A stretch of DNA of 64,000 nt from a virus, in IMG/VR virus record IMGVR_UViG_3300025327_000016, positions 35,840 through 99,839 of that record. The stretch is one strand, 5' to 3'. Positions 1 through 64,000 of this stretch are shown one piece after another; the stretch's first letter is position 1; every line of letters begins with the position of its first letter. Both the position numbers and the translations under genes were made by a program. Below the pieces are notes generated by a model. The model did no database searches and was not told where the DNA came from. It saw nothing but the letters and a program-made list of their open reading frames with translations.

Positions 1-11
1 AGGAGTAGTCA

Positions 12-800
12 ATGGCAAACATTGCGTTACAAGATGCGGCTACTGGTACCTATACATCATATTCGGGTGCTGATGCAGTAGCTTCGTTTAATGGTGTGGT
101 TATAGCTAATTTACAAAGCGTAACGGTTTCTACTAACCGTGAAAAGGGACCAGTATTCGTTATGGGTTCACCAGATCCAGTTTCCTTCACAAGAGGTAAG
201 CGTGGAATAGCTGGAACATTAGTATTTGTTACATTTGATAGGGATGCATTAATGAGTGAGGTACTTGGTGCTATAGATAAAGATCTTGTACCTGGATTTA
301 CAGCAGCTGGTAATATAGCTGCATATACCTCACTACGCAACAATGTTCCTGAGTTTAATAGAATATATAGTATAGATGATTATACTCGTGTTAACCAGCA
401 AGCAGCTAATGCTCAGAAGGATTTTGTTGGAAATCCATTTGTTCAACTAGAGTATAACTACGCCGACCAATTACCTCCGCTTGATATTACCATTACTTTT
501 GCTAATGAATATGGTGCGGCTTCTTATATGACAATATATAAGATGGAAATCTTAAATAATGGCACAGGTATATCTATCGACGATCTTCAAATCAATCAAG
601 CATACACATATGTTGCTCGTGGTATTGATCGAATGAGACCTGGGTTTAAAACAGCTGGTAAGGGTAGGGTTGGTAATCTTATCGAAGTCCATGGTGCTAA
701 ACAACCTAGCGGTATTGATATGCTCAATAACCTAACCCATTCAAGACTTCCCTTAACTTCACCTCAGTCATCTCAGTTCAGTAATAATAGCCTCGGATAA
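12..800 (+). CDS. Tail-tube-like virion structural protein (paralogue 1)
   Basis: This 262-aa protein is probably a tail-tube-like or tube-associated subunit. The N-terminal part has the pattern SGADAVASFNG, then MGSPDPVSFTRGKRGIAG and FDRDALM. The C-terminal part has LPPLDITITFANEYG and GTGISIDDLQ. The same order of blocks recurs in the next gene (SSFAGVDMVAS, FTSGHRTYAGTL, LPPFDITMTVANEYG, MTISIDDL). I recall this SGAD/GKRGIAG signature from virion proteins of large Bacillus-type phages, but I did not search for it. AGGAG at 1-5 sits six bases before the ATG, so the gene is complete. A strong terminator follows it, which suits a highly expressed structural gene with its own transcript end. 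Confidence 0.6.
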   Translation: MANIALQDAATGTYTSYSGADAVASFNGVVIANLQSVTVSTNREKGPVFVMGSPDPVSFTRGKRGIAGTLVFVTFDRDALMSEVLGAIDKDLVPGFTAAGNIAAYTSLRNNVPEFNRIYSIDDYTRVNQQAANAQKDFVGNPFVQLEYNYADQLPPLDITITFANEYGAASYMTIYKMEILNNGTGISIDDLQINQAYTYVARGIDRMRPGFKTAGKGRVGNLIEVHGAKQPSGIDMLNNLTHSRLPLTSPQSSQFSNNSLG

Positions 801-821
801 TAGGTAATATAAATTACAGGG

Positions 822-848
822 AAGGAGCGGGATATTATCCCGCTCCTT
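822..848 (+). terminator. Perfect 12-bp hairpin, likely intrinsic terminator
   Basis: A 12-base arm (822-833, AAGGAGCGGGAT) is followed by a 3-base loop (ATT) and its exact complement (837-848). The sequence then runs CTATTAT, so the U-tract is weak. It begins 21 bases after the stop codon of the first gene. It could end most transcripts there or protect their 3' ends. The left arm contains AAGGAG, but no start codon follows at a usable distance, so it is not a ribosome binding site. Confidence 0.75.
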
Positions 849-852
849 CTAT

Positions 853-913
853 TATACTACTTAGATAAGTAGTATAGTGCACACCTAAGAACTTATTAGC
901 TAAGCCTAGCTAA
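853..913 (+). other. Two further stem-loops in the 801-938 intergenic gap
   Basis: A perfect 10-bp stem TATACTACTT (853-862) pairs with AAGTAGTATA (867-876) around AGAT. A 7-bp stem TTAGCTA (896-902) pairs with TAGCTAA (907-913) around AGCC. With the 822-848 hairpin, this makes three consecutive stem-loops before the AAGGAG at 928-933 of the next gene. Their role is unknown. Possibilities are processing signals between two structural messages or a folded 5' leader. Confidence 0.5.
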
Positions 914-938
914 GTAACTATTCCCCTAAGGAGCTTAT

Positions 939-1622
939 ATGGCAAGTGGTTCTCTTAGCCAACAAACCAGATTCTATAACAGTAAAGATGCTATGTATAA
1001 GGCTATTGGCAATTACTCGTCTTTTGCTGGTGTTGATATGGTGGCATCTATTACTATTCCTCTACGTAGTCAGGAATTAGAAATTAAAGGTATTCCTGCT
1101 GGTAAGGCTAGTGGAAAGACCTATATCATAGGTAATCTACAAACACTATCTATTTCTACACATACAGATAAGATACCTGTTCGCGCATTAGGCTTTAGAA
1201 GTCCAAAGGGATTTACTAGTGGGCATCGCACCTACGCAGGCACGTTAATTTTTGCCGTATTTGATAAATATGCTCTGCATGATATTCGTCAAGAATTACT
1301 TAATATGTGGAATACAAAGTCGGTTTATTATCCTAAAAGTGTAATTACACCACCTAATTATCTTATGGCAGATTCACTACCCCCATTTGATATTACCATG
1401 ACAGTAGCTAATGAATACGGGCAGATGTGTACGGCTACGATTAAGGGTATTACAATAGTAGATGATGGCATGACAATATCCATAGATGATTTAATGACAG
1501 AGCAAACTATGACCTACCAGGCACTTGCATATAAACCACTTATACCCATATATATTAATCCAGGCAATACTATATTTACAGATAAAACAGTCGATATACC
1601 TAGCACGGGTGGTATAGCCTAA
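939..1622 (+). CDS. Tail-tube-like virion structural protein (paralogue 2)
   Basis: This 227-aa protein is a divergent paralogue of the preceding gene. It shares SSFAGVDMVAS near residue 28, a GHRTYAGTLIFAVFDKYAL block near residue 98, LPPFDITMTVANEYG near residue 148 and MTISIDDL. It carries an insertion after the first block (PLRSQELEIKGIPAGKASG) and a shorter middle. AAGGAG at 928-933 supports this ATG. Its stop overlaps the next start (TAATG), so the two are translationally coupled. A second tube-like subunit could cap or specialise the tube; that is inference. Confidence 0.55.
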   Translation: MASGSLSQQTRFYNSKDAMYKAIGNYSSFAGVDMVASITIPLRSQELEIKGIPAGKASGKTYIIGNLQTLSISTHTDKIPVRALGFRSPKGFTSGHRTYAGTLIFAVFDKYALHDIRQELLNMWNTKSVYYPKSVITPPNYLMADSLPPFDITMTVANEYGQMCTATIKGITIVDDGMTISIDDLMTEQTMTYQALAYKPLIPIYINPGNTIFTDKTVDIPSTGGIA

Positions 1623-2416
1623 TGGCTATCGAATATAATCCCATACCCATAAGTAGAGCATATCCCGCTCAGTATTTCTCAGGTGCGGATGTAGCTATCT
1701 TCCTTAACGATCAATGGGTAAGTGATGTGGTTAACTTACAATTTTCACTAGAAGAACAGCTACAACCAATCTATGGACATGCGGATTATATAGCGAATAG
1801 AATCATACGCGGTACTAGATTGGTGCGTGGTACGTTTCACATCAATTTAAGAGGAGCACTATACTTACATGAATATCTTTATAACTACGGTAAGAGCTTC
1901 CCAGAACCATCTAGTTATATTAATGATCTAGGTAATGATTTAACCAGCATAGCAAATGAATCCACCAACATATATGATTTAAACACTAGTGCTAGTAGTG
2001 CTTTTGATGGACCAGTAGATGTAGACTTCCAAGACTTCTTAGATAGACAACGCGGAAGATATTGGTCGGTATCTCAAGGTTCAACTACTAACTTACAACA
2101 ATTTGCAAGACAAACACCCTACTTCCAAGATATTCAAGAAGACGATCCCAAATCCATACAATTTCCACCACTACATATTTTTATTACATATGGATATAGG
2201 GAAGATACTAGTAATCTACATAATGATATCAATAACAGATTTGCCGATGTTAGATCAATAGACTATATCTATCCTATGTCAGTACAGCAAGTTACTGACA
2301 TAACAGGACAACCTATTATGGAACAATTTACTTTTCTTGCTAAAGATATTAATCTGCGAGCTCGTATACCTGATGAGCGTAAGCGACAGAATAATATTTC
2401 CTTCCCCGAACCATAA
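1622..2416 (+). CDS. Virion structural protein, tail-associated (SGAD family)
   Basis: This 264-aa protein has YFSGADVAIFLNDQWVSDVVN near the N terminus, then QLQPIYGHADYIANRIIRGTRLVRGTF, a pattern I associate with tail-tube or tube-initiator proteins of large phages. The shared SGAD opening suggests distant relation to the two genes upstream. The middle (about residues 105-165) is polar and probably flexible. The start codon overlaps the preceding stop. It lies just before the chaperone and tape-measure genes, where tube or tail-completion proteins are expected. Confidence 0.5.
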   Translation: MAIEYNPIPISRAYPAQYFSGADVAIFLNDQWVSDVVNLQFSLEEQLQPIYGHADYIANRIIRGTRLVRGTFHINLRGALYLHEYLYNYGKSFPEPSSYINDLGNDLTSIANESTNIYDLNTSASSAFDGPVDVDFQDFLDRQRGRYWSVSQGSTTNLQQFARQTPYFQDIQEDDPKSIQFPPLHIFITYGYREDTSNLHNDINNRFADVRSIDYIYPMSVQQVTDITGQPIMEQFTFLAKDINLRARIPDERKRQNNISFPEP

Positions 2417-2424
2417 CTATATAT

Positions 2425-2454
2425 TTGCATAATATTCTTTAGTAATGCTATAAT
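2425..2454 (+). promoter_or_regulatory. Sigma-70-like promoter with extended -10
   Basis: TTGCAT (2425-2430) and TATAAT (2449-2454) are 18 bases apart, and TGC directly before the -10 gives an extended -10 element. Transcription should start near 2461. The leader can fold: AGGC-AAA-GCCT (2460-2470) lies inside an outer ATAAGAT/ATCTTAT pairing (2453-2459 with 2477-2483). AAGGAG then precedes the ATG at 2505. It would drive the tail chaperones and the giant tail genes. Confidence 0.6.
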
Positions 2455-2504
2455 AAGATAGGCAAAGCCTATTAGAATCTTATTTGTTTTAAAAGGAGAA
2501 TCAT

Positions 2505-2906
2505 ATGTCAGAAGATACTACTGTAATAGAGCAGGTTCCTCAAGTTGTTCCAGAACCTAAGAAGTATTACAATGAAGCTGGACAGGAGGTTTTGTTTCCA
2601 GGAGGTCCAACTATTGCTCAGAGAGATTATTGGAAACAAGTACATACTAATATCTATGCTACGGATTTTATGGATGAGGTTATAATCTGGCGTGGTATTA
2701 ACCGAGCTGAATATAAGAGATTGTTTAGTGAGAATTCTGGGACAGATGAATTATTATTTGAAGAGATATTGACTTCAAAAGTGATTTTATGGCCAGCTAT
2801 TACTCAAACAGATCTAATTGGTAAAAAAGCAGGTATACCTGGTACGATAGTTAAACAATTACTAGAGGTCTCAGGTTTTAATGCGCCACCCCCAATCCCA
2901 CTTTAA
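2505..2906 (+). CDS. Tail assembly chaperone-like protein
   Basis: This 133-aa acidic protein has a polar N-terminal 35 residues. A helical core follows with DEVIIWRGINRAEYKRLF, a segment ending in SKVILWPAIT, and AGIPGTIVKQLLEVSGF. That pattern resembles phage tail assembly chaperones, which often read xRxLTRxEY followed by a 'vLyP' segment and 'aGipxxlaexIlexSGF'. It sits immediately before a tape-measure candidate, the classical position. It has its own promoter and a good AAAAGGAG site. I see no frameshift linking it to the next gene. Confidence 0.5.
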   Translation: MSEDTTVIEQVPQVVPEPKKYYNEAGQEVLFPGGPTIAQRDYWKQVHTNIYATDFMDEVIIWRGINRAEYKRLFSENSGTDELLFEEILTSKVILWPAITQTDLIGKKAGIPGTIVKQLLEVSGFNAPPPIPL

Positions 2907-2928
2907 TACTTAATTAAAATAATATGTA

Positions 2929-3534
2929 ATGATTACTCCCGAACAGATCCTTAATTGGAAACTTGAATATAGAGGGATCTACCAAGTTAAAATTCTACAA
3001 TGGAATTTTATTTTTAGATCTCTTAAGCTATTTGAGCAACAAGCTCTTATGGGATTTACTAATGAGTGTGAACGAGAAGAGTTACTATGTAAGTTATGTA
3101 TTTTATACCCAAAAGATATAGATTTACTAGAGCTTCCTATGGGAGTTGCTTCAGGGTTATCAGAAGCAATACTTACAGCATCAGGATGGGGACCTAAAGC
3201 AACTAGTTTGCTTTGTGCCTATAGAGATGAGCTAGAAGCTAACGGTTCATTTCAAGATAAGATAGAAGCTATAGTTGCTAGATACTTTGTAATGCCATTG
3301 TGGGAAATAAAAAAGATGTCTATGCAAGAGCTATTATATCATTATAGCCGTGCAGAGTGGATGCATGAGAACCTAGTGCTCAATCCAGTACAACTCAAAC
3401 CCCCTCCAACAGCTGAAGATATATATCGTAGACGAATCAGATCTGAAGTCAATAATCCATCACCTCGCAGTAGAGATCAGGAACGCGAAGCAATCATCCA
3501 AAAGATGTTTGGAGCTAACAACATAGGGCCATGA
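2929..3534 (+). CDS. Second tail assembly chaperone-like protein
   Basis: This 201-aa protein repeats the chaperone-like pattern of the preceding gene in expanded form: WNFIFRSLKLFEQQAL, LCKLCILYPKDIDLLELPMGVASGLSEAILTASGW, then MPLWEIKKMSMQELLYHYSRAEWMHENL. The last block is typical of the C-terminal extension of chaperone pairs in large phages. There is no clear Shine-Dalgarno sequence before ATG 2929 (AAAATAATATGTA), so translation probably depends on coupling over the 22-base gap. It overlaps the giant gene downstream by four bases. The pair may replace the frameshifted chaperone system of lambda-like phages. Confidence 0.5.
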   Translation: MITPEQILNWKLEYRGIYQVKILQWNFIFRSLKLFEQQALMGFTNECEREELLCKLCILYPKDIDLLELPMGVASGLSEAILTASGWGPKATSLLCAYRDELEANGSFQDKIEAIVARYFVMPLWEIKKMSMQELLYHYSRAEWMHENLVLNPVQLKPPPTAEDIYRRRIRSEVNNPSPRSRDQEREAIIQKMFGANNIGP

Positions 3535-6500
3535 CCATGTTTAAAGAATATGGGGTCTATCGAGACCCAGATGCAGAAGAGCGCAGAAGCGCTCTTCTTA
3601 AATGGAGTATGGGTGGGCTCCTCCTAGCAGGAGGAGCTGCTTTATTGTTGCGGGGAAGATCAGCTGCAGTAACTAAGCAATTTACTACTGAGATCTTGGA
3701 GCAAGGTGGCAAACTACGATATGGTCCTTCAACTAGGGCTGCTACCGAGGCTATCAGACGCGGTATACAAGAAGCATCTGAGCGTCCACTGAGTCTTCTT
3801 GAATCTCTAAGATATCAAGCACTCAAACATCCATTTATTCAAAAAGCTACAACTGTTCTAGAGGAAACATGGCCAGGACATATCCTATCTGGTATGGTTG
3901 GCTTGCGTCATGCAGTACAGGAAGCACAAACTCCCTTTGTAGTTAATCTTAGTAAGGCAGTAAGACATCCTTCTCTCCGCTTCTTAAGTAAAAATGTAGA
4001 CGAAGAACTTATCTATATTAGGGGTGCTATATATGGTACTCGTAGCAAAGAGGTTCTTGGTAAGGGCTTTAAACTAACTCGTGGTGGTTTCGTAGGTGCA
4101 ACATCTACTGAGGAACAATTTACTGGCACCTATTCTAAAGAATTTAGTGTTCTATTTAGTCAGGCTGTACCTGAATTATCTGATTTTACTTTCCAACAAC
4201 AAGTTAAACAACATGGATTCTGGAAGAATCTAATACATGGGACGGATTATTTTGAACGTTCTAAGATTAATCAATGGTCAACTATACGTGAACGCTTCAC
4301 TGGTCAACAGTCCATCTGGGAAGATGTAAGAGGATTAGGTAAAGAGCTATGGAAAGCTAGAGCATACCCAGGGGAAGTTAGTGATATATCCTTAGGCTTT
4401 ATGCGTACGGCCATAAAGCTAAATGAACAAGTACGCCAAGCCCTTCCGTTTGGTAAGTACCTAGCTTTAGGCGAAGGAGCAATGTCTTCGCCTGCTGACT
4501 TTGTACTTAATGTAGTATTTGGCCGCGTTGCTCCTCTAGCTCTAGGAGCATTTTATCTAAACTATTTAAACACTAAATCTAGAGATGTATTTGGTACGTC
4601 TCCATATGATGTATTAGCAGAAGGATATAAGCATGCTAATTTAGGATTAGCATGGCTCAAGGACATTACAGGAATAACCCCCTTTGTTAAACGCTTACAT
4701 TCTATTGCTCCAGAATTAACATCTCTTGTAGCACATCCATTTGTAGATCAACCCGTAGGCTTAAGCAGGGATGAACTAGAAGAGTATTACGAGAAAGGTA
4801 GGGAACCTGTACGTAAGGGTAGATGGTGGGCAGCTATGTCGCCTGAGCTCTTCAGAGGTGGGAGAATAGAATCATATCAATCTCCATGGGTACGTAGAGC
4901 TCATGAACATCCAAGAGAGGCTTTCTTCCCTCCTAGTGAATATTATAAATATGCCAGTCTACCAACATTAGAAAATTTAGGAATACCACTACCTCATTAT
5001 CTAGATCCTTATCACTGGGAAAAGAAGTTTTATGAATCTAGACCCACACCTCTTACTGCTCCATTAGTAGAATCAACAGCTTTCTATGGACCAATAGTTA
5101 ATGCTACCATAGGACAACTTATTAAACCCGTACGTCCTATGCATGTTAATGAACTTAAGGAGTATTTTAATACCCTTGCGGAACAAAACGAAACTACTCG
5201 TAAGGTTAGGGATGAGGACTTATATGGGTATGTAACCCCTGGTGGTCAGGTACAAGTTACACAATTACAACCAACACCTACGGGAGCAGGTCCAACAAAA
5301 CCCATACCTACAACAAGCGGACACGTCACAGATCAATTAGCTGACATCAATCTAAATATACGTCAAGCTGGTGCAAGAGCAGTGGCACCCATACCCGAAC
5401 AACAAGGAACTACTCCTAGATATGTATCCAGAGAACGTGTTTTAGATGCTCTAGCGCAAGCTAATGAAGGCACACGTTCAGGTAGGGTATTAGATGAGGG
5501 AGTACTTGAGAACCTAAGACCCCTATCTGAAGTCACAGATATTAATCAATTAACACCAGATATTATAGATCAACTAATTCATCCCGCAGGGATAGGTGTA
5601 CAGTTTGCTAGAGAACAGGAGTCTATAGCGGATATATTTGGTCTTCGTGGATACATAGGTAAGACCTTAGTTGGCAATAAGACATTAGAGCAATATAGAT
5701 TGGCTCAACCAGAATACACTTCATTAGAGCGTTATCTTTATCGAGATCTAAACATAGGTGGTTTCTCTCCTGATTTACCTGTAATGGGAGAGCTTTCTGA
5801 AATATTTAGACGAGCACTTAGTAGGCGAGGATATGAAGAACGTGCCAAGGAAATTAATCCACTACTAAATACACAACCAAGCTGGCTACCTGGAACTGGT
5901 AGTATTGAGCCAGATTACTTTATCAACTTCCATCGAGCGGATCCTTATTCAGCCCTGCCAAGGGGTGAGGCTAGGTTACCTGGACCAGGATATGCTTCTA
6001 TCCATGGATTGCCTCAAGATATATCAATGGAACAATATCCTCTTATGGATAGGTTAGAGATATTAGCTGATGTTGCTCCATATTCTAAAACATTTAAGTC
6101 ATATTTAGATTATGCTACGCATGTATTAGAACCAACAGGATTACAAGGACAAGATAGAATAAACATAGAGAATGCAAGAACTAGGATAGCTGCTATACGT
6201 AAAGAAGTTGCAAAACGTAAGAAGCGTTATAATTTTGCACCATATAGATTTAGGTATGCTGGTGATGTTGAAGAACATACATTAACTGTTAAATCGATTA
6301 TAGATTCACAAACAATACTTACAGAAGAATTAGCTAATCCCATTAGATTAGCGGGAATACGTGCGGCTATAGGTAAGGACAAGGAAGGATTACAGGCGTT
6401 AGAGATTACTCAACAGTTTGCTCCAATAGGCGGTAAGATAAAAGTAATACTTAATAAAGATCCGCTTATTCAAGTAGCAGACGATACACTACAAACTATG

Positions 6501-8108
6501 CATGCTGTTGTATTTGACGAGCAAGGTAGAAAATTACAGCAAGCCCTATTGGATGCAGGAGTAGCTAAGGAGAAGGTAACCGACTACTCACCAACAGGCA
6601 TACAAGCCAGATTTAGTGGAATGGAAATAGGTCTAGGTAAATCACTTGAGTGGTTTTCGCATATGACCATACCCATACCAATTGTGGGTACAATTAAGCA
6701 AAAATTTCTACAGACAGATTCAGCGCTAGAATACTATAGAAGACGAATGGTATATGGTGCTAACTTCTATAACTGGACAAATCCATTAGGTATTATAGGT
6801 CAAGCAATACAAGGCTGGGCAGCAGAAAGTCCTATACATGGATTAATAGGCGGAGCTACTTTGGGTTTATTCTTAGGACGTACAGGTCCCGTTGCTGCCA
6901 AGTACTTGGAGCAAAGAACGCTCTCTACATTAGAGCGGTGGTATGTACGCATGGGTAGGTCTAAGGGTGTATTAGGTGCTATCGGAGGTATAGCTGGGTT
7001 ATCGTATAGCTTATATCTTAAGGCTACTCACGCCATACCTGGTAAACTACAACATAGAAGAGATACGGAAGAATACTTTGATATACTTAGATATATGAAA
7101 TATCAGAGATTATATGGAGCTGCCATAAGTAATATTAAAGATACCACAGGAATAGATGTAGATAGATTACTTAACTTATTAGAAGGACAGGGTGAAGCTC
7201 GTAAGAATGAGCAACGTAGACTAACCTCTCATAAACGACATTTTCTTAGGCGTGGACTCCATGGTTCTCATCTATTAGAGCTTCTTAAAACAGAACGAGA
7301 ACTTCAACAACTAACAGCTAAGTCAGAAAAAACTAAAGAAGATAAACATCATATTAAACAGTTGCGGAAAATCCGCAAGCGTATAGCCAGTAAAGATAAG
7401 CACTTGAGAGAACACATATCACGTAAATACACTAAACGCTTAGGCGATCTTAGTAAAGAAACACAAGTTATACCTCTAACAGAAGAGATAGCTAGAGCGA
7501 TACAGTATAGAGATCTAGCTAAGACAACTCTATATGGTGTAGATCCTCATGGCGCAATGCTGGATATATTTAGAGCTATTCCTTCTCGTGAACGAGAGTT
7601 CATGGTTGAATTCATGAAAGCTCCTCCCAAGGAACGGTCAGAAATACTCAACTTAGTACCTCACAATATGCGACGAGTACTTGAGGCTAAGTGGAGGATG
7701 CCCATAGAGGATCGCCCAGATTTAGAAGAGTACTTCAAAAATCATTTTCTACCTCCCCCAGACTGGCATGGTTGGAGTCCTGATGCTAATCTAGAAGACT
7801 ATAAGATAAAGGTTATGAAGAATGAAGGATTAGATATGGCAGAGATGGGATATTATGGTCCTCGTGTAGAAGCAGCAGAGCGACAAGGCGTACTTGATAT
7901 ACAACCCTTTGTTCCTAGAGACGGCGGACATTTAAAAGATTACTTACATCACATACTTGGAGGGCAGGGTTTAGAAAATCTATTTATTACCGTAGAAGAT
8001 ACACCCAGTGAAAATCCAGATATACAAATAGATATGAGAGTTAAGCACGAACGAGAAGATCAAATACGTGAGTTCATCCGCAAAGATGGACATATGTTAC
8101 TTAGGTAG
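3531..8108 (+). CDS. Giant tail protein, likely tape measure, with degenerate SNase-like segment
   Basis: This 1525-aa protein follows the chaperone-like genes, as tape measures do, and has hydrophobic segments near residues 24-40, 323-345, 1103-1125 and 1144-1165. Much of the rest is helical and charged, including a Lys/Arg-rich stretch near 1225-1310. Residues about 900-1025 resemble a staphylococcal-nuclease OB fold: LTVKSIIDSQTI, then IRLAGIRAA near 938, then VVFDEQGRKLQQALLDAGVA. The family's catalytic Asp/Glu positions look lost (IRLAGIRAA where nucleases have vRLxGIDaPE). Three perfect hairpins lie in its first 110 bases. Tape measure is inferred from place, length and hydrophobic pattern; another virion or ejected protein remains possible. 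Confidence 0.5.
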   Translation: MTMFKEYGVYRDPDAEERRSALLKWSMGGLLLAGGAALLLRGRSAAVTKQFTTEILEQGGKLRYGPSTRAATEAIRRGIQEASERPLSLLESLRYQALKHPFIQKATTVLEETWPGHILSGMVGLRHAVQEAQTPFVVNLSKAVRHPSLRFLSKNVDEELIYIRGAIYGTRSKEVLGKGFKLTRGGFVGATSTEEQFTGTYSKEFSVLFSQAVPELSDFTFQQQVKQHGFWKNLIHGTDYFERSKINQWSTIRERFTGQQSIWEDVRGLGKELWKARAYPGEVSDISLGFMRTAIKLNEQVRQALPFGKYLALGEGAMSSPADFVLNVVFGRVAPLALGAFYLNYLNTKSRDVFGTSPYDVLAEGYKHANLGLAWLKDITGITPFVKRLHSIAPELTSLVAHPFVDQPVGLSRDELEEYYEKGREPVRKGRWWAAMSPELFRGGRIESYQSPWVRRAHEHPREAFFPPSEYYKYASLPTLENLGIPLPHYLDPYHWEKKFYESRPTPLTAPLVESTAFYGPIVNATIGQLIKPVRPMHVNELKEYFNTLAEQNETTRKVRDEDLYGYVTPGGQVQVTQLQPTPTGAGPTKPIPTTSGHVTDQLADINLNIRQAGARAVAPIPEQQGTTPRYVSRERVLDALAQANEGTRSGRVLDEGVLENLRPLSEVTDINQLTPDIIDQLIHPAGIGVQFAREQESIADIFGLRGYIGKTLVGNKTLEQYRLAQPEYTSLERYLYRDLNIGGFSPDLPVMGELSEIFRRALSRRGYEERAKEINPLLNTQPSWLPGTGSIEPDYFINFHRADPYSALPRGEARLPGPGYASIHGLPQDISMEQYPLMDRLEILADVAPYSKTFKSYLDYATHVLEPTGLQGQDRINIENARTRIAAIRKEVAKRKKRYNFAPYRFRYAGDVEEHTLTVKSIIDSQTILTEELANPIRLAGIRAAIGKDKEGLQALEITQQFAPIGGKIKVILNKDPLIQVADDTLQTMHAVVFDEQGRKLQQALLDAGVAKEKVTDYSPTGIQARFSGMEIGLGKSLEWFSHMTIPIPIVGTIKQKFLQTDSALEYYRRRMVYGANFYNWTNPLGIIGQAIQGWAAESPIHGLIGGATLGLFLGRTGPVAAKYLEQRTLSTLERWYVRMGRSKGVLGAIGGIAGLSYSLYLKATHAIPGKLQHRRDTEEYFDILRYMKYQRLYGAAISNIKDTTGIDVDRLLNLLEGQGEARKNEQRRLTSHKRHFLRRGLHGSHLLELLKTERELQQLTAKSEKTKEDKHHIKQLRKIRKRIASKDKHLREHISRKYTKRLGDLSKETQVIPLTEEIARAIQYRDLAKTTLYGVDPHGAMLDIFRAIPSREREFMVEFMKAPPKERSEILNLVPHNMRRVLEAKWRMPIEDRPDLEEYFKNHFLPPPDWHGWSPDANLEDYKIKVMKNEGLDMAEMGYYGPRVEAAERQGVLDIQPFVPRDGGHLKDYLHHILGGQGLENLFITVEDTPSENPDIQIDMRVKHEREDQIREFIRKDGHMLLR
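3553..3637 (+). other. Three consecutive perfect stem-loops at the start of the giant tail gene
   Basis: Stem 1 is GGGTCT/AGACCC (3553-3558 with 3563-3568, loop ATCG). Stem 2 is AGAAGAGCGC/GCGCTCTTCT (3575-3584 with 3589-3598, loop AGAA). Stem 3 is GCTCCTCCT/AGGAGGAGC (3617-3625 with 3629-3637, loop AGC). All lie in codons 8-36 of the gene starting at 3531. Stem 3 contains AGGAGG and its complement, so it could mask or present an internal ribosome-binding-like sequence. Confidence 0.7.
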
Positions 8109-8124
8109 GAGTTAGTTAAATAAA

Positions 8125-11100
8125 ATGGCATTTGGACCCTTTCCAATTAATCACGGAGAAGAGAGCGCAAGAGAATCTCTTCACATAGCTAGGTCAGTTA
8201 GTAATCCTGCGTGGAGCGAGCATCTTCACAACCAAACCACTAGATCTAGTAATCTTATACTAGATCCATTTACAGGAGAGAATATTCTTATTGCTCCTCT
8301 TACTAATCAGACCTACACAACACACAAAGAAATCCAACGAGCACTATCTACCTCATTAAGCACACCATCCTATTTTGGACAGTATCTCCATACACCACAT
8401 AATGTAAGCATTAGATCTAAGATCAGTAAAATGATTAGTTTGGGTCATATAGGTGGTACAGGTGGTCCACAATTACCAACTATTAGATTTACCGCTTCTG
8501 CTTATCACGAAGGATTAACTGGTCTTCCTGTAAAGACATCACTACCAACTATTATACCTCCTTCTGGTTCTTGGCAAACACAGCTAGAAAACATGACTAG
8601 AACTGAAAAATGGAAGCTATGGCAAGACGTAACAGGTGCAATGCCTAGTGGAGGATATACACTAGATCAAATTAAACAACTTCAGGCAAATCTTTTTCAC
8701 CGAGAATTATCTGTTCAGGAATTCTTGCAAGCATATCAACAAATAGAAAAGACATCTACCAAAGATGTAGTCATAAAAACTAAGCAATTACTTAAGGCTT
8801 CTTTTGGTGCTAATATATCCTTACCTAATACTATCAAAGATATATATACTATGGAACAACATATCTTTGAGAAAATCTTACCCTCTTTTGGAGAAGAAGT
8901 ACAGGAAACTCTTAAGGGGTACCGTACAGTAGTGACTGGTTCTAGTAAGGCGCGTATGGCCTGGGAGATACACGAGCGTCCTCTTAAGATGATGGGTTCG
9001 TGGTTAGCTCAGTTTACATCTTCTCCTAAGGTAGATCGTAACTTATTGGCTCAAACAAGTAATATAATAGAAGCTGGTGCAAAAAGAGATTTAACACAAG
9101 AATTGGCTTCTGCTAATGTGATGTCTCGTGAAAAGATGGAGGCAATGGATGTCTTACGACCCCTTTCTCAACGAGAAAGGGAAATACAATCTGGTATGGG
9201 AACAGTTTTTCAGTTTAGTCCTAAGTCCATATCTCCTCTTGCAGAAACAGCCCTACCCACACAACTATCAGAAGCTGATGTATTTGGAACAGCATTCGAG
9301 TCCTACATGCGTCAGACACACCCACAAGCAATATATTCCTATCAGAAATTTAGACACTCTGAAGACATATTAAAACTAGTTAAGGGTCATACTGCTGAGG
9401 TTGCGGAGTTTGATGAATTTCGTAAAGTAATACAGAAAATTGCAACTCGTGCTGCTACGCAAGCACCAGGATATAGATCTAAAGCATATCTCAAGCTAGC
9501 AAAATCTACTACATTAGATTTTGCTCAACAAATGGCAGCATGGCAGGATTATATAAGATCTGGTATGTCAGAAATAGAAACAGTATCTGAGTTTGGTGCT
9601 AAAGCATCGCAAGCATCTAAAGAGTTAGCCAACATAGAGCAACTAATACAACAACATCGCGAAGCTGGTGAGCTATATGGCACACCTAAAATGCAAGCTC
9701 TTTTTGAACAGCGTGAAGATATAGCTAAGCAATTTGTAGGGCATGAGAGAATATTAGCTAGTGGTAAATCACCCAAAGACATTGTAAATTTACCCAGTCA
9801 ACCTACAAACCCTCTTGAATCCTATGCTAAACCTTTTGTTGGGCCAATGCCTCAACAAGTATTACAGCCTAAGTCAGTTCAATACAAGCGTATTACTACA
9901 GCTAAGGGGTTACAAGAATTCCTTAAGAGTCTACCATCATCTGGTCATATTGCATTAGATACAGAAACAACAGCATTTTCTGAAGCAATAGAGAGAGTTA
10001 GATTGCTTCAGCTTTCAGCTGAGGGCGGACCTGTTGGTATTGTAGATCTCCTTAAACTACCTAAAAAGGGTAGATCTATTTTAACTGAGTTCCTCGCTAG
10101 TTCTAGACCTAAAATAATACAAAATGCTCCATTTGATATCAAAGCTTTATTAGGCGAAGGATATAAAATCGGTGGGCAGATATACGATCCTATGGTGGCA
10201 GAGCAGGTTCTTAGTCAAACTAAGTATGGTAAATCTAACCTAGGATATCTTGCGTCTAAATATTTAAACATTTCCTTGCCTAAAGAAGCACAAAAATCTA
10301 AGTGGGGTGGTAGGCTATCAAAACAACGATACCAGTATGCAGCCAGAGACGTAGCCGTACTACATGATATAATGAGTGCTCAGTCTGCAGCATTTGAACA
10401 GGTGGGTATAGAGCAATACAATATAGCTGCGAAGCAGATGACTAGTATACAGCAAAGAGCTAGAGAAAAGTTTATTACAACAACACATCTAAAATCTACA
10501 ATAAAATCCACAACACCAATAATACCAACACCAACAGTAGCACCATCAGCACGACGAACAGCACCATCAACAGCATTACCAACAGCATTATCAACAGCAC
10601 TACGAACAGCATTACCAACAGCACCATCAACAGCACCAATAATACCAACAACACCAATAACAACAACACCAATAACAGCAATACCAACAGGTCCTCAAGC
10701 TACTGCAATACCTTCACCGTCTAGAGCCCAGAATATTATGGACGTTCTTACGAGTGAGCCAGGTCGTAGAAAGATCTTATCGGCAGGTGCTTCACTTGAA
10801 GCAGGTCCATGGGCAGCCATACCTGAGAAGTCTGCAGAACTTATGCGCCAGAATCAAGAGAAGCTATATGCTCTTAGTCGTGGAGTAGGATACTATGCTA
10901 AAGTAAAACCCCTTGGGGAAACTGGAGGTATGCATGAGTTAATCCTACAGTCTATGGAAACCCACGGAGCTAAGTTTAAAATGGTAGGTACAGCAGAAGA
11001 GCTAAATGAGAAACTGCGTTCTGCTCAAGCCCAGGCATTTGTAGAAGGTATAGCTCCTGAATCAGCTATAGAAGAAGTTAAAGCAAAAACTATTATTAGT

Positions 11101-11853
11101 GAAGCAGATTTATGGAGACGTAGATTAGATAGAGGTATTCAGCATGGCGCAGAACAAGGTGTAATAGAAAGCCACTATCAACAAACAAGTTCTCTAATAG
11201 GTAATCTAACAGAACAATACGCTCATCTACCTATGTCAGAAAGATTACGCCAGATACGTTCTGGAGCTAAGCTACAAGATCTTATGGGTAGCTTCACTGC
11301 TGCAGCTGATATCACAGAAGAAGTTGCTGGTAGTGTAGGGGCTCATGCAGCCTCTGGAGTAGCTGAGGCTGCTGAAACAATTCGTCCTAAGCCAGGAAAA
11401 GCTATTGATATGATAGAGAATGCTTTTATGCGCTTACCTCGTTCCGCGCGATGGGGATTAGGTGGTTTAGCTACAGCTGTCGTAGGTGCGGGATTACTTT
11501 CTTCTTCACTACAACTAGGTCAACGTGAACTCAAACCAGATATGATAGCACCTGGTCCAGACATGACACCTATGCCCGATGGTTCTTACACACCTCCAGC
11601 TAGTCCATCAGTAGGTGGCACAACACGTATTATGGATGAGACAGTACCAGGTAAGGGAGGTAATGCGTATAAAGTGCGCATTAGGGCCCGCGACAGAGGA
11701 GATATAGACCCCGATCAACTACATCAATTGGTTGGTCAATCACTATCTCAAGTTCAAATGCCAACCAATATTCATATCACATCACAAGATCACCGCAAGA
11801 AAATCAAAGAAACAGTTGAAGATGAATTACTACATCTACTTCATAAAAGGTAA
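8125..11853 (+). CDS. Giant virion-associated protein with internal DEDDy 3'-5' exonuclease domain
   Basis: This 1242-aa protein sits between the tape-measure candidate and the tail lysin. Residues about 590-770 form a 3'-5' exonuclease domain of the RNase D/DNA polymerase I proofreading type. Motif I is IALDTETT (D612, E614), motif II is QNAPFDIKAL (D671) and motif III is YAARD (Y738, D742), so all catalytic residues are present. A Thr/Pro/Ala linker follows (about 791-855), then a helical region, a hydrophobic segment near 1109-1128 and a charged tail. The N-terminal 590 residues are helical and unrecognised. There is no polymerase domain. A virion role is inferred from context; I am confident of the exonuclease fold. 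Confidence 0.75.
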   Translation: MAFGPFPINHGEESARESLHIARSVSNPAWSEHLHNQTTRSSNLILDPFTGENILIAPLTNQTYTTHKEIQRALSTSLSTPSYFGQYLHTPHNVSIRSKISKMISLGHIGGTGGPQLPTIRFTASAYHEGLTGLPVKTSLPTIIPPSGSWQTQLENMTRTEKWKLWQDVTGAMPSGGYTLDQIKQLQANLFHRELSVQEFLQAYQQIEKTSTKDVVIKTKQLLKASFGANISLPNTIKDIYTMEQHIFEKILPSFGEEVQETLKGYRTVVTGSSKARMAWEIHERPLKMMGSWLAQFTSSPKVDRNLLAQTSNIIEAGAKRDLTQELASANVMSREKMEAMDVLRPLSQREREIQSGMGTVFQFSPKSISPLAETALPTQLSEADVFGTAFESYMRQTHPQAIYSYQKFRHSEDILKLVKGHTAEVAEFDEFRKVIQKIATRAATQAPGYRSKAYLKLAKSTTLDFAQQMAAWQDYIRSGMSEIETVSEFGAKASQASKELANIEQLIQQHREAGELYGTPKMQALFEQREDIAKQFVGHERILASGKSPKDIVNLPSQPTNPLESYAKPFVGPMPQQVLQPKSVQYKRITTAKGLQEFLKSLPSSGHIALDTETTAFSEAIERVRLLQLSAEGGPVGIVDLLKLPKKGRSILTEFLASSRPKIIQNAPFDIKALLGEGYKIGGQIYDPMVAEQVLSQTKYGKSNLGYLASKYLNISLPKEAQKSKWGGRLSKQRYQYAARDVAVLHDIMSAQSAAFEQVGIEQYNIAAKQMTSIQQRAREKFITTTHLKSTIKSTTPIIPTPTVAPSARRTAPSTALPTALSTALRTALPTAPSTAPIIPTTPITTTPITAIPTGPQATAIPSPSRAQNIMDVLTSEPGRRKILSAGASLEAGPWAAIPEKSAELMRQNQEKLYALSRGVGYYAKVKPLGETGGMHELILQSMETHGAKFKMVGTAEELNEKLRSAQAQAFVEGIAPESAIEEVKAKTIISEADLWRRRLDRGIQHGAEQGVIESHYQQTSSLIGNLTEQYAHLPMSERLRQIRSGAKLQDLMGSFTAAADITEEVAGSVGAHAASGVAEAAETIRPKPGKAIDMIENAFMRLPRSARWGLGGLATAVVGAGLLSSSLQLGQRELKPDMIAPGPDMTPMPDGSYTPPASPSVGGTTRIMDETVPGKGGNAYKVRIRARDRGDIDPDQLHQLVGQSLSQVQMPTNIHITSQDHRKKIKETVEDELLHLLHKR
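9161..9181 (+). other. Perfect 9-bp stem-loop inside coding sequence
   Basis: CCCTTTCTC (9161-9169), loop AAC, GAGAAAGGG (9173-9181). It lies within the exonuclease-containing giant gene, far from any gene start. It is followed by AAATACAAT, so it is not an evident terminator. Function unknown. Confidence 0.5.
10497..10690 (+). repeat. Degenerate 12-base repeat encoding a Thr/Pro/Ala linker
   Basis: About 190 bases are built from near-copies of ACAGCATTACCA, ACAGCACCATCA and ACAATAACACCA-like units. They encode TALP, TALS, TALR, TAPS and PTTPIT-type tetrads. The strand is almost free of T-rich codons and differs sharply in composition from its surroundings. It separates the exonuclease domain from the C-terminal part of the protein. 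Such tracts change length by slippage, so this is probably an extended, variable-length spacer. Confidence 0.7.
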
Positions 11854-11855
11854 AT

Positions 11856-14800
11856 ATGTCTAGAGATACTAATCCTAACGAAGCATCTAAATTACTTACC
11901 AGTCAAGATCGTAAGGATCTTCTTAAGATAATTGATAGTGGTAATGCTCTTATTACTATCCTTCCAGAACTTAGAAAACAAAATCCCAATCAAGAACTGG
12001 TTCGCAAAGCACGACAATATGTATCTGATATAGTTGATGGCGAAAGCAACTTATCTCTTACTCGCGATCAATTCTTCTCCCCAGTTATATTACCCCTCTT
12101 TAGACAAGAAGCTATGGGTGCTGTGGGCTTTGTGAGTAAGTTAGTAGCCATGCCTGATAATGGTATTTCTACTGTTCAAAGTGCAATAACTAATGCAGAG
12201 AGACTTGGTGGTAAATTAATAGTTGCAGAAGCCAATCGAGAGTTTCGCCAAGAAGGTAAGGAAACATTAGGATTAAATATAGGTGGTTTTAGTGGAAATT
12301 ACGAAGCTCTCTTTGAAAACAATGACTTTCCTGAGGCATTTGATTTTCCTGATAGAGAGGACCTACTGGGTGATCCTACTTATTTTAGATTAGGAGATAG
12401 TATATTTCATATACCACCAGAGAATATATCTGTCAATAAAGTATTTCAAACAACGGCTCTTAGTACGATTCGTACGCCTGGTGCACAACAACACTTTGCT
12501 GGTAGATCTGATATTCGCATAGAGATAGAATTAACTTTTTCTAACCTTAATGAGATATTTGGTAATGCAAGTAATGTTAAAAAGATTAAAAGAGATAGTG
12601 GTGAAGAAGTAGTATTCGGAGATCCTAATTGTTTAGCTTCATTAGTAGCTCAATTCAGACAGACACCCTTCTTACCAGTGCTCAATAGTAAGCTAACCAT
12701 AGATTATGAAATAGATGCCATTACATTAATGAGTATGCAAATAGGCACCGTACCTGGATTACCTCAAGCATTAAAGGTGCGTTTATCTATGCTTGCTTTT
12801 AACTATAAAGTATATATGCCTCACGTACATTTTTTTACAGATGCATTTATATGGCCTGTATTTAGATGGCACTGGACAAACTATCACAAATCTATTACAG
12901 CTAATCTAATTAAACATACCATAGATCCAGAAAGCAATGCATTTAAACATACACCACTAGGTACAAATCCCAATAATGCCAAATTAACTTCTTATTGGGA
13001 CGATATAGCTAGTGGAGCAGAATTGCTTAAGTCACAGTGGAATAGTGAGATATCCTTTAGTCTAGTTGCAGAAGAGGCATTAGAGCAACGTAAGCGCATA
13101 GGTGCATTACTTCGTGTACAAGAACTATCCCGTGCTAGAGAACAAGTCGCAGATCTAGAAGATGCACTAAAGAAATTAAGAACTCAATGGATAGAAAATG
13201 GTATCTCAGATCATCTCTTAACCTTAAATACACAAGAACCTATTATTATCACGCAGATGAGCGTAACAATGGAAAATCAGATTACTCTTATGCGTATGCA
13301 CGATCAAGAGATTGCCCCTCACCAATTTATGGGTTCACAAGAAGATAGAATAGTTGTTACCTTAATTGCTAATAATGACAATAATCTCATAACAGACTTA
13401 GTAAACTTATTTAAGAATGCTCAGAAATATGCTAGAGAATATCGCTTTGAAATAAACGATGGTTTTATGACCATAGATCATCCTATCTTAAAGTTATTAG
13501 GTATCAGATATGTAGTACCACAAGTCATCCTTATGGATGACGTACAGGGTTTCCCTGGCTGGCGTCAGATTACTATGAGTTTCGCTTCTTTCAATCGCGC
13601 CGAAAGAGCATTTAAAGATGTTAAACACGTATTTCAAAGCGACTTCTTTGCATCAGATGAATTTAAGAAGTACTTAGAAAACAATACCAATGTTGAAAGT
13701 GCTGGTCGTAGTATAGATAAAGAATTAATAGAGATGGCTTTAGAGAGTATGCAAACCTTGCAACTCTATCCAGATCTTCAATTACCTACTTTTAAAGAAT
13801 TTAGTCAGGGATTACTTGATATCATCAAACTAGTTCCTGAGTTTACAGAACAACGAGCTATCTTAGTTAGACATATTAAAGAAAATAATGGTTTGTATGT
13901 TGATCCTGATTTCTATATGGCATGGCCACTATCTCAGGATAAAACTACATGGGTAGGATTACTTCAAGCACACATATTAGATGCTCTCAATGATGCTGAG
14001 ATCGATGGTTTAGAAATGACCTATGCTTCTAACTTCTCGGTTAATCCTGATGGTACAAACGATAGGATGACAGCAAAAGCTATAGGTAGGCAGAAATACG
14101 GGAGTATAATTACTCATCCGCATCATGATGGTTTACCTATGAATGAAATGGTTAACTCCATTATAGATACAACATCAATAGGAGTTAGTGAGAATGCTAG
14201 GCTAGTTCAAGAGACAGATGCTGAAGCTCGTAAGATACTAGAAGAAGCAAAAGCAAATGCAACCACTAAAGAAGAGCGAGAGCGTATAGATAAATTTGAG
14301 CAGCATATATTTAATGCTAGGGCAGATGATCTTAAAGCTAAACTAGATGAAATAGAAAGATTTAATTCAGCAGCTTTAGGGCCACAACCAGTACCTCAAA
14401 GTATAACAGGTAAAATAGAAACATCTTTAGGTTTACCAGCATCAACTAAACCAACTCCTATTACACTAGTAGCTATAGAATCTAAAACCAATAATATATC
14501 TATACCATCAAGAGCTATAGATACTTATGCTAACAATTCGGTGCAAGATGAATTACAAATGTCAAAAATAAAAGATACTATTGTTTCTGCTGCTAAAGAA
14601 AATAATATAGATCCAGTTGTACTAACAGAATTATTTAGAACAGAGAGTAATTTTCAGGCTCATGCTAAGAGCCCAACTGGATATGTGGGTATGGGTCAGC
14701 TAGGACCTGCCGCTGCATGTGATGCATCTAGAGCTCTAGGTGGTTTTCTTGGAGCTGAGGAGAAGGCTGCTTGTGATCCCAATATAATTAATACATTTAG

Positions 14801-17800
14801 TAATACGGGGAAAATCAACAACCAGCGATTACTTAATAAGCTTTACGATCCAGAAATCAATATACGCCTATCGGCTAAGTATTTAGGATTACAACTTAAA
14901 GCAACTAAGGGAGACTATCAGCAAGCTCTTGCTGCATATAACGATGGTCTAGGTAACGTACTATCAGGAGCAGCATTTAAAAAACCTACAGTTCAAGCAT
15001 ATATTAATAATATTCTTGGTGCATCAGGTAAATTTAAGGCCAATGCTCAGTTAACTGGTGGTGTGCAAACAAAGAGTGGTACACATGGAGATAATAATTC
15101 CGCTCAGATGAAAATAGAAATACCCAACAGATCTGTTAGACAGATATTAGCAGAGACAGATACAGAATCCAATACAGTAAATGATGTTATAGCTGCAACA
15201 GCCCCTGTTCCTAGATATAAACCTGGTAAGTCAGATAGAGCTGCTTACCATGATTTATTAACCTATGATCAAACAGGAAGATTGGTATTAGCATTCCCTA
15301 CATATGTTCTTCAGTTACTCGATGAAGGACCAATGATATGGTGGTTTAAATGCATACCTATCTTTGCTAGCCTAAATTCTCTTATGGATGCTACGGTCCG
15401 TATGGATCGTCGAGAACCAGTGCATATAGCTACATTCACATTTGCTAATGCATACCACAGTATGGTACAGGGTGGATGGCAAGATCTAGGTGCTGATTAC
15501 GGTAGACATGTTCTTCAAACCACTAATGCTGGAGCAAACAATAATGCATTAGGTGGATTCCCTGCTATGATAGGTGATTACTTTGCATGGTTGGGCGCTT
15601 CATATCTAGCTTATCTTATTCCTAATAGAGAGATAATAGAATACATAAATGAACAGCGCACGCGCCAGTGGGAGCAAACAGCAATACGCCCAGGTATACG
15701 CATACATTTTAGATTGGGATATGGTTCCAATGGATTGCGGTTGCCCGTTGTGTTTAATGGAACGGTAGTAGCTACAGAGGTAGGAGAAGTAGTAGAGGTT
15801 ATAGCCGAAGGTGATGGTAGAGAATTAATGAATATATTCCCCGTTGCTAAGCCTAATGCCAAAATTAAAGACATACAGCTATATGAACATAGAGATCTCA
15901 TGGTTAATATGATGATGCCCTATGGAGCAGCTAGTGCTGAAGATGAAAGTGACATGGCTGAAACTCTTATGGGAGATTTCTGGGTACACTTAAAAGACGC
16001 ACTCAGCAAATCAACAGCTGGTCAATCAATGTCCCTAATAGGGAAGGGCTGGAAAGTTGTACATTTCGGTAGGCCCGTATATCCAGAACCAATAATGAAT
16101 GCCATGAAAGCTCAAGTAAATAGCAATAAACGATTTTTAGTGCAATCCATGCAAGAAACACTAGAAAGAATAAATGCTAAAGGAATACCATTACCAGATC
16201 AACTAATATTAGCAAGTGTAGCTATTAACTTTGATAATTTAACTTTTTTCGGAAGGACAACTATGGATTTAATAGAACCCCTAAGGGGTTTCTACTTAGC
16301 ATCCACAGATCCTAAAGCCTTTTATGGTGAAATAGGCGAGAATATATATTCACCAGCTGATGTAGCCAGATTAGCTAAGAAGGAAGATACACCTACACAG
16401 GAGGACTTCCTTCGTTCAGGTGGCCATAAACTTAATATGTTTATATTCAATAAGAACCCATGGGATGTTATGACCCTGTGTATGCAAACAAGCCCCAACT
16501 TTTACTTACAAGTACGTCCATTTGAATATAGATCAACCCTTTTCTTTGGAGAAGGATACTATGACTTTAGGTATGCATATCATAGAGTTAGCTCTAAGGA
16601 CATACAAAATAATAAAGAACACAATATAAATGTAACCCAAACATCTACTAGTCAAGTAGGTGTTAAAGATATTCAAAGAATTAAAGATTTAACTCGGACC
16701 ATCCTCAATTCACTACGTATGATTCAATCCACTCAAAACATACTTATTTCAGATGTTGCAATGACATTACTTGCTAATGATATTATCCTAAAGGAAGTAG
16801 AATTACAACAATTAACAAATCAAAAATATAAACCCATATTTAACGGTAATATTGATCATCCCAATACAGATGAAGTCCGTGCACAACTAGAAAAAGTATT
16901 AATGGAGCAATCACTTATAGCTCGCGGTAGAGAGCTTAACCAAACACTAGCTCAGAATGCTCAAACTGCTCCAGGAAGCACAACTGTATCTAATACCGAC
17001 CCTAATCCTGCTTACATCAATGACCCTCGTTTTGGGCTACCTGTAGCATATAAAATCAAAACCTTTTCTCAAGCTCATATATTTACCTCGGGTAATATTA
17101 TAGCTAATGACATACAAGTTAATAATGATCTTGTTTATACAGATATGCACGCTGTATGGTATGTATCTGACAGTGAACCTAAAATAGAACCTCAAGTAAT
17201 AGATAGCGCCATCTTCCCTCAATATCGCAAGAACCAAGTAGTTGATACTAGATTCTTAGCTACTAAGTTTAGTGACCCTTGGGATCATGCTGGATTTGGT
17301 ATACCTAATTTGTTTTTAAACTTTCTTACAGCTGGTATATGGGGTGGAATTAAAGATTTAATTAACAATACCATTAATGGTTGGCCACTCAGTTCTGCAC
17401 ATAGACAAGCTATCAAGATAACTAGATCATTACTTCGTGATTCTGCAAGAGAGATGTATCAAGGAAGCCTATTAGTTATGGGTACACCGTGGGCGTTCCC
17501 ATGTGATAAATTCTACTTAGCCGATTCATATGTAGAGATGAATGGTGTTGCTGATATAAAAGCAGTTACTCACCACTTTGGATTTGATACGGGATTTGTT
17601 ACAGATATTACGCCTGATATAGCCTGTGCTGTAAAAGGTGATAGGTTATGGGCTAACTATTTAGTGGGCATAGCAGCCATAGGTGCTACTGTTGTTGTAA
17701 GAAATGCGGTTACTACATGGTTAGCACATAGTGCTGCTAAACTCAAAAATACCTTATTGAAGGCAGGCAATACATTAAATAAAACAAAACAACTATTCCA

Positions 17801-18968
17801 AACTGCTAACTCAGCTCAAGCAACAGCCATTGTTGACGGTTTTGAAAATCCTACTACATCTACCTTATCTAAAGGCAAAGATCTTATTAATAAATTTTCT
17901 AAATCTGGCGGCGATGCCCTAAATAAAATCAAAGGCATGATACACATTATTGCTAGAGCCAAGCGTCTAAATACACTTGGTAAGATGATCAAAGCTGGTA
18001 AGACAACAACTAGTGCGGGCAAAAACATTATACAGCTAATTAAAGCAGGCAGTGTGGTTCTTAAGGCTACGGCAGTAGGTGAAGCAGCTACGGGTGTTGG
18101 TGCTCCTGTGGCAGCTGTACAATTCGCAGTATCTCTAGTACTAGATATACTAGTATGGCTAGTAGTTGATCGTATATTCTTATCAATAGAATACTGGCAA
18201 TCTAGTAAATATTCACTTATTATAGCACCTCTTAACTTTAGAGGTAGAGAATATACTGCAGGTATAGCAGGTCATAGACAGGGTACCGTAGTTACCCTTG
18301 GTGGAGATGATATACCTAATGCATCTAGTGATGACTTTACTCAACAAATAAAACAAATAAGAGAAGCTGGTAAGCAAGCTGAGGATGAGTATAAGGGTAA
18401 ACAACCCAATACCAATAATGAGGAGTTGGCTCCTCAGGGTGCGCGAGGAGGTACTAAATCATTGCCTCCATCTACATCTAAACAACCCGCTGATACGTCT
18501 AAACCCGTACCCGTTAAGTCTGGTCAGTATGTGCGTCCAGGCAATGGACCCACCACTAGCTCCTTCGGTGTTAACCGAGGAGATCATATTCATCAAGGCA
18601 TAGACATAGGTGTTCCTGAGGGCTCAGCTATACGTGCAATTTCAGATGGATATGTAGAAGCCCTAGGTACTCAGATAGGTTCTAGTGGTAGGGGATATGG
18701 AAACTGGTTAGCTATTAATCATGATGATGGCACTGCTGCTGGATATGCTCACTTACAGAACTACGAATTTGATCCAACCACTATGGCTCGCATTAGACGC
18801 GGTGAAAAAGTACGTATTATCAAAGGACAAGTAGTAGCTCGCTCAGGGGTATCAGGAGCACCTGGTCAACCACATCTTCATTTTGAAGCCGCATTAGGAC
18901 CAAACAAAGTATTAAGTGGACTTAGTGGAGATACCGTAGATCCGTGTAGTACTTTTGGAATATGTTAG
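11856..18968 (+). CDS. Giant tail lysin/baseplate hub protein with SLT and M23 peptidoglycan-cleaving domains
   Basis: This 2370-aa protein begins with a virion domain (IPPENISVNKVFQTTALSTI and an IRIEIELTF strand), and a related fold seems to recur near residues 1120-1220. Residues about 905-1050 form a lytic transglycosylase domain: TESNF with candidate catalytic E930, GYVGMGQLGP and AAYNDG. Hydrophobic stretches lie near 1930-1958 and 2061-2112. The C terminus is an M23 metallopeptidase with HQGIDIG (H2246, D2250) and HLHFE (H2340, H2342), the zinc and catalytic residues. It would open the glycan strands and the peptide cross-links during DNA injection. It starts three bases after the preceding stop. 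Confidence 0.8.
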   Translation: MSRDTNPNEASKLLTSQDRKDLLKIIDSGNALITILPELRKQNPNQELVRKARQYVSDIVDGESNLSLTRDQFFSPVILPLFRQEAMGAVGFVSKLVAMPDNGISTVQSAITNAERLGGKLIVAEANREFRQEGKETLGLNIGGFSGNYEALFENNDFPEAFDFPDREDLLGDPTYFRLGDSIFHIPPENISVNKVFQTTALSTIRTPGAQQHFAGRSDIRIEIELTFSNLNEIFGNASNVKKIKRDSGEEVVFGDPNCLASLVAQFRQTPFLPVLNSKLTIDYEIDAITLMSMQIGTVPGLPQALKVRLSMLAFNYKVYMPHVHFFTDAFIWPVFRWHWTNYHKSITANLIKHTIDPESNAFKHTPLGTNPNNAKLTSYWDDIASGAELLKSQWNSEISFSLVAEEALEQRKRIGALLRVQELSRAREQVADLEDALKKLRTQWIENGISDHLLTLNTQEPIIITQMSVTMENQITLMRMHDQEIAPHQFMGSQEDRIVVTLIANNDNNLITDLVNLFKNAQKYAREYRFEINDGFMTIDHPILKLLGIRYVVPQVILMDDVQGFPGWRQITMSFASFNRAERAFKDVKHVFQSDFFASDEFKKYLENNTNVESAGRSIDKELIEMALESMQTLQLYPDLQLPTFKEFSQGLLDIIKLVPEFTEQRAILVRHIKENNGLYVDPDFYMAWPLSQDKTTWVGLLQAHILDALNDAEIDGLEMTYASNFSVNPDGTNDRMTAKAIGRQKYGSIITHPHHDGLPMNEMVNSIIDTTSIGVSENARLVQETDAEARKILEEAKANATTKEERERIDKFEQHIFNARADDLKAKLDEIERFNSAALGPQPVPQSITGKIETSLGLPASTKPTPITLVAIESKTNNISIPSRAIDTYANNSVQDELQMSKIKDTIVSAAKENNIDPVVLTELFRTESNFQAHAKSPTGYVGMGQLGPAAACDASRALGGFLGAEEKAACDPNIINTFSNTGKINNQRLLNKLYDPEINIRLSAKYLGLQLKATKGDYQQALAAYNDGLGNVLSGAAFKKPTVQAYINNILGASGKFKANAQLTGGVQTKSGTHGDNNSAQMKIEIPNRSVRQILAETDTESNTVNDVIAATAPVPRYKPGKSDRAAYHDLLTYDQTGRLVLAFPTYVLQLLDEGPMIWWFKCIPIFASLNSLMDATVRMDRREPVHIATFTFANAYHSMVQGGWQDLGADYGRHVLQTTNAGANNNALGGFPAMIGDYFAWLGASYLAYLIPNREIIEYINEQRTRQWEQTAIRPGIRIHFRLGYGSNGLRLPVVFNGTVVATEVGEVVEVIAEGDGRELMNIFPVAKPNAKIKDIQLYEHRDLMVNMMMPYGAASAEDESDMAETLMGDFWVHLKDALSKSTAGQSMSLIGKGWKVVHFGRPVYPEPIMNAMKAQVNSNKRFLVQSMQETLERINAKGIPLPDQLILASVAINFDNLTFFGRTTMDLIEPLRGFYLASTDPKAFYGEIGENIYSPADVARLAKKEDTPTQEDFLRSGGHKLNMFIFNKNPWDVMTLCMQTSPNFYLQVRPFEYRSTLFFGEGYYDFRYAYHRVSSKDIQNNKEHNINVTQTSTSQVGVKDIQRIKDLTRTILNSLRMIQSTQNILISDVAMTLLANDIILKEVELQQLTNQKYKPIFNGNIDHPNTDEVRAQLEKVLMEQSLIARGRELNQTLAQNAQTAPGSTTVSNTDPNPAYINDPRFGLPVAYKIKTFSQAHIFTSGNIIANDIQVNNDLVYTDMHAVWYVSDSEPKIEPQVIDSAIFPQYRKNQVVDTRFLATKFSDPWDHAGFGIPNLFLNFLTAGIWGGIKDLINNTINGWPLSSAHRQAIKITRSLLRDSAREMYQGSLLVMGTPWAFPCDKFYLADSYVEMNGVADIKAVTHHFGFDTGFVTDITPDIACAVKGDRLWANYLVGIAAIGATVVVRNAVTTWLAHSAAKLKNTLLKAGNTLNKTKQLFQTANSAQATAIVDGFENPTTSTLSKGKDLINKFSKSGGDALNKIKGMIHIIARAKRLNTLGKMIKAGKTTTSAGKNIIQLIKAGSVVLKATAVGEAATGVGAPVAAVQFAVSLVLDILVWLVVDRIFLSIEYWQSSKYSLIIAPLNFRGREYTAGIAGHRQGTVVTLGGDDIPNASSDDFTQQIKQIREAGKQAEDEYKGKQPNTNNEELAPQGARGGTKSLPPSTSKQPADTSKPVPVKSGQYVRPGNGPTTSSFGVNRGDHIHQGIDIGVPEGSAIRAISDGYVEALGTQIGSSGRGYGNWLAINHDDGTAAGYAHLQNYEFDPTTMARIRRGEKVRIIKGQVVARSGVSGAPGQPHLHFEAALGPNKVLSGLSGDTVDPCSTFGIC

Positions 18969-18985
18969 TTGTTTAATATTAATTT

Positions 18986-19375
18986 ATGAATAAAATACAG
19001 CAAGCCCTAAACTCATTAATATCAGAACAGATTACTAATAAACCACCTACTACTGTTGGTTATATAACATCAAAGTATACCAACGGCTACTTTATGGTTA
19101 AATACAGAATTCCAGGTTCTGCCATAGAACATGAATCACCATTACCATATACGGTCTTTGACCGCGGTATGATGCATAAGTTGCCAACTATAGGTACACC
19201 TGTTACAATTACATTTGAGGGTGGTAATGCGACAGCAGCTAGAATTACATCTATTAACCTACCACATAAGATGTTACCAGAGAATCCAGTAAACGCCCAG
19301 CAGAAAGCTCATGGCGCAGTTACTGAACCACTTATAGACATAGCTGGAGGCAGTAATCTAAATGGCGGATTCTAA
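18986..19375 (+). CDS. Small baseplate-type protein, OB-fold-like
   Basis: This 129-aa protein lies between the giant hub and baseplate genes. Residues 20-95 alternate short beta strands (TTVGYITSKYTNGYFMVKYRIPG, then LPTIGTPVTITFEGGNATAARITSI). This resembles the OB-fold found at the base of phage spikes and gpV/VgrG-type proteins. The C-terminal 30 residues are polar. No catalytic motif is visible. No strong ribosome binding site is seen (TTTAATATTAATTT), so coupling to the upstream gene is likely. The spike/hub-adaptor role is inference from fold pattern and place. Confidence 0.4.
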   Translation: MNKIQQALNSLISEQITNKPPTTVGYITSKYTNGYFMVKYRIPGSAIEHESPLPYTVFDRGMMHKLPTIGTPVTITFEGGNATAARITSINLPHKMLPENPVNAQQKAHGAVTEPLIDIAGGSNLNGGF

Positions 19376-20198
19376 AGCTACTCAAAGCCTACAGGAAGAA
19401 CAACAACAGTTAGCTCAAGACAAAGCTCGCATTACTAATGTTTTAGATCAGATATCTAAATCTGAAGGATTAGATTACGAAAAGAAACTTGCTCTTGAAA
19501 AGCTATGGTACGTCAATAGTACTGATCCATCTGAGATTGAACAATTTAACAGAGATGATGTTGGTGTACTTGATGAAGACAGTGGCTCCGTCTTTAGACT
19601 CCATCAGCATGCAAACAAAAAGTCTATTGCTGATATATATGTGGATCCAGTTACTGGTATTAAGGTTGACAGCAAACGACCCACATCTCTACTAGAGATG
19701 GCAGATTTAGGTATACATCTGCATCATAAGTTCCATTTAATTACAGATCCCAAGGGTTTCCTGTGGAACTTTAAATATGTTAATCCAGCTATCGCAACAG
19801 AGAGTCCTAGTGGTGGACCATTTAAGTTCTTGGACGCAGCTCCTCAGTTTGTACAAAATATGCAGTCCATGTTTAATGGCTCAGGAGCATTTGAAAAAAT
19901 ACTTGGTATTAAGTTACCTTTCCCTGGATTTAATGTAAACAGTATTGTTCCTTTTATAGGAGGAGGGACAACTAATCTCTTCTCTAGTAGCTTAATGAAA
20001 TCATTGAGTAATGTCTTACCCACTAACATCCTGGGTAGCTTTGGTGGTCTAATGAAGGCTAACCCCCTATCTAATATTACTAATACTCTACAACAATCAT
20101 TAGGTAGTTTAGGTAAGATAGGCATCCCTGGTATAGGTGGTGGAGGAATTCCCCTTCCAAGTATACCCTTTAATCCGTTGAAAATATTCGGTAAATAA
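19362..20198 (+). CDS. Hypothetical baseplate/spike protein with His motif and Gly-rich tail
   Basis: This 278-aa protein overlaps the preceding gene by 14 bases. The N terminus is a predicted coiled coil (QSLQEEQQQLAQDKARI). The middle contains FRLHQHANKK and HLHHKFHLITDPKGFLWNFKY, a cluster of histidines that could bind metal. The last 110 residues are low-complexity, rich in Gly, Pro, Leu and Ser (GIPGIGGGGIPLPSIPF), and resemble the Gly-rich part of the gene at 33401. Its place before the gp25-like gene suggests a baseplate or central-spike component. I do not recognise the family. Confidence 0.35.
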   Translation: MADSKATQSLQEEQQQLAQDKARITNVLDQISKSEGLDYEKKLALEKLWYVNSTDPSEIEQFNRDDVGVLDEDSGSVFRLHQHANKKSIADIYVDPVTGIKVDSKRPTSLLEMADLGIHLHHKFHLITDPKGFLWNFKYVNPAIATESPSGGPFKFLDAAPQFVQNMQSMFNGSGAFEKILGIKLPFPGFNVNSIVPFIGGGTTNLFSSSLMKSLSNVLPTNILGSFGGLMKANPLSNITNTLQQSLGSLGKIGIPGIGGGGIPLPSIPFNPLKIFGK

Positions 20199-20221
20199 GC
20201 TATTATTTATGGAGAACTCCG

Positions 20222-20647
20222 ATGATAAATGTCCAAGACCTACTTCTAACAGATGACTTTGACTTTGTTGTTCAGGATGGTGACTTTGTTCTTGCCCCTC
20301 CTGAAGCAGCTCTCAAACAAAACATGACCCTTCGTGCTTTAGCTAATAAGGGTGATTATAAATTTTATCCTACGCTAGGTTCTAATTTAGAAAGTCTTAT
20401 GGGCAAACACAATAGTGCTGAGACGGGTATGGAAGGAGTAGAACTCCTTACCCAAGCAATGTCATTTGATAATCTAGTTAATCCATCTGATTTACGTATC
20501 GAACCAGTACCTCTAACACCCAATACATTAGCATTTTATTTACTAACTAGTGTATCAGATCTATTTGAAAATACAGTAACAGTAGTAGCTGTTGTTGATC
20601 TTAATACAGGTATAAGCTTTAAGCCAGTGGGAGAGGACGTAGTCTAA
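20222..20647 (+). CDS. Baseplate wedge protein, gp25-like
   Basis: This 141-aa protein has the typical opening of the gp25/GPW-like family: an N-terminal DDFDFVVQDGDFVLA strand pair, then AALKQNMTLRALANKGDYKFYPTLGSNLESLMGK. In contractile tails this protein nucleates the sheath at the baseplate. It is followed directly by a baseplate-J gene, the usual pairing, with overlapping TAATG. GGAG precedes the ATG. It is the best single indication of a contractile tail here. Confidence 0.65.
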   Translation: MINVQDLLLTDDFDFVVQDGDFVLAPPEAALKQNMTLRALANKGDYKFYPTLGSNLESLMGKHNSAETGMEGVELLTQAMSFDNLVNPSDLRIEPVPLTPNTLAFYLLTSVSDLFENTVTVVAVVDLNTGISFKPVGEDVV

Positions 20648-21459
20648 TGGCTATAATCAGAAGAAGCGTAGAAGAATTAGATGCTAATGCAATAGCTCGC
20701 ATAATCGCAAACACTGATCTACAGAAAATAAATACACGAGGTACATTTGTTAGAGAGATACTTCGCAGTATTAATACTACTCTTGGACAACTATATACAG
20801 ATTTTGATATAGGCTTAGCACAAAGTCTAATATCTAGAGCTGAGGGTGTATTCTTAGATGGTCTAGGTGACTTATTTGCTATCAAGCGTATGCCTAACGA
20901 GCGTGATGATAACTTCAGATTTAGAATTACCAACCAAGTACTTGAACTCGCTGATACTAATGCTACAGCCATAAGATTACAAATACTTGTTTTGGATAAT
21001 ATCAGAGATGCTATCGTAAGAGATTTCACATTTGGTATTGGAAGCTTTCAGGTATTTGTGCTGCCAGAAACAGGTCCATTATCTGATATGGAACTAGCCA
21101 ATACTCAACAGGTTATAGATGAACATAAGGCTCTTGGTGTATATGGCATAGCTACTAAGCCCATAGAGATGGCAGTAGACATTAACCTACAAGTATTGTT
21201 TAGAAAAGACACTAATCTTGCAAGTAGACCAGCATTAAGAGAAGCTGTTAAATTAAATATTATTAATTACATAGATACACTATCTCTTGGCGATACAATT
21301 ATTTTTGATCAGCTTATTAGTATTTCACTCAATACTTCTTCTGATATTCTAGATATTAATATAACAGAGATGCGTATTAACGAAGACCTGGTTTTATTTA
21401 GAGATTACATCCCTAATGAGGATGAACTTTTAATACCTGGGACTATTAACGTAACTTAA
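20647..21459 (+). CDS. Baseplate J-like wedge protein
   Basis: This 270-aa protein fits the baseplate J/gp47/gp6 family. An N-terminal helical part contains RGTFVREILRSINTTLGQLYTDFD and RAEGVFLDGLGDLFAIKRMPNERDDNFRFRI. This is followed by a beta domain and, near the end, a helical segment with RPALREAVKLNIINYIDTLSLGD and FDQLISI. These blocks occur in that order in family members, which are often 300-400 aa, so this one is slightly short. It would form the wedge dimer of a contractile baseplate. It is translationally coupled to the gp25-like gene. Confidence 0.7.
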   Translation: MAIIRRSVEELDANAIARIIANTDLQKINTRGTFVREILRSINTTLGQLYTDFDIGLAQSLISRAEGVFLDGLGDLFAIKRMPNERDDNFRFRITNQVLELADTNATAIRLQILVLDNIRDAIVRDFTFGIGSFQVFVLPETGPLSDMELANTQQVIDEHKALGVYGIATKPIEMAVDINLQVLFRKDTNLASRPALREAVKLNIINYIDTLSLGDTIIFDQLISISLNTSSDILDINITEMRINEDLVLFRDYIPNEDELLIPGTINVT

Positions 21460-21467
21460 GGGAACGT

Positions 21468-24400
21468 ATGCCTCATAACATTCGCACATTATCATCTACA
21501 GAATATCCTGTATCTAAGGAACTCCAGGCACTTATTGGCGCCTTACCTGCATTTACGGCAGCGCGTAAGAACTTTCCCTTTACTGATATAATTATTCCTT
21601 CAACAATTACGTCCAATGCAATTAAACTTGTAAATGCTATAGCTCTCACTCAAGAAGAGTTAAGACAAGATATTAAGGAGATCGTACGTAATCCATATAT
21701 TAGATTTCCCAATTACACAAATACATCTTTAGACATTATATATAGTGTAATTATTGCAGCCACACTCAGTATTACTACATTAACTGGTAATACAGATACA
21801 ATTGATATAGATGTAGTAGATCGGTTCCACGATTTTATCTACGGTAAAGCAAGCATACAAACTTTTACATCTCCTGGCACAGCTACTTTAATTCTTGACA
21901 GACAAATAGGCATAGATATACTAACAGATAATCTTCTAGTAGAGTGGGTATCATTTAACGACATATATCTCTCCTCGTCGCAATACACAATTAGTAATAT
22001 ATTAACTGGCGGCAAGTATCGTGGTAGAATAGTTATTACGGACGGCTCTATTCCGTTAGACCAGGAATTTAAAGTTCATTACACCACATACGATATCGCG
22101 TTCAAGCAAGAGGTATTTGGAGCCAGTAGTTTACAACTAGTATTTCGTAAGTCATACACTGATATTAAGATAAATTCTATATCATATAAGCCAGTAAGAC
22201 ATCATATCTTCAACGAATATGATGAAATAGGATTACTATTAAGCGAACCTCGTGTTAGTGGAGAGACTAACGAACAATATCAAAAGCGATTAAGCGATGC
22301 TTATTTATTTAATCGTAATGCTACGGAAGCTGGCTTAAGGCATGCATTAGCTAACTCTCTATTCCTAATACATCATACGGAGTGGCCTAACACTCAAGAC
22401 TCAATTACTATAAATCATCCATATGAGCATCCAATCTATATTAACTTTACACCAATAGAAGTGTTTAAATATCTTACTGTTCAAGATATATCTTCAGGTG
22501 GAGTATTAAATCCAGACAACTCCATAACGTGGATAGTCCCATTAGTGCCAGCCTCACACACTCCAGTGGAGTTAAATTTTAATATAGAGTATAGCGGAGA
22601 AACACCACTTCATACTAGCTATATACCTATCTCTATGAATAAGATGATAAACATAGCTTATATTACGCCAGTTGATGTGCCTATTAGAATACTACCAACA
22701 CAAAACATATTTAGAACTAATAACAATTACATACAGGGAACACTTCGTGTCTTTGTAGATGGTATTGAGGTAAATACTGTTGAATTAGGATATAACACAT
22801 TTGAATTAAATAACGATTTAGATGAAGATCAAATAATATCTTGCACATATATATCTGCCAATGATAGATTAATGGTAGATTTAGATGAGCGGCATTGTAA
22901 TATTGCTTTATTAACTAAGCCTATAATATCTACTCGTGCAGATATTTATGTAAATACTACGTATCCTCAATTAGATCTCGAACATAAACTCGCGTTTAAT
23001 CCAAATGAATTACGTCTAGATCATATAGCAAAAACAACCATAAGCCTTCTTAATCTGGGACGAGTAGACGCTACTAATGTAGCCGTAACAGTACATCTAT
23101 GGGATCCAATAGAAGTTACTACAACCTCTACTTCAGCTAATGAATGTTCTATTACACCAACATGCCCAACCAGTATTACCCTTACAGATAACCTACAACT
23201 ACGAGATAGAGAAATACGCTATATTAGTTGTGAAGATATAACAGTACATGATTTCTCAGATCAAGATTACTATAAGTCAACACTATTAAATGCAGATGGG
23301 ACTACTACTCGTGAGCTTAGGGGCTTTGCTCATGAACTAACACAGGCTTCCCCATTAATATGGGGACAGGTTATATGGGATAAGAGCTACTGGGGTTCAC
23401 TTAAAGAGCGAGTACAAACAATAGGTTTTACTCCAAATGCAATAGATCCTGATTTATCCAGCTTTCCAATAGATAATCTACTTATACCATTGTTGTTTAC
23501 AGCAACCGTTGAGGATATAGTTGTATTGCCAGAATCCATAGGCGACTTTCTTATTAGTCCCGATGGTTCTTTTTGGGAAGTGGTAGTGGATAATGACGGC
23601 GCACTAGGTTTAGAACTCGCTGATACAAGTGTTGTAATACCTCCGTCTCCACCAGTAGGTCCTATTAATATCTTTAAGTATTTAGATATAGGTCGTAAGA
23701 GGGATTTTCATAGTGGTGTAGGTGACTTTGATGATTTATTAGTTAGTGTCGATCAACTACTCAAAAAAAGACATCTAGACGAATTCCCCACAGACATAGT
23801 TAAAGATATTGCTTATCACGTAGATTACACAGACTACCTAGCTAAATGGTGGGTAATGCTTAATCGTGGGTGGTACTACATCAATGATCAGAAGTCTTAT
23901 ATGTTTGCAGAACCCAATACCCTCACGTTTGAAAACATAGATAGTTTTACTATCTCTACCAAGGACTTACAGGATAACTTTCCAGTATTGGTATCATTAG
24001 TAGATATAGACACAAGCGGCAATACCATTAAAACACCTCTACGTCAAGTTAATTTTTGTGATGAGAACTATAATCCAACACTATGGTTTACAGAAGAGAT
24101 ATGTGGCAATGGCAGAGATAATCAATTGTATTTATCGTTCACCGATATAGAAGCTCTTACACTGGATGGTGTAAATACATCGGCAATAGATAATATAATT
24201 ACCTTAGATAGCTATGAATGTATACCGACATCAGCTTGTTTTACGGCTAACTATCGATTAAGGGATAGTTATATTGTAAATTATGAATCAGGCTTAGTTA
24301 ATTTAAGTCAGTCCTATTCAAGGATTGAAGTTACTCATGAAACATCGGATGGATTACACAATACTAATCTAGCACTAAACCCTCTGTTTAATCCACACAC

Positions 24401-25589
24401 TAATGGATTTGTTTATCTTACAGACGAAGATGCTATACCAACTAAATTAACCTGTAGGGTTAGTCCTAATTCATTTAGAACAAACGTAAGGCAAGTTGCG
24501 ATAGTTACAGTAGAACTACTTGATGTTAATGGGACACCAATACCTAATGCGGTAGTTAACTTTAGACGCACGAGAAGTAGAGTATTAGAAACTATAGTTG
24601 GACTACCTACCCCAGTTACATCACCCAGCCCAATTAAAGTAGTATCAGATAATTTACTTAGTGATCCAACCAATAAGAAACTTAAACTCTTTCACCCATA
24701 TGAATTGGGTACTGATACATTATTTGTATGGGTTAATGGCCAACTACAAATCATTAATAGAGATTATACTGAATTAGATATTAACACTATAGAATTTACT
24801 AATCTATTAAATGCAGGAGATTGGATCTATACAAGAATACGCCTTGATGATGTTAAGCGTGAGAAACACACAGTAGTGGGTGGACAGACAGAAATATTCC
24901 TATCTAATACATTTGAATTAGATACATGGAAATTAATGGTGTATGTTAACGGACAACTGCAGCGTTTAAATGCCGACTATGTAGAAGTTGATAACACAAC
25001 TGTTATGTTTAATTACGAACTTAATGAAGATGATACAATAGAAACACATATAGTTTCTGATACGATATATGACAGTACTTATATCTATGCGGCAAATCAA
25101 CAAATAGTTAATGTAACTCCATTTGTTCCTGGTAAGGGGTTGCTTATGGTATATGTTAACGGACAGCTTCAAAGATTAAATAAGGATTATATTGAAGCAA
25201 ACACATCATCTATTAAGTTTAATTATAAATTGAACATTAGTGATTGGGTGTTTGTTAGGCAATATGTACCTGCCGTGGATAGTCCAGAGGTTGGTAATCC
25301 TATTGATCCAGATAGACAACTTATTACAATAGATGAAGTTAATGATACGGCCACAGATGAATATGGTAGGGCTTATTGGTATATGGATATATACGAGAAC
25401 ACCTATGGTATTATGCCAATAGAAGTTAATGTAACAACATATAACCCAGACTTCACCGTAGGTTATACCTTTAATTGTGGTTTAGCTATAGAGATATATG
25501 AACCCTCTATGACATTTCTGTCATTGCCTGTATACGCCCCAGACAGCGCTATAGATACAGCAGGAGGTCGGTACCTGAAATATGAATAA
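21468..25589 (+). CDS. Large baseplate/tail appendage protein with repeated beta modules
   Basis: This 1373-aa protein is mostly beta-rich. A module reading LxVxVNGQLQxxNxDYxE appears near residues 1084, 1156 and 1226, with an earlier relative near 425 (LRVFVDGIEVNTVELGY). Near 697 is SPDGSFWEVVVDNDGAL, a short motif shared with the genes at 36588 and 59326. Residues about 990-1040 look like a bacterial Ig-like fold (VTVELLDVNGTPIPNAVVNF). The protein probably radiates from the baseplate and contacts host or other fibres. No enzyme motif is seen. Its last eight bases overlap the HTH gene. Confidence 0.5.
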   Translation: MPHNIRTLSSTEYPVSKELQALIGALPAFTAARKNFPFTDIIIPSTITSNAIKLVNAIALTQEELRQDIKEIVRNPYIRFPNYTNTSLDIIYSVIIAATLSITTLTGNTDTIDIDVVDRFHDFIYGKASIQTFTSPGTATLILDRQIGIDILTDNLLVEWVSFNDIYLSSSQYTISNILTGGKYRGRIVITDGSIPLDQEFKVHYTTYDIAFKQEVFGASSLQLVFRKSYTDIKINSISYKPVRHHIFNEYDEIGLLLSEPRVSGETNEQYQKRLSDAYLFNRNATEAGLRHALANSLFLIHHTEWPNTQDSITINHPYEHPIYINFTPIEVFKYLTVQDISSGGVLNPDNSITWIVPLVPASHTPVELNFNIEYSGETPLHTSYIPISMNKMINIAYITPVDVPIRILPTQNIFRTNNNYIQGTLRVFVDGIEVNTVELGYNTFELNNDLDEDQIISCTYISANDRLMVDLDERHCNIALLTKPIISTRADIYVNTTYPQLDLEHKLAFNPNELRLDHIAKTTISLLNLGRVDATNVAVTVHLWDPIEVTTTSTSANECSITPTCPTSITLTDNLQLRDREIRYISCEDITVHDFSDQDYYKSTLLNADGTTTRELRGFAHELTQASPLIWGQVIWDKSYWGSLKERVQTIGFTPNAIDPDLSSFPIDNLLIPLLFTATVEDIVVLPESIGDFLISPDGSFWEVVVDNDGALGLELADTSVVIPPSPPVGPINIFKYLDIGRKRDFHSGVGDFDDLLVSVDQLLKKRHLDEFPTDIVKDIAYHVDYTDYLAKWWVMLNRGWYYINDQKSYMFAEPNTLTFENIDSFTISTKDLQDNFPVLVSLVDIDTSGNTIKTPLRQVNFCDENYNPTLWFTEEICGNGRDNQLYLSFTDIEALTLDGVNTSAIDNIITLDSYECIPTSACFTANYRLRDSYIVNYESGLVNLSQSYSRIEVTHETSDGLHNTNLALNPLFNPHTNGFVYLTDEDAIPTKLTCRVSPNSFRTNVRQVAIVTVELLDVNGTPIPNAVVNFRRTRSRVLETIVGLPTPVTSPSPIKVVSDNLLSDPTNKKLKLFHPYELGTDTLFVWVNGQLQIINRDYTELDINTIEFTNLLNAGDWIYTRIRLDDVKREKHTVVGGQTEIFLSNTFELDTWKLMVYVNGQLQRLNADYVEVDNTTVMFNYELNEDDTIETHIVSDTIYDSTYIYAANQQIVNVTPFVPGKGLLMVYVNGQLQRLNKDYIEANTSSIKFNYKLNISDWVFVRQYVPAVDSPEVGNPIDPDRQLITIDEVNDTATDEYGRAYWYMDIYENTYGIMPIEVNVTTYNPDFTVGYTFNCGLAIEIYEPSMTFLSLPVYAPDSAIDTAGGRYLKYE

Positions 25590-25788
25590 ACACTCATGTA
25601 AGCTAACAGCAGAACAAATTAAATCAATAATAATAGAATATAATTCTGGCATGGCATCAACAAAGTTAGCATTGAAATATTTAGTTGATAAGTCTACTAT
25701 ACTGCGTTTACTTAGAAGATATAATATTACTCGTAGAGATAAATCAACAGCACGTAGAGAAATAGATGAATGCATATTTAAGTCTTGA
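25582..25788 (+). CDS. Small orphan helix-turn-helix protein
   Basis: This 68-aa basic protein consists almost entirely of a helix-turn-helix: LTAEQIKSIIIEYNSGMASTKLALKYLVDKSTILRLLRRYNITRR. The pattern resembles resolvase-type HTHs and those at the ends of phage homing endonucleases, but no nuclease domain is present. It overlaps the end of the appendage gene. AGGAGG at 25562-25567 is 14 bases upstream, a long spacing. It could be a tiny regulator or the remnant of a homing endonuclease; I lean slightly to remnant. Confidence 0.5.
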   Translation: MNKHSCKLTAEQIKSIIIEYNSGMASTKLALKYLVDKSTILRLLRRYNITRRDKSTARREIDECIFKS

Positions 25789-25817
25789 GAGTGAGTTCTA
25801 TAATCCAAGCTAAGTAA

Positions 25818-25846
25818 TTCGGACTATAGCTAGCTATTATTATACA
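25818..25846 (+). promoter_or_regulatory. Possible promoter before the fibre cluster
   Basis: In the gap after the HTH gene, TTCGGA (25818-25823) and TATACA (25841-25846) are 17 bases apart. Each box matches the consensus only partly. The predicted start near 25853 would leave a short leader with AAGGAGA before the ATG at 25868. A palindromic CTATAGCTAGCTAT lies inside the spacer. Weak support only. Confidence 0.3.
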
Positions 25847-25867
25847 TAGAATTAAGGAGACATAGTT

Positions 25868-26404
25868 ATGCCGTTACCTCCATGGAATCACCCATCACCC
25901 AATCCAGTCGTTAATGATGAGACCATCATACGTGGTCGTCATATGAATGATATACGCGGTGCTGTAGATGATACACGTGCCAATGCTTTAGCACCTATTG
26001 ATATGAACGATACAGGTGAGAGGCGCAATGATAGGGTTGTAGCAAAGTATGCTTTTAATGCTGATTTAGCTGAGTGCTCCAACAAACTAAAAGATGAATC
26101 TGATGTTTGTAAAACATGGGCTGAACTTAAAGCAGAGCTCATCAAACAAGTATCCCACATGGATGTGCAATCACCACCTATGAATGGTGCTCCATTAGTT
26201 GGGGGAGTACATGAATTGCAGGTAACATATAGTTTTGGTTTTACAATTACACATGCTTATATAGCCTTACGTGGTGCCGATCCTTGTGCTACAAGGTCGG
26301 TACAAACTATAAGTTGGTCTGGTAGTGATGTTACGGTAAAGTATGAACAAGCTGGTACTTGTGCAAATGATGGTGTTGATGCGGTAGTAGTAGCATTTGG
26401 TTAA
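25868..26404 (+). CDS. Hypothetical fibre-type virion protein
   Basis: This 178-aa protein starts with a Pro-rich segment and a stretch typical of fibre N termini (NDETIIRGRHMNDIRGAVDDTRANAL), perhaps a short trimeric helix. The C-terminal 80 residues are beta-rich (HELQVTYSFGFTITHAYIALRG, then ISWSGSDVTVKYEQAGT) with two pairs of cysteines in the last third. It is the first gene of the fibre cluster and has AAGGAGA before its ATG. The family is not recognised. Confidence 0.35.
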   Translation: MPLPPWNHPSPNPVVNDETIIRGRHMNDIRGAVDDTRANALAPIDMNDTGERRNDRVVAKYAFNADLAECSNKLKDESDVCKTWAELKAELIKQVSHMDVQSPPMNGAPLVGGVHELQVTYSFGFTITHAYIALRGADPCATRSVQTISWSGSDVTVKYEQAGTCANDGVDAVVVAFG

Positions 26405-26415
26405 GGAGATATTAC

Positions 26416-26646
26416 ATGAGTATTCCAATTTATATTATATGTAGTGGTAATACAGTATGGGGACTATCACCTAGGCGCATGCCAGATCCTATGACTCGTA
26501 TAGAAGTAGAACTATATATAGAACAATTTAATATACCAGACAACAATATCATACCTGTTACAGATAGTGATATGTTTAGGGTTATGAATGCTTACAGAGA
26601 TAAAACATTAATTATTTCTAATGGAACATATCGTATAGGAGCTTAA
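26416..26646 (+). CDS. Small hypothetical protein in fibre cluster
   Basis: This 76-aa protein contains a short repeat-like beta segment at each end (IYIICSGNTVWGL and TLIISNGTYRIGA) around a helical centre. AAGGAGATATTAC precedes the ATG. It lies in a tight run between two fibre-type genes and is probably a small virion or assembly protein. No known family is recognised. Confidence 0.35.
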   Translation: MSIPIYIICSGNTVWGLSPRRMPDPMTRIEVELYIEQFNIPDNNIIPVTDSDMFRVMNAYRDKTLIISNGTYRIGA

Positions 26647-26647
26647 T

Positions 26648-27526
26648 ATGTCAACTTCTAATTATCCTGATAATATAGATCCTGGCTTTATAGCGCGTCA
26701 AGATGATATCGACAAGGTGATGGCAGATCATGTTAATCACCTAGAGGATGCTCTTCTTAAGATACAAAAGACATTAGGCGTTCGTCCTATGGATCAGAAC
26801 CCTACTGCGGTATGTGTAGAACAAATTAGTCCACGCACAGTAAAGAAGCGAATAGATAAGTTAGAAGAAGAATTATGTAGACTTTACAATGATCTACTTA
26901 GTAGAATCCCAGTTGGTGGTCCTGGGCCAGGTGGCACAGGCGTAACACAAATCGTAGCTGGTACCAATATTACAATTAACCCAACTGCTGGTACTGGTAT
27001 AGTTACTATCAACTCTACAGCTACTGTAAATCCTGGTGTTACAGCAATATCTACAGGCGGCAATGGATTACGAGCCAATGGTGATGTAGTACTTGCGAGT
27101 GGTAATGTTGTGATGAGTTTAATAAGTGGACACACCACCAACAACTCTGGTGCTGACGTAGATAAATTAGATGGCAAGCATTTGTCTGAAATCATGGCAG
27201 ATGTTGTAGGTTTAATACCTGCGCCTGATGCTCTTAAATTTACATCTGGTTCATATGCAGGAAATAACGTATACCCTAGAACTATTAGTTTATCATTTAC
27301 ACCTAAATTAGTTGCAATTTTTAATAATGCAGGATCTAGAAGTCATGATATGGTATTTATAACAGATTCACCATCAGGGTTTGCTATTGAAGGCACTACA
27401 CATAGCACGTCCAGTGATCTAACTCTAACTACCAATGGGTTTACGCTTTCTGATTTTACAACCTTTCAATACCCTCAGATTCTCAATAACTTTAGCAATA
27501 CCTACTATTACCTCGCATTAGGTTAA
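26648..27526 (+). CDS. Tail fibre protein
   Basis: This 292-aa protein opens with NYPDNIDPGFIARQDDIDKVMADHVNHLEDALLKIQKTLGV, a pattern common at phage fibre N termini that probably forms a trimeric coiled coil. A Gly/Pro hinge follows (GGPGPGGTG), then beta-helical repeats (AGTNITINPTAGTGIVTINS) and the fibre motif NNSGADVDKLDGKHLSEI. The C-terminal 80 residues (RTISLSFTPKLVAIFNN and onward) look like a receptor-binding tip. AGGAG lies within the end of the upstream gene, supporting this ATG. Confidence 0.6.
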   Translation: MSTSNYPDNIDPGFIARQDDIDKVMADHVNHLEDALLKIQKTLGVRPMDQNPTAVCVEQISPRTVKKRIDKLEEELCRLYNDLLSRIPVGGPGPGGTGVTQIVAGTNITINPTAGTGIVTINSTATVNPGVTAISTGGNGLRANGDVVLASGNVVMSLISGHTTNNSGADVDKLDGKHLSEIMADVVGLIPAPDALKFTSGSYAGNNVYPRTISLSFTPKLVAIFNNAGSRSHDMVFITDSPSGFAIEGTTHSTSSDLTLTTNGFTLSDFTTFQYPQILNNFSNTYYYLALG

Positions 27527-27535
27527 TATTAAAAT

Positions 27536-29215
27536 ATGGGAAACTCCTATGATATCGCAAGATACGGCCTAGATGTTTATGGCGCACGCACACTAGGTGT
27601 GCGTGCTAAGTTTGGTAATATTTCTCCTATCAATGCAGTTAATTTAGCTTACATATCTATTCCTCCTATTCTTCCATCCTCAGTAGAAGTACTTGATCTA
27701 TTACGTGCTGATGAGAAAAATAACTATGGATATGAAAACATCAATCTTGAAGTGATAGATGGCATATTATCTACACCATTAGGTGGAGAAGTAATATTCA
27801 AATCAGAAAACATACTAGTTACAAATATATTTCATCAAAGTGGATTACCTCTTTATTATAAATATAAAACCAGACAACTAGTTCAGGTTAATAGTGAAGA
27901 AGATTTTTTTAAGCAACATCCCGCATCTGTTGTGATGGAGGGTGGGGATCCATTACCACCTGGATACTTATACAAATTCACCTTAGAACCATTAGTATCT
28001 ATCCCTGAGGCACCTAATTTAATGCAACCAGTTGTTTATACAAACTTTACAGGTAGTGAAGGTACCAGATTTAAGGTGCGTTATAATCCATGGGATAGTA
28101 TTAAGAACAAGCCTAAGTTTGGATATGAAGAATTACTTAATGTTAGGCCATCTTTCTTTATAGCTAAGTATGCTGATGAGAATGCAGTACAATTAATACG
28201 TGTCGGACATGGATTTGCTGTACAAGTATTTGATACGACTAAAACATACGCAGCTAAGGTTATTAATGGCCCTCAGATATTTACCCTATCTCCTATTACC
28301 AGAGATCCATTTAATACATGGTATGTACGCATACGTAGGGGACAACTAAGTGATGGTAGCTTTTGGAATACAGATTATTACAAACAAAACTTTAATGCTT
28401 ACGTGCCCATTATGAAATCCATAGAAGAAGAATCTTCTGTTATTACAGAACATAAAATACAAGTAGCACACCTTAACATATTGATTGATCCAGACTTCCC
28501 TATTACAGTAACTCGTAATGGTGTTGTCGTTCCCGAGATTAAGATTAAAGATATAGACGGAGCTAATGGTGTTATAGAATTATCTAGAATATTTCTAAGT
28601 CCAGAAGATCATATTAAGGTTACGTATTCATACCTGGAAGACTATTTAGATTATCGTGGGTACATAGACATGTCAGGACAATTTATACACCTAGATGTTA
28701 ATCTTAATTCACAACATACATTTACAGACTTATGGTTAAAACAATTAGAACAACCATCCACCTCCCAAGCAGGTGGTATCCAAGAACCTACATGGAAGTT
28801 AATTAACAACACTATCCATCTGTATTATGACGCAACACGTAAGATGATGTGGCACCAAGTAGGTAATATAACTAATGTACTATGGGCTGATTACAATAAG
28901 GATGTTGAGATTGCCCAAGTTAGATTGCAATACCAAATACAAGACCCTATTGTGATAGATACTAGGTCTCGTGGTGGTGGAATAAATGAACGAGTACAGC
29001 TGCCTAAAGATGCACGCATGTATTGGGATATACACTTCTTTGATGGGGATCCATTTCCTATGCACGGTTCTTTTGTTGTAGATGTTAATACACAGAATTT
29101 CTCAAGAGACTATATATTGTCTATTGCCAATAAGTGGAAAGCAGCTGGAACATATCCCTTACTAACTAAAACGTCAGGTACTCTCCTAGAACCCGAATTG
29201 AAATCGGCATTTTAA
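27536..29215 (+). CDS. Virion appendage protein, beta-rich
   Basis: This 559-aa protein shares modules with its neighbours. A WDIHFFDGDPFPMHGSF segment near residue 500 matches a YDITFDDGNPF segment in the next gene. A central TVTRNGVVVPEIKIKDIDGANGVIELSRIFLSPEDHIKVTYSY module resembles the NGQLQ-type repeats of the 21468 gene. No catalytic motif is visible. The weak ribosome site is TTAGGTTAATATTAAAAT. A strong hairpin lies in codons 17-24. It is probably part of the tail or baseplate periphery. Confidence 0.45.
   Translation: MGNSYDIARYGLDVYGARTLGVRAKFGNISPINAVNLAYISIPPILPSSVEVLDLLRADEKNNYGYENINLEVIDGILSTPLGGEVIFKSENILVTNIFHQSGLPLYYKYKTRQLVQVNSEEDFFKQHPASVVMEGGDPLPPGYLYKFTLEPLVSIPEAPNLMQPVVYTNFTGSEGTRFKVRYNPWDSIKNKPKFGYEELLNVRPSFFIAKYADENAVQLIRVGHGFAVQVFDTTKTYAAKVINGPQIFTLSPITRDPFNTWYVRIRRGQLSDGSFWNTDYYKQNFNAYVPIMKSIEEESSVITEHKIQVAHLNILIDPDFPITVTRNGVVVPEIKIKDIDGANGVIELSRIFLSPEDHIKVTYSYLEDYLDYRGYIDMSGQFIHLDVNLNSQHTFTDLWLKQLEQPSTSQAGGIQEPTWKLINNTIHLYYDATRKMMWHQVGNITNVLWADYNKDVEIAQVRLQYQIQDPIVIDTRSRGGGINERVQLPKDARMYWDIHFFDGDPFPMHGSFVVDVNTQNFSRDYILSIANKWKAAGTYPLLTKTSGTLLEPELKSAF
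27584..27606 (+). other. Perfect 10-bp GC-rich hairpin near a gene start
   Basis: GCACGCACAC (27584-27593), loop TAG, GTGTGCGTGC (27597-27606). It encodes GARTLGVRAK in the 559-aa protein, 48 bases after its ATG, and is much more GC-rich than its surroundings. It could slow ribosomes or act on the transcript. Function unknown. Confidence 0.6.
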
Positions 29216-29226
29216 TATGCTATACT
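29198..29226 (+). promoter_or_regulatory. Sigma-70-like promoter with near-leaderless start
   Basis: TTGAAA (29198-29203) and TATACT (29221-29226) are 17 bases apart, and TGC before the -10 gives an extended -10. The predicted start is near 29233, so the ATG at 29237 would be at about +5. No Shine-Dalgarno sequence fits in that leader (AAAGAT). The -35 overlaps the end of the preceding coding sequence. Confidence 0.65.
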
Positions 29227-29236
29227 AGATAAAGAT

Positions 29237-31873
29237 ATGTCCATATTAGATCAATACAAAACTATCATACCTAAATTCCAAGCTAACGAGATAGATTTAG
29301 CATTCTCGTTAGATACAGCTATTTCAATCCCTCTTCAATCAGAGAATCCCACGATCACCATAACGAAAATATCTTCTACCGAGATAACACGCCTATCTTC
29401 AGAAGCAATGAATGGTTTAATGTCAACAACTGCTGTGGATATTAAATCTCTATTTGCGTCATCTAACTTTTTACGAGGCAAAATTACTACTCTTGAGCGT
29501 TTAGGTAGTGATACGCTCCTTAATCTGGAGCGTGATCTTACTCGCTTAGAGAACCTAGTCGAAGAAGGATATTTCAGACAATGGGCAGCTAGAGAAGGAT
29601 ACTCATTAGCATTTCATGAAACATTTGCAGACAATACCAAAGTAGAAGATAGTGATATTTGGTATAATACAACTGATCGTAAGGGGACTGTTAATGTTGA
29701 TGAACAAATAGTAACCCTACAAGTAGTTAATGAATTTGATAGAATACATGCTCCAGTAGATGAAATCAACATAGCTAATGTCAAGGTTATAGATCAGTAC
29801 GGCTATGTATCTAAAGTATTTCAATCGTTACGTGAACCTAAGAATGCCATAGATAATTCAACAGATAATTTCTGGGGAGAAGTTGCCGTAACTGAAGAAC
29901 CTATAAGCTTGTATGTTAATCTAACAGAGAAATATAATTACCCACAATTTAATAATAATGATGTAACTATTGACCGTGGTGCGGTAGCCGTACTACAAAT
30001 AGAGTTTAAAAACATGCAGATACTTAATACTATTCAAATAGCTCCATTTACAGAGTATCCTGTGCGTATTATGGGGATAGCTGCATTAGATGCAGCAGGA
30101 CAACTAATTAAATATGTTTATATAGGTCAAGAATATATTAATCAAACTACTACTTTTAATTTTCCATCAGTAGATGGAGTACAATATCTCAATATAATCC
30201 TACATCAACCTCACTTTAGAAAAGATGTCTTCTTGATTACTGACGATCAAAAGCGTCAGACAACACTATGGAGACAGATAATAGGTGAACACCCTATCGT
30301 TGGTACGCCTAAATTACAACTTGGTAAAACAATAGAAGACACATTTGACTTGGCCTTAGAGGCTATTAAGCCAACCACTAGTCAAGTAGTGCCATATATA
30401 CAATATGTTTACGTATATGGCATACACGATCTAAGAGTATGGCATAGAGTATATGCTAGTGATAGCGTTATAGTCTCTAGACCCTATGAAACGATACGTA
30501 ATGTAATACAGGGTGCTTTATTTACTAAGGAAGATATACCTCTAGACAACAATGGTTTTCCCAAGGCAACTATAGAGTACGATATTACCTTTGATGATGG
30601 TAATCCGTTCTATCCAATTGCTCCCATTAATAAGGCATTTATCTACGAACAGCAAACAGGTATTGCTCCTGGTAAATTACTGCCTCGCTTATTTATTAAG
30701 ACGGTTATGCAAGTGTGGGACACCTCTGGTAATACTATAAATATAGATGCATATGATCGAACTACTATTACATCAGCCAACATAGTAGCAGACCAAGAAT
30801 ATGTTATTCAATATATACCAGATGATGTATCTAGATTTGCTGACCTAGTATTTGGTACAGAGATAGATAAGATAAAACATACAACTGAGGTAATTACAGG
30901 CGGAACAGATCGTAATCAAATCTTACAGCTTAAGAGAGAACCATATGTTAATCATGGATTAATATCTTCTGGATACAACCCTAATGGTAAGGTAGATAGC
31001 GGTGATTATGTACCCGTACAAGTTATGGTAGATAACGCTAATTTACCAGTAATCATCGATGGCATAGATACAACAATACAAAAGATTACACAAGATACTA
31101 CTAAGAAATCAGATGTAGAGATACCGTTTGTATATAACGAAACAGATTATATAGCAGTATCAGATGTTACACTACCAGAATATGATAGAGAAGTTGGAGA
31201 GCTAGGATATATACACCTAGCCAATAGACTAGTACTTAATGCTTCGCTAGATCCAACAGCTAAGATAAGAGTTAACTATGATAGAGCAATAGATAATCTA
31301 CGAATACGCGTTAGGATGCGTAGACACGTAAACGACACTTCTATTACGCCTAAGGTATTTGCATATATGCTTGTTGCAAGAGAAGGGAATATCTCAAGCG
31401 AAGAACAAGAAGGATCTCTTGGAAATATATGGGGAGGTGCTCAGGTTATACCTAGTACATCTCTTGTATATGAAACCACAACTCCTTCTATAACTAAGTT
31501 CTTACGTATTATAAATGCGGGTAACGCTCCAGATACGTATACATTTAAAATTACAGGGCTAACTAATGTAAGTTCTATAATATTAGTAGACGACTTAGGT
31601 CTTAATCAGTTTATAGATGGTATAGATCCAGTAATTGTTAGTGGAGTAGTTCCAAATATTAGCGGTAGCATGAGTAGGACATTAAACGTAGGACAGTCTA
31701 TGTCCTTAGGTTTGATGATTACTACATCTACTCTACCTTCAATTGTTAATATGTTAATTATATCTAAATATCCCGTAGATTGGACTGAGAACGAGAATTG
31801 GACAGGTGTGCCTCCAGCCTCAGCGGAGGCTAAATTTACAACACCAATTACTATAAACATAGTGTCAGCTTAA
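29237..31873 (+). CDS. Large virion appendage protein with discoidin-like domain
   Basis: This 878-aa protein has an N-terminal helical part (about 1-110) that includes a coiled coil. Near residue 210, NAIDNSTDNFWGEV matches the AiDgdxxTxWe signature found in three genes downstream and in discoidin/F5-8C carbohydrate-binding folds. YLNIILHQPHF near 320 is the matching later strand. Further modules include YDITFDDGNPF and, near residue 705, PKVFAYMLVAREG, an ending shared with the 33401 and 34503 products. The last 150 residues are Ig-like. It is probably an adhesion or baseplate protein. A separate promoter precedes it. Confidence 0.5.
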   Translation: MSILDQYKTIIPKFQANEIDLAFSLDTAISIPLQSENPTITITKISSTEITRLSSEAMNGLMSTTAVDIKSLFASSNFLRGKITTLERLGSDTLLNLERDLTRLENLVEEGYFRQWAAREGYSLAFHETFADNTKVEDSDIWYNTTDRKGTVNVDEQIVTLQVVNEFDRIHAPVDEINIANVKVIDQYGYVSKVFQSLREPKNAIDNSTDNFWGEVAVTEEPISLYVNLTEKYNYPQFNNNDVTIDRGAVAVLQIEFKNMQILNTIQIAPFTEYPVRIMGIAALDAAGQLIKYVYIGQEYINQTTTFNFPSVDGVQYLNIILHQPHFRKDVFLITDDQKRQTTLWRQIIGEHPIVGTPKLQLGKTIEDTFDLALEAIKPTTSQVVPYIQYVYVYGIHDLRVWHRVYASDSVIVSRPYETIRNVIQGALFTKEDIPLDNNGFPKATIEYDITFDDGNPFYPIAPINKAFIYEQQTGIAPGKLLPRLFIKTVMQVWDTSGNTINIDAYDRTTITSANIVADQEYVIQYIPDDVSRFADLVFGTEIDKIKHTTEVITGGTDRNQILQLKREPYVNHGLISSGYNPNGKVDSGDYVPVQVMVDNANLPVIIDGIDTTIQKITQDTTKKSDVEIPFVYNETDYIAVSDVTLPEYDREVGELGYIHLANRLVLNASLDPTAKIRVNYDRAIDNLRIRVRMRRHVNDTSITPKVFAYMLVAREGNISSEEQEGSLGNIWGGAQVIPSTSLVYETTTPSITKFLRIINAGNAPDTYTFKITGLTNVSSIILVDDLGLNQFIDGIDPVIVSGVVPNISGSMSRTLNVGQSMSLGLMITTSTLPSIVNMLIISKYPVDWTENENWTGVPPASAEAKFTTPITINIVSA

Positions 31874-31883
31874 GGAAATACAA

Positions 31884-33398
31884 ATGGCTAATCCATCTCT
31901 ATATCAAATACAATCAATTATAGCTAATGAGCAGGGCAACGATATCATAGAAGCCCTTAAATTAGCTTTTGGTAAAGATCTACAAACACAACTATCCATA
32001 CTTCAAGTATTAATACAGTCTATAGATAGTTACTACACAAACATAGGACAACCAAGGATCGAAGATCATTTCTTTGTAGGTATGCCTATTGCAGAAGATA
32101 TAAATACCCTACAAGAACAAATGCGATTAGATATTAATCTTCTCTTTAAAGAGCATTTTACTATTACTCATACATTAGATGAATTATTTGCACTACATAA
32201 TGTAGAGAATGATTACCTCATAGCTCTTCATACAAAGATAGAAAATGATGTAACTATATATTCTACACCTAAATCGAGTGCAGGTAGTATGATTAAGTTC
32301 TTTGTTGGTGATGACTTCAACGATGATAGTAGGGTAGATAAGGCAGAGTCCACAGGTGTAATCGAAAATGGTGGAGCTATGCTTGCCAAACAAGGTTTTA
32401 GTGACTACACAGATGAGGTTGTATTGGCAGTTGATAACTCAGTTGTAGATCTTGCACTTAATCCTTCTGTGAAACCCATGTTAGAAGCTGGTCCTCCTAA
32501 GGGCAGTATAACATTTAGAAGCAATGGCTTCCCTGGTAATACACATGAAGTTAATACAACAGTAAGTAAGGATAGTGGTTCTTTCTCAAGCAACATAAGT
32601 TTTGTTGGAGAAGAAGATCTTCACAATAATATACTAAATATTATTGATAAAGACCCTACTACATGGTATGAGTATGAGGTGGTGAATGTTAAGCCATCTC
32701 TTAAGGCAGATCCCGCTATGTGCTACGGATTCTCATTTACATTAGGTGACGAAGGTAGCACGAAGTATATTCATTGGGATGATTTCACAGATAGTCATCT
32801 TGGTTCCATTGTATTTGATCCTCAACAAGTTAATCCCCCAGACATACATAAGTCTGCTCCTGAAAACATATTCACACAGAGTATTCAAGACAGAAGACTC
32901 ATACAAGATACCAACATATCAGATGTATCATCAAATATAATACCTTCTATGCCATTAGCCAACGCACCTAAGAATCAATGTGTTCCTGGTGCGCCCCAGA
33001 CAGGAAAGCCATTAAGACTAGGTATTAAAGTAGTTCTTCAACAAGAACGTATACTTAATCGCATATCTATATTACCTAAGATAATTAACGGCAGAGCTCC
33101 TCGTATTATATCTATACAGGTAGCTCCCGATCCAGAGACAGCTAAGTTTGCTGGAACTACATGGGAGTGGAGGACAGTAACGAGAGAGTCCTCATTTAAT
33201 CCTACGCTTATAGATCTAAATGAGAATATTACACCTGAAACTACAGAGCAAGATACGATTATATTTGAACCTAGACCAGTGAGATATATACGAATACTTT
33301 TAGAGCAACCACAGTCCTATCCTACGCGCATAGGACACATATATTGGATACAAAGAGATACAACAGTTACAACTAAAGTTAAGACAGGATTATTTTAA
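31884..33398 (+). CDS. Virion appendage protein with discoidin-like domain
   Basis: This 504-aa protein starts with about 130 helical residues, then a beta region with NIIDKDPTTWYEYEV near residue 255, the same signature as in the neighbouring paralogues. The last 45 residues contain RYIRILLEQPQSYPTRIGHIYWIQ, corresponding to the final strands of that fold. AAGGAAA precedes the ATG. It is probably an accessory tail or baseplate protein. Carbohydrate binding is possible for this fold, but no ligand can be inferred. Confidence 0.45.
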   Translation: MANPSLYQIQSIIANEQGNDIIEALKLAFGKDLQTQLSILQVLIQSIDSYYTNIGQPRIEDHFFVGMPIAEDINTLQEQMRLDINLLFKEHFTITHTLDELFALHNVENDYLIALHTKIENDVTIYSTPKSSAGSMIKFFVGDDFNDDSRVDKAESTGVIENGGAMLAKQGFSDYTDEVVLAVDNSVVDLALNPSVKPMLEAGPPKGSITFRSNGFPGNTHEVNTTVSKDSGSFSSNISFVGEEDLHNNILNIIDKDPTTWYEYEVVNVKPSLKADPAMCYGFSFTLGDEGSTKYIHWDDFTDSHLGSIVFDPQQVNPPDIHKSAPENIFTQSIQDRRLIQDTNISDVSSNIIPSMPLANAPKNQCVPGAPQTGKPLRLGIKVVLQQERILNRISILPKIINGRAPRIISIQVAPDPETAKFAGTTWEWRTVTRESSFNPTLIDLNENITPETTEQDTIIFEPRPVRYIRILLEQPQSYPTRIGHIYWIQRDTTVTTKVKTGLF

Positions 33399-33400
33399 AC

Positions 33401-34501
33401 ATGGGCGGCATCTTTGGTGGTAAGCCAAAAGTTAAGCAATCAGTGAGTGTTACCGAACGGCGCATTCCAGGCCCAGATCCCTCACTGGAGATATTATATG
33501 GACAGAGCATAGGTGCAGCAACACCAGCTCTAGCGTCCATAAATAATCCCATTCTTTCATCGCTATCTCCTTCGTTAACCAACATAGCTTCTGGTCTTAC
33601 GGGATTACCTGGACTTGGTAGTATGGCGTCTAATCCTCTAGGATCTCTTACTCAGTTAGTTAATCCTCAGCAATTGCTTGGCAATATAGGTGGCCTAGGT
33701 AATCTAGGTAGTATATTTGGCGGAGGCATGGGTTCTAATATACTGGGAGCTGGAGGACTATCATCCTTTATAGGTCCATCTGCGGGTGGTGCTCTAGGTA
33801 GCGTTATAGGCGGAGTTGTTCCTGGATTAGGTGGAGGAGGCTTATCTGGCATCTTAGGTTCAGGGACAATAGGTATACCTGGAATTGGTGGATTAGGAGG
33901 ATTGGGAGGTGCTTTGGGTGCAGTGGGCACAGCCCTACCAATCATCAGTGGTGTTCTTGGAGCAATAGGGGGGCTTTTTGGTAAGACAAAAAAGACCGTA
34001 CAAACCACCACAGAAGTCCTTGGTCCCTTCTTAGAATCATTTGAAGGCTGGAGATATGCTATAGCTCTCAGAGATATATCAATACTATCTGAAAGATATG
34101 CGGCTCAATCTCAAATGGTGTCATCCAACTTTATAACACCATTTAATATTAGAACAGTTCGATTAGTTGTATCAGAAAATATACCTTCCGAGAAATTAGC
34201 TCCCTCTTTTGATAGAACAACAGAGTGGATACAGTACTCCATAAGTATGGATGGAGGACAGAGTTGGTATAGGATAGCACCTAAGAGTCATGTATTTGCT
34301 AGTGTACCCAGAAAATATATTATCAATCAAGAACTTCCAGAAGGCGCAGATCCTACTAAATTAGGCAGTATCATGACCCAAGATAATAAGGCTTTTGAAA
34401 TTAAATTTATGGCAGTGATTACGCGACCTAGCGACCAAGAGAACCTAACACCTATTCTTAATGGATATAGGCTTCTACTAGAAGGAGATACAGAACTTTA
34501 A
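33401..34501 (+). CDS. Gly-rich virion protein with Asp-box-like C-terminal domain
   Basis: This 366-aa protein has three parts. Residues 1-35 are polar. Residues about 36-195 are a Gly/Leu/Ile/Ser/Pro low-complexity tract that could form a polyglycine-type or hydrophobic, membrane-active segment. Residues 205-366 are a beta domain with ISMDGGQSWYRIAPKS, which fits the S-x-D-x-G-x-x-W Asp box. It ends in LTPILNGYRLLLEGD, the ending shared with the 29237 and 34503 products. The ribosome site is weak (AGGATTATTTTAAAC). It could be a fibre tip or an exposed adhesin. Confidence 0.45.
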   Translation: MGGIFGGKPKVKQSVSVTERRIPGPDPSLEILYGQSIGAATPALASINNPILSSLSPSLTNIASGLTGLPGLGSMASNPLGSLTQLVNPQQLLGNIGGLGNLGSIFGGGMGSNILGAGGLSSFIGPSAGGALGSVIGGVVPGLGGGGLSGILGSGTIGIPGIGGLGGLGGALGAVGTALPIISGVLGAIGGLFGKTKKTVQTTTEVLGPFLESFEGWRYAIALRDISILSERYAAQSQMVSSNFITPFNIRTVRLVVSENIPSEKLAPSFDRTTEWIQYSISMDGGQSWYRIAPKSHVFASVPRKYIINQELPEGADPTKLGSIMTQDNKAFEIKFMAVITRPSDQENLTPILNGYRLLLEGDTEL

Positions 34502-34502
34502 C

Positions 34503-36584
34503 ATGAGTATAAGACGCATACAACTAGAAAGACTATCTAATAAAGTATTAACCAAACTTTTACAAGGAGGACATTTCCCTTCGGTACAAGCTTTCTTTGG
34601 CGGACTCATTAAGTCAATTGGCAATACTATTTTAGGTAGTCCATTAACTAAGTTCTTTAAAATAAAACGCAGGTCAGTTAGTAATCCTATTACGCTCAAT
34701 TACTTCTTATCTACGGTAGTTGAGGATATTAGTACTCTCTATGAAGAGGGAAAGAATCAAGTTAATGACATGCTCAAAGACTTTGATATTAAAACTACTT
34801 GGAGAGAACGCATACGATTACGTCTTCTAGGTATTAAAGAATCTATGGTTAAGATAATACAGCCACCTCCTCATGTCATACAGCGCTTAATACGAAGTGA
34901 TGAATTTGTAGATACCAATAATACAGATGCTTTTGTTAACTTACCTGAAGGATGTATACAGCTTAACTACCATGACTCTCTTAGTAATAAGGTAGACTTA
35001 CGAGGCTCTAATATTACCGTAACTTATAGTAATAGTTCTGAGGCAGAGACCAAGTCACCTCTTGAAAATTTACTTGATGATAGTGAGAATACCACATGGC
35101 ACAGTATAGTTACTACGGATCAGGATGTACTTATAGCAGAGGTACTAGTTGAATTACCCACTCCTCAAACAGTTACTAGGATAGAGCTACGTCCCCATTC
35201 AGTCGACACAACAATCATAGGCGTAGTAGTTAATCAGGATAATATCCTAGCTAAGAGGCAAGTTGATATTAGTAGAACTATATCATGGGATATAGGACCC
35301 ATACTTGTATCGTCTATTACTATCCAGATGATAAAGAAGAAACCTGATATCACCATAGGCTCTTCTAAGAAGTTTCACTTTGGTCTTCAAAACATCAGTT
35401 TACTCTATCTTAAATACCTCCCAGAAGCACACATTTCAACCACAACACACAACTTTATCGAAGGTGATAAGGTAATACCCCTAGGTACGTTTAGATTACA
35501 AGCACAAGAAGAAAAACCTGGAGCGACAACAACACATTGGTCATATTCATTTAATAATAAAGACTGGATGGGATTGGATATCCAAGGTAAGAATCACGTA
35601 GCATTCTTAAAACCAGAGCTTACACAAAATATTACGCCTACCTCATGGGGTTTCTTTGATGCGAAGAATCGCATCCTTACTACTGCTGTAGATCTAAGTA
35701 CGGGAGATATAACTACTAATTTTAAGAATATAGACTACATAGGAGTCACTAGAGGTATAGATTATTGGAAGGTGGAATCATATCAATATGCTTTCTCTGA
35801 ACGATTATCCATACCCGACCAACCCCCTACCCTTACTGACTTTATAGATCTACGAGGTGGATTAAAGAATAGGCTCAATACCAAAGGCGATGTTCTTATT
35901 AGATATCAACATCGTAATGCCATAGACTTTCCTTACTACGAGAAGATCGTTGAGCAGGATGCATTATTATTCCCCACGGAACGCATACTACATAAATTTA
36001 CAGCTATCATAAATGTTAAGAAAGATATAGTACTTGCAGATCTATTAGCTCTTCAGCGCTTAGTATTCCCAGTTTCATTCCCTATATTTAAAGATATGTT
36101 TAGGACAAGTATATATGTCAACGATAAAAAGATATCTATTAATACCCAAAATAGTAATAGTACAGCGTCTATATCTCTAAAGCTCAATCTTGGGCGTAAT
36201 ACAATTACTATACTTACTAATGGATTTTATATACCTCAAGGTACTACTAAGCTTATAGAGACATCTACCTTAGATCCATATACATCTGATGGGCGTATTA
36301 CATGGCAGGCAGAAGATGAATCATTAACAAAAGTAACTCTTTCTGAGCTATTCTTCCAAACAGCACGTAGTGATAATGGTAGGTTTGCTCTCGATGGAAA
36401 TAACCTAGTAATTAATCATTACCCAACAGTACCCCTCTTGGTGCGTTACGCCGAGCGTCCCAGCGGGACACCCGATACTATATACATCAGAGCTACCCTA
36501 CAAGGAGATCCTAAGAATCCACACATAACCCCAAGAATATATGGTTACCAACTACTTATGGGTTACGAAAAGGAAATAATATAA
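34503..36584 (+). CDS. Virion appendage protein with discoidin-like domain
   Basis: This 693-aa protein starts one base after the preceding stop. NLLDDSENTTWHSIV near residue 190 is the discoidin-like signature, and LVSSITIQMIKKKPDITIG with FGLQNISLLYL near 300 are the later strands. A WSYSFNNKDWMGLDIQGK block resembles the Asp-box region of the preceding gene. The C terminus, TPRIYGYQLLMGYEKE, matches the endings of the 29237 and 33401 products. Together these suggest a family of adaptor or adhesion proteins made by duplication. Confidence 0.5.
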   Translation: MSIRRIQLERLSNKVLTKLLQGGHFPSVQAFFGGLIKSIGNTILGSPLTKFFKIKRRSVSNPITLNYFLSTVVEDISTLYEEGKNQVNDMLKDFDIKTTWRERIRLRLLGIKESMVKIIQPPPHVIQRLIRSDEFVDTNNTDAFVNLPEGCIQLNYHDSLSNKVDLRGSNITVTYSNSSEAETKSPLENLLDDSENTTWHSIVTTDQDVLIAEVLVELPTPQTVTRIELRPHSVDTTIIGVVVNQDNILAKRQVDISRTISWDIGPILVSSITIQMIKKKPDITIGSSKKFHFGLQNISLLYLKYLPEAHISTTTHNFIEGDKVIPLGTFRLQAQEEKPGATTTHWSYSFNNKDWMGLDIQGKNHVAFLKPELTQNITPTSWGFFDAKNRILTTAVDLSTGDITTNFKNIDYIGVTRGIDYWKVESYQYAFSERLSIPDQPPTLTDFIDLRGGLKNRLNTKGDVLIRYQHRNAIDFPYYEKIVEQDALLFPTERILHKFTAIINVKKDIVLADLLALQRLVFPVSFPIFKDMFRTSIYVNDKKISINTQNSNSTASISLKLNLGRNTITILTNGFYIPQGTTKLIETSTLDPYTSDGRITWQAEDESLTKVTLSELFFQTARSDNGRFALDGNNLVINHYPTVPLLVRYAERPSGTPDTIYIRATLQGDPKNPHITPRIYGYQLLMGYEKEII

Positions 36585-36587
36585 TCT

Positions 36588-36908
36588 ATGTCTGAAACTA
36601 TCATTTTAGAAAGTCCAGCTGGGTTCCTATGGGAACTGACTATTGATAATGATGGGGCATTGCTTACTGCTCAGATATTTCCATCGGTTGTATTGCCTAG
36701 GCCCCAGAACTTTTATCGTAACCTTTCCTTTAGAGGAGCGATAAGTTCCTTTGATCTAAATCAGGAAATGTTAGGTACGATATGTGACCTTGAGCAGCTG
36801 GCTAATGTAGGGTTACAACCCACTGTAGTTACTAGAGACGATGAAAATTTTCGTAGATTAGATAGAATAGATAGTATGTTAAAACTTATGATAAGGGCGA
36901 GAGCTTAG
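36588..36908 (+). CDS. Small virion protein with SPxGxxW-DG motif
   Basis: This 106-aa protein opens with ESPAGFLWELTIDNDGALLTA, the same short motif found inside the 21468 product and in the small protein at 59326. The rest is helical. AAAGGAAATAATATAATCT precedes the ATG, giving a ribosome site at long spacing. It lies in an unbroken run between two discoidin-type genes, so a small structural adaptor or fibre-base role is plausible. Confidence 0.4.
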   Translation: MSETIILESPAGFLWELTIDNDGALLTAQIFPSVVLPRPQNFYRNLSFRGAISSFDLNQEMLGTICDLEQLANVGLQPTVVTRDDENFRRLDRIDSMLKLMIRARA

Positions 36909-38063
36909 ATGTCACTTAAAAGTAAACAAACAACTCTGAAATTTCGTGGACCGTCTAATAGCCACATATTTAATACGTTTTTTAAGAATGCACACGACGA
37001 TATGTTTGAGTTATTCAGAGAGATTATGGCCCAGAATGATGAGACATTAAAAGTTAATCGCATACTTACCAACGAGAATACTGCTCTTAAGCAGAAGATA
37101 GTGGAATTAGAAAGCAAAGTAATTAATCTTAATACTTTCTTTACTTCTCTAACTAACCCCGATGGTATCAAGTCACAGATTACAACATACTATGACAACA
37201 CAATCACTTCCTATGGTGGATTTCCATCATATGATATGCTAATTCCACAAGACCAAGCTCAACACAATACCATATATGGACAGTTAATACCACATGTTCT
37301 TAGCTCATCTAGCAAACTATATCTTTACGATACCTTAGCTGATACTACGGTGTTCCCAGATGGAATCATATCTATTAGTGATACGGCTGGCTTAATACAA
37401 CCTCAGGAAGATCCTAAGCTTGCTATAGATGGCAATGACAGTACATACTGGGAACGTCAGGTACTATACTCTCCTACGTCAAATGTTGTTTCTGAACTAG
37501 CTGAAGTAACTATCCTTCTTCCTCAGAGAATAATTAATACCTTAGATACCAATACAATTATCGTAGATCCATATCCAGAATTCTCTTTAGATATATTAAG
37601 CGTCAAGGTTATTAGTGTTACTGGCATAGAGACAGAACTATTATCAGAACCTCTACTGAATGCTCCAAGGCAGCGTTTTGTATTTGATAGCACGCCAGCT
37701 ATCCAAGTGCGTGTTATATTTCGTCAGCGGCACTTCGAACTTCTAGGAAGTCATAAGGTGTTTTCCTTAGGTGCCAGAAATATTAATGTGTTAAACAGTA
37801 GGTTTTCAGATACTTCTAAGATACTAACTAATTTTACCTTATCAACCAATAATTACAAATCTATAGAAGCTATTTATCCTGAAGAGGTAGAGGGTATTAC
37901 ATACAATATCTACTATGTAGGTGCAGATAATGACATTCATCAAACAGGATTAATGTCATCTATACCCTTAGGTGTTAATAGTATATATATCGAAACCATA
38001 TTAGAGGGTGTGAGTCACCCAGTATTACCATCATGTACCATAGACTATACTACGTGGGCATAA
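36909..38063 (+). CDS. Virion appendage protein with coiled coil and discoidin-like domain
   Basis: This 384-aa protein begins with a long helical region (residues about 10-85) containing NENTALKQKIVELESKVINL, a coiled coil. LAIDGNDSTYWERQV near residue 175 is the discoidin-like signature, and IQVRVIFRQRHFELLGSHKVFSLGARNINVL near 260 are the later strands. The coiled coil suggests a trimeric fibre base. The start abuts the preceding stop. The 3' end contains a tandem 16-base repeat that spans the stop codon. Confidence 0.5.
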   Translation: MSLKSKQTTLKFRGPSNSHIFNTFFKNAHDDMFELFREIMAQNDETLKVNRILTNENTALKQKIVELESKVINLNTFFTSLTNPDGIKSQITTYYDNTITSYGGFPSYDMLIPQDQAQHNTIYGQLIPHVLSSSSKLYLYDTLADTTVFPDGIISISDTAGLIQPQEDPKLAIDGNDSTYWERQVLYSPTSNVVSELAEVTILLPQRIINTLDTNTIIVDPYPEFSLDILSVKVISVTGIETELLSEPLLNAPRQRFVFDSTPAIQVRVIFRQRHFELLGSHKVFSLGARNINVLNSRFSDTSKILTNFTLSTNNYKSIEAIYPEEVEGITYNIYYVGADNDIHQTGLMSSIPLGVNSIYIETILEGVSHPVLPSCTIDYTTWA

Positions 38064-38080
38064 AACTACGTGGGCGTAAA
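38049..38080 (+). repeat. Tandem 16-bp direct repeat across a stop codon
   Basis: ACTACGTGGGCATAAA (38049-38064) is followed at once by ACTACGTGGGCGTAAA (38065-38080), with a single mismatch. The stop of the 384-aa gene lies in the first copy. The second fills most of the gap to the ribosome site GGAAG and the ATG at 38089. It looks like a recent local duplication. Confidence 0.75.
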
Positions 38081-38088
38081 GGAAGACC

Positions 38089-38892
38089 ATGGCAGAATTA
38101 AGAAGCTTTAATGTACTACCAATAACTAGGTTGGTTCCTTCTTTTTGGAGAACAATAGTTGAATCTAACATTCAACGGTTTGGTGATGATATCTTAGATG
38201 AAGTACTTAACCTAAATGGTGGAGTAATGGTGGGGAATATTATCTTCTATCCTCTTCAAACCTTTGATAGTTCAGCTATATTAATACCAGATCCTGTATA
38301 TAATCATACGGGTATGTGGAATAGGCTTCCAGATCATATTAATGATGCATCTGTTCACCCACTTATAAATGATTTAGTTCTCTTACAAGACACATCACCT
38401 TCTGCTCAAGACGGTAATATAAGCGTAGCTGGTTTTATAGAAGCAGGACTGGGATTTATAGGTATGGGGACGGGTTTATTTGGTATACCATCAAGTAGTG
38501 TGTTTGGACTAGATGCCCACCTAATGGCCTCATTTAATCCACATGGAGCAACTCTTACCCAAACAGAAATAGCTACTGACCTACTTGATGTTAATACATC
38601 TGCTTATATTGAGTTACTTGATGTGGGGACATCAGCTACAGGACAGTGGTATGAAGAAGTTATGGGTACTCCTAGAAAGTTACTCGCTACTATAGTTGGT
38701 TCAGACACTACCCATATTGTACCAGGGGTACAAATATCAGTATACCATGGACTGGGTACTGTACCTACATTTATTACACTAACATCTAAAGATGGTGGCA
38801 CAGTATATCTATCAGCACCATCAGATCCAGCTTACTTTTATATCAAAGGATCTATTGCCTCATTACCATTTGATTGGAAGGTAGAAGTATAA
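38089..38892 (+). CDS. Fibre-tip-like virion protein
   Basis: This 267-aa protein has an unrecognised N-terminal 95 residues, then a Gly-rich middle (EAGLGFIGMGTGLFGIPSSS). The C-terminal 65 residues have ISVYHGLGTVPTFITLTSKDGG, ending FDWKVEV, a beta fold common at the distal ends of phage fibres ('HxLGxxPt'). It is the last virion gene before the lysis pair and overlaps the next start (TAATG). A receptor-binding or fibre-tip role is likely but not proven. Confidence 0.45.
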   Translation: MAELRSFNVLPITRLVPSFWRTIVESNIQRFGDDILDEVLNLNGGVMVGNIIFYPLQTFDSSAILIPDPVYNHTGMWNRLPDHINDASVHPLINDLVLLQDTSPSAQDGNISVAGFIEAGLGFIGMGTGLFGIPSSSVFGLDAHLMASFNPHGATLTQTEIATDLLDVNTSAYIELLDVGTSATGQWYEEVMGTPRKLLATIVGSDTTHIVPGVQISVYHGLGTVPTFITLTSKDGGTVYLSAPSDPAYFYIKGSIASLPFDWKVEV

Positions 38893-39227
38893 TGGCACCT
38901 ACAGACAATTTTGAAGAATTTGCAGCTAAGGTTGAAGCCCTAGAAGAAGATGTTAGAGATCTCAAAAAGGATATGCATGCTGAGATTCACGACATCAACC
39001 TAAAGGTTGATCGTCTCGCAGAAGCACTAGCAACCATTACAGAGAAGCTAGTATCACGTCCAGAGATACGTACATTGGATACCAACATAAGCCATCGTAT
39101 AGAAGCTGGTGAGAAACAAGTAGAGAAATTAGATGGTAGGATGTGGGCCCTTGTTATAGCTCTGTTCTTAAACTTCCTTTCAACAGGTGGTTACTTTCTT
39201 ATTAACCTACTTATGAAGGGGCGTTAA
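38892..39227 (+). CDS. Coiled-coil/single-TM protein, holin-accessory (XhlA-like) candidate
   Basis: I start this gene at ATG 38892, which overlaps the preceding stop, instead of an ATG 18 bases upstream; GGAAGG lies about 10 bases before it. The 111-aa product has a charged coiled coil (EALEEDVRDLKKDMHAEIHDI, then KVDRLAEALATITEKL) and one C-terminal membrane segment (WALVIALFLNFLSTGGYFLINLL) ending in basic residues. XhlA-type lysis proteins have this arrangement. Its stop overlaps the endolysin start, supporting a lysis role. A membrane-tethering protein of other function is possible. Confidence 0.5.
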   Translation: MAPTDNFEEFAAKVEALEEDVRDLKKDMHAEIHDINLKVDRLAEALATITEKLVSRPEIRTLDTNISHRIEAGEKQVEKLDGRMWALVIALFLNFLSTGGYFLINLLMKGR

Positions 39228-39718
39228 TGAGTGTATTGTATGGATGTATCCATCACACCGCATCGTCTGAGATGACACGCGAACAATTAAAATCCATAGA
39301 ACTCAACAACGGATTTAGCGACATACCATATCATTGGATAATACATCGCAATGGTATCGTAGAACTAGGTAGGCCAGAATCAGTTAAGAACGCAGCAAAC
39401 TATGGACTTAATGGTATTTCTGTGTCTGTAGCTCTTTTAGGCTACTTCCATGACGATTCCTTAGGCAAGAAGGTTAATATGCTTACGCCTACAGACGCTC
39501 AACTTAACTCACTATATAAAGTCATAGAAGGTTGGACACAGAGATACTCAGGCATAACCATATGTCGCCACAGAGATGTTAAAGATATAGCCAACAAAGT
39601 ACTTAAGTTAAGTATAGCAGAGTCTCAAATGGCTACAGCTTGCCCAGGTTCCTTCTTCCCTTCAGCCCAGGTTAAAACAATACTTACAACCAAGGGTATT
39701 AAGGTTTATTGGAAATAG
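39227..39718 (+). CDS. N-acetylmuramoyl-L-alanine amidase (endolysin)
   Basis: This 163-aa protein fits the Amidase_2/PGRP family of zinc amidases that cut the bond between muramic acid and the stem peptide. It shows IHHTAS (His 9/10), YHWIIHRNGIVELGRP, and HRDV (H115) with ACPG (C139), the usual zinc ligands. It is a single-domain enzyme without a wall-binding repeat and has no signal peptide, so it needs a holin for release. It overlaps the coiled-coil/TM gene by one base. Confidence 0.85.
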   Translation: MSVLYGCIHHTASSEMTREQLKSIELNNGFSDIPYHWIIHRNGIVELGRPESVKNAANYGLNGISVSVALLGYFHDDSLGKKVNMLTPTDAQLNSLYKVIEGWTQRYSGITICRHRDVKDIANKVLKLSIAESQMATACPGSFFPSAQVKTILTTKGIKVYWK

Positions 39719-39720
39719 GG

Positions 39721-39749
39721 TTGACTAACCACATCTCTCTTGTTATACT
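39721..39749 (+). promoter_or_regulatory. Strong sigma-70-like promoter for the glycan/lysis operon
   Basis: TTGACT (39721-39726) and TATACT (39744-39749) are 17 bases apart, with TGT completing an extended -10. The predicted start is near 39756, putting the ATG at 39759 at about +4. AAGGAG at 39753-39758 abuts the ATG and would be cut by this transcript start. The promoter begins two bases after the amidase stop and probably drives the operon that runs to 49433. Confidence 0.75.
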
Positions 39750-39758
39750 AATAAGGAG

Positions 39759-40877
39759 ATGATAACTAAACCCTCTATGGTATTTTACAGTGGTGCCCAA
39801 GGTGGTTGCGACTTCTATAGATGTCAGCAACCCTTTTCTATTATACGCAAATATCAACCTGATTGGACCAGTGCTAAGCTTAATCGCGTACATATAAGTA
39901 GTGATATGCAGCAATACAATATCACACATACCTATCGTAGTCATTTACCCATCATGCTCAAGGTATTTAAGCAAGCTAACACATTAGGTAAGATTACCAT
40001 CTTTGACTTAGATGACGATGTATTTCATATGCCTTCTTGGAATCAAGCTTATATAGAGTATCGTCCTGGTATAGTTAAAGTGCAATTAACACCTGCGATG
40101 CAAGCACACTTTAAACGCCCTTACATAGAATATAATGTTCTAGACAATATCCATCAGTTAATTAATAAGTCTACGTTTGCTACGGCCAGTACGCCATATC
40201 TAGCCAGTGAGATGGCTAAGCATCGAGATGATGGTATGGTATATGTGGTGCCCAATTTTATAGATGTAGATAATCTCCCACACATACCCACTAAGACACC
40301 AAGAGACATTATTAAATTGGGTTGGTCGGGTGGATATAACCACGAAGAAGATCTTAAGATAGCTCTACCTGCTGTAGAACAAATACTTCATCAATATCCA
40401 AATACCACCTTCACATTTATAGGTGCAGATTATAGAAGACTAATGAAGAACCCACCCAGCGACAGAGTATTTTATGTAAAAGGTAGCGCACTTGTGCCAG
40501 AATACTATCAGCTCCAAGCAGACGAGCAAATAGATATAGGAATCATACCTGTTACAGACGATCTAATTAATCTAAGTAAAAGTCCTATTAAGTGGATCGA
40601 GCATACTATGGCAGGTATGTCTACGATAGCTTCACCTATTGGATCGTACGCTGATAACATACAACACCAAAAAACAGGATGGCTAGTTAAAAAAAATAAG
40701 CATATAGAGTGGGTCAAGGGCATAGAGTATATGATAAATAACGTAGAAGAAGCACGAGCATACGTAAGTAATGCTCGGCAGGATATACTAAATAAACATA
40801 CCATGAGTAATGCAGCAGACATATTAATACCATTATTGGAGAAACATATATATGAAACTTTGTCTGTTACCTCCTAG
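39759..40877 (+). CDS. Glycosyltransferase, GT-B fold (GT4-like)
   Basis: This 372-aa protein resembles group-1 glycosyltransferases. An N-terminal Rossmann-like half includes KITIFDLDDDVF. The C-terminal half has KLGWSGGYNHEEDLKIALPAVEQIL, TFTFIGADYR, then SPIKWIEHTMAGMSTIASPIGSYADNI, where KxxExMAxGxPvIAS is the usual sugar-nucleotide region. The start at 39759 is supported by the promoter but lacks a spaced ribosome site; ATG 39777 is an alternative. Donor and acceptor cannot be told. It is the first gene of a seven-gene glycan cassette. Confidence 0.7.
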   Translation: MITKPSMVFYSGAQGGCDFYRCQQPFSIIRKYQPDWTSAKLNRVHISSDMQQYNITHTYRSHLPIMLKVFKQANTLGKITIFDLDDDVFHMPSWNQAYIEYRPGIVKVQLTPAMQAHFKRPYIEYNVLDNIHQLINKSTFATASTPYLASEMAKHRDDGMVYVVPNFIDVDNLPHIPTKTPRDIIKLGWSGGYNHEEDLKIALPAVEQILHQYPNTTFTFIGADYRRLMKNPPSDRVFYVKGSALVPEYYQLQADEQIDIGIIPVTDDLINLSKSPIKWIEHTMAGMSTIASPIGSYADNIQHQKTGWLVKKNKHIEWVKGIEYMINNVEEARAYVSNARQDILNKHTMSNAADILIPLLEKHIYETLSVTS

Positions 40878-41727
40878 AACCATAGCTAGTGGTGGTGTAT
40901 TGCGCCACCTAGATGCAATTAGAAGATATACTAAACACACAGTAGTGGATGCGCCTGCTGGCGCAGACATAGTACACGTACACGCTGGGTGGTCATCACT
41001 ACGTAGAGATATTTATACGTGTCATGGGTTAAATATTATAACTAAAGACACACCCTATTACTTTGTACGTGAGAACCAAATAGTAGAACAAAACCTGCGA
41101 AATTCACCTATTAATCTTACAGTATCTAATTGTTTTGCGTCAGCCCTTCAACAGAAGGGCTTCCGTATAGATTTTGTTATACCAAATGGCACTGACATTA
41201 ATTACAACATACAACCAGTGTATGAACCTTTTGTACTTTGGTTGGGTAGACTAGACCCAATTAAGCGTCCAGAGGAGCTAATACATATAGCCAACGAAGT
41301 GCCAAATCTTAAGTTTGTGGCTACCCTACCACAGGTTTGTGAAAAGCAAGCCAAACATGGTAATGTAGCTTGCGTGGGTGAAAACATACCCTTTCCATTA
41401 GCTCAAGATTTACTTCGTAGATGTAGTGTTTATCTACTTACCTCTGAGCTTGAAACATTTAGCATTAGTATATTAGAGGCATGGGCTATGCATAAACCAG
41501 TTGTAGCTAGACGTATGAGTGGGGCGCCAGCAGAGCTAATACGTGAAGGTATAGATGGTATGCTTTACGATAATATTAAAGATGCTATAACTCAAATAGA
41601 TAAGTGTCTTAGTAAACCTAAGTACTATGGATATGCTGGTTTTGAACATGTTCAAGATTTTTTATGGAAAGATATAATAAAAATAGTTGACGAGGTATAC
41701 GGTTTATGCAATATAGCCCGCAAGTAA
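40852..41727 (+). CDS. Glycosyltransferase, GT4 family
   Basis: This 291-aa protein is a compact GT-B enzyme. It has ADIVHVHAGW, the N-domain end NLTVSNCFASALQ, IPNGTDI, VLWLGRLDPIKRPEEL, and the E-x7-E segment ETFSISILEAWAMHKPVVA near residue 203 that contacts the donor in GT4 enzymes. It is shorter than the usual 350-400 aa, mostly in the N-terminal half. It overlaps the preceding gene by 26 bases, and GGAG upstream supports the start. A hairpin (41142-41161, AGCCCTTC/GAAGGGCT) lies inside it. Confidence 0.8.
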   Translation: MKLCLLPPRTIASGGVLRHLDAIRRYTKHTVVDAPAGADIVHVHAGWSSLRRDIYTCHGLNIITKDTPYYFVRENQIVEQNLRNSPINLTVSNCFASALQQKGFRIDFVIPNGTDINYNIQPVYEPFVLWLGRLDPIKRPEELIHIANEVPNLKFVATLPQVCEKQAKHGNVACVGENIPFPLAQDLLRRCSVYLLTSELETFSISILEAWAMHKPVVARRMSGAPAELIREGIDGMLYDNIKDAITQIDKCLSKPKYYGYAGFEHVQDFLWKDIIKIVDEVYGLCNIARK

Positions 41728-42518
41728 GCATAATAGTAATGAATCACAATAGGGTACAATTACTTAAGAAGTGTATAGATAGCATATTGCAACATACCAA
41801 TGATGTAGACTACGAACTTATCATAGTAGATGCTTGTTCTACGGATAGTAGCCGACAGTTTTTATTACAACATTATTCCAACAACGCTACGCTTATCTTT
41901 GAAGACAAACTACACTGCTATGCTACAAGTAATAATCGCGCAATAGGATTATCGCGAGGTAAGCACCTTGCTCTTATGAATAATGATTGTATGGCTACGC
42001 CAGGCTGGATAAGTAATGGTATTAAAGCAATGCAGGAAGATGACAAGATAGGACACCTAGCTCACCTAGTACTGCGTGGTGACAGGTATTCTATTATGAG
42101 CCATGGTGCGAACCTAGTCGCTAATGGTGACACAAGAGTACCTTTATGTCAATCCAATCTAAGTAATCCTGCTTGGAAGCAAGCAGGTAACTATGCTTAC
42201 GCTGGATTTGGAATATACCGAAGAGATTTATTTGATAAGATAGGCGGGATATGTGAAGAGTATGATAATCCTCCAAGCTATTTTCAGGATACACATTATG
42301 GATTAATGGTTAATATGCTAGGGTATGATGTTAGATATTGCCCAGAAAGTGTTATAATTCACTACATGGATCATACGGACAGAGAACATTTTAATGGTGC
42401 TCTAGTACAGGGTAAGGGACCATTCGTGAAGTACTGGAGTAAGTTCTTAGCAGAGAACGGAGGGTACGCTCCCTCATATCCCAAGCTACCTAACGAATCT
42501 AAACCATATATGAGTTAA
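41706..42518 (+). CDS. Glycosyltransferase, GT2 family (GT-A fold)
   Basis: This 270-aa protein begins VSIIVMNHNRVQLLKKCIDSIL, then ELIIVDACSTDSS, and has LMNNDCMATPGWI where GT2 enzymes carry the metal-binding DxD (here NND). Later, a WKQAGNYAYAGFGIYRRDLFDKIGG block and FQDTHYGLMVNMLGYDVRYCPES match the acceptor side, with the typical late Asp. It overlaps the preceding gene by 22 bases. It is probably a cytoplasmic transferase acting on a polysaccharide, lipid-linked glycan or protein; the substrate is unknown. Confidence 0.8.
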   Translation: MQYSPQVSIIVMNHNRVQLLKKCIDSILQHTNDVDYELIIVDACSTDSSRQFLLQHYSNNATLIFEDKLHCYATSNNRAIGLSRGKHLALMNNDCMATPGWISNGIKAMQEDDKIGHLAHLVLRGDRYSIMSHGANLVANGDTRVPLCQSNLSNPAWKQAGNYAYAGFGIYRRDLFDKIGGICEEYDNPPSYFQDTHYGLMVNMLGYDVRYCPESVIIHYMDHTDREHFNGALVQGKGPFVKYWSKFLAENGGYAPSYPKLPNESKPYMS

Positions 42519-42533
42519 GAGGAGACTACTAAT

Positions 42534-42773
42534 ATGATAGATAAGCAAGACAATACTAATTACACACATATTGGAGATTGCTCCGAAGAGTTACCTAAAC
42601 CTATAGTAATGAGTAATATTAAATTGACAGATAGCTATTATAATGACGTACAAATACTTGCAACAGAAGAACAAGTGAAGCGTATAGAAGCTAAGTTAGA
42701 TGTCATCCTCAAGCTATTAACTGATGAGAACGGCAATCCAAAACATTCCTCTCGCTGGTGTTGGAAAGACTAA
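42534..42773 (+). CDS. Small hypothetical protein in glycan operon
   Basis: This 79-aa hydrophilic protein has a C-terminal helix (TEEQVKRIEAKLDVILKLLTDENG) that could form a coiled coil. It has no signal peptide or membrane segment. GAGGAGACTACTAAT precedes the ATG. It lies between glycosyltransferase genes, and its role is unknown; a partner of a neighbouring enzyme or a leftover small phage gene are both possible. Confidence 0.4.
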   Translation: MIDKQDNTNYTHIGDCSEELPKPIVMSNIKLTDSYYNDVQILATEEQVKRIEAKLDVILKLLTDENGNPKHSSRWCWKD

Positions 42774-42795
42774 ACCCTCTTGGTAGGTACTTATC

Positions 42796-43737
42796 TTGCG
42801 TGGTATTGTAGTAGTCGAATCTCTTTTAGAAGGCAACCTATTCCATAGTATATGGAAAGCGTTTAGCAAACAGGTAGGAGCTATACCTTTTCTTTTAACA
42901 GCCAAAGATCATAGATTACAACAACACTTAATAGAAACAATCAACACATATAAGCCAGACTTTATAGTTGTACCCAATGGTCAATTTTTAGACAACAAAA
43001 TACTAAAAGCTTATACAAATATAGTACGTATTAATTGGCAAATAGATGATCCTTACTTTATCCAGCAACAACGTTCTCAACAGATAGCTTCCAATTATCA
43101 CCTAGTATATACAACGCACCTAGCCTCTACCTTTACATATAATCAAATGAATATTCAATCTAAATACCTTATGTTTGGAGTAGATCCTGAAGTCTATAAG
43201 CCACTACCCAATACACCCAAAACAATTGATATATCATTTATTGGTACACCATATACGCAACGAGAAAGTATGTTGCGTTCAGCTAAATTAAGTAACCACC
43301 TATCTAAATACAATTTTCAAATAATGGGTGGTTACGGAACCAAGTCTCCTACATGGACAGATAAACATAGATTAGATCCGATAGATGTAAACCAGGTTAT
43401 TAATCGTACTAAGATTAATTTATCTTTTACTGATCAACCACATGGTATTGCGGCTATGAAGTGTAGATTATTTGAACTCACAGCTGCAGGTGGTTTTGTA
43501 CTAACACAGTTCTGTCAAGAACTCTCTAGGTTCTTTGATCTAGGTAGGGAGATAGCTACTTTTCAAACAGCAGCTGACCTTATAGATCGTTTAAATTACT
43601 ATATGCAGCATCCAGATGAAGCACAGTCAATAGCTAACGCTGGATATAGAAGAACAATTAATTACCACACATATGATAAACGCATACAGATTATTCTAAG
43701 TGATATAGAAGGCATTTTATATAACATAAGGAAATAA
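42796..43737 (+). CDS. CgeB-like glycosyltransferase
   Basis: This 313-aa protein uses a TTG start (42796); GGTAGG lies upstream. It resembles CgeB/GT-B-type proteins: VVPNGQFLDNKI and NWQIDDPYF in the N-terminal half, YLMFGVDPEVYKPLP, DISFIGTPYTQRESML, INLSFTDQPHGIAAMKCRLFELTAAGGFVLTQFCQELSRFF, then a final helix with ANAGYRRTINYHTYDKRIQII. The KxRxFExxAxGgf segment is the typical CgeB donor-site signature. It would transfer a sugar in the same pathway as its neighbours. Confidence 0.7.
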   Translation: MRGIVVVESLLEGNLFHSIWKAFSKQVGAIPFLLTAKDHRLQQHLIETINTYKPDFIVVPNGQFLDNKILKAYTNIVRINWQIDDPYFIQQQRSQQIASNYHLVYTTHLASTFTYNQMNIQSKYLMFGVDPEVYKPLPNTPKTIDISFIGTPYTQRESMLRSAKLSNHLSKYNFQIMGGYGTKSPTWTDKHRLDPIDVNQVINRTKINLSFTDQPHGIAAMKCRLFELTAAGGFVLTQFCQELSRFFDLGREIATFQTAADLIDRLNYYMQHPDEAQSIANAGYRRTINYHTYDKRIQIILSDIEGILYNIRK

Positions 43738-43749
43738 AGGAGGGTAAAT

Positions 43750-44817
43750 ATGATCGGTATTATTTCATATAGCGGAAATGGTAATCTAGGAGACAATCTA
43801 TTACTCGATCAGGTTATTGCAGATTTTAAAGAGATAAATCCTATGTGTGAATTTGCAGCATGTTCTCCTTGCAGTGATGCTATCGTAAATAGATATGGTC
43901 TTAAACGAGTTACCTCACGAGACGAATTAGACGGCTCAGTTATTTTTGGTGGCGTAGTGGGTGACGCGCAGCGCAATATCCTTAAGAATTTTTTTGAAAC
44001 ATTTAGATATATGGAAGATCAGGGTAAGCCCGCTATCTTTTATGGTATAGGTGTTAATCCAATAACTACAGCTCTCAGTGCTGATATTATCTATGATGTT
44101 ATACAAAATGCTACCTTAGTAACGGTGCGAGATCAGATGTCATATAGACGCCTTAGACAAATAGGAGTAACCAGAGATATAATTATAGCTCCTGACATAG
44201 TCCTTCAAAGACAAATGAATCTTCATACTACCATCCAACCAGAGGGTATACTGTTTATTATGGCCGACTTCTTTGGATATGACAATACTAGGCATGAAGA
44301 TTTTATACATACATTAGCCGCAACAGTTGACTATTTTGCTAAGAAGAAAACAAAAGTCAGTGTTATGTCTTTTCATGACTCACGCGATCAGAAATGCATA
44401 CAAGCCATACAGTTTAATTCTGTATACGCACATAGAGTTAATTGGTTAACGGTTAAAGAACATGATTATCAAAGGATGTTTAATATATTCGAAGAACATA
44501 CCTGCATAGTACCTATGCGATTACATGCTATGATATCAGCCATACTTGTTGGTAGACCATGCGTACCCATAGCCTACCACACAAAGATGGATGAGCTGGC
44601 TGAGATGGCCCTAATAGATTTCTATAGTATACCGTTTGGAGACGGAACATCAAGCGATCATACACGAATGCCTTTAGATCAAGAATTCCTATCAGAAAAA
44701 ATAGAGAGAGTTATGTCAATTCCTTCATCACATGCATGTAAGGGATATGATAGAGTAAGGGAAGATAGTAAATTGCATTCCGTCTCACTTAGACAAGCTC
44801 TTCAAGGCAAGATATAA
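43750..44817 (+). CDS. Polysaccharide pyruvyltransferase family protein
   Basis: This 355-aa protein matches the PS_pyruv_trans family (CsaB/WcaK type), which adds pyruvate ketals to sugars of cell-surface polymers using phosphoenolpyruvate. Visible blocks are GNGNLGDNLLL near the N terminus, VIFGGVVGDAQ, FYGIGVNP, LVTVRDQMSYRRLRQIGV, CIVPMRLHAMISAILVGRPCVPIAYHTKMDELAEM. Some family members instead act as glycosyltransferase-like enzymes, so the exact reaction is uncertain. AAGGAGGG precedes its ATG. Its inclusion suggests a charged, acidic glycan product. Confidence 0.75.
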   Translation: MIGIISYSGNGNLGDNLLLDQVIADFKEINPMCEFAACSPCSDAIVNRYGLKRVTSRDELDGSVIFGGVVGDAQRNILKNFFETFRYMEDQGKPAIFYGIGVNPITTALSADIIYDVIQNATLVTVRDQMSYRRLRQIGVTRDIIIAPDIVLQRQMNLHTTIQPEGILFIMADFFGYDNTRHEDFIHTLAATVDYFAKKKTKVSVMSFHDSRDQKCIQAIQFNSVYAHRVNWLTVKEHDYQRMFNIFEEHTCIVPMRLHAMISAILVGRPCVPIAYHTKMDELAEMALIDFYSIPFGDGTSSDHTRMPLDQEFLSEKIERVMSIPSSHACKGYDRVREDSKLHSVSLRQALQGKI

Positions 44818-44818
44818 T

Positions 44819-45709
44819 ATGGCCAATATAGCTTTTATATCACATCACTATAATCTACCGTATGATACGGTGCCCATAGGCGGAGTACAACATCATATCA
44901 CTAAGATTACAGATAAGTTAAAGACCCGTGGACACAAAGTAGACTGGCACTATCATAATAAATCTCAGTATATTAACTGGAAGCAATATACCCATGTAGT
45001 TTTCCATGACTTTTATTCATATTTAGAAACCCCACCTCACATACATAAGACCATGGTTTACCATGGTTGGGAGGGTACATATCCTTTAAATAGAGATACA
45101 GTAGTAGGGCGTCAGCAACTTGCAGAGAAATGTAGTGGAATTATTAATATAGGTTCCTTCATACCTCAACACTATAAAACACCATGGGGATTGGTGACCT
45201 ATGGGGCTGTAGAGGGTAAGCCTGGATTATATAAACCATATAGTGGTACATATACCTATGTAGGAAGATTGAGTGATGATAATGCATTCCCTAAGGTGCT
45301 AGAATTTATAGAAGTGGTGCAAGCGCTTCATGTAGATATTTGCGGAGATGGACCCTACTATGGTAAAATGATACAAGGCATTAATATGGTATATCATGGT
45401 TTTACAGATCCAACACCATATATTCAATCTAACTCTATAGTAATCGTAGGAGGATATCTGACTATCCTAGATGCAGCTTTAGCAGCACGTCCCATAGTGG
45501 GACTATATCACCACGAATTACGTAGAGACTACTTAGAGATGCACCCAATGTATATCTATACATCAAACGATCCGCATCAATTAGCTAAAGACTTTCTTTC
45601 TCATGGAGAATTAAGTCGTAAAGAGCACGCATTAAAGAATCAGATAGGTGCAACTATGATGACATGGGATATCGTAGCCGATTTATATGAGAGAGCCATG
45701 AGCATATGA
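44819..45709 (+). CDS. Glycosyltransferase, GT4-like
   Basis: This 296-aa protein has PIGGVQHHITKITDKLKTRGHKV near the N terminus (the glycine-rich start typical of GT4 enzymes), VVFHDFYSYLE, VTYGAVEGKPGLYKP, YTYVGRLSDDNAFPKVLEFIE, LHVDICGDGPYY and a C-terminal YLTILDAALAARPIVGLYHHELRRDYLE. The usual E-x7-E is modified to GGYLTILDAALAARP, so catalysis may be altered. It starts one base after the preceding stop and overlaps the next gene by four bases. Confidence 0.7.
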   Translation: MANIAFISHHYNLPYDTVPIGGVQHHITKITDKLKTRGHKVDWHYHNKSQYINWKQYTHVVFHDFYSYLETPPHIHKTMVYHGWEGTYPLNRDTVVGRQQLAEKCSGIINIGSFIPQHYKTPWGLVTYGAVEGKPGLYKPYSGTYTYVGRLSDDNAFPKVLEFIEVVQALHVDICGDGPYYGKMIQGINMVYHGFTDPTPYIQSNSIVIVGGYLTILDAALAARPIVGLYHHELRRDYLEMHPMYIYTSNDPHQLAKDFLSHGELSRKEHALKNQIGATMMTWDIVADLYERAMSI

Positions 45710-46398
45710 TAACTATCTTAATGGTTACATACAATAGAGAACAACTACTTGAGCGAGCCTTATGTAGTATAGTCAATCAAACTAATCAGGATTTTAAGGT
45801 GGTAATAATTAACAACGGGGGTCAGCGACCCCACAAACTACTTCGTAAACTAAGACAAGACAATAGAATACAATGGATTAACATAGACAAGACTACATTA
45901 GCTGGAGCTCGCAATGAAGGATTAAAATTAATTACTACTTCACATGTTGCATACTTAGATGACGATGATGTTTACTTGCCTAATCACATAGATGTATTTA
46001 CACAGCATTTTCAAGATCATAAAGATTGTACTTTAGCTTATACGCAGTGTGAGTGGATACAAGAAGAAGCCAACAGGATATTTAATTTAACAGGAAGACC
46101 TTTTGATAGAAAACTATTTCTCATAAACAATTATATACCAGTAATATCCATAGCCCATAGAACAGATATATTCCCTCAATTCCAGTTTGATTCAGATCTC
46201 CAATATCATGAAGATTGGGAACTGTGGGGTAGATTAGCCCAACGCTATGATTTTTGCTATATACCAGAAACAACAGCGAGGTATTGCTTCAGACAGGACA
46301 ATATGTGCAGGATAAAATATAAGGAGATGATAGCTCACGAAAAAGCTATACGTAAACATCTAAACAATTATGCATCCCTAATTATCGAGAGGAAATAG
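45706..46398 (+). CDS. Glycosyltransferase, GT2 family (GT-A fold)
   Basis: This 230-aa protein has ITILMVTYNREQLLERALCSIVNQ at the N terminus, FKVVIINNGGQ, AGARNEGLKLITTSHVAYLDDDDVYLPNHI with the metal-binding DDDD, and late HEDWELWGRLAQRYDFCYIPETTARYCFR, where HEDWELW is the acceptor-side Asp motif. It is complete for a minimal GT2 enzyme. It is the last sugar gene of the cassette and is followed after two bases by the protease. A hairpin (45818-45832) lies inside it. Confidence 0.8.
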   Translation: MITILMVTYNREQLLERALCSIVNQTNQDFKVVIINNGGQRPHKLLRKLRQDNRIQWINIDKTTLAGARNEGLKLITTSHVAYLDDDDVYLPNHIDVFTQHFQDHKDCTLAYTQCEWIQEEANRIFNLTGRPFDRKLFLINNYIPVISIAHRTDIFPQFQFDSDLQYHEDWELWGRLAQRYDFCYIPETTARYCFRQDNMCRIKYKEMIAHEKAIRKHLNNYASLIIERK

Positions 46399-46400
46399 TT

Positions 46401-47297
46401 ATGAAGAATAAACCTATATTAGTATTTCTACTACTAACATTTTTACTTATACTATCTTATGATGTTAAATTACCTAAAACATTACCTACCAATGAACAAC
46501 TAGATAGTGCCACCCAAAAAATAACCTATGAGATAGTTGTACCAGTTATGGTCAATCGTATGCCCTCAAAATCTAAATTACAAAAACATATGCGTCTATA
46601 TAATCGAAAACTTACAACATTAGAGTTAGATATAAAAGAGGTAAACACACGAAAGCTATCTCCTAAGACAGTAAATATCACCTTACGCTGGACAGGATCT
46701 TCATTTGCAATTAAATCAGATAATTCAAGTACAGTCTACTTAACAGCATTTCATGTAGTTGATTGGGAGAACGTAGTGAATATGGTACAAGAAGCCATTA
46801 ATCAATCAGGAATTAATGCAAGGATATTAAGTAGGGATATTAAGGTAACAAACAATATGCTATATAAGGACTACCAAATGTACGATGCTCCTTTTAAAGT
46901 ATTAGGGAAAGCAAAGTATATGGACGTAGCATTACTACACAGCAATGCTACTAACATCCCAACAGTTAAGCTTGGCAGTAGCAATAAATTAATGATTGGG
47001 GATATAGTAAGGGCAATAGGATCTCCATTGGGATTACAGCATTCTTATTCTGAAGGATACGTTGCTAAGACGCATTCTATTATAGGACTTAGCGACTTCT
47101 TACAAGTAGATCTATCTATATCGCCAGGCAACAGTGGGTGTATGCTTGTTAACTCTAAGGGAGAAGTAGTAGGCATCATAGATGCGCTAATGGTTGCTAA
47201 ATATGGGGCATCACCTGGATTAGCTATACCAATAGATGATGTTAAAGAATGGATGAAGTACAATGGGTTTGAATACTTAATAAAAGGAAGTAATTAG
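46401..47297 (+). CDS. Membrane-anchored trypsin/HtrA-like serine protease
   Basis: This 298-aa protein has an N-terminal hydrophobic segment (residues 5-21) after a Lys-rich start, so it is anchored or exported. The protease domain shows all three catalytic residues: TAFHVVDW (H118), KYMDVALLHS (D175) and SPGNSGCML (S245). The loop RAIGSPLGL before the active site is also typical of HtrA/DegP-type enzymes. No PDZ domain follows. It would act outside the cytoplasmic membrane. Targets could be host surface proteins, lysis factors or superinfecting phage; none can be inferred from sequence. Confidence 0.8.
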   Translation: MKNKPILVFLLLTFLLILSYDVKLPKTLPTNEQLDSATQKITYEIVVPVMVNRMPSKSKLQKHMRLYNRKLTTLELDIKEVNTRKLSPKTVNITLRWTGSSFAIKSDNSSTVYLTAFHVVDWENVVNMVQEAINQSGINARILSRDIKVTNNMLYKDYQMYDAPFKVLGKAKYMDVALLHSNATNIPTVKLGSSNKLMIGDIVRAIGSPLGLQHSYSEGYVAKTHSIIGLSDFLQVDLSISPGNSGCMLVNSKGEVVGIIDALMVAKYGASPGLAIPIDDVKEWMKYNGFEYLIKGSN

Positions 47298-47298
47298 C

Positions 47299-47715
47299 AT
47301 GTTTGCTATACTGCAGATTATTACAGTAAATAGTTGGATGTTTACAGTGCTTATATTAACTCGTGTGATTGATTTATTGGTTACCGTTATAGAACAGCGT
47401 AAGAGCGGTAAGTTTGAAATGGGTAAGCTATCTCACTTCTTAGATAGACTTGTTCAACGCATACTTATAGTTATATTATTTCTATGTTTAGGCGCTTACA
47501 TGGAAGTGGGTATATTAGCAGCTAGTTTAGTAGTTGCCATAACAGTTCTAGAAGAAGCTAAATCCATAGCAGAGTCCGCTAATCTTACCTTATTAGTTGG
47601 TCTTATTGAGAAATTTGAAGGTAAACTACAGGATACAAATCCTGTAGTGAGTACTGCAGTTGAGGAAGCAGTAGAAGAAAACAAAAATAAATTTACTAAA
47701 GAAGATATAGTTTAG
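47299..47715 (+). CDS. Holin-like small membrane protein
   Basis: This 138-aa protein has about three membrane segments (near residues 5-28, 52-68 and 72-92) separated by a basic loop (EQRKSGKFEMGKLSHFLDR), and an acidic hydrophilic C terminus. The arrangement, including DLLVTVIEQRKSGKFEMGKLSH and a final ILAASLVVAITVLEEAKSI, resembles the Holin_4 family. It is 8 kb downstream of the amidase but in the same orientation. It starts one base after the protease stop, so it could also partner the protease. Confidence 0.55.
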   Translation: MFAILQIITVNSWMFTVLILTRVIDLLVTVIEQRKSGKFEMGKLSHFLDRLVQRILIVILFLCLGAYMEVGILAASLVVAITVLEEAKSIAESANLTLLVGLIEKFEGKLQDTNPVVSTAVEEAVEENKNKFTKEDIV

Positions 47716-47721
47716 ACATAT

Positions 47722-48552
47722 ATGTTATTACCACCAGTCAAGTACGCCCTTCAACAGCTAGTACGTAAAGCAGAAGCCCAAGCAGCCACTAGACCAGCTG
47801 CAATTTTTGCTACAATTGAAACCTTAGCATCATCAGCCATGAAAAAACTGGGAGTTACTTCTATAGATAAGGCTAGATATGCTCGTGGCATAGGGGGTTT
47901 ACGGCAGTGGTTGGGGAGAAAGGGGATAGGCGCAGAATATAATCAAAGTTTCTTAGAAAATCTAGCACAATCTCAGGCAGCAGGCACTGGTGAGACAAGT
48001 ATCGAACATGGAAAAAGTATTATTTCTGAGATGCTACAAGAAGGCACATTAAGTACTTCTCCAGCTGATTTGTCCAAATTAGTAGTATCAAAAGATCCGC
48101 TTGTTGGAATTAAACCAGAATATTTAACACTAAGTGAGAGCGAACTTAGTGCAATTATTAAATATACTCGTTCTGAAGCGCAGGATCGACAATATTGGAT
48201 TTCTACAAGACTAGCACGTAAGAAATATCAGGAAGAATTAGATAAAGTAGCGTCTTTAAAGGAACAACTACAGGAATCCAGATTGGGATACAGTGGCCCC
48301 TCAGCAGAAGACATTTCAACATATGAGACAGTTGAAGATTTTAAGATGTATGAGATCAAGCGGAAACAACTCATACACGATCGTGCTATAGCACACGAAA
48401 AACAAAAGGAAGTCATTAAAATGCGATCACTACCTGCACCAACAGAACAAAATCCAATAAAAACCAACAAGAAACGAATACAACACCAAGTGCGAGATCA
48501 AAAAACTAAACAAGGACATTTATTTCAAGGACCAGGAGGTTCGATATTGTGA
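47722..48552 (+). CDS. Hypothetical protein
   Basis: This 276-aa protein is mostly helical and charged: a basic N-terminal third (LRQWLGRKGIGAEYNQ), a helical centre with VASLKEQLQESRLGYSG, and a Lys/Gln-rich C terminus (IKTNKKRIQHQVRDQKTKQ). No membrane segment or enzyme motif is visible. No clear ribosome site precedes ATG 47722. It lies between a holin-like protein and a TM protein; a minor virion or scaffold protein is one possibility. The family is not recognised. Confidence 0.35.
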   Translation: MLLPPVKYALQQLVRKAEAQAATRPAAIFATIETLASSAMKKLGVTSIDKARYARGIGGLRQWLGRKGIGAEYNQSFLENLAQSQAAGTGETSIEHGKSIISEMLQEGTLSTSPADLSKLVVSKDPLVGIKPEYLTLSESELSAIIKYTRSEAQDRQYWISTRLARKKYQEELDKVASLKEQLQESRLGYSGPSAEDISTYETVEDFKMYEIKRKQLIHDRAIAHEKQKEVIKMRSLPAPTEQNPIKTNKKRIQHQVRDQKTKQGHLFQGPGGSIL

Positions 48553-49433
48553 GAACTATAAAACGCAGCTTAAGAAGTAAGGCTCCACCAGAAGGATATA
48601 TTTCTCTATCAGTAGCTATGACAGGGGTTATATTGATTCTCATAGGTATTATTATAATGGGATATTTATTTATACTAAAACCTATACAACAACAAAACCA
48701 ATTACTTGCATTACAACTTCAAGCCATGGCCAATAGACCCACAGATAAAGTACCGCTATCTAATAACCCATTACCGCCAGTTAACATACTAATACCCGCA
48801 TTAGCTGGCAATAATCCACTAGTTACATCACCCAATATTACATTAGGTAATTTACCAGCAATAGAGCGTGGAGCTACAGAAGCACTATCTAAAGCCCTAA
48901 ACATACCACTAGGAGAAGCATCTAGTTTACTCCAGAATCTAATCAATCAGAAGAAGAAATTAGGCGTTAAGATTACAACAGACGCATCCTCAGTGGCTAA
49001 AGCAGAACCTATTAAAATTACACCAAAAGAAGATGATAAAAAACCAATTACTGATATGTCTAAAGGAGAACTTAAACAGAGCGTAGCTGATGCAGTTAGA
49101 GAACAGGTTAATAATACTAAGATAGAGACGATAGTTAAGCCCAAGGCAGAGATAATAGAACTACCTACTAAGCACAGTAGGTGGAGTGCTATTTATTCCA
49201 CCTACGGACAAGGTATGAGCTATACGGTAGGTGAAGGTCGCATACCTTTTGTAGGTAAAATTAATTATGATGCTATGTTAATTAAACGCCGAGGAGGAGA
49301 CGATCTCGCAGTAGGTTTAGGTGTCTCGAAAGACCTAAACAAGAACAGAGATTATTTTGTGGGCGTAGGTGTTGCTGTGCCCTTTAGTGGCACGGGTATT
49401 GAGCCGATGGCATACATAGGCGTTCGGTTTTAG
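48549..49433 (+). CDS. Single-TM protein with beta-type C terminus
   Basis: This 294-aa protein starts at GTG 48549, overlapping the preceding stop, with AGGAGG about ten bases upstream. Arg/Lys-rich residues 1-16 are followed by one long membrane segment (about 19-45, VILILIGIIIMGYLFIL). Next come a Pro-rich linker and a helix, and the last 85 residues alternate short strands and end FVGVGVAVPFSGTGIEPMAYIGVRF. That ending is reminiscent of a transmembrane beta-hairpin, or a compact beta domain outside the membrane. It could be a spanin-like or anchoring protein; this is speculation. It ends the operon. Confidence 0.4.
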   Translation: MRTIKRSLRSKAPPEGYISLSVAMTGVILILIGIIIMGYLFILKPIQQQNQLLALQLQAMANRPTDKVPLSNNPLPPVNILIPALAGNNPLVTSPNITLGNLPAIERGATEALSKALNIPLGEASSLLQNLINQKKKLGVKITTDASSVAKAEPIKITPKEDDKKPITDMSKGELKQSVADAVREQVNNTKIETIVKPKAEIIELPTKHSRWSAIYSTYGQGMSYTVGEGRIPFVGKINYDAMLIKRRGGDDLAVGLGVSKDLNKNRDYFVGVGVAVPFSGTGIEPMAYIGVRF

Positions 49434-49434
49434 G

Positions 49435-49463
49435 TTGACATATATAGACTAAATGAATATAAT
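49435..49463 (+). promoter_or_regulatory. Consensus sigma-70 promoter, predicted leaderless start
   Basis: TTGACA (49435-49440) and TATAAT (49458-49463) are both perfect consensus boxes, 17 bases apart. The expected transcription start is at 49470, the A of the ATG. No ribosome binding site can be included. This would be the strongest host-type promoter in the window and drives the DNA-replication module. Confidence 0.85.
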
Positions 49464-49469
49464 ATAGAC

Positions 49470-50003
49470 ATGAATATACTTCAAGGAATACAAATATCTA
49501 AAAATAGTTCAGTAGATGAACTAGTAGGGATACTCATAAAAGTATCCCCTACTAGTTTAATTGAATTTGAAGAACCTACTCTTTTAAATATTGGGGAAAC
49601 AGCTACATGGATGATAGCTTGTCATCTAGAAATACCTGCTAATGATGATAAAGATATGGTAATTAGAACGATATGGTCCTCAGCTCCTTCTACATTTACC
49701 ATAGAAGACGTACAGCGTTACGCCCTTCTAGAGACAATGAGATATTGTGGAGCAGTTTTAGTTGATGATGCGGTATCTCTGGAAAATATTGAGGTTCAAC
49801 CTGAGCCTGAACCCATCACAGAGCGTCAGCGATTTAAGAACTTAAAAACAAGGCTTGGTATTAAGAAGAATGAAGAACTAAATGAACACGTACATAATTT
49901 CTCAGCAGGGACATTAGAGTCTATAAGAGATATTAACTCTACTAATATTAAGGAGTTTAACGATTACTTATTAGAAGTATTAAGTAATATAGAAAGTGTA
50001 TAA
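49470..50003 (+). CDS. Hypothetical protein, first gene of the replication operon
   Basis: This 177-aa acidic protein has helical N-terminal and central parts (SVDELVGILIKVSPTSLIEFEE, then IEDVQRYALLETMRY) and a C-terminal segment with RLGIKKNEELNEHVHNF. No known domain is recognised. It begins exactly where the consensus promoter predicts +1, so its mRNA should be leaderless. A 16-bp hairpin lies in codons 17-30. It sits 24 bases upstream of the primase and may assist replication or act as an early regulator. Confidence 0.5.
   Translation: MNILQGIQISKNSSVDELVGILIKVSPTSLIEFEEPTLLNIGETATWMIACHLEIPANDDKDMVIRTIWSSAPSTFTIEDVQRYALLETMRYCGAVLVDDAVSLENIEVQPEPEPITERQRFKNLKTRLGIKKNEELNEHVHNFSAGTLESIRDINSTNIKEFNDYLLEVLSNIESV
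49519..49557 (+). promoter_or_regulatory. 16-bp stem-loop 50 bases after a consensus promoter (attenuator candidate)
   Basis: AACTAGTAGGGATACT (49519-49534) pairs with AGTATCCCCTACTAGTT (49541-49557) with one bulged C; the loop is CATAAA. TTAATTGAA follows, a weak U-rich tract. It is the most stable local fold after the promoter and lies inside the first gene of the replication operon. It could terminate or pause transcription, or act on translation. Confidence 0.55.
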
Positions 50004-50027
50004 ACTAATTAGGAGCTGGCACTACCT

Positions 50028-51149
50028 ATGACACAACCAAACGTAATAGAATACGGATGGCGATTTCGTACGAGCACAAACGAAGCTCTTGCACGAAATC
50101 GCTTTACTTATTGGCCAGCTAATACAGAATTAGCCCAACTTAAAGATAGGTGGTCAGTTACAGATACATTTACTACCTACCTAAGATACGAAGGTATACC
50201 AGAAGATTATATAAATGAATCTATTAAACAAGAAGAAGCCATTAAATATGGTCCTATGGTATTTGATCTTGATAGTCAAGACGCAAGTACACCAGAAGCT
50301 AATTGGAAGTTAGTTGTATTCGAACTAACTAAGATAGTTAAATATTTTGAATCAGAATGGTATTTACCTAGTCATGCAATACAATGGTTCTTTAGTGGCA
50401 GTAAGGGAGTGCATGGTATTATAGAACCAGAGGTATTAGATATAATACCACACAAACATTTACATATTATATACAGAAGACTGGCAGAGCTAGTTATAGA
50501 AATGACAGGAGTAACCACCTTAGATCTACGTGTATATGATGCACGTAGATTATTTAGAGTACCCCTAACAAGACACGGTAAAACAAACTTATTTAAAATA
50601 CCCCTAACCTTGACAGATACACAACTACTCACGTATAATGAAATTTGCCAGATGGCACAGAAACCCATTACACGTCATTGTTATGAGAACGTAAGTATCC
50701 ATACAAGAACACGTATTATGATACAACTACTTATTAAAGAAACAGCAAGGATAGAAGAACAAAAACTTAAACGTTTACGCGAACACAATACAAGTATTAA
50801 TGTAAATACAGAAGATATACCGTGTGTACAAAAGATGCTTATGGAAGGGGTACGCCAAGGTAAACGAAATGAGAGTGCAGCCGCTCTTGCCTCTCACTTT
50901 AGACAGACAGGGATGGATATTGATACTACCGTTGCCATTATAATAGATTGGGCGCAGCTTAAATGCGATCCACCAATTATAGATGATAGAGAATTACGTG
51001 AGATAGAAAACACAGTTAGATATCAATTCTCAGCTCGTGGTAAAACATATGGATGTCCCAAATTCAAAGAACTATCAGGTATATGTGTTCCAGAACATTG
51101 TGCGTTTAAAAATAAATATCAGATACACAACAAGGAGATTAATAACTAA
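50028..51149 (+). CDS. Archaeo-eukaryotic-type DNA primase (PrimPol-like) with PriCT-like C terminus
   Basis: This 373-aa protein makes RNA or DNA primers for replication. It shows the three AEP blocks: MVFDLDSQD (D80, D82), FFSGSKGVHGI (S125, H129) and RRLFRVPLTRHGKTNLFKIPL near 180. Residues about 285-345 resemble the PriCT-1 domain (NESAAALASHFRQTG, then PPIIDDRELREIENTV). The last 30 residues hold three Cys (GCPKFKELSGICVPEHCAF), a possible zinc or Fe-S site. AGGAG precedes ATG 50028. It is paired with the helicase gene. Confidence 0.8.
   Translation: MTQPNVIEYGWRFRTSTNEALARNRFTYWPANTELAQLKDRWSVTDTFTTYLRYEGIPEDYINESIKQEEAIKYGPMVFDLDSQDASTPEANWKLVVFELTKIVKYFESEWYLPSHAIQWFFSGSKGVHGIIEPEVLDIIPHKHLHIIYRRLAELVIEMTGVTTLDLRVYDARRLFRVPLTRHGKTNLFKIPLTLTDTQLLTYNEICQMAQKPITRHCYENVSIHTRTRIMIQLLIKETARIEEQKLKRLREHNTSINVNTEDIPCVQKMLMEGVRQGKRNESAAALASHFRQTGMDIDTTVAIIIDWAQLKCDPPIIDDRELREIENTVRYQFSARGKTYGCPKFKELSGICVPEHCAFKNKYQIHNKEINN
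50060..50102 (+). other. Two-tier stem-loop near the primase start
   Basis: A perfect 10-bp outer stem, GCGATTTCGT (50060-50069) with ACGAAATCGC (50093-50102), encloses a 4-bp inner stem GAGC/GCTC (50072-50075 with 50085-50088). It starts 32 bases after the primase ATG. Like the preceding hairpin it lies just inside a gene start. Function unknown. Confidence 0.5.
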
Positions 51150-51151
51150 AT

Positions 51152-52201
51152 ATGGATAATCCAAATATTGTTAAAGTAAAGGAAGCAGTTGATGAACAAT
51201 TAACTCAAGCGCCTTTTTATGAACAGAGAACTAAGTCTACTATTAATTTATTAGAAGAAGAATCGTGGAGTCAACGTGAGGAAGGGGGATATAAGGTAGA
51301 GTTTCCACGTCTTATGAATGCTTTCGAAGGAATATCTAAGGGATTCTATATTATCGCAGGAGAAACCAATATAGGGAAATCAGCAATTATGATGGCAATT
51401 GCATGGCAATTAGCACGTAATAACGATCCCATACATGTAATATACTATGCCATAGATGATGATGAAACAGTTATCGCAGCTAGATTACTGGCGATGATGG
51501 CTAGAATACCTATATCAGTGGTGGTTAAACCTAAGAAGTGGCAGAAGACCCATCCAGAATTAGTATTGCGTAGAGATCAAGCAATCAAAGAATTCAGGGA
51601 GACAGTACCCAAATCATTCTCTATAGTATCTTCAGTACATCTAGGAGGTAATAGTATAGAGCTAGTAACTAAAGATGTTGCTAGGATATACAATGACGTA
51701 CAGGCACGTTATGGTCATAAGAATATAGTAGTATGCGTAGATGCCCTACATGATCTAACAACTACATCATATAAACTAAACGAATCAGTTGCTGCTACTA
51801 AATATATATCATCACAACTTAAAGATGAGATAATGAAGAAATATAAAGTACCAGTATTAGTAACAGCAGAACTTAGAAAGTCAGATAAGCAGAAACTAAA
51901 TGCCCGCCCTACACTAGATGATATTAGGGATAGTTCAGCTATTAAATATGACAGCGATGTTGCTATGTTATGTTATTCGGAAGTTCAATTAAATCTACCA
52001 GACCCCAAGGTGTATTATACGAGATCAGATAAACCTTCCTATCAGAAGTTTCCTGTATTAGAAGTTAACGTTCTCAAAAACAAACTCAGTGACTTTAAGG
52101 CTCATCTCTTCTATGAATTAGTACCCGAGATGTCAGTACTCCACGAAGCAGATGAGACTCGGAGTCGATACTATCTTGACGCCATCAATGGTTTAGTGTA
52201 A
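51152..52201 (+). CDS. DnaB-like replicative helicase core (RecA-type ATPase)
   Basis: This 349-aa protein is the RecA-type half of a DnaB-family helicase. GFYIIAGETNIGKSAIMMAIA carries Walker A near residue 70. IVVCVDALHDL near 190 is Walker B, and RPTLDDIRDSSAIKYDSDVAMLCY near 255 is the DnaB H4-type motif with its arginine. The N-terminal 60 residues are too short for a full DnaB N-terminal domain, so ring loading may depend on the adjacent primase. AAGGAG lies about 13 bases before the ATG. It unwinds the fork or translocates on single-stranded DNA. Confidence 0.75.
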   Translation: MDNPNIVKVKEAVDEQLTQAPFYEQRTKSTINLLEEESWSQREEGGYKVEFPRLMNAFEGISKGFYIIAGETNIGKSAIMMAIAWQLARNNDPIHVIYYAIDDDETVIAARLLAMMARIPISVVVKPKKWQKTHPELVLRRDQAIKEFRETVPKSFSIVSSVHLGGNSIELVTKDVARIYNDVQARYGHKNIVVCVDALHDLTTTSYKLNESVAATKYISSQLKDEIMKKYKVPVLVTAELRKSDKQKLNARPTLDDIRDSSAIKYDSDVAMLCYSEVQLNLPDPKVYYTRSDKPSYQKFPVLEVNVLKNKLSDFKAHLFYELVPEMSVLHEADETRSRYYLDAINGLV

Positions 52202-52239
52202 TATATACATAGACGATATTATTATACGAGGTATTACTT

Positions 52240-52482
52240 ATGCAATCTCCATTAGATAATAAAATAATACAAGCTTTGTTCGATGTAGCTACTACACAAC
52301 CTCTCTCAGAAGAGAGAAGGGGAATCGATAAGGCAGCAGAAGAACTGTTTCCTGGTGCAACCACTGCCTTATCAGCAGCTATGGCATTCGCAAAGCGTAC
52401 TCTTGACATGAAACATTATAATTTTTTTATGGGTGCTCTAATGATGTTGTATGCACTCACGACAATTAAGAAAGGAGGTTAG
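52240..52482 (+). CDS. Small hypothetical protein in replication module
   Basis: This 80-aa protein has helical segments (DNKIIQALFDVATT, then AAEELFPGATTALSAAMAFAKR) and a hydrophobic C terminus (NFFMGALMMLYALTTI) that could insert in a membrane. A stem-loop TCTCTC-AGAA-GAGAGA (52302-52317) lies in codons 21-26. GAGGT precedes the ATG. It abuts the next gene by two bases. No family recognised. Confidence 0.4.
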   Translation: MQSPLDNKIIQALFDVATTQPLSEERRGIDKAAEELFPGATTALSAAMAFAKRTLDMKHYNFFMGALMMLYALTTIKKGG

Positions 52483-52484
52483 TT

Positions 52485-52829
52485 ATGGCTAATGATCCAA
52501 TGCAGAATATGGCAAATATGCTCAATCAAATAGCTCCTGCATTCTCACAACGTCCTATCTATTGTCAGTTTTGTGGAAAGCCCATACTAGGCCTTAGTGA
52601 TGAATTCAGTGGCGTACCCTTGTCTGATGACCCAGCTATTCAACAATTAGAACTCTCTAAGCGTGCTCATGTGCAATGCTCTGTTCGTAGTGCAGAAAAG
52701 AAGAATGCTGTAGTTAAAGATACTATTAATGCTGATATAGCTATTTTCGAAAGATTACCTGATGCAGAAAAAGAACGTCTCTTTGAAGCAGGTTCAGATC
52801 CGTATACTAAACACGGATTACAACCTTAG
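52485..52829 (+). CDS. Small zinc-binding-type protein
   Basis: This 114-aa protein contains YCQFCGKPI and, about 35 residues later, AHVQCS. The C-x2-C and H-x2-C pairs form a plausible treble-clef zinc site. The C terminus is helical and acidic (FERLPDAEKERLFEAGSDPY). AAAGGAGGTTAGTT precedes the ATG, a good ribosome site. It may bind nucleic acid or protein within the replication module. Family not recognised. Confidence 0.45.
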   Translation: MANDPMQNMANMLNQIAPAFSQRPIYCQFCGKPILGLSDEFSGVPLSDDPAIQQLELSKRAHVQCSVRSAEKKNAVVKDTINADIAIFERLPDAEKERLFEAGSDPYTKHGLQP

Positions 52830-52862
52830 TTATTAGCAACTCCTTTCATATACGGTGCTCTA

Positions 52863-53795
52863 GTGGATATAACAGTTAAACAACTTCAGACCTTTATAGG
52901 TTGTCCATTACAGCACCAATTTCTTTTCTTAGAGAATAAACTAGTTTTAGAAGAAGAACCTCATCTACAAGATAAGATACACATAGATCTCAAAGAACTT
53001 ATAGAGTATACCTACACAGAAGAACTACTAGGTCATATTACATTAGAATCAGTTCTTCGTAATCGTCTAGCACTTATGTGGCGCACAAAAATTAATCCAT
53101 TAGAACATGACTATAAAGTTAGTAGTCATGGTAGTCTACTTATGACAGGTGCAGAGAAATTACTTAAAGGTGGATATGATGCACTTCATAGGTTTGTTAA
53201 CTGGAGAAAGAGTAGGCCAATACACAAACCCATGTCTGTTAATGAAAGTTTTCGAATACCATGCGGAAGACACTACATAGTTGGTCAACTACCTGTTGTT
53301 CGATATTGCCCACAATACGATAGTATATCTATATTGGATATTAGAGCATCTGCTATGGGTACATCTATATCTGAGGAACACCATATGTTATATACGTCAT
53401 GGTGTATGGCTATAGAATACATATATGGGAAACCAATTAATGAGGTTACTGTCTTATGGACAGATCGTAAGGGTAGAAACATTACATCTAGGGTAGTTAT
53501 ACAAGTATGGAGAAAGCAATACCTTAAGAGGCTTGTGGATAGTGTCGGTCACGCTATGCAACTCCGTGTAGTATATCCAATTAAAGGAGGTAGGTGCTCT
53601 ACTTGTCCTTTTACTAAAGAATGTGATTCCTGGCTCATATACGGCTCTCGTAAGCCGCTATTTACTAACAGGGAGGGATTGCCATGGGAAGAACCAAAGG
53701 AACAAACGGAAACAGAGGATATAGAAGTGGAAGAAGTAGCTCAACTAATTACAAACTCCAAAGATGTATTGATACCCCATAATTTGAGTAAGTAA
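52863..53795 (+). CDS. Cas4/RecB-like Fe-S protein with degraded nuclease site
   Basis: This 310-aa protein starts at GTG 52863. It looks like a PD-(D/E)XK RecB/Cas4-type protein: VKQLQTFIGCPLQHQFLF at the N terminus and CSTCPFTKEC near 258-267 supply the four cysteines of an Fe-S cluster. The core strands read YIVGQLPVVRYC, then SILDIRASAMG. Active relatives have GxxD and (D/E)xK there; here the first Asp is Gln and the Lys is Arg. It may bind DNA without cutting. The C-terminal 45 residues are an acidic tail. A weak TATACG lies 14 bases upstream. Confidence 0.65.
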   Translation: MDITVKQLQTFIGCPLQHQFLFLENKLVLEEEPHLQDKIHIDLKELIEYTYTEELLGHITLESVLRNRLALMWRTKINPLEHDYKVSSHGSLLMTGAEKLLKGGYDALHRFVNWRKSRPIHKPMSVNESFRIPCGRHYIVGQLPVVRYCPQYDSISILDIRASAMGTSISEEHHMLYTSWCMAIEYIYGKPINEVTVLWTDRKGRNITSRVVIQVWRKQYLKRLVDSVGHAMQLRVVYPIKGGRCSTCPFTKECDSWLIYGSRKPLFTNREGLPWEEPKEQTETEDIEVEEVAQLITNSKDVLIPHNLSK

Positions 53796-53800
53796 ATCAA

Positions 53801-53829
53801 TTGACATTACATTTTCAATATGGTACGAT
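53801..53829 (+). promoter_or_regulatory. Sigma-70-like promoter before the recombination genes
   Basis: TTGACA (53801-53806) and TACGAT (53824-53829) are 17 bases apart, with TGG giving an extended -10. The predicted start near 53836 puts ATG 53845 at about +10. AGGAG (53832-53836) overlaps that start. The promoter begins five bases after the preceding stop. Confidence 0.65.
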
Positions 53830-53844
53830 ATAGGAGATAAAACC

Positions 53845-54102
53845 ATGATAGATCCAAAAGAACACGAAAAGAAATTAATTAGACTTTATGAAGACGAAGG
53901 TGCAACCTTTATTAAACACAAAGGTATCCCTGGCGTGTCTCAAATGCATTACGGTGTTAGGTTTGTAGAAGAAGATGAAGAAATAGTTACCATCAAATTC
54001 AAATACAATAAACCAACATACGAACCAGACAGCGAGCAAAGCAAATCAAGTGAACCAAAAGAAATACTTTCAGAGACCAATCAATCTTCAGAAACCAACT
54101 GA
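53845..54102 (+). CDS. Small hypothetical protein
   Basis: This 85-aa protein has a compact alpha/beta N-terminal part (KEHEKKLIRLYEDEGATFIKHKG, then MHYGVRFVEEDEEIVTIKFKY) and a disordered, Ser/Glu/Lys-rich C-terminal 25 residues. It lies directly behind a promoter and overlaps the resolvase frame by 53 bases. Function unknown. It may be a small partner of the resolvase. Confidence 0.4.
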   Translation: MIDPKEHEKKLIRLYEDEGATFIKHKGIPGVSQMHYGVRFVEEDEEIVTIKFKYNKPTYEPDSEQSKSSEPKEILSETNQSSETN

Positions 54103-54673
54103 GACAAATAAGCAACCACTTACTCCTCCGTCAATATTGACGGTAGATAATGAGGCTTTAACGTCTCTCGTCCCTCGTAAGAAAGTCATATCTATTCTTG
54201 CAATAGACCCGTCTAATACAACAGGTATCGTTGTTATACGATGTTCTCTTAAGGAAGGGCACAGCCCTTCTATCATAACAGCTGCTGATTTTCACCTTAA
54301 GGATATACATCCTACTTCAGCTAGGCTTCTTGAGCTTAATCATCAACTAACTAATCTTATAGAGCATCATCGCATAGATCTTATTATTATCGAAGATATA
54401 TTCTATAGAGGATTGGTGGCTACCTTTAGATATCTATCTCAAATGCGTGGTGCTATCATGCTGACAGCTGCTGCTCACAGATTGCCCATCATCGCTATCA
54501 ATAATCGAAGAGCCAAGAAAGTAGTTGCAGAAAGTGGAGATGCATCTAAGTTAGATATGCAAATAGCTATAGAAGGATTAAGTGGTGTTGAAGGCCTCAC
54601 AGAGGCCCAATCTGATGCTCTGGCTCTATTTTACACGTTCATGTTGGTACCTGAACACTTCGAGAAATTATAA
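54050..54673 (+). CDS. RuvC-like Holliday junction resolvase
   Basis: This 207-aa protein has an RNase-H-like fold with ILAIDPSNTTGIVVI (D53), LIIIEDIFYRG (E115) and EAQSDALALFY (D189), the order and spacing of RuvC-type metal-binding residues. It would resolve branched DNA before packaging. The listed start, GTG 54050, overlaps the upstream gene by 53 bases; a later start such as TTG 54137 cannot be excluded, and the first 45 residues are low-complexity. A 16-bp palindrome lies in this N-terminal region. Confidence 0.8.
   Translation: MNQKKYFQRPINLQKPTETNKQPLTPPSILTVDNEALTSLVPRKKVISILAIDPSNTTGIVVIRCSLKEGHSPSIITAADFHLKDIHPTSARLLELNHQLTNLIEHHRIDLIIIEDIFYRGLVATFRYLSQMRGAIMLTAAAHRLPIIAINNRRAKKVVAESGDASKLDMQIAIEGLSGVEGLTEAQSDALALFYTFMLVPEHFEKL
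54128..54143. promoter_or_regulatory. Perfect 16-bp palindrome, operator-like
   Basis: CCGTCAAT followed directly by ATTGACGG is self-complementary with no spacer. It is in the resolvase N-terminal region, 315 bases after the promoter at 53801. Lacking a loop, it suits a dimeric DNA-binding protein better than an RNA hairpin. No copy was noticed elsewhere. Function unproven. Confidence 0.35.
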
Positions 54674-54684
54674 ATAGGAGCATT

Positions 54685-55665
54685 ATGAAAAAGAAAAACA
54701 TCACAACTACGATCAAACCACCTAAGGAATATAAGAATCCACCTCCCACAGAAGAAGAAGTTTTACTTTGGTCAATAGTTAAACGTCATAAGCAAGGCGA
54801 TCAGCTAGCAACTATAGATATGATGGATAAGTTTCACGATTTCTTAGAGCAATTCATACGTATTATTAAAATGAATACTCTTCTGTTATCATCACCTACT
54901 CAAAGACATTTTGTTAGCCTATTCATAGGCGATAAAGAAGTAGTCTACGGCTTACGTTCTAAAAAACTTAGCACTCATGTTAAGGAGGCTGCTTATAATG
55001 CAGCCTACCACATATTCTGTTGCTATAAAATAATATCTGTAGAAGACATCCGTCAAGATATGGCGGAAGTTATAGTTAAAGCAATGAACTATTATAAGGG
55101 CACAGATGAAAACATATATTGGTTAAGATATTTTATTAAGTCTTTTATATGTAACTTTGCTCGTAAGGTCAAAGAGAACATGCGTGATCCTCTTGTGTCT
55201 ATGTCAGCAGAAAACTTAATTTCCATAGACGATGAAGGGGAAAACTTGCAATTAGATGCACGTTATGGTAATATAGACCTGCAGAATGCTAGTATTGACA
55301 CAGTAGAACATCTTGGAAAAGAAAGATTGTCAACACTAGGACCAGTTGAATATCTAGATTTTGGGAATAGTGAACTTGGAATAAATTGGGTACAAGGTAT
55401 TACATGCGGAGATTTATTCTCCAAGCTCTGGCCAATAGAGCGTTATTACCTTAAGCTCTTTTATTATGATGAGCTCACAATACCTAAAGCAGCTAGAATG
55501 GCTGGTATTAGTATGACAACAATGAAGCGTCGCAAGAAATCTATACTTCAAAAACTAGCAGATCTAAAAATACTCGTAGATCAAGGAGAAGATATTAGCC
55601 ATATACACTTTAGGGAATATGCTTGTTTCCTAAACAAACGTGGCAATAAGCCCTTAAGCGAGTAA
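54685..55665 (+). CDS. Phage RNA polymerase sigma factor
   Basis: This 326-aa protein has a sigma-70-like layout. A region-2-like block (near 130-180) contains VEDIRQDMAEVIVKAMNYYKG and IYWLRYFIKSFICNFARKVKEN. A region-4-like HTH near 248-290 reads WPIERYYLKLFYYDELTIPKAARMAGISMTTMKRRKKSILQKL. The stretch between them is variable. It would redirect host RNA polymerase to a subset of phage promoters. AGGAG precedes the ATG. It lies in the replication module between the resolvase and the Cas4-like nuclease, so it is probably made mid-infection. Confidence 0.75.
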   Translation: MKKKNITTTIKPPKEYKNPPPTEEEVLLWSIVKRHKQGDQLATIDMMDKFHDFLEQFIRIIKMNTLLLSSPTQRHFVSLFIGDKEVVYGLRSKKLSTHVKEAAYNAAYHIFCCYKIISVEDIRQDMAEVIVKAMNYYKGTDENIYWLRYFIKSFICNFARKVKENMRDPLVSMSAENLISIDDEGENLQLDARYGNIDLQNASIDTVEHLGKERLSTLGPVEYLDFGNSELGINWVQGITCGDLFSKLWPIERYYLKLFYYDELTIPKAARMAGISMTTMKRRKKSILQKLADLKILVDQGEDISHIHFREYACFLNKRGNKPLSE

Positions 55666-55690
55666 CTAAACTAATAGGGGGTACCTAATA

Positions 55691-56545
55691 GTGTTAGAAC
55701 GCAGGCTGTCACCAGAAGAACGTGAGGAACACAGTAAACTAGCCCTTCAATTAGCATCCCAACTTGAGCAAGATCTAGATCATGTGATGCAAGCCCGTCA
55801 CGCCTCAAATACTCGTGACTATATGGTATTCCATCCATCAGCAGTTGGTAAGTGCTTACGCAAACAAGTACTCCAAGCTTTAGTCCCATCAGAAGGTAAG
55901 GAACCCTTCACTTCAAACACACTACGCAAATTTGACAATGGTCATTACTACCACAGTAGACTTCTCGAAGAAATGGAAGAAGCTGGTTATGTTGTTAAAG
56001 ACGAACTTGGTCTTAAAAATCCTGAGGTTAATAGTGGTGGACACACAGATCAATTATGTTTAGCCAACATACCAGGATATGGTGGTCTCATGTTCTTGGT
56101 AGAAGCAAAGAGCATGAACAGTAGGTCGTTTGAAGATGCCAAGAAAAATGGCATCTCTCAAGACTATAAAGATCAATTAATGGTTTACTTACATCTAACA
56201 GGATTAACCGTAGGTATCTTTGTATGTGAGAACAAAGATAGTCAAGATAGACTCTATACACCTCTTATATATGATAGAAATACCGCATTAGCCCTTATTG
56301 ATAAAGCTAAATCATTTAATGAGAACGTAGCTAATAAAACAGTACCTCCTATACCACAAGGTCTTAATCCTTATACAACCTCACCTGGCAGTAGTAAGGA
56401 GTGTTACTATTGTGGTCTTAAAGACTTGTGTCGTGCTAACGTAGAAGGCAGATGGAGGGTTGGAGACGAAGTAATTAAATCTATTAACACCCCTGAAGAA
56501 AAGAGCTTGGCTTTTCTAAGTAAAAAAGCCAAGAAGAAGGTCTAA
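55691..56545 (+). CDS. Cas4-like Fe-S exonuclease (PD-(D/E)XK)
   Basis: This 284-aa protein keeps the nuclease residues lost in the 52863 gene: GGHTDQL (D120) and FLVEAKSM (E138, K140). The Fe-S cysteines are C55 (GKCLRKQV) and C238, C241, C247 (CYYCGLKDLC). Such proteins degrade single-stranded ends and serve recombination, or in CRISPR systems adaptation; no CRISPR genes are present. It starts at GTG 55691 with GGGGGTACCTAATA upstream. A hairpin lies at the 3' end. Confidence 0.8.
   Translation: MLERRLSPEEREEHSKLALQLASQLEQDLDHVMQARHASNTRDYMVFHPSAVGKCLRKQVLQALVPSEGKEPFTSNTLRKFDNGHYYHSRLLEEMEEAGYVVKDELGLKNPEVNSGGHTDQLCLANIPGYGGLMFLVEAKSMNSRSFEDAKKNGISQDYKDQLMVYLHLTGLTVGIFVCENKDSQDRLYTPLIYDRNTALALIDKAKSFNENVANKTVPPIPQGLNPYTTSPGSSKECYYCGLKDLCRANVEGRWRVGDEVIKSINTPEEKSLAFLSKKAKKKV
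56506..56533 (+). terminator. 10-bp hairpin at the end of the Cas4-like gene
   Basis: CTTGGCTTTT (56506-56515) pairs with AAAAGCCAAG (56524-56533) around an 8-base loop. It ends 10 bases before the stop codon of the gene. No U-tract follows, so a transcript-stabilising or weak attenuator role is more likely than full termination. Confidence 0.4.
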
Positions 56546-56549
56546 TAGA

Positions 56550-57038
56550 ATGAAAGTACGTCGCAAAAATGAATCACTAGAACATTATATACTTAAGCGT
56601 CTAGGCATACAGTGGCTTTGGATGAGTGGTTTTAGATCTATGGCTATAGAAGTAGCTATAAGTAATTACATCCATGATGTTGCTGGATGGGGTATGACTA
56701 AATATGAGAAGCGTAGTGGTGGGCAGCCCTATGGCATAATGATAGAAGCCAAGGCTGTTAAGAGTGACTTTACTCATGCCAAAGAACAAGCCAAGCAAAC
56801 TAAATTAACAGCAATGCCTATAGCTAAGAAACAATTATTTATAGCTCCCATAGGCGTAATACCCGTAGAAGATCTACCCCTTGGATGGGGACTACTAGAA
56901 GTTAAGAATATGCGTGAAATAACATTAGTTAAGAAACCACACATACTCATACCTAAGGGTTGTCAAGGCACACGCCTTGGAGATGAGATAGCTAAAACAA
57001 ACACGGCTTTGTTACTAAGTGCGCTAGGATTGCTTTAA
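56550..57038 (+). CDS. MmcB-like PD-(D/E)XK nuclease
   Basis: This 162-aa protein resembles the MmcB/DUF1052-type nuclease fold: an early ILKRLGIQWLW helix, IEVAISNYIHDVAGWG with D43, GIMIEAKAVKSDFTHAKEQAKQTKL with E66 and K68, then IAKKQLFIAPIGVI and LGWGLLEVK. The D-x(n)-ExK site is intact. The family is linked to DNA repair; here it may process recombination intermediates. It starts four bases after the Cas4-like gene and is co-transcribed. Confidence 0.6.
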   Translation: MKVRRKNESLEHYILKRLGIQWLWMSGFRSMAIEVAISNYIHDVAGWGMTKYEKRSGGQPYGIMIEAKAVKSDFTHAKEQAKQTKLTAMPIAKKQLFIAPIGVIPVEDLPLGWGLLEVKNMREITLVKKPHILIPKGCQGTRLGDEIAKTNTALLLSALGLL

Positions 57039-57063
57039 CAAAAAACGAAAGGAAGGAAACACA

Positions 57064-57492
57064 ATGGGTGTTGAAATCTTTTTATCATCAATGAGTAATG
57101 CAACAGAATATCAAGGAGAATATCAAGGAATTGTAGAGATATGGTTGTTGGATGGTGCAAACGACAACATACTTGCAACAATAGATAAAATATGTATAAG
57201 AAAGGACGAAGAACCCACACCATTCTTCGTAATGGGAGATATTCCAGCGCAGGTTGTTAAAAAAGAGGGGTGTTGTGGATCGATAGTGTTTAATAAGCCC
57301 TTACCAGTTATTAAAACACCACCATCTTCTTTGAAAGTATTAATAATGCGTCAACCACCAACGGGTGACGCATATAATATAATACTAGACAAAATCGAAT
57401 TTATAAAAGAAGGTTGTAGAATATCTCTAGAAGAAGCATATGGTTTTGATATTGCTGTTTTCGTTGCGAAGATGTGCCAAGGTCTTAGTTGA
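57064..57492 (+). CDS. Hypothetical protein
   Basis: This 142-aa beta-rich protein has repeated strand pairs (GVEIFLSSMSNATEY, GIVEIWLLDGANDNILATIDKI) and a later KVLIMRQPPTG. A helix with EEAYGFDIAVFVAKM ends it. AAGGAAGG precedes the ATG. The base use is ordinary for this genome. No known family is recognised, and it sits in the small-gene tail of the replication operon. Confidence 0.35.
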   Translation: MGVEIFLSSMSNATEYQGEYQGIVEIWLLDGANDNILATIDKICIRKDEEPTPFFVMGDIPAQVVKKEGCCGSIVFNKPLPVIKTPPSSLKVLIMRQPPTGDAYNIILDKIEFIKEGCRISLEEAYGFDIAVFVAKMCQGLS

Positions 57493-57496
57493 ATAG

Positions 57497-57823
57497 ATGG
57501 GGTCACTATGGATATGTGATGAATCCCACACGGGAATTATTATAGTTGATCATATTATTATTTATACCAAAGAACCATATGGTAATATGTCCATAGATAC
57601 CATACAGCATTTAGTAATACGCAATCAAAACATTTCTGTGCCTAGCTATAGTTCTATTAAGATTGAGAAATATACTATTAAGGAATATACCAGGGATTTA
57701 TCTCAAGTAGAGATAATGATTGATTTTGGAGTAGATTCCTGGCACTGTCACATAAAGTGGCGTCTATATGATATATTGTATAGAAAAGACAATACATACA
57801 TATGTAGTATTGATAAGGGGTGA
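57497..57823 (+). CDS. Hypothetical protein
   Basis: This 108-aa protein alternates strands and short helices (HTGIIIVDHIIIYTKEPYG, then SQVEIMIDFGVDSWHCHIKWRLYDILYRKD). No ribosome site precedes ATG 57497, which begins four bases after the preceding stop, so coupling is likely. It ends four bases before the next start. No family is recognised. Confidence 0.35.
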   Translation: MGSLWICDESHTGIIIVDHIIIYTKEPYGNMSIDTIQHLVIRNQNISVPSYSSIKIEKYTIKEYTRDLSQVEIMIDFGVDSWHCHIKWRLYDILYRKDNTYICSIDKG

Positions 57824-57827
57824 TACA

Positions 57828-58109
57828 ATGACATGGAGAGATCCTTTCTCAGAGGATAACATAGCAGCAATAAACCCACACAATAACTATAAATATACTT
57901 ACTTTAAATACTTTACATTACCACCTATTGAAACACCTAAGACTACACCAAGTAAGATACCCCATAAGTGCCCTGTATGTGCAGGTAGGGGTCATATGCC
58001 CTATAACTTTTATCAGGATATTAAAGCTATAATTACAACAGATCCAGTTAATTGTAGGAGCTGTAAGGGTACGGGTATAGTATGGGAAGTACAGGAAATA
58101 AATAGTTAA
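57828..58109 (+). CDS. Small DnaJ-type zinc-motif protein
   Basis: I start this gene at ATG 57828, behind AAGGGGTGAT, instead of an overlapping ATG 60 bases upstream. The 93-aa protein has two CxxCxGxG-type elements: CPVCAGRGHMP near residue 45 and CRSCKGTGIVW near 77. Together they can bind one zinc, as in the DnaJ cysteine-rich domain. No J domain is present. It could be a zinc-dependent chaperone-like or RNA-binding protein. It ends the operon, just before a terminator. Confidence 0.55.
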   Translation: MTWRDPFSEDNIAAINPHNNYKYTYFKYFTLPPIETPKTTPSKIPHKCPVCAGRGHMPYNFYQDIKAIITTDPVNCRSCKGTGIVWEVQEINS

Positions 58110-58132
58110 CAACTAAGCCCTCCTAATATTTT

Positions 58133-58155
58133 ATAGCCTCGGTTTCCGAGGCTAT
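58133..58155 (+). terminator. 10-bp hairpin terminator after the replication module
   Basis: ATAGCCTCGG (58133-58142), loop TTT, CCGAGGCTAT (58146-58155), then TATTATATG. It lies 24 bases after the last gene of the replication operon. It also sits just before ATG 58166, where no Shine-Dalgarno sequence is seen; TATTAT (58153-58158) could serve as a -10 placing that ATG at about +1. Confidence 0.7.
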
Positions 58156-58165
58156 TATTATATGT

Positions 58166-58507
58166 ATGGCTAAGCGCGAAGACGAGTTAGTAGAACATAT
58201 CAAGAAAACCTCCCAAGCCGCTGTTAGTAATGTGTCTCTTAGTATTAAGTCACACAATCAACTAACGCTAGCTCCAGATGTTATTACTCAACTCTCCTCA
58301 GATAAGATATTAGTACGTTCATTATTAATCAAATCTATGGGTTCTAACATATCCTTTATCTATATTGGCACCGAATTACTAACTACCTCTAATGGATATG
58401 TTCTAGAGCCTTCTGAGGTGCTAGGATTAGATGTTAAAGATCCTTCTAGGGTCTACTTATTATCATCTGAAGCTGCAACGATATCATGGTTAGGATTAGG
58501 TATATAA
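58166..58507 (+). CDS. Small virion protein of the second fibre cluster
   Basis: This 113-aa protein starts with a short charged helix and continues as a beta domain (VSNVSLSIKSHNQLTLAPDVITQL, then ILVRSLLIKSMGSNISFIYIGTELL). The pattern fits small phage head or fibre proteins. No ribosome binding site lies before the ATG; the terminator hairpin occupies that place, so a leaderless transcript is possible. It is one base from the next gene. Confidence 0.4.
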   Translation: MAKREDELVEHIKKTSQAAVSNVSLSIKSHNQLTLAPDVITQLSSDKILVRSLLIKSMGSNISFIYIGTELLTTSNGYVLEPSEVLGLDVKDPSRVYLLSSEAATISWLGLGI

Positions 58508-58508
58508 G

Positions 58509-59282
58509 ATGAGTAGAGCATCATCGTCAGGTAGGGGTGGCGGAGGAACTTCATCAGGTAGTAGTGGTAATAATGGATTACCTAAATCATCTCTTGTGAG
58601 TGGAGATGTATTTGCCAGTACAACTATTACCCTAGATGCTTCTCCTGTTACGTCAGGTAAGTTTGGTAGATTACTAAGTGTAACCTTATCATCACCAGGC
58701 TTTGTTAAAATAACCATCCAGCGCATAGAAGGCTTTATACCCACAGATATATCTACAATCATATTAACACCTGCTGAATCAGTTGAACCCATACAATTTA
58801 ATGCTGCCCACGTCATAGCTGGTAATGGCAGCAATCACTTTGCCGTGAAGGTTACTAACTTAGATGATAGCTCAGATACAACAGCCTATGCCACCATAGA
58901 GTGGTTAGAAGGAGCTACCGCCCAACAAGTTAGTGGTGGTTCAGGTGGTGGAGGAAGTACCTTTATTATGGCTGCTAATCAGTATGGTACAGCTACGGGT
59001 GTAGGTATTGCCATCACAGCTACCATAACAAGTTACTTATCAGCAGGTAGTACGTTTCTACGAGGATTTATAGCTCGTGGTACGGTAGACGGAGATGTAT
59101 TCATAGAGGTAAATGGATCACGTAAATACTTTGGACGCATCAATATAGTTGCACCAAGTATAGAGGTTATCTTACCTGACCCAGAACTTTTAAGTTCTGG
59201 TACTACAGCATCTTTACGGGTAACTAATATTGGTGAGGCTATTGGAGATTATGAAGGAACACTCCTTCTTGGTACACAATAA
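58509..59282 (+). CDS. Beta-rich virion protein with Gly-rich N terminus
   Basis: This 257-aa protein begins with a Ser/Gly-rich, low-complexity 30 residues (SRASSSGRGGGGTSSGSSG), followed by two beta domains separated by a Gly linker near residue 150. The second (STFLRGFIARGTVDGDVFIEVNGSRKYFGRINIV) matches a fold frequent in phage adhesins. A hairpin at 59181-59200 (CCAGAACT/AGTTCTGG) lies near its end. Likely a fibre or decoration protein. Confidence 0.45.
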   Translation: MSRASSSGRGGGGTSSGSSGNNGLPKSSLVSGDVFASTTITLDASPVTSGKFGRLLSVTLSSPGFVKITIQRIEGFIPTDISTIILTPAESVEPIQFNAAHVIAGNGSNHFAVKVTNLDDSSDTTAYATIEWLEGATAQQVSGGSGGGGSTFIMAANQYGTATGVGIAITATITSYLSAGSTFLRGFIARGTVDGDVFIEVNGSRKYFGRINIVAPSIEVILPDPELLSSGTTASLRVTNIGEAIGDYEGTLLLGTQ

Positions 59283-59325
59283 TATATCTTATCTTTGCTA
59301 TTAAAAATCACAGGGTGATATACTT

Positions 59326-59532
59326 ATGGGTATAGTTGTTAATGGCAAAATACATATGCAAAGTCCTAATGGTACTCAGTGGTTAGTTAGTGCTGATGAC
59401 GATGGTACACTAGATACAGCAAGCACCACTGGATTAACAGATACCATTATCTCTTTCCCATTAATTAGCCCTCTTAATATTACTTTTACAATAACTATTA
59501 CTAATGATGGTCAGTTAAATACATCAGGATAG
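59326..59532 (+). CDS. Small virion protein with duplicated DG motif
   Basis: This 68-aa protein reads MQSPNGTQWLVSADDDGTLDTAS near its start and ITFTITITNDGQLNTSG at its end, two halves of the motif seen at 21468 and 36588. It is probably a small fibre-base or adaptor protein. AGGGTGAT precedes the ATG and matches the anti-Shine-Dalgarno sequence; the same bases also resemble an extended -10 (TGATATACT). Confidence 0.45.
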   Translation: MGIVVNGKIHMQSPNGTQWLVSADDDGTLDTASTTGLTDTIISFPLISPLNITFTITITNDGQLNTSG

Positions 59533-59534
59533 GA

Positions 59535-59540
59535 TATAAT
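59535..59540 (+). promoter_or_regulatory. Possible -10 box placing ATG 59548 at about +1
   Basis: TATAAT (59535-59540) is a perfect -10 and ends seven bases before the next gene's ATG at +1-like distance. No recognisable -35 lies 16-18 bases upstream and no TG extension is present, so it may be chance in AT-rich DNA or need the phage sigma factor. Confidence 0.25.
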
Positions 59541-59547
59541 TCTCTAG

Positions 59548-61878
59548 ATGTCACGTCACGTAACAGTTAATAACAATGATATCCTCACAGGTCTTAAGAC
59601 CTTCTTAGTGCCTATTGTATTAGCTGGTATTACACCTGCACTTATCATGGATGATACTACCCTAGACACTACTGTATTTAGAGTACGTAAACTAAGTGGA
59701 GACATAGAGATAGTTGATAATCTTACTAATGTAGTTTTACGATCTCTCTTAGGTACAGAAACACCTCAGTCAGTTGCAAACACATCAGATCAAGGTACGA
59801 GCACTAAACTTGCATTAGCTAATCATACACATCAAGGTGTGCGCTCCGTAAAAGCAGATGGGTTTAGTGACTTATACGGAGATGTAGCTCTTAGTTTTGG
59901 CACAGGATTACTGTTTACTCAAACAGGTAATACTATAGGACTAGATGCTGATCTATCTAATATTGGTGCTTTAGATGTAGGGGACATAGGAAGTCAAGGT
60001 ACCTCTAACAGGTTATCTCGCGCAGGACATCAACATAAGGGATTACACAGTCTAGCCAAACTTGCTTCTACTCAGTTATTTGGAGATATAATTCTCCAAG
60101 CTGGTACCAATATGACAATTACCTTAGCTAACCAAGGTATTACGGTATCACAGTCAGGGGCTGGCGGACCACTACCTACATTCTTTAACTTACCAAATCC
60201 CCTACCTGTTACTTCAGGAGGTACGGGATTGAATGGTTATACAATAGGTGACTTGCTTGTAGCTAATAGTACAATTAGTTTGACTAAGTTAGGTGATGTA
60301 GTTGTTGGTAATGTTCTCTTGTCAGGTGGAGTTGGTCAGATACCCTTCTGGGGTAAGGCTAGTCTATCACAGCATTTTACAGGAACACTTATCACTACTC
60401 GCATAGCAGATGGTTCTCCTGCAGGAAGAGCTCTTCAAACTACGGGTAGTGGAGTTGCTTACGCTCTACTTGATCTAGCTAATACAACAGGTATATTGCC
60501 CTTAGCTAAACTTGCGGACGATATAGTAGCTAATAAACCTCTCCTATCAGGTGGACCAAGTGCTGATCCTCACTATGGAAGTTTACCTAGTGGGGTAATA
60601 ACAGGAGACTTAACTCTTAGTCAAATACCAGGCGCCGCTAGTACCAACGTGCCGCTACTAGCTGGAGGCGCTGGTTCTCCTCCCGATCCAGCTTATGCAC
60701 CTCTTAATTTAAGTCAGGCAAATGCTACTTCTGGAGGACCATTACCTCTTGATAGGGGTGGAACAAATAATACAACAATAGATCCAACTAATCATCGTAT
60801 TATGATTTTTAATGGCAATAGTATTGTGCAAGGTCCAGGTTCTGTTAATACCGATGGACGCATACTTATAAATGCTACAGGCGGAGTACCTAAAGAAGCC
60901 AATATTATAGCAGGAACAGGTATCTCTATTGTTAATGGACCAGGTTCTATTACCATATCCTCTACAAGTGGAGGTGCCAGCGCAAGAGACCTACATGAGT
61001 GTAGGCTTGTGTTAGATGGTCTTAACTTAAGATTAAGACCCTACAATGGCAATTTCTTAACCATATACGAAGCTGGATCTCCTGTAAATAGGGCGTTTAG
61101 TGGAGATGGACCAACACTTAGTTCATTAGGTACTTCTATTGCAACCACATATTCTATATTTGCTTATTGGGATGGCAGCAATATACAGTTAGAGAAACAA
61201 GCAATTGCCTCTGGCGGCCAAATAGATGCATATCGAGAATTTCTTACTAGTGGTTTTGTATTAATCAAGTTAGGCGATAACACACGAAGATTTGTCGGCA
61301 TTGCACGTACTAATGATGATGGTAGTGGATGGATTGATACAGAAAGTAAAAGATATTTGTGGTCATTGTTTAATCAAAGATTAAGATTTGCCCGATCATA
61401 TCTACAAGTAGGAGGAGATCCTGGTATTTCTGGCACAGGTTATTGGCCCACAACAACTTTTACACCAGTAAAAATATTATGTGCTCATTCTCTATATACA
61501 GCTTTGAACTCTCTAGACAATTTTTTAGGAGAGCCAGACGTACATCTTACTGGAGAAATAACTTATTATAACAATACTGGACTATCCACTTATTTTGAAA
61601 CGTACTTTGGTATAGGAGCTGGCACTGTGAGTGATACTGTATTTGCAGGACTTGGTATATATGGTGCTGGAAAGATCGCAGAAACAGTTCCTATAACTTC
61701 AGAAATTAGAGTTGTGAACATGACAAGTAGTTATAGTCGCTATGATTACTTCCCTATTCATCCATTGCCATACTCTTATTCTCCTGCATGGTTTACTTTT
61801 TTCAATGCTTCTGGAGGCATACCAAAATTAGTTAGCCAAGGCATGTCGGTGTCGCTTACCGCAACCTATATGGGTTAA
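59548..61878 (+). CDS. Large tail fibre protein with HxH motifs
   Basis: This 776-aa protein is a trimeric-fibre-type protein. The N-terminal part carries LANHTHQGVRSVKADGF near residue 92 and RAGHQHKGLHSLAKL near 155, the HxH elements that in other phage fibres bind iron in the shaft. Many short beta repeats follow (PVTSGGTGLNGYTIGDLLVAN, and AGTGISIVNGPGSITI). The C-terminal 280 residues start with ARDLHECRLVLDG and form a compact tip. It is paralogous to the next gene over its whole length seen. No ribosome site precedes the ATG. Confidence 0.7.
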   Translation: MSRHVTVNNNDILTGLKTFLVPIVLAGITPALIMDDTTLDTTVFRVRKLSGDIEIVDNLTNVVLRSLLGTETPQSVANTSDQGTSTKLALANHTHQGVRSVKADGFSDLYGDVALSFGTGLLFTQTGNTIGLDADLSNIGALDVGDIGSQGTSNRLSRAGHQHKGLHSLAKLASTQLFGDIILQAGTNMTITLANQGITVSQSGAGGPLPTFFNLPNPLPVTSGGTGLNGYTIGDLLVANSTISLTKLGDVVVGNVLLSGGVGQIPFWGKASLSQHFTGTLITTRIADGSPAGRALQTTGSGVAYALLDLANTTGILPLAKLADDIVANKPLLSGGPSADPHYGSLPSGVITGDLTLSQIPGAASTNVPLLAGGAGSPPDPAYAPLNLSQANATSGGPLPLDRGGTNNTTIDPTNHRIMIFNGNSIVQGPGSVNTDGRILINATGGVPKEANIIAGTGISIVNGPGSITISSTSGGASARDLHECRLVLDGLNLRLRPYNGNFLTIYEAGSPVNRAFSGDGPTLSSLGTSIATTYSIFAYWDGSNIQLEKQAIASGGQIDAYREFLTSGFVLIKLGDNTRRFVGIARTNDDGSGWIDTESKRYLWSLFNQRLRFARSYLQVGGDPGISGTGYWPTTTFTPVKILCAHSLYTALNSLDNFLGEPDVHLTGEITYYNNTGLSTYFETYFGIGAGTVSDTVFAGLGIYGAGKIAETVPITSEIRVVNMTSSYSRYDYFPIHPLPYSYSPAWFTFFNASGGIPKLVSQGMSVSLTATYMG

Positions 61879-61956
61879 TTAATAATTAACCTGATAAGGG
61901 GTTAGTTAAAGGAATATAAAAGGAGCTTTGCTCGATTTTATGAATCGGAGATTCAA

Positions 61957-64000
61957 ATGACAGATCACTTACATATAACTACAGATAGCAATGACCAGAT
62001 CTCTGGTGTTAAAACCTTTTCTACTGCTCCTATAGTCAGTGGTAGTACTCCTTCTATTACATTCCTAGATACATTACTTGATCCTACTATGCTAACGCTA
62101 CGTAAGATTAGTGGTGACATAGAACTATACGATGAATTAAGTAGTTCTGTTCTAATTAAATTACTGTCTACGGTAGATGCAAGTGATATAGGATTATCCA
62201 ATACCACTGGATCTAACAATACATACTCTCTAGCAGATCATAAACACCAAGGTATACACTCTTTAATGCTTGGCACTCCTATGTTTGGTGATATTACCAT
62301 TAAAGTAGCTGGTGCATCTATACTTACACAAGCAGCACAAAATATACTAGTATCCCTAGGATACGGAGTAGGTTCTGCCCTACCTGTCACTACAGGTAGT
62401 TCTGCTGGTTCTAGTACTTATGTTAGTAGAGAAGATCATATACATCAAGGTGTGCGCTCGATTGAAGTAATAGGTCAACCAGAATTGGTTGGCGATGCAA
62501 CTTTATCAGAAGGTACGGATATTGTCCTCACGCAAGTAGGCAATACTATTACTATAGATTCTACTGGAGTACCTGGAAGCTTACTTGCTCTAGGTATACT
62601 ACCTGTTGCCAATGGCGGTACAGGATTAGGCAATTACACCGTAGGTGATTTAATAGTTGCTACAGCCTCTAATGTGCTAGGTAGGTTGGCTGATGCTGCT
62701 CAAGGCAACCTCTTACTTTCTGGTGGTATAGGAGCAATACCTTCTTATGGCAAAGCAAATCTTTCCAATCATACTATAGGAACACTACCTCTTGGAGCTA
62801 TTACACCTGGCATTGTTGGTCAAGCATTGCTTACATTAACAGGAGGAATCGTAGGTTGGGGTATGTTAGATTTGGCTAATACAGCAGGTACACTTGCTTT
62901 AGCAAACTTACAAGATGACCCTGTTGCTGATAAGGTATTATTGGCTGGTGGTCCAGGTGCTGATCCTCACTGGGGTACTTTAGACATTACATCCCTTACA
63001 GGAACAATTTCACTAGCTCAGATACCTGATGGCTCTATAGCTGGTCAGTGTTTAATAGGTCAAGGTGTAGGTGCAGATCCTATATGGGGTCCAGTAGGTA
63101 TTAATACAGGTTTGGGTGGTTTATTAACCATCGCTAAAGGTGGAACATTCATTAATAATCTAACTGGATATATTAATGGTAGATGGGCATACTCTAGTGG
63201 TGCTGTAATTGGCCAAGCAGGTTGGTCTGATGGTAATGGAGCTACATTAATTGGTGCTACAGGTAGTTTACCTCAAGGTAGGGTACTAACAGCTGGCACA
63301 GGTATTGCCATTACAAATGCAGCCAATAGTATAACGATAGCAAGAAGCGGAGGATCTGGAGATCCAGATAACAGCAATACATCATGTTACTTGGTTTACG
63401 ACGCACCCAATATAGCATTAAAACCTGACGAAGGAAAGGGATCGTTTTTAGACATAGGTGGTATACCTAGATATATACCTTATAGAGGATTACCCAATGT
63501 ATTAACTCCATCTGGACTATTACCTGAAACTACTTATTTTATATATGCATACTGGACAGGTAGTGCAGTCGCTCTAGAGGCTTCCACAACAGGAGCCTCA
63601 ACAGTAGGTGGTGTAGTTAATAAGACAGGAGATAATACGCGTAGATTAGTTGGTATGGCTAGAACAACCAGCACAACTACATGGGTTGATGTTGACCAGG
63701 GTGAACCAAGAGGATATGTGCTCTCTTATTTCAATCGACGTAAGAAGATAGCGCGTGTTGTCTTAGGCGATTTAGGTAATGTTTCAACTACATCACCTTT
63801 TGGTGGGACGAAGTGGTTTAGATTAAAGGAAGATGTTTTACTTACTGCATTGCCTAGATTTTTAAGTTGGGGTTATTATTTAAGTGATCTAAGTAACGGG
63901 AATCGCATGTCTGAACCTGTTGTGTATAAACTACACACAGGTATCTATGGTGTTGGGACAGCTATTATGGGTATAGAACTTGGTTTTGCAAATTCAACAG
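61957..64000 (+). CDS. Large tail fibre protein, paralogue of preceding (truncated by window end)
   Basis: The frame is open from ATG 61957 to the last base, giving 681 codons so far. It opens MTDHLHITTDSNDQISGVKTF and shares with the preceding gene the SGDIEL region, HKHQGIHSL and HIHQGVRSIEV HxH elements, the LPVANGGTGLGNYTVGDLIVA repeat and a similar tip start (NTSCYLVYDAPNIAL). CGGAG lies seven bases before the ATG. The 79-base gap before it holds small hairpins GAGC-TTT-GCTC and CGATT/AATCG. The end is outside the window. Two fibres may bind different receptors. Confidence 0.7.
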   Translation, partial: MTDHLHITTDSNDQISGVKTFSTAPIVSGSTPSITFLDTLLDPTMLTLRKISGDIELYDELSSSVLIKLLSTVDASDIGLSNTTGSNNTYSLADHKHQGIHSLMLGTPMFGDITIKVAGASILTQAAQNILVSLGYGVGSALPVTTGSSAGSSTYVSREDHIHQGVRSIEVIGQPELVGDATLSEGTDIVLTQVGNTITIDSTGVPGSLLALGILPVANGGTGLGNYTVGDLIVATASNVLGRLADAAQGNLLLSGGIGAIPSYGKANLSNHTIGTLPLGAITPGIVGQALLTLTGGIVGWGMLDLANTAGTLALANLQDDPVADKVLLAGGPGADPHWGTLDITSLTGTISLAQIPDGSIAGQCLIGQGVGADPIWGPVGINTGLGGLLTIAKGGTFINNLTGYINGRWAYSSGAVIGQAGWSDGNGATLIGATGSLPQGRVLTAGTGIAITNAANSITIARSGGSGDPDNSNTSCYLVYDAPNIALKPDEGKGSFLDIGGIPRYIPYRGLPNVLTPSGLLPETTYFIYAYWTGSAVALEASTTGASTVGGVVNKTGDNTRRLVGMARTTSTTTWVDVDQGEPRGYVLSYFNRRKKIARVVLGDLGNVSTTSPFGGTKWFRLKEDVLLTALPRFLSWGYYLSDLSNGNRMSEPVVYKLHTGIYGVGTAIMGIELGFANST

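Follow-up and report, generated by a model that had tools for sequence, protein, structure and literature searches.

What would a tailed phage gain from a block of glycosyltransferase genes that also encodes a pyruvyltransferase-like protein, and on which acceptor would these enzymes act? Phage glycosyltransferases (GTs) are common and mostly unassigned. The block considered here lies in a window of 64,000 nucleotides, which corresponds to positions 35,840–99,839 of the 99.8-kb IMG/VR virus record IMGVR_UViG_3300025327_000016. The 161.4-kb contig IMGVR_UViG_3300025146_000011 includes the whole window with 0 mismatches; it was read end to end, and all genome-wide statements rest on it (outside the window, the Pfam scan covered ORFs of at least 130 aa, all but a small number). 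Both records come from metagenomes and may not be complete. The source of the cassette is a large, uncultured tailed bacterial virus: the contig carries genes for terminase, portal, capsid, baseplate, primase, DnaB-type helicase and RuvC, together with a Cas4-like exonuclease, RNR, ThyX and a DNA polymerase III alpha-type protein recognised by eye. Scans of other viruses and genomes with the primase, the helicase and a virion protein gave only the 161-kb copy or no match. The features of the locus are as follows.

39227..39718, plus strand, Amidase_2 endolysin (PF01510, 2e-11; phrog_822, 2e-22), directly upstream of the cassette promoter
39721..39749, plus strand, sigma-70 type promoter TTGACT-N17-TATACT with a TGn extended -10, in the only 40-base gap
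39759..40877, plus strand, gene 1, GT4 glycosyltransferase (PF00534, 4e-10; phrog_7162, 1e-30)
40852..41727, plus strand, gene 2, GT4 glycosyltransferase (PF13692, 1.9e-13) with an EX7E motif (ETFSISILE)
41706..42518, plus strand, gene 3, GT2 glycosyltransferase (PF00535, 6.6e-20), no transmembrane segment by hydropathy
42534..42773, plus strand, 79-aa ORF of no known family, AGGAG upstream
42796..43737, plus strand, gene 4, CgeB-type GT (Glyco_trans_1_2, PF13524, 1.3e-30), TTG start
43750..44817, plus strand, gene 5, predicted CsaB-related polysaccharide ketal-pyruvyltransferase (PF04230, 1.3e-27; TIGR03609, 2.3e-33)
44819..45709, plus strand, gene 6, 296 aa, no detectable family, GT-B-like by eye only
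45706..46398, plus strand, gene 7, GT2 glycosyltransferase (PF00535, 1.7e-20) with a DDDD motif
46401..47297, plus strand, HtrA/Deg-like trypsin-fold protease (PF13365 (Trypsin_2), 1e-16; TIGR02037, 4e-30)
47299..47715, plus strand, holin-like membrane protein (PF05105 Phage_holin_4_1, 4.6e-4, 20.7 bits, below the cut-off of 22.2)
49435..49463, plus strand, perfect promoter TTGACA-N17-TATAAT in a 36-base gap, opening the ORF at 49470 and then primase and helicase

The cassette (39,759–46,398) consists of seven large ORFs and the 79-aa ORF, which overlap or are separated by gaps of at most 22 bases. Pfam families were found for six of the seven large proteins, giving two GT4, two GT2, one CgeB-like GT and one PS_pyruv_trans (PF04230) enzyme, with one protein lacking a detectable family. 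The original prediction of a seven-gene operon between an endolysin and a surface protease was borne out in its placement, in the Pfam support for the two GT2, the CgeB-like and the pyruvyltransferase-like proteins, and in its flanks (the Amidase_2 endolysin before the cassette and, after it, the HtrA-like protease, whose N-terminal hydrophobic anchor has a hydropathy of 2.27 at residue 6). The count of seven holds for the large ORFs and overlooked the 79-aa one. Similarly, of the three GT4-like enzymes that had been proposed, genes 1 and 2 are supported by Pfam, and gene 6 has neither a profile match nor an EX7E motif. No match to gene 6 was obtained in Pfam, PHROGs, NCBIfam, PDB sequences, the phage collection or the plasmid collection, and no relatives were found in genome contigs. 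Its profile gave no signal against the relatives of gene 1, in a comparison without power, since the known GT4 gene 2, used as a control, was also silent; its predicted structure (pLDDT 33) was too poor for a fold search. In codon use and GC3, the cassette falls inside the range of the phage's own genes, so its recent acquisition, which was also considered, is unsupported.

The most distinctive member of the set is gene 5. It passed the curated cut-off of PF04230 (97.9 bits against 25.3), and its best named model is CsaB, although the cut-off of the CsaB equivalog TIGR03609 was not reached (115.8 of 213.1 bits). The PEP-binding residues of CsaB have been mapped to R148, R306, H308 and K328, and mutants have shown R148, R207, H308 and K328 to be important (PMC10435577). 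Residues R127, R257-L-H259 and K279 of gene 5 (the K at H+20) match R148/R306/H308/K328, with R207 outside the comparison, and the same R, RxH and K spacing is found in E. coli WcaK, to which gene 5 has an aligned identity of ~24%. Judged from its sequence, gene 5 is a predicted member of the PF04230 ketal-pyruvyltransferase family with the PEP-binding residues kept; it resembles CsaB and WcaK in family and in all compared PEP-binding residues and differs from them in its phage context. No PHROGs family matched it, and its predicted structure (pLDDT 44, from four sequences) was too poor for a fold search.

The transcriptional arrangement of the locus extends beyond the cassette. The predicted promoter of its own was found ahead of gene 1 at 39721–39749, where the chance expectation is ~0.0007 per 40 bases (Markov model). 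A consensus scan gave 44 promoter-like sites against 56 in shuffles, that is, no overall excess, so the evidence for promoters rests on their position within the few intergenic bases: ~0.3 sites this strong or stronger would be expected (Markov model, both strands) in the 8.1 kb of intergenic DNA in 161 kb. The -10 box of the cassette promoter ends 9 nt before the annotated ATG of gene 1, and the spacing between -10 box and ATG is 6–10 bases at 29,237, 39,759 and 49,470, which suggests leaderless or nearly leaderless messages, unless gene 1 starts at its alternative ATG at 39,777. Sigma-70 type promoters also lie ahead of the replication genes (49435) and of one structural gene (29198). Since these genes share their promoter class with the cassette, the class is uninformative on expression timing, and an attempt to read timing from it was dropped.

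The claim of a single operon was correct with respect to its near-gapless, co-directional genes, but the unit does not stop at 46,398. Between 46398 and 49433, no gap exceeds 6 bases: 2 bases separate the cassette from the protease and 1 base the protease from the holin-like gene, followed by two further ORFs, one after 6 bases and one overlapping, and the promoter at 49435..49463 marks the end of the transcription unit. Since the unit continues to 49,433 through the protease and the holin-like gene, the cassette sits within the lysis region, with virion and endolysin genes on one side and the holin-like gene, in the same unit, on the other.

The only isolate that detectably matched the tested virion protein was Moorella phage MTATph1, the host of which is a Firmicute. 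Both phages have in common a gene order running from the virion genes through primase (37% identity), helicase (34%), a sigma-like regulator and Cas4 (29%). At the same time, the distance from the last shared virion gene to the primase is ~1 kb in MTATph1 and ~12 kb, cassette included, in the window. MTATph1 is thus syntenic without the cassette: none of the window proteins of at least 80 aa encoded between 38,089 and 49,433 matched a 50-kb MTATph1 stretch, and no PF00534, PF00535, PF13692 or PF04230 match was found in MTATph1.

A DNA search for the same gene order in other viruses and genomes, proposed earlier as a check, gave no match. The gene 1 family (phrog_7162) is common in phages: 133 phage records have a relative, and so do 74 further viral contigs. 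Profiles for GTs and PF04230 were run on 42 records, comprising gene-1 carriers, MTATph1 and this phage. Several GT2 genes were found in other gene-1 carriers, one of which (G013) combines four matches to GT2 with one to GT4 in ~6.5 kb, and multi-GT blocks in phages are already known ground. For example, a relative of gene 1 in the Manatee Spring podovirus MW202801 lies in a six-gene carbohydrate-type block among head genes; that block has other enzymes (two GTs, NodB, PhyH, a methyltransferase and an Fe-S enzyme) and no PF04230. PF04230 was found in none of the 41 other records. A degenerate DNA pattern for the motif RLHA...G.P...Y..K, run against viral contigs, retrieved nine further ones, three of which (L100, L105 and L106) carry a true PF04230 gene, and an alignment scan for more such viral contigs found none beyond these. 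This number is a lower bound on prevalence, because the pattern captures part of the family. In L105, the start of the PF04230 gene overlaps the stop of a capsid-like gene (TGATG); in L106, it is located within a head operon, after a capsid-like gene, and L100 has the same gene pair and order, the capsid and head identities having been read by eye from sequence, without profile matches. These proteins share the family and the residues with gene 5 at 22–28% identity; their partner in L100 and L106 is a protein of 314–315 aa (314 aa in L106) of unknown family, in contrast to the GT2/GT4 cassette that accompanies gene 5.

The place where the enzymes would act is constrained by what accompanies them. 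Searches of the 161-kb genome, with controls working, detected none of three families, namely flippase (PF01943), initiating glycosyl-phosphate transferase (PF02397) and sugar nucleotidyltransferase (PF00483), and hydropathy predicted no transmembrane segments in the cassette proteins, which look soluble. The enzymes should therefore act in the cytosol with host nucleotide sugars, much as PBCV-1 draws on its host for several of its sugars (PMC9614988), and the acceptor should be one present in the cytosol, which leaves virion proteins and lipid-linked precursors of the host as candidates. The suggestion that the set is enough for a short charged oligosaccharide remains reasonable only with host-supplied sugar nucleotides.

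A virion acceptor is favoured by the virion and lysis neighbours, by the co-transcription with the holin-like gene and by the head-operon position of PF04230 in other phages. The best reading, which we hold at somewhat less than even confidence, is that the cassette is a soluble, late, cytosolic assembly line that puts an acidic glycan on a phage virion protein. Supplied with sugar nucleotides by the host, the five recognised glycosyltransferases, and possibly gene 6 too, would assemble a short chain, linear or branched, on the virion protein; the CsaB-like gene 5 enzyme would then use PEP to attach pyruvate in ketal linkage, which would give the chain its acidity. Such decoration might protect the virion from host enzymes or antibodies, or change the way in which it binds the host surface. 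We infer the late timing, the virion acceptor, the identity of the sugars and the benefit to the phage. The near-gapless unit shared with the protease and the holin-like gene, beside virion and lysis genes, agrees with this reading, as do the PF04230 genes after or near capsid-like genes in L105 and L106. Against it, neither an acceptor protein nor a chain-starting protein-O-glycosyltransferase was identified, the late timing is read from gene neighbours alone while the promoter is of the host sigma-70 type, and the closest named models (CsaB, TuaG, EpsD and WcaA) are bacterial surface-polymer enzymes.

These same models support the main rival to the virion reading, modification of the host surface, which we consider possible but rather unlikely. 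The enzymes would act on host Und-PP-linked precursors of a secondary cell wall polymer or exopolysaccharide, pyruvylation or extra sugars would alter the receptor and block other phages, and host flippase, polymerase and ligase would export the product. The top named model of gene 5, CsaB, pyruvylates ManNAc-GlcNAc-PP-lipid (PMC10435577), the GT2 genes score highest against TuaG, EpsD and WcaA, and the sole related isolate infects a Firmicute. However, gene 5 stays under the CsaB equivalog cut-off, and no flippase, initiating transferase or lipid-anchored GT was detected, although missing export genes could lie outside the records, which may be incomplete. Lysogenic conversion is unlikely, because no integrase family was seen among the Pfam matches of the scanned ORFs, and co-transcription with the holin-like gene would leave little time for a change of the host surface to pay. 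The gtrABC serotype-conversion systems are also built on phage GTs, and genes 3 and 7 have weak GtrB-like PHROG matches; in the cassette no transmembrane segments were predicted, and no PF01943 flippase or, among the scanned ORFs, integrase family was seen. The earlier view that the pyruvyl-type member favours a surface polymer is weakened by these absences, by the head-gene operons that hold PF04230 in the other phages with a readable gene context and by the pyruvylated fibrils of Mimivirus.

Glycosylation of modified bases, by which phage DNA would resist restriction, appears very improbable. It would suit soluble enzymes, and some phage GTs are known to glycosylate DNA (Pyle et al. 2024, cited in PMC12619734). 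The proposal of an indirect base modification was nevertheless rejected, mainly on the total absence of CCGG and of a ThyA-like enzyme. In 161.4 kb, CCGG occurs 0 times, where the genome's own CCG, CGG and CG counts predict 71.6 sites and its base composition alone predicts 188; it is absent from the 99.8-kb record too. If glycans shielded the DNA, there would be no need for such a loss, and this speaks against a protective glycosylation of the DNA, the argument bearing on the site of one enzyme. With GATC at 0 observed against 145 expected in the 50-kb MTATph1 stretch, these phages seem to escape restriction by site loss. Moreover, no ThyA-type base hydroxymethylase was found with working controls (those of the TET/JBP oxygenase search of the genome were silent), and the presence of ThyX, a dUTPase and a UDG-family protein points to normal thymine. 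We know of no precedent for pyruvylated DNA. Some other target (a host protein, tRNA, storage glycan or small molecule), or a loose set of unrelated morons without a joint product, is improbable, though less so than the DNA reading. In its favour, the proposed acceptors are hypothetical and neither gene 6 nor the 79-aa ORF could be placed in a family, but the overlaps, shared direction, phage-like codons and one promoter suggest a joint pathway, long resident.

If the virion reading is right, the nearest known parallel is Mimivirus (APMV), in which five GTs and a putative pyruvyltransferase are encoded in one cluster (PMC9614988) and the virion fibrils bear a pyruvylated polysaccharide (PMC8456856). 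The likeness is that of a viral cluster of several GTs and one putative pyruvyltransferase, the Mimivirus product sitting on the virion; no homology between the two is claimed, and Mimivirus, a giant virus of eukaryotes, makes UDP-Rha and UDP-Vio4NAc by pathways of its own, whereas no sugar-nucleotide genes were detected here. As far as was found in the literature, pyruvylated virion glycans have been reported only for Mimivirus. That a tailed phage builds a pyruvylated acidic virion glycan with five or six GTs of its own, as an independent counterpart of the Mimivirus fibril coat, is possible but rather unlikely. Coating the particle or altering the host surface with a charged glycan is a familiar strategy, which this phage probably uses with an unusual enzyme. 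A product located on the virion would provide a charged phage coat open to genetic and chemical testing, and one located on the host would offer a new route to superinfection exclusion via the pyruvyl epitope that anchors S-layer proteins. To our knowledge, virion glycosylation in mycobacteriophages usually involves one or a few GTs, with no pyruvyltransferase known. Those are likewise tailed phages with GT genes, and their glycans are found on the capsid and tail tube (Freeman et al. 2023, as described in PMC12619734).

The tetranucleotide CCGG is absent from the entire 161.4-kb genome (L004-L012), with 0 sites in the window against 24.3 expected, and GGCC is depleted in the same genome (0.59). 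In the 50-kb stretch of the related Moorella phage MTATph1, GATC is the missing site, with 0 occurrences against 145 expected. Together, the absence of CCGG here and of GATC in MTATph1 suggests that restriction-site avoidance is total and that the avoided site differs between related phages.

The virion and tail region of the window encodes two large proteins:
8125-11853, a 1242-aa protein encoded in the virion gene region, in which residues 588-750 form an exonuclease domain of the DNA_pol_A_exo1/RNase D type
11856-18968, a 2370-aa protein of the tail region that combines an SLT transglycosylase domain with an M23 peptidase domain

The 1242-aa protein also contains an extended repeat stretch rich in Pro, Thr and Ala, which could conceivably be a target of O-glycosylation.

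PF04230, the family of the fifth cassette gene, is also represented in other phage contigs:
L105:1-1020, minus strand, adjoining a capsid-like gene
L106:5104-6222, minus strand, adjoining a capsid-like gene
L100:3507-4637, minus strand

In L106 and L100, this gene adjoins a 314-315-aa "LILGNGISRL" protein with no assigned family.

At the window promoters 29198, 39721 and 49435, the end of the -10 box lies 6-10 bases upstream of the annotated ATG, a spacing as for leaderless transcripts.

Further genes were noted:
window 48549-49433, an ORF just 3' of the holin-like gene, whose product has a TM segment at the N terminus and is rich in strands at its C-terminal end
L010:15414-16247, minus strand, a patatin-like phospholipase gene inside the virion gene region
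L005:17481-17900, plus strand, a small protein that has an RF-1 domain and a GGQ-like stretch

A search for a family match to the ORF returned none, and by eye it is a spanin-like candidate. The RF-1-domain protein is a candidate phage release factor or ribosome-rescue protein. An array of about 53 copies of a 12-bp unit occupies L014:1-640; it is not part of the 161-kb contig, whose sequence begins further inward, and the minus strand of the array encodes a four-residue repeat protein of the Ser-Ala-Val-Gly/Asp type.
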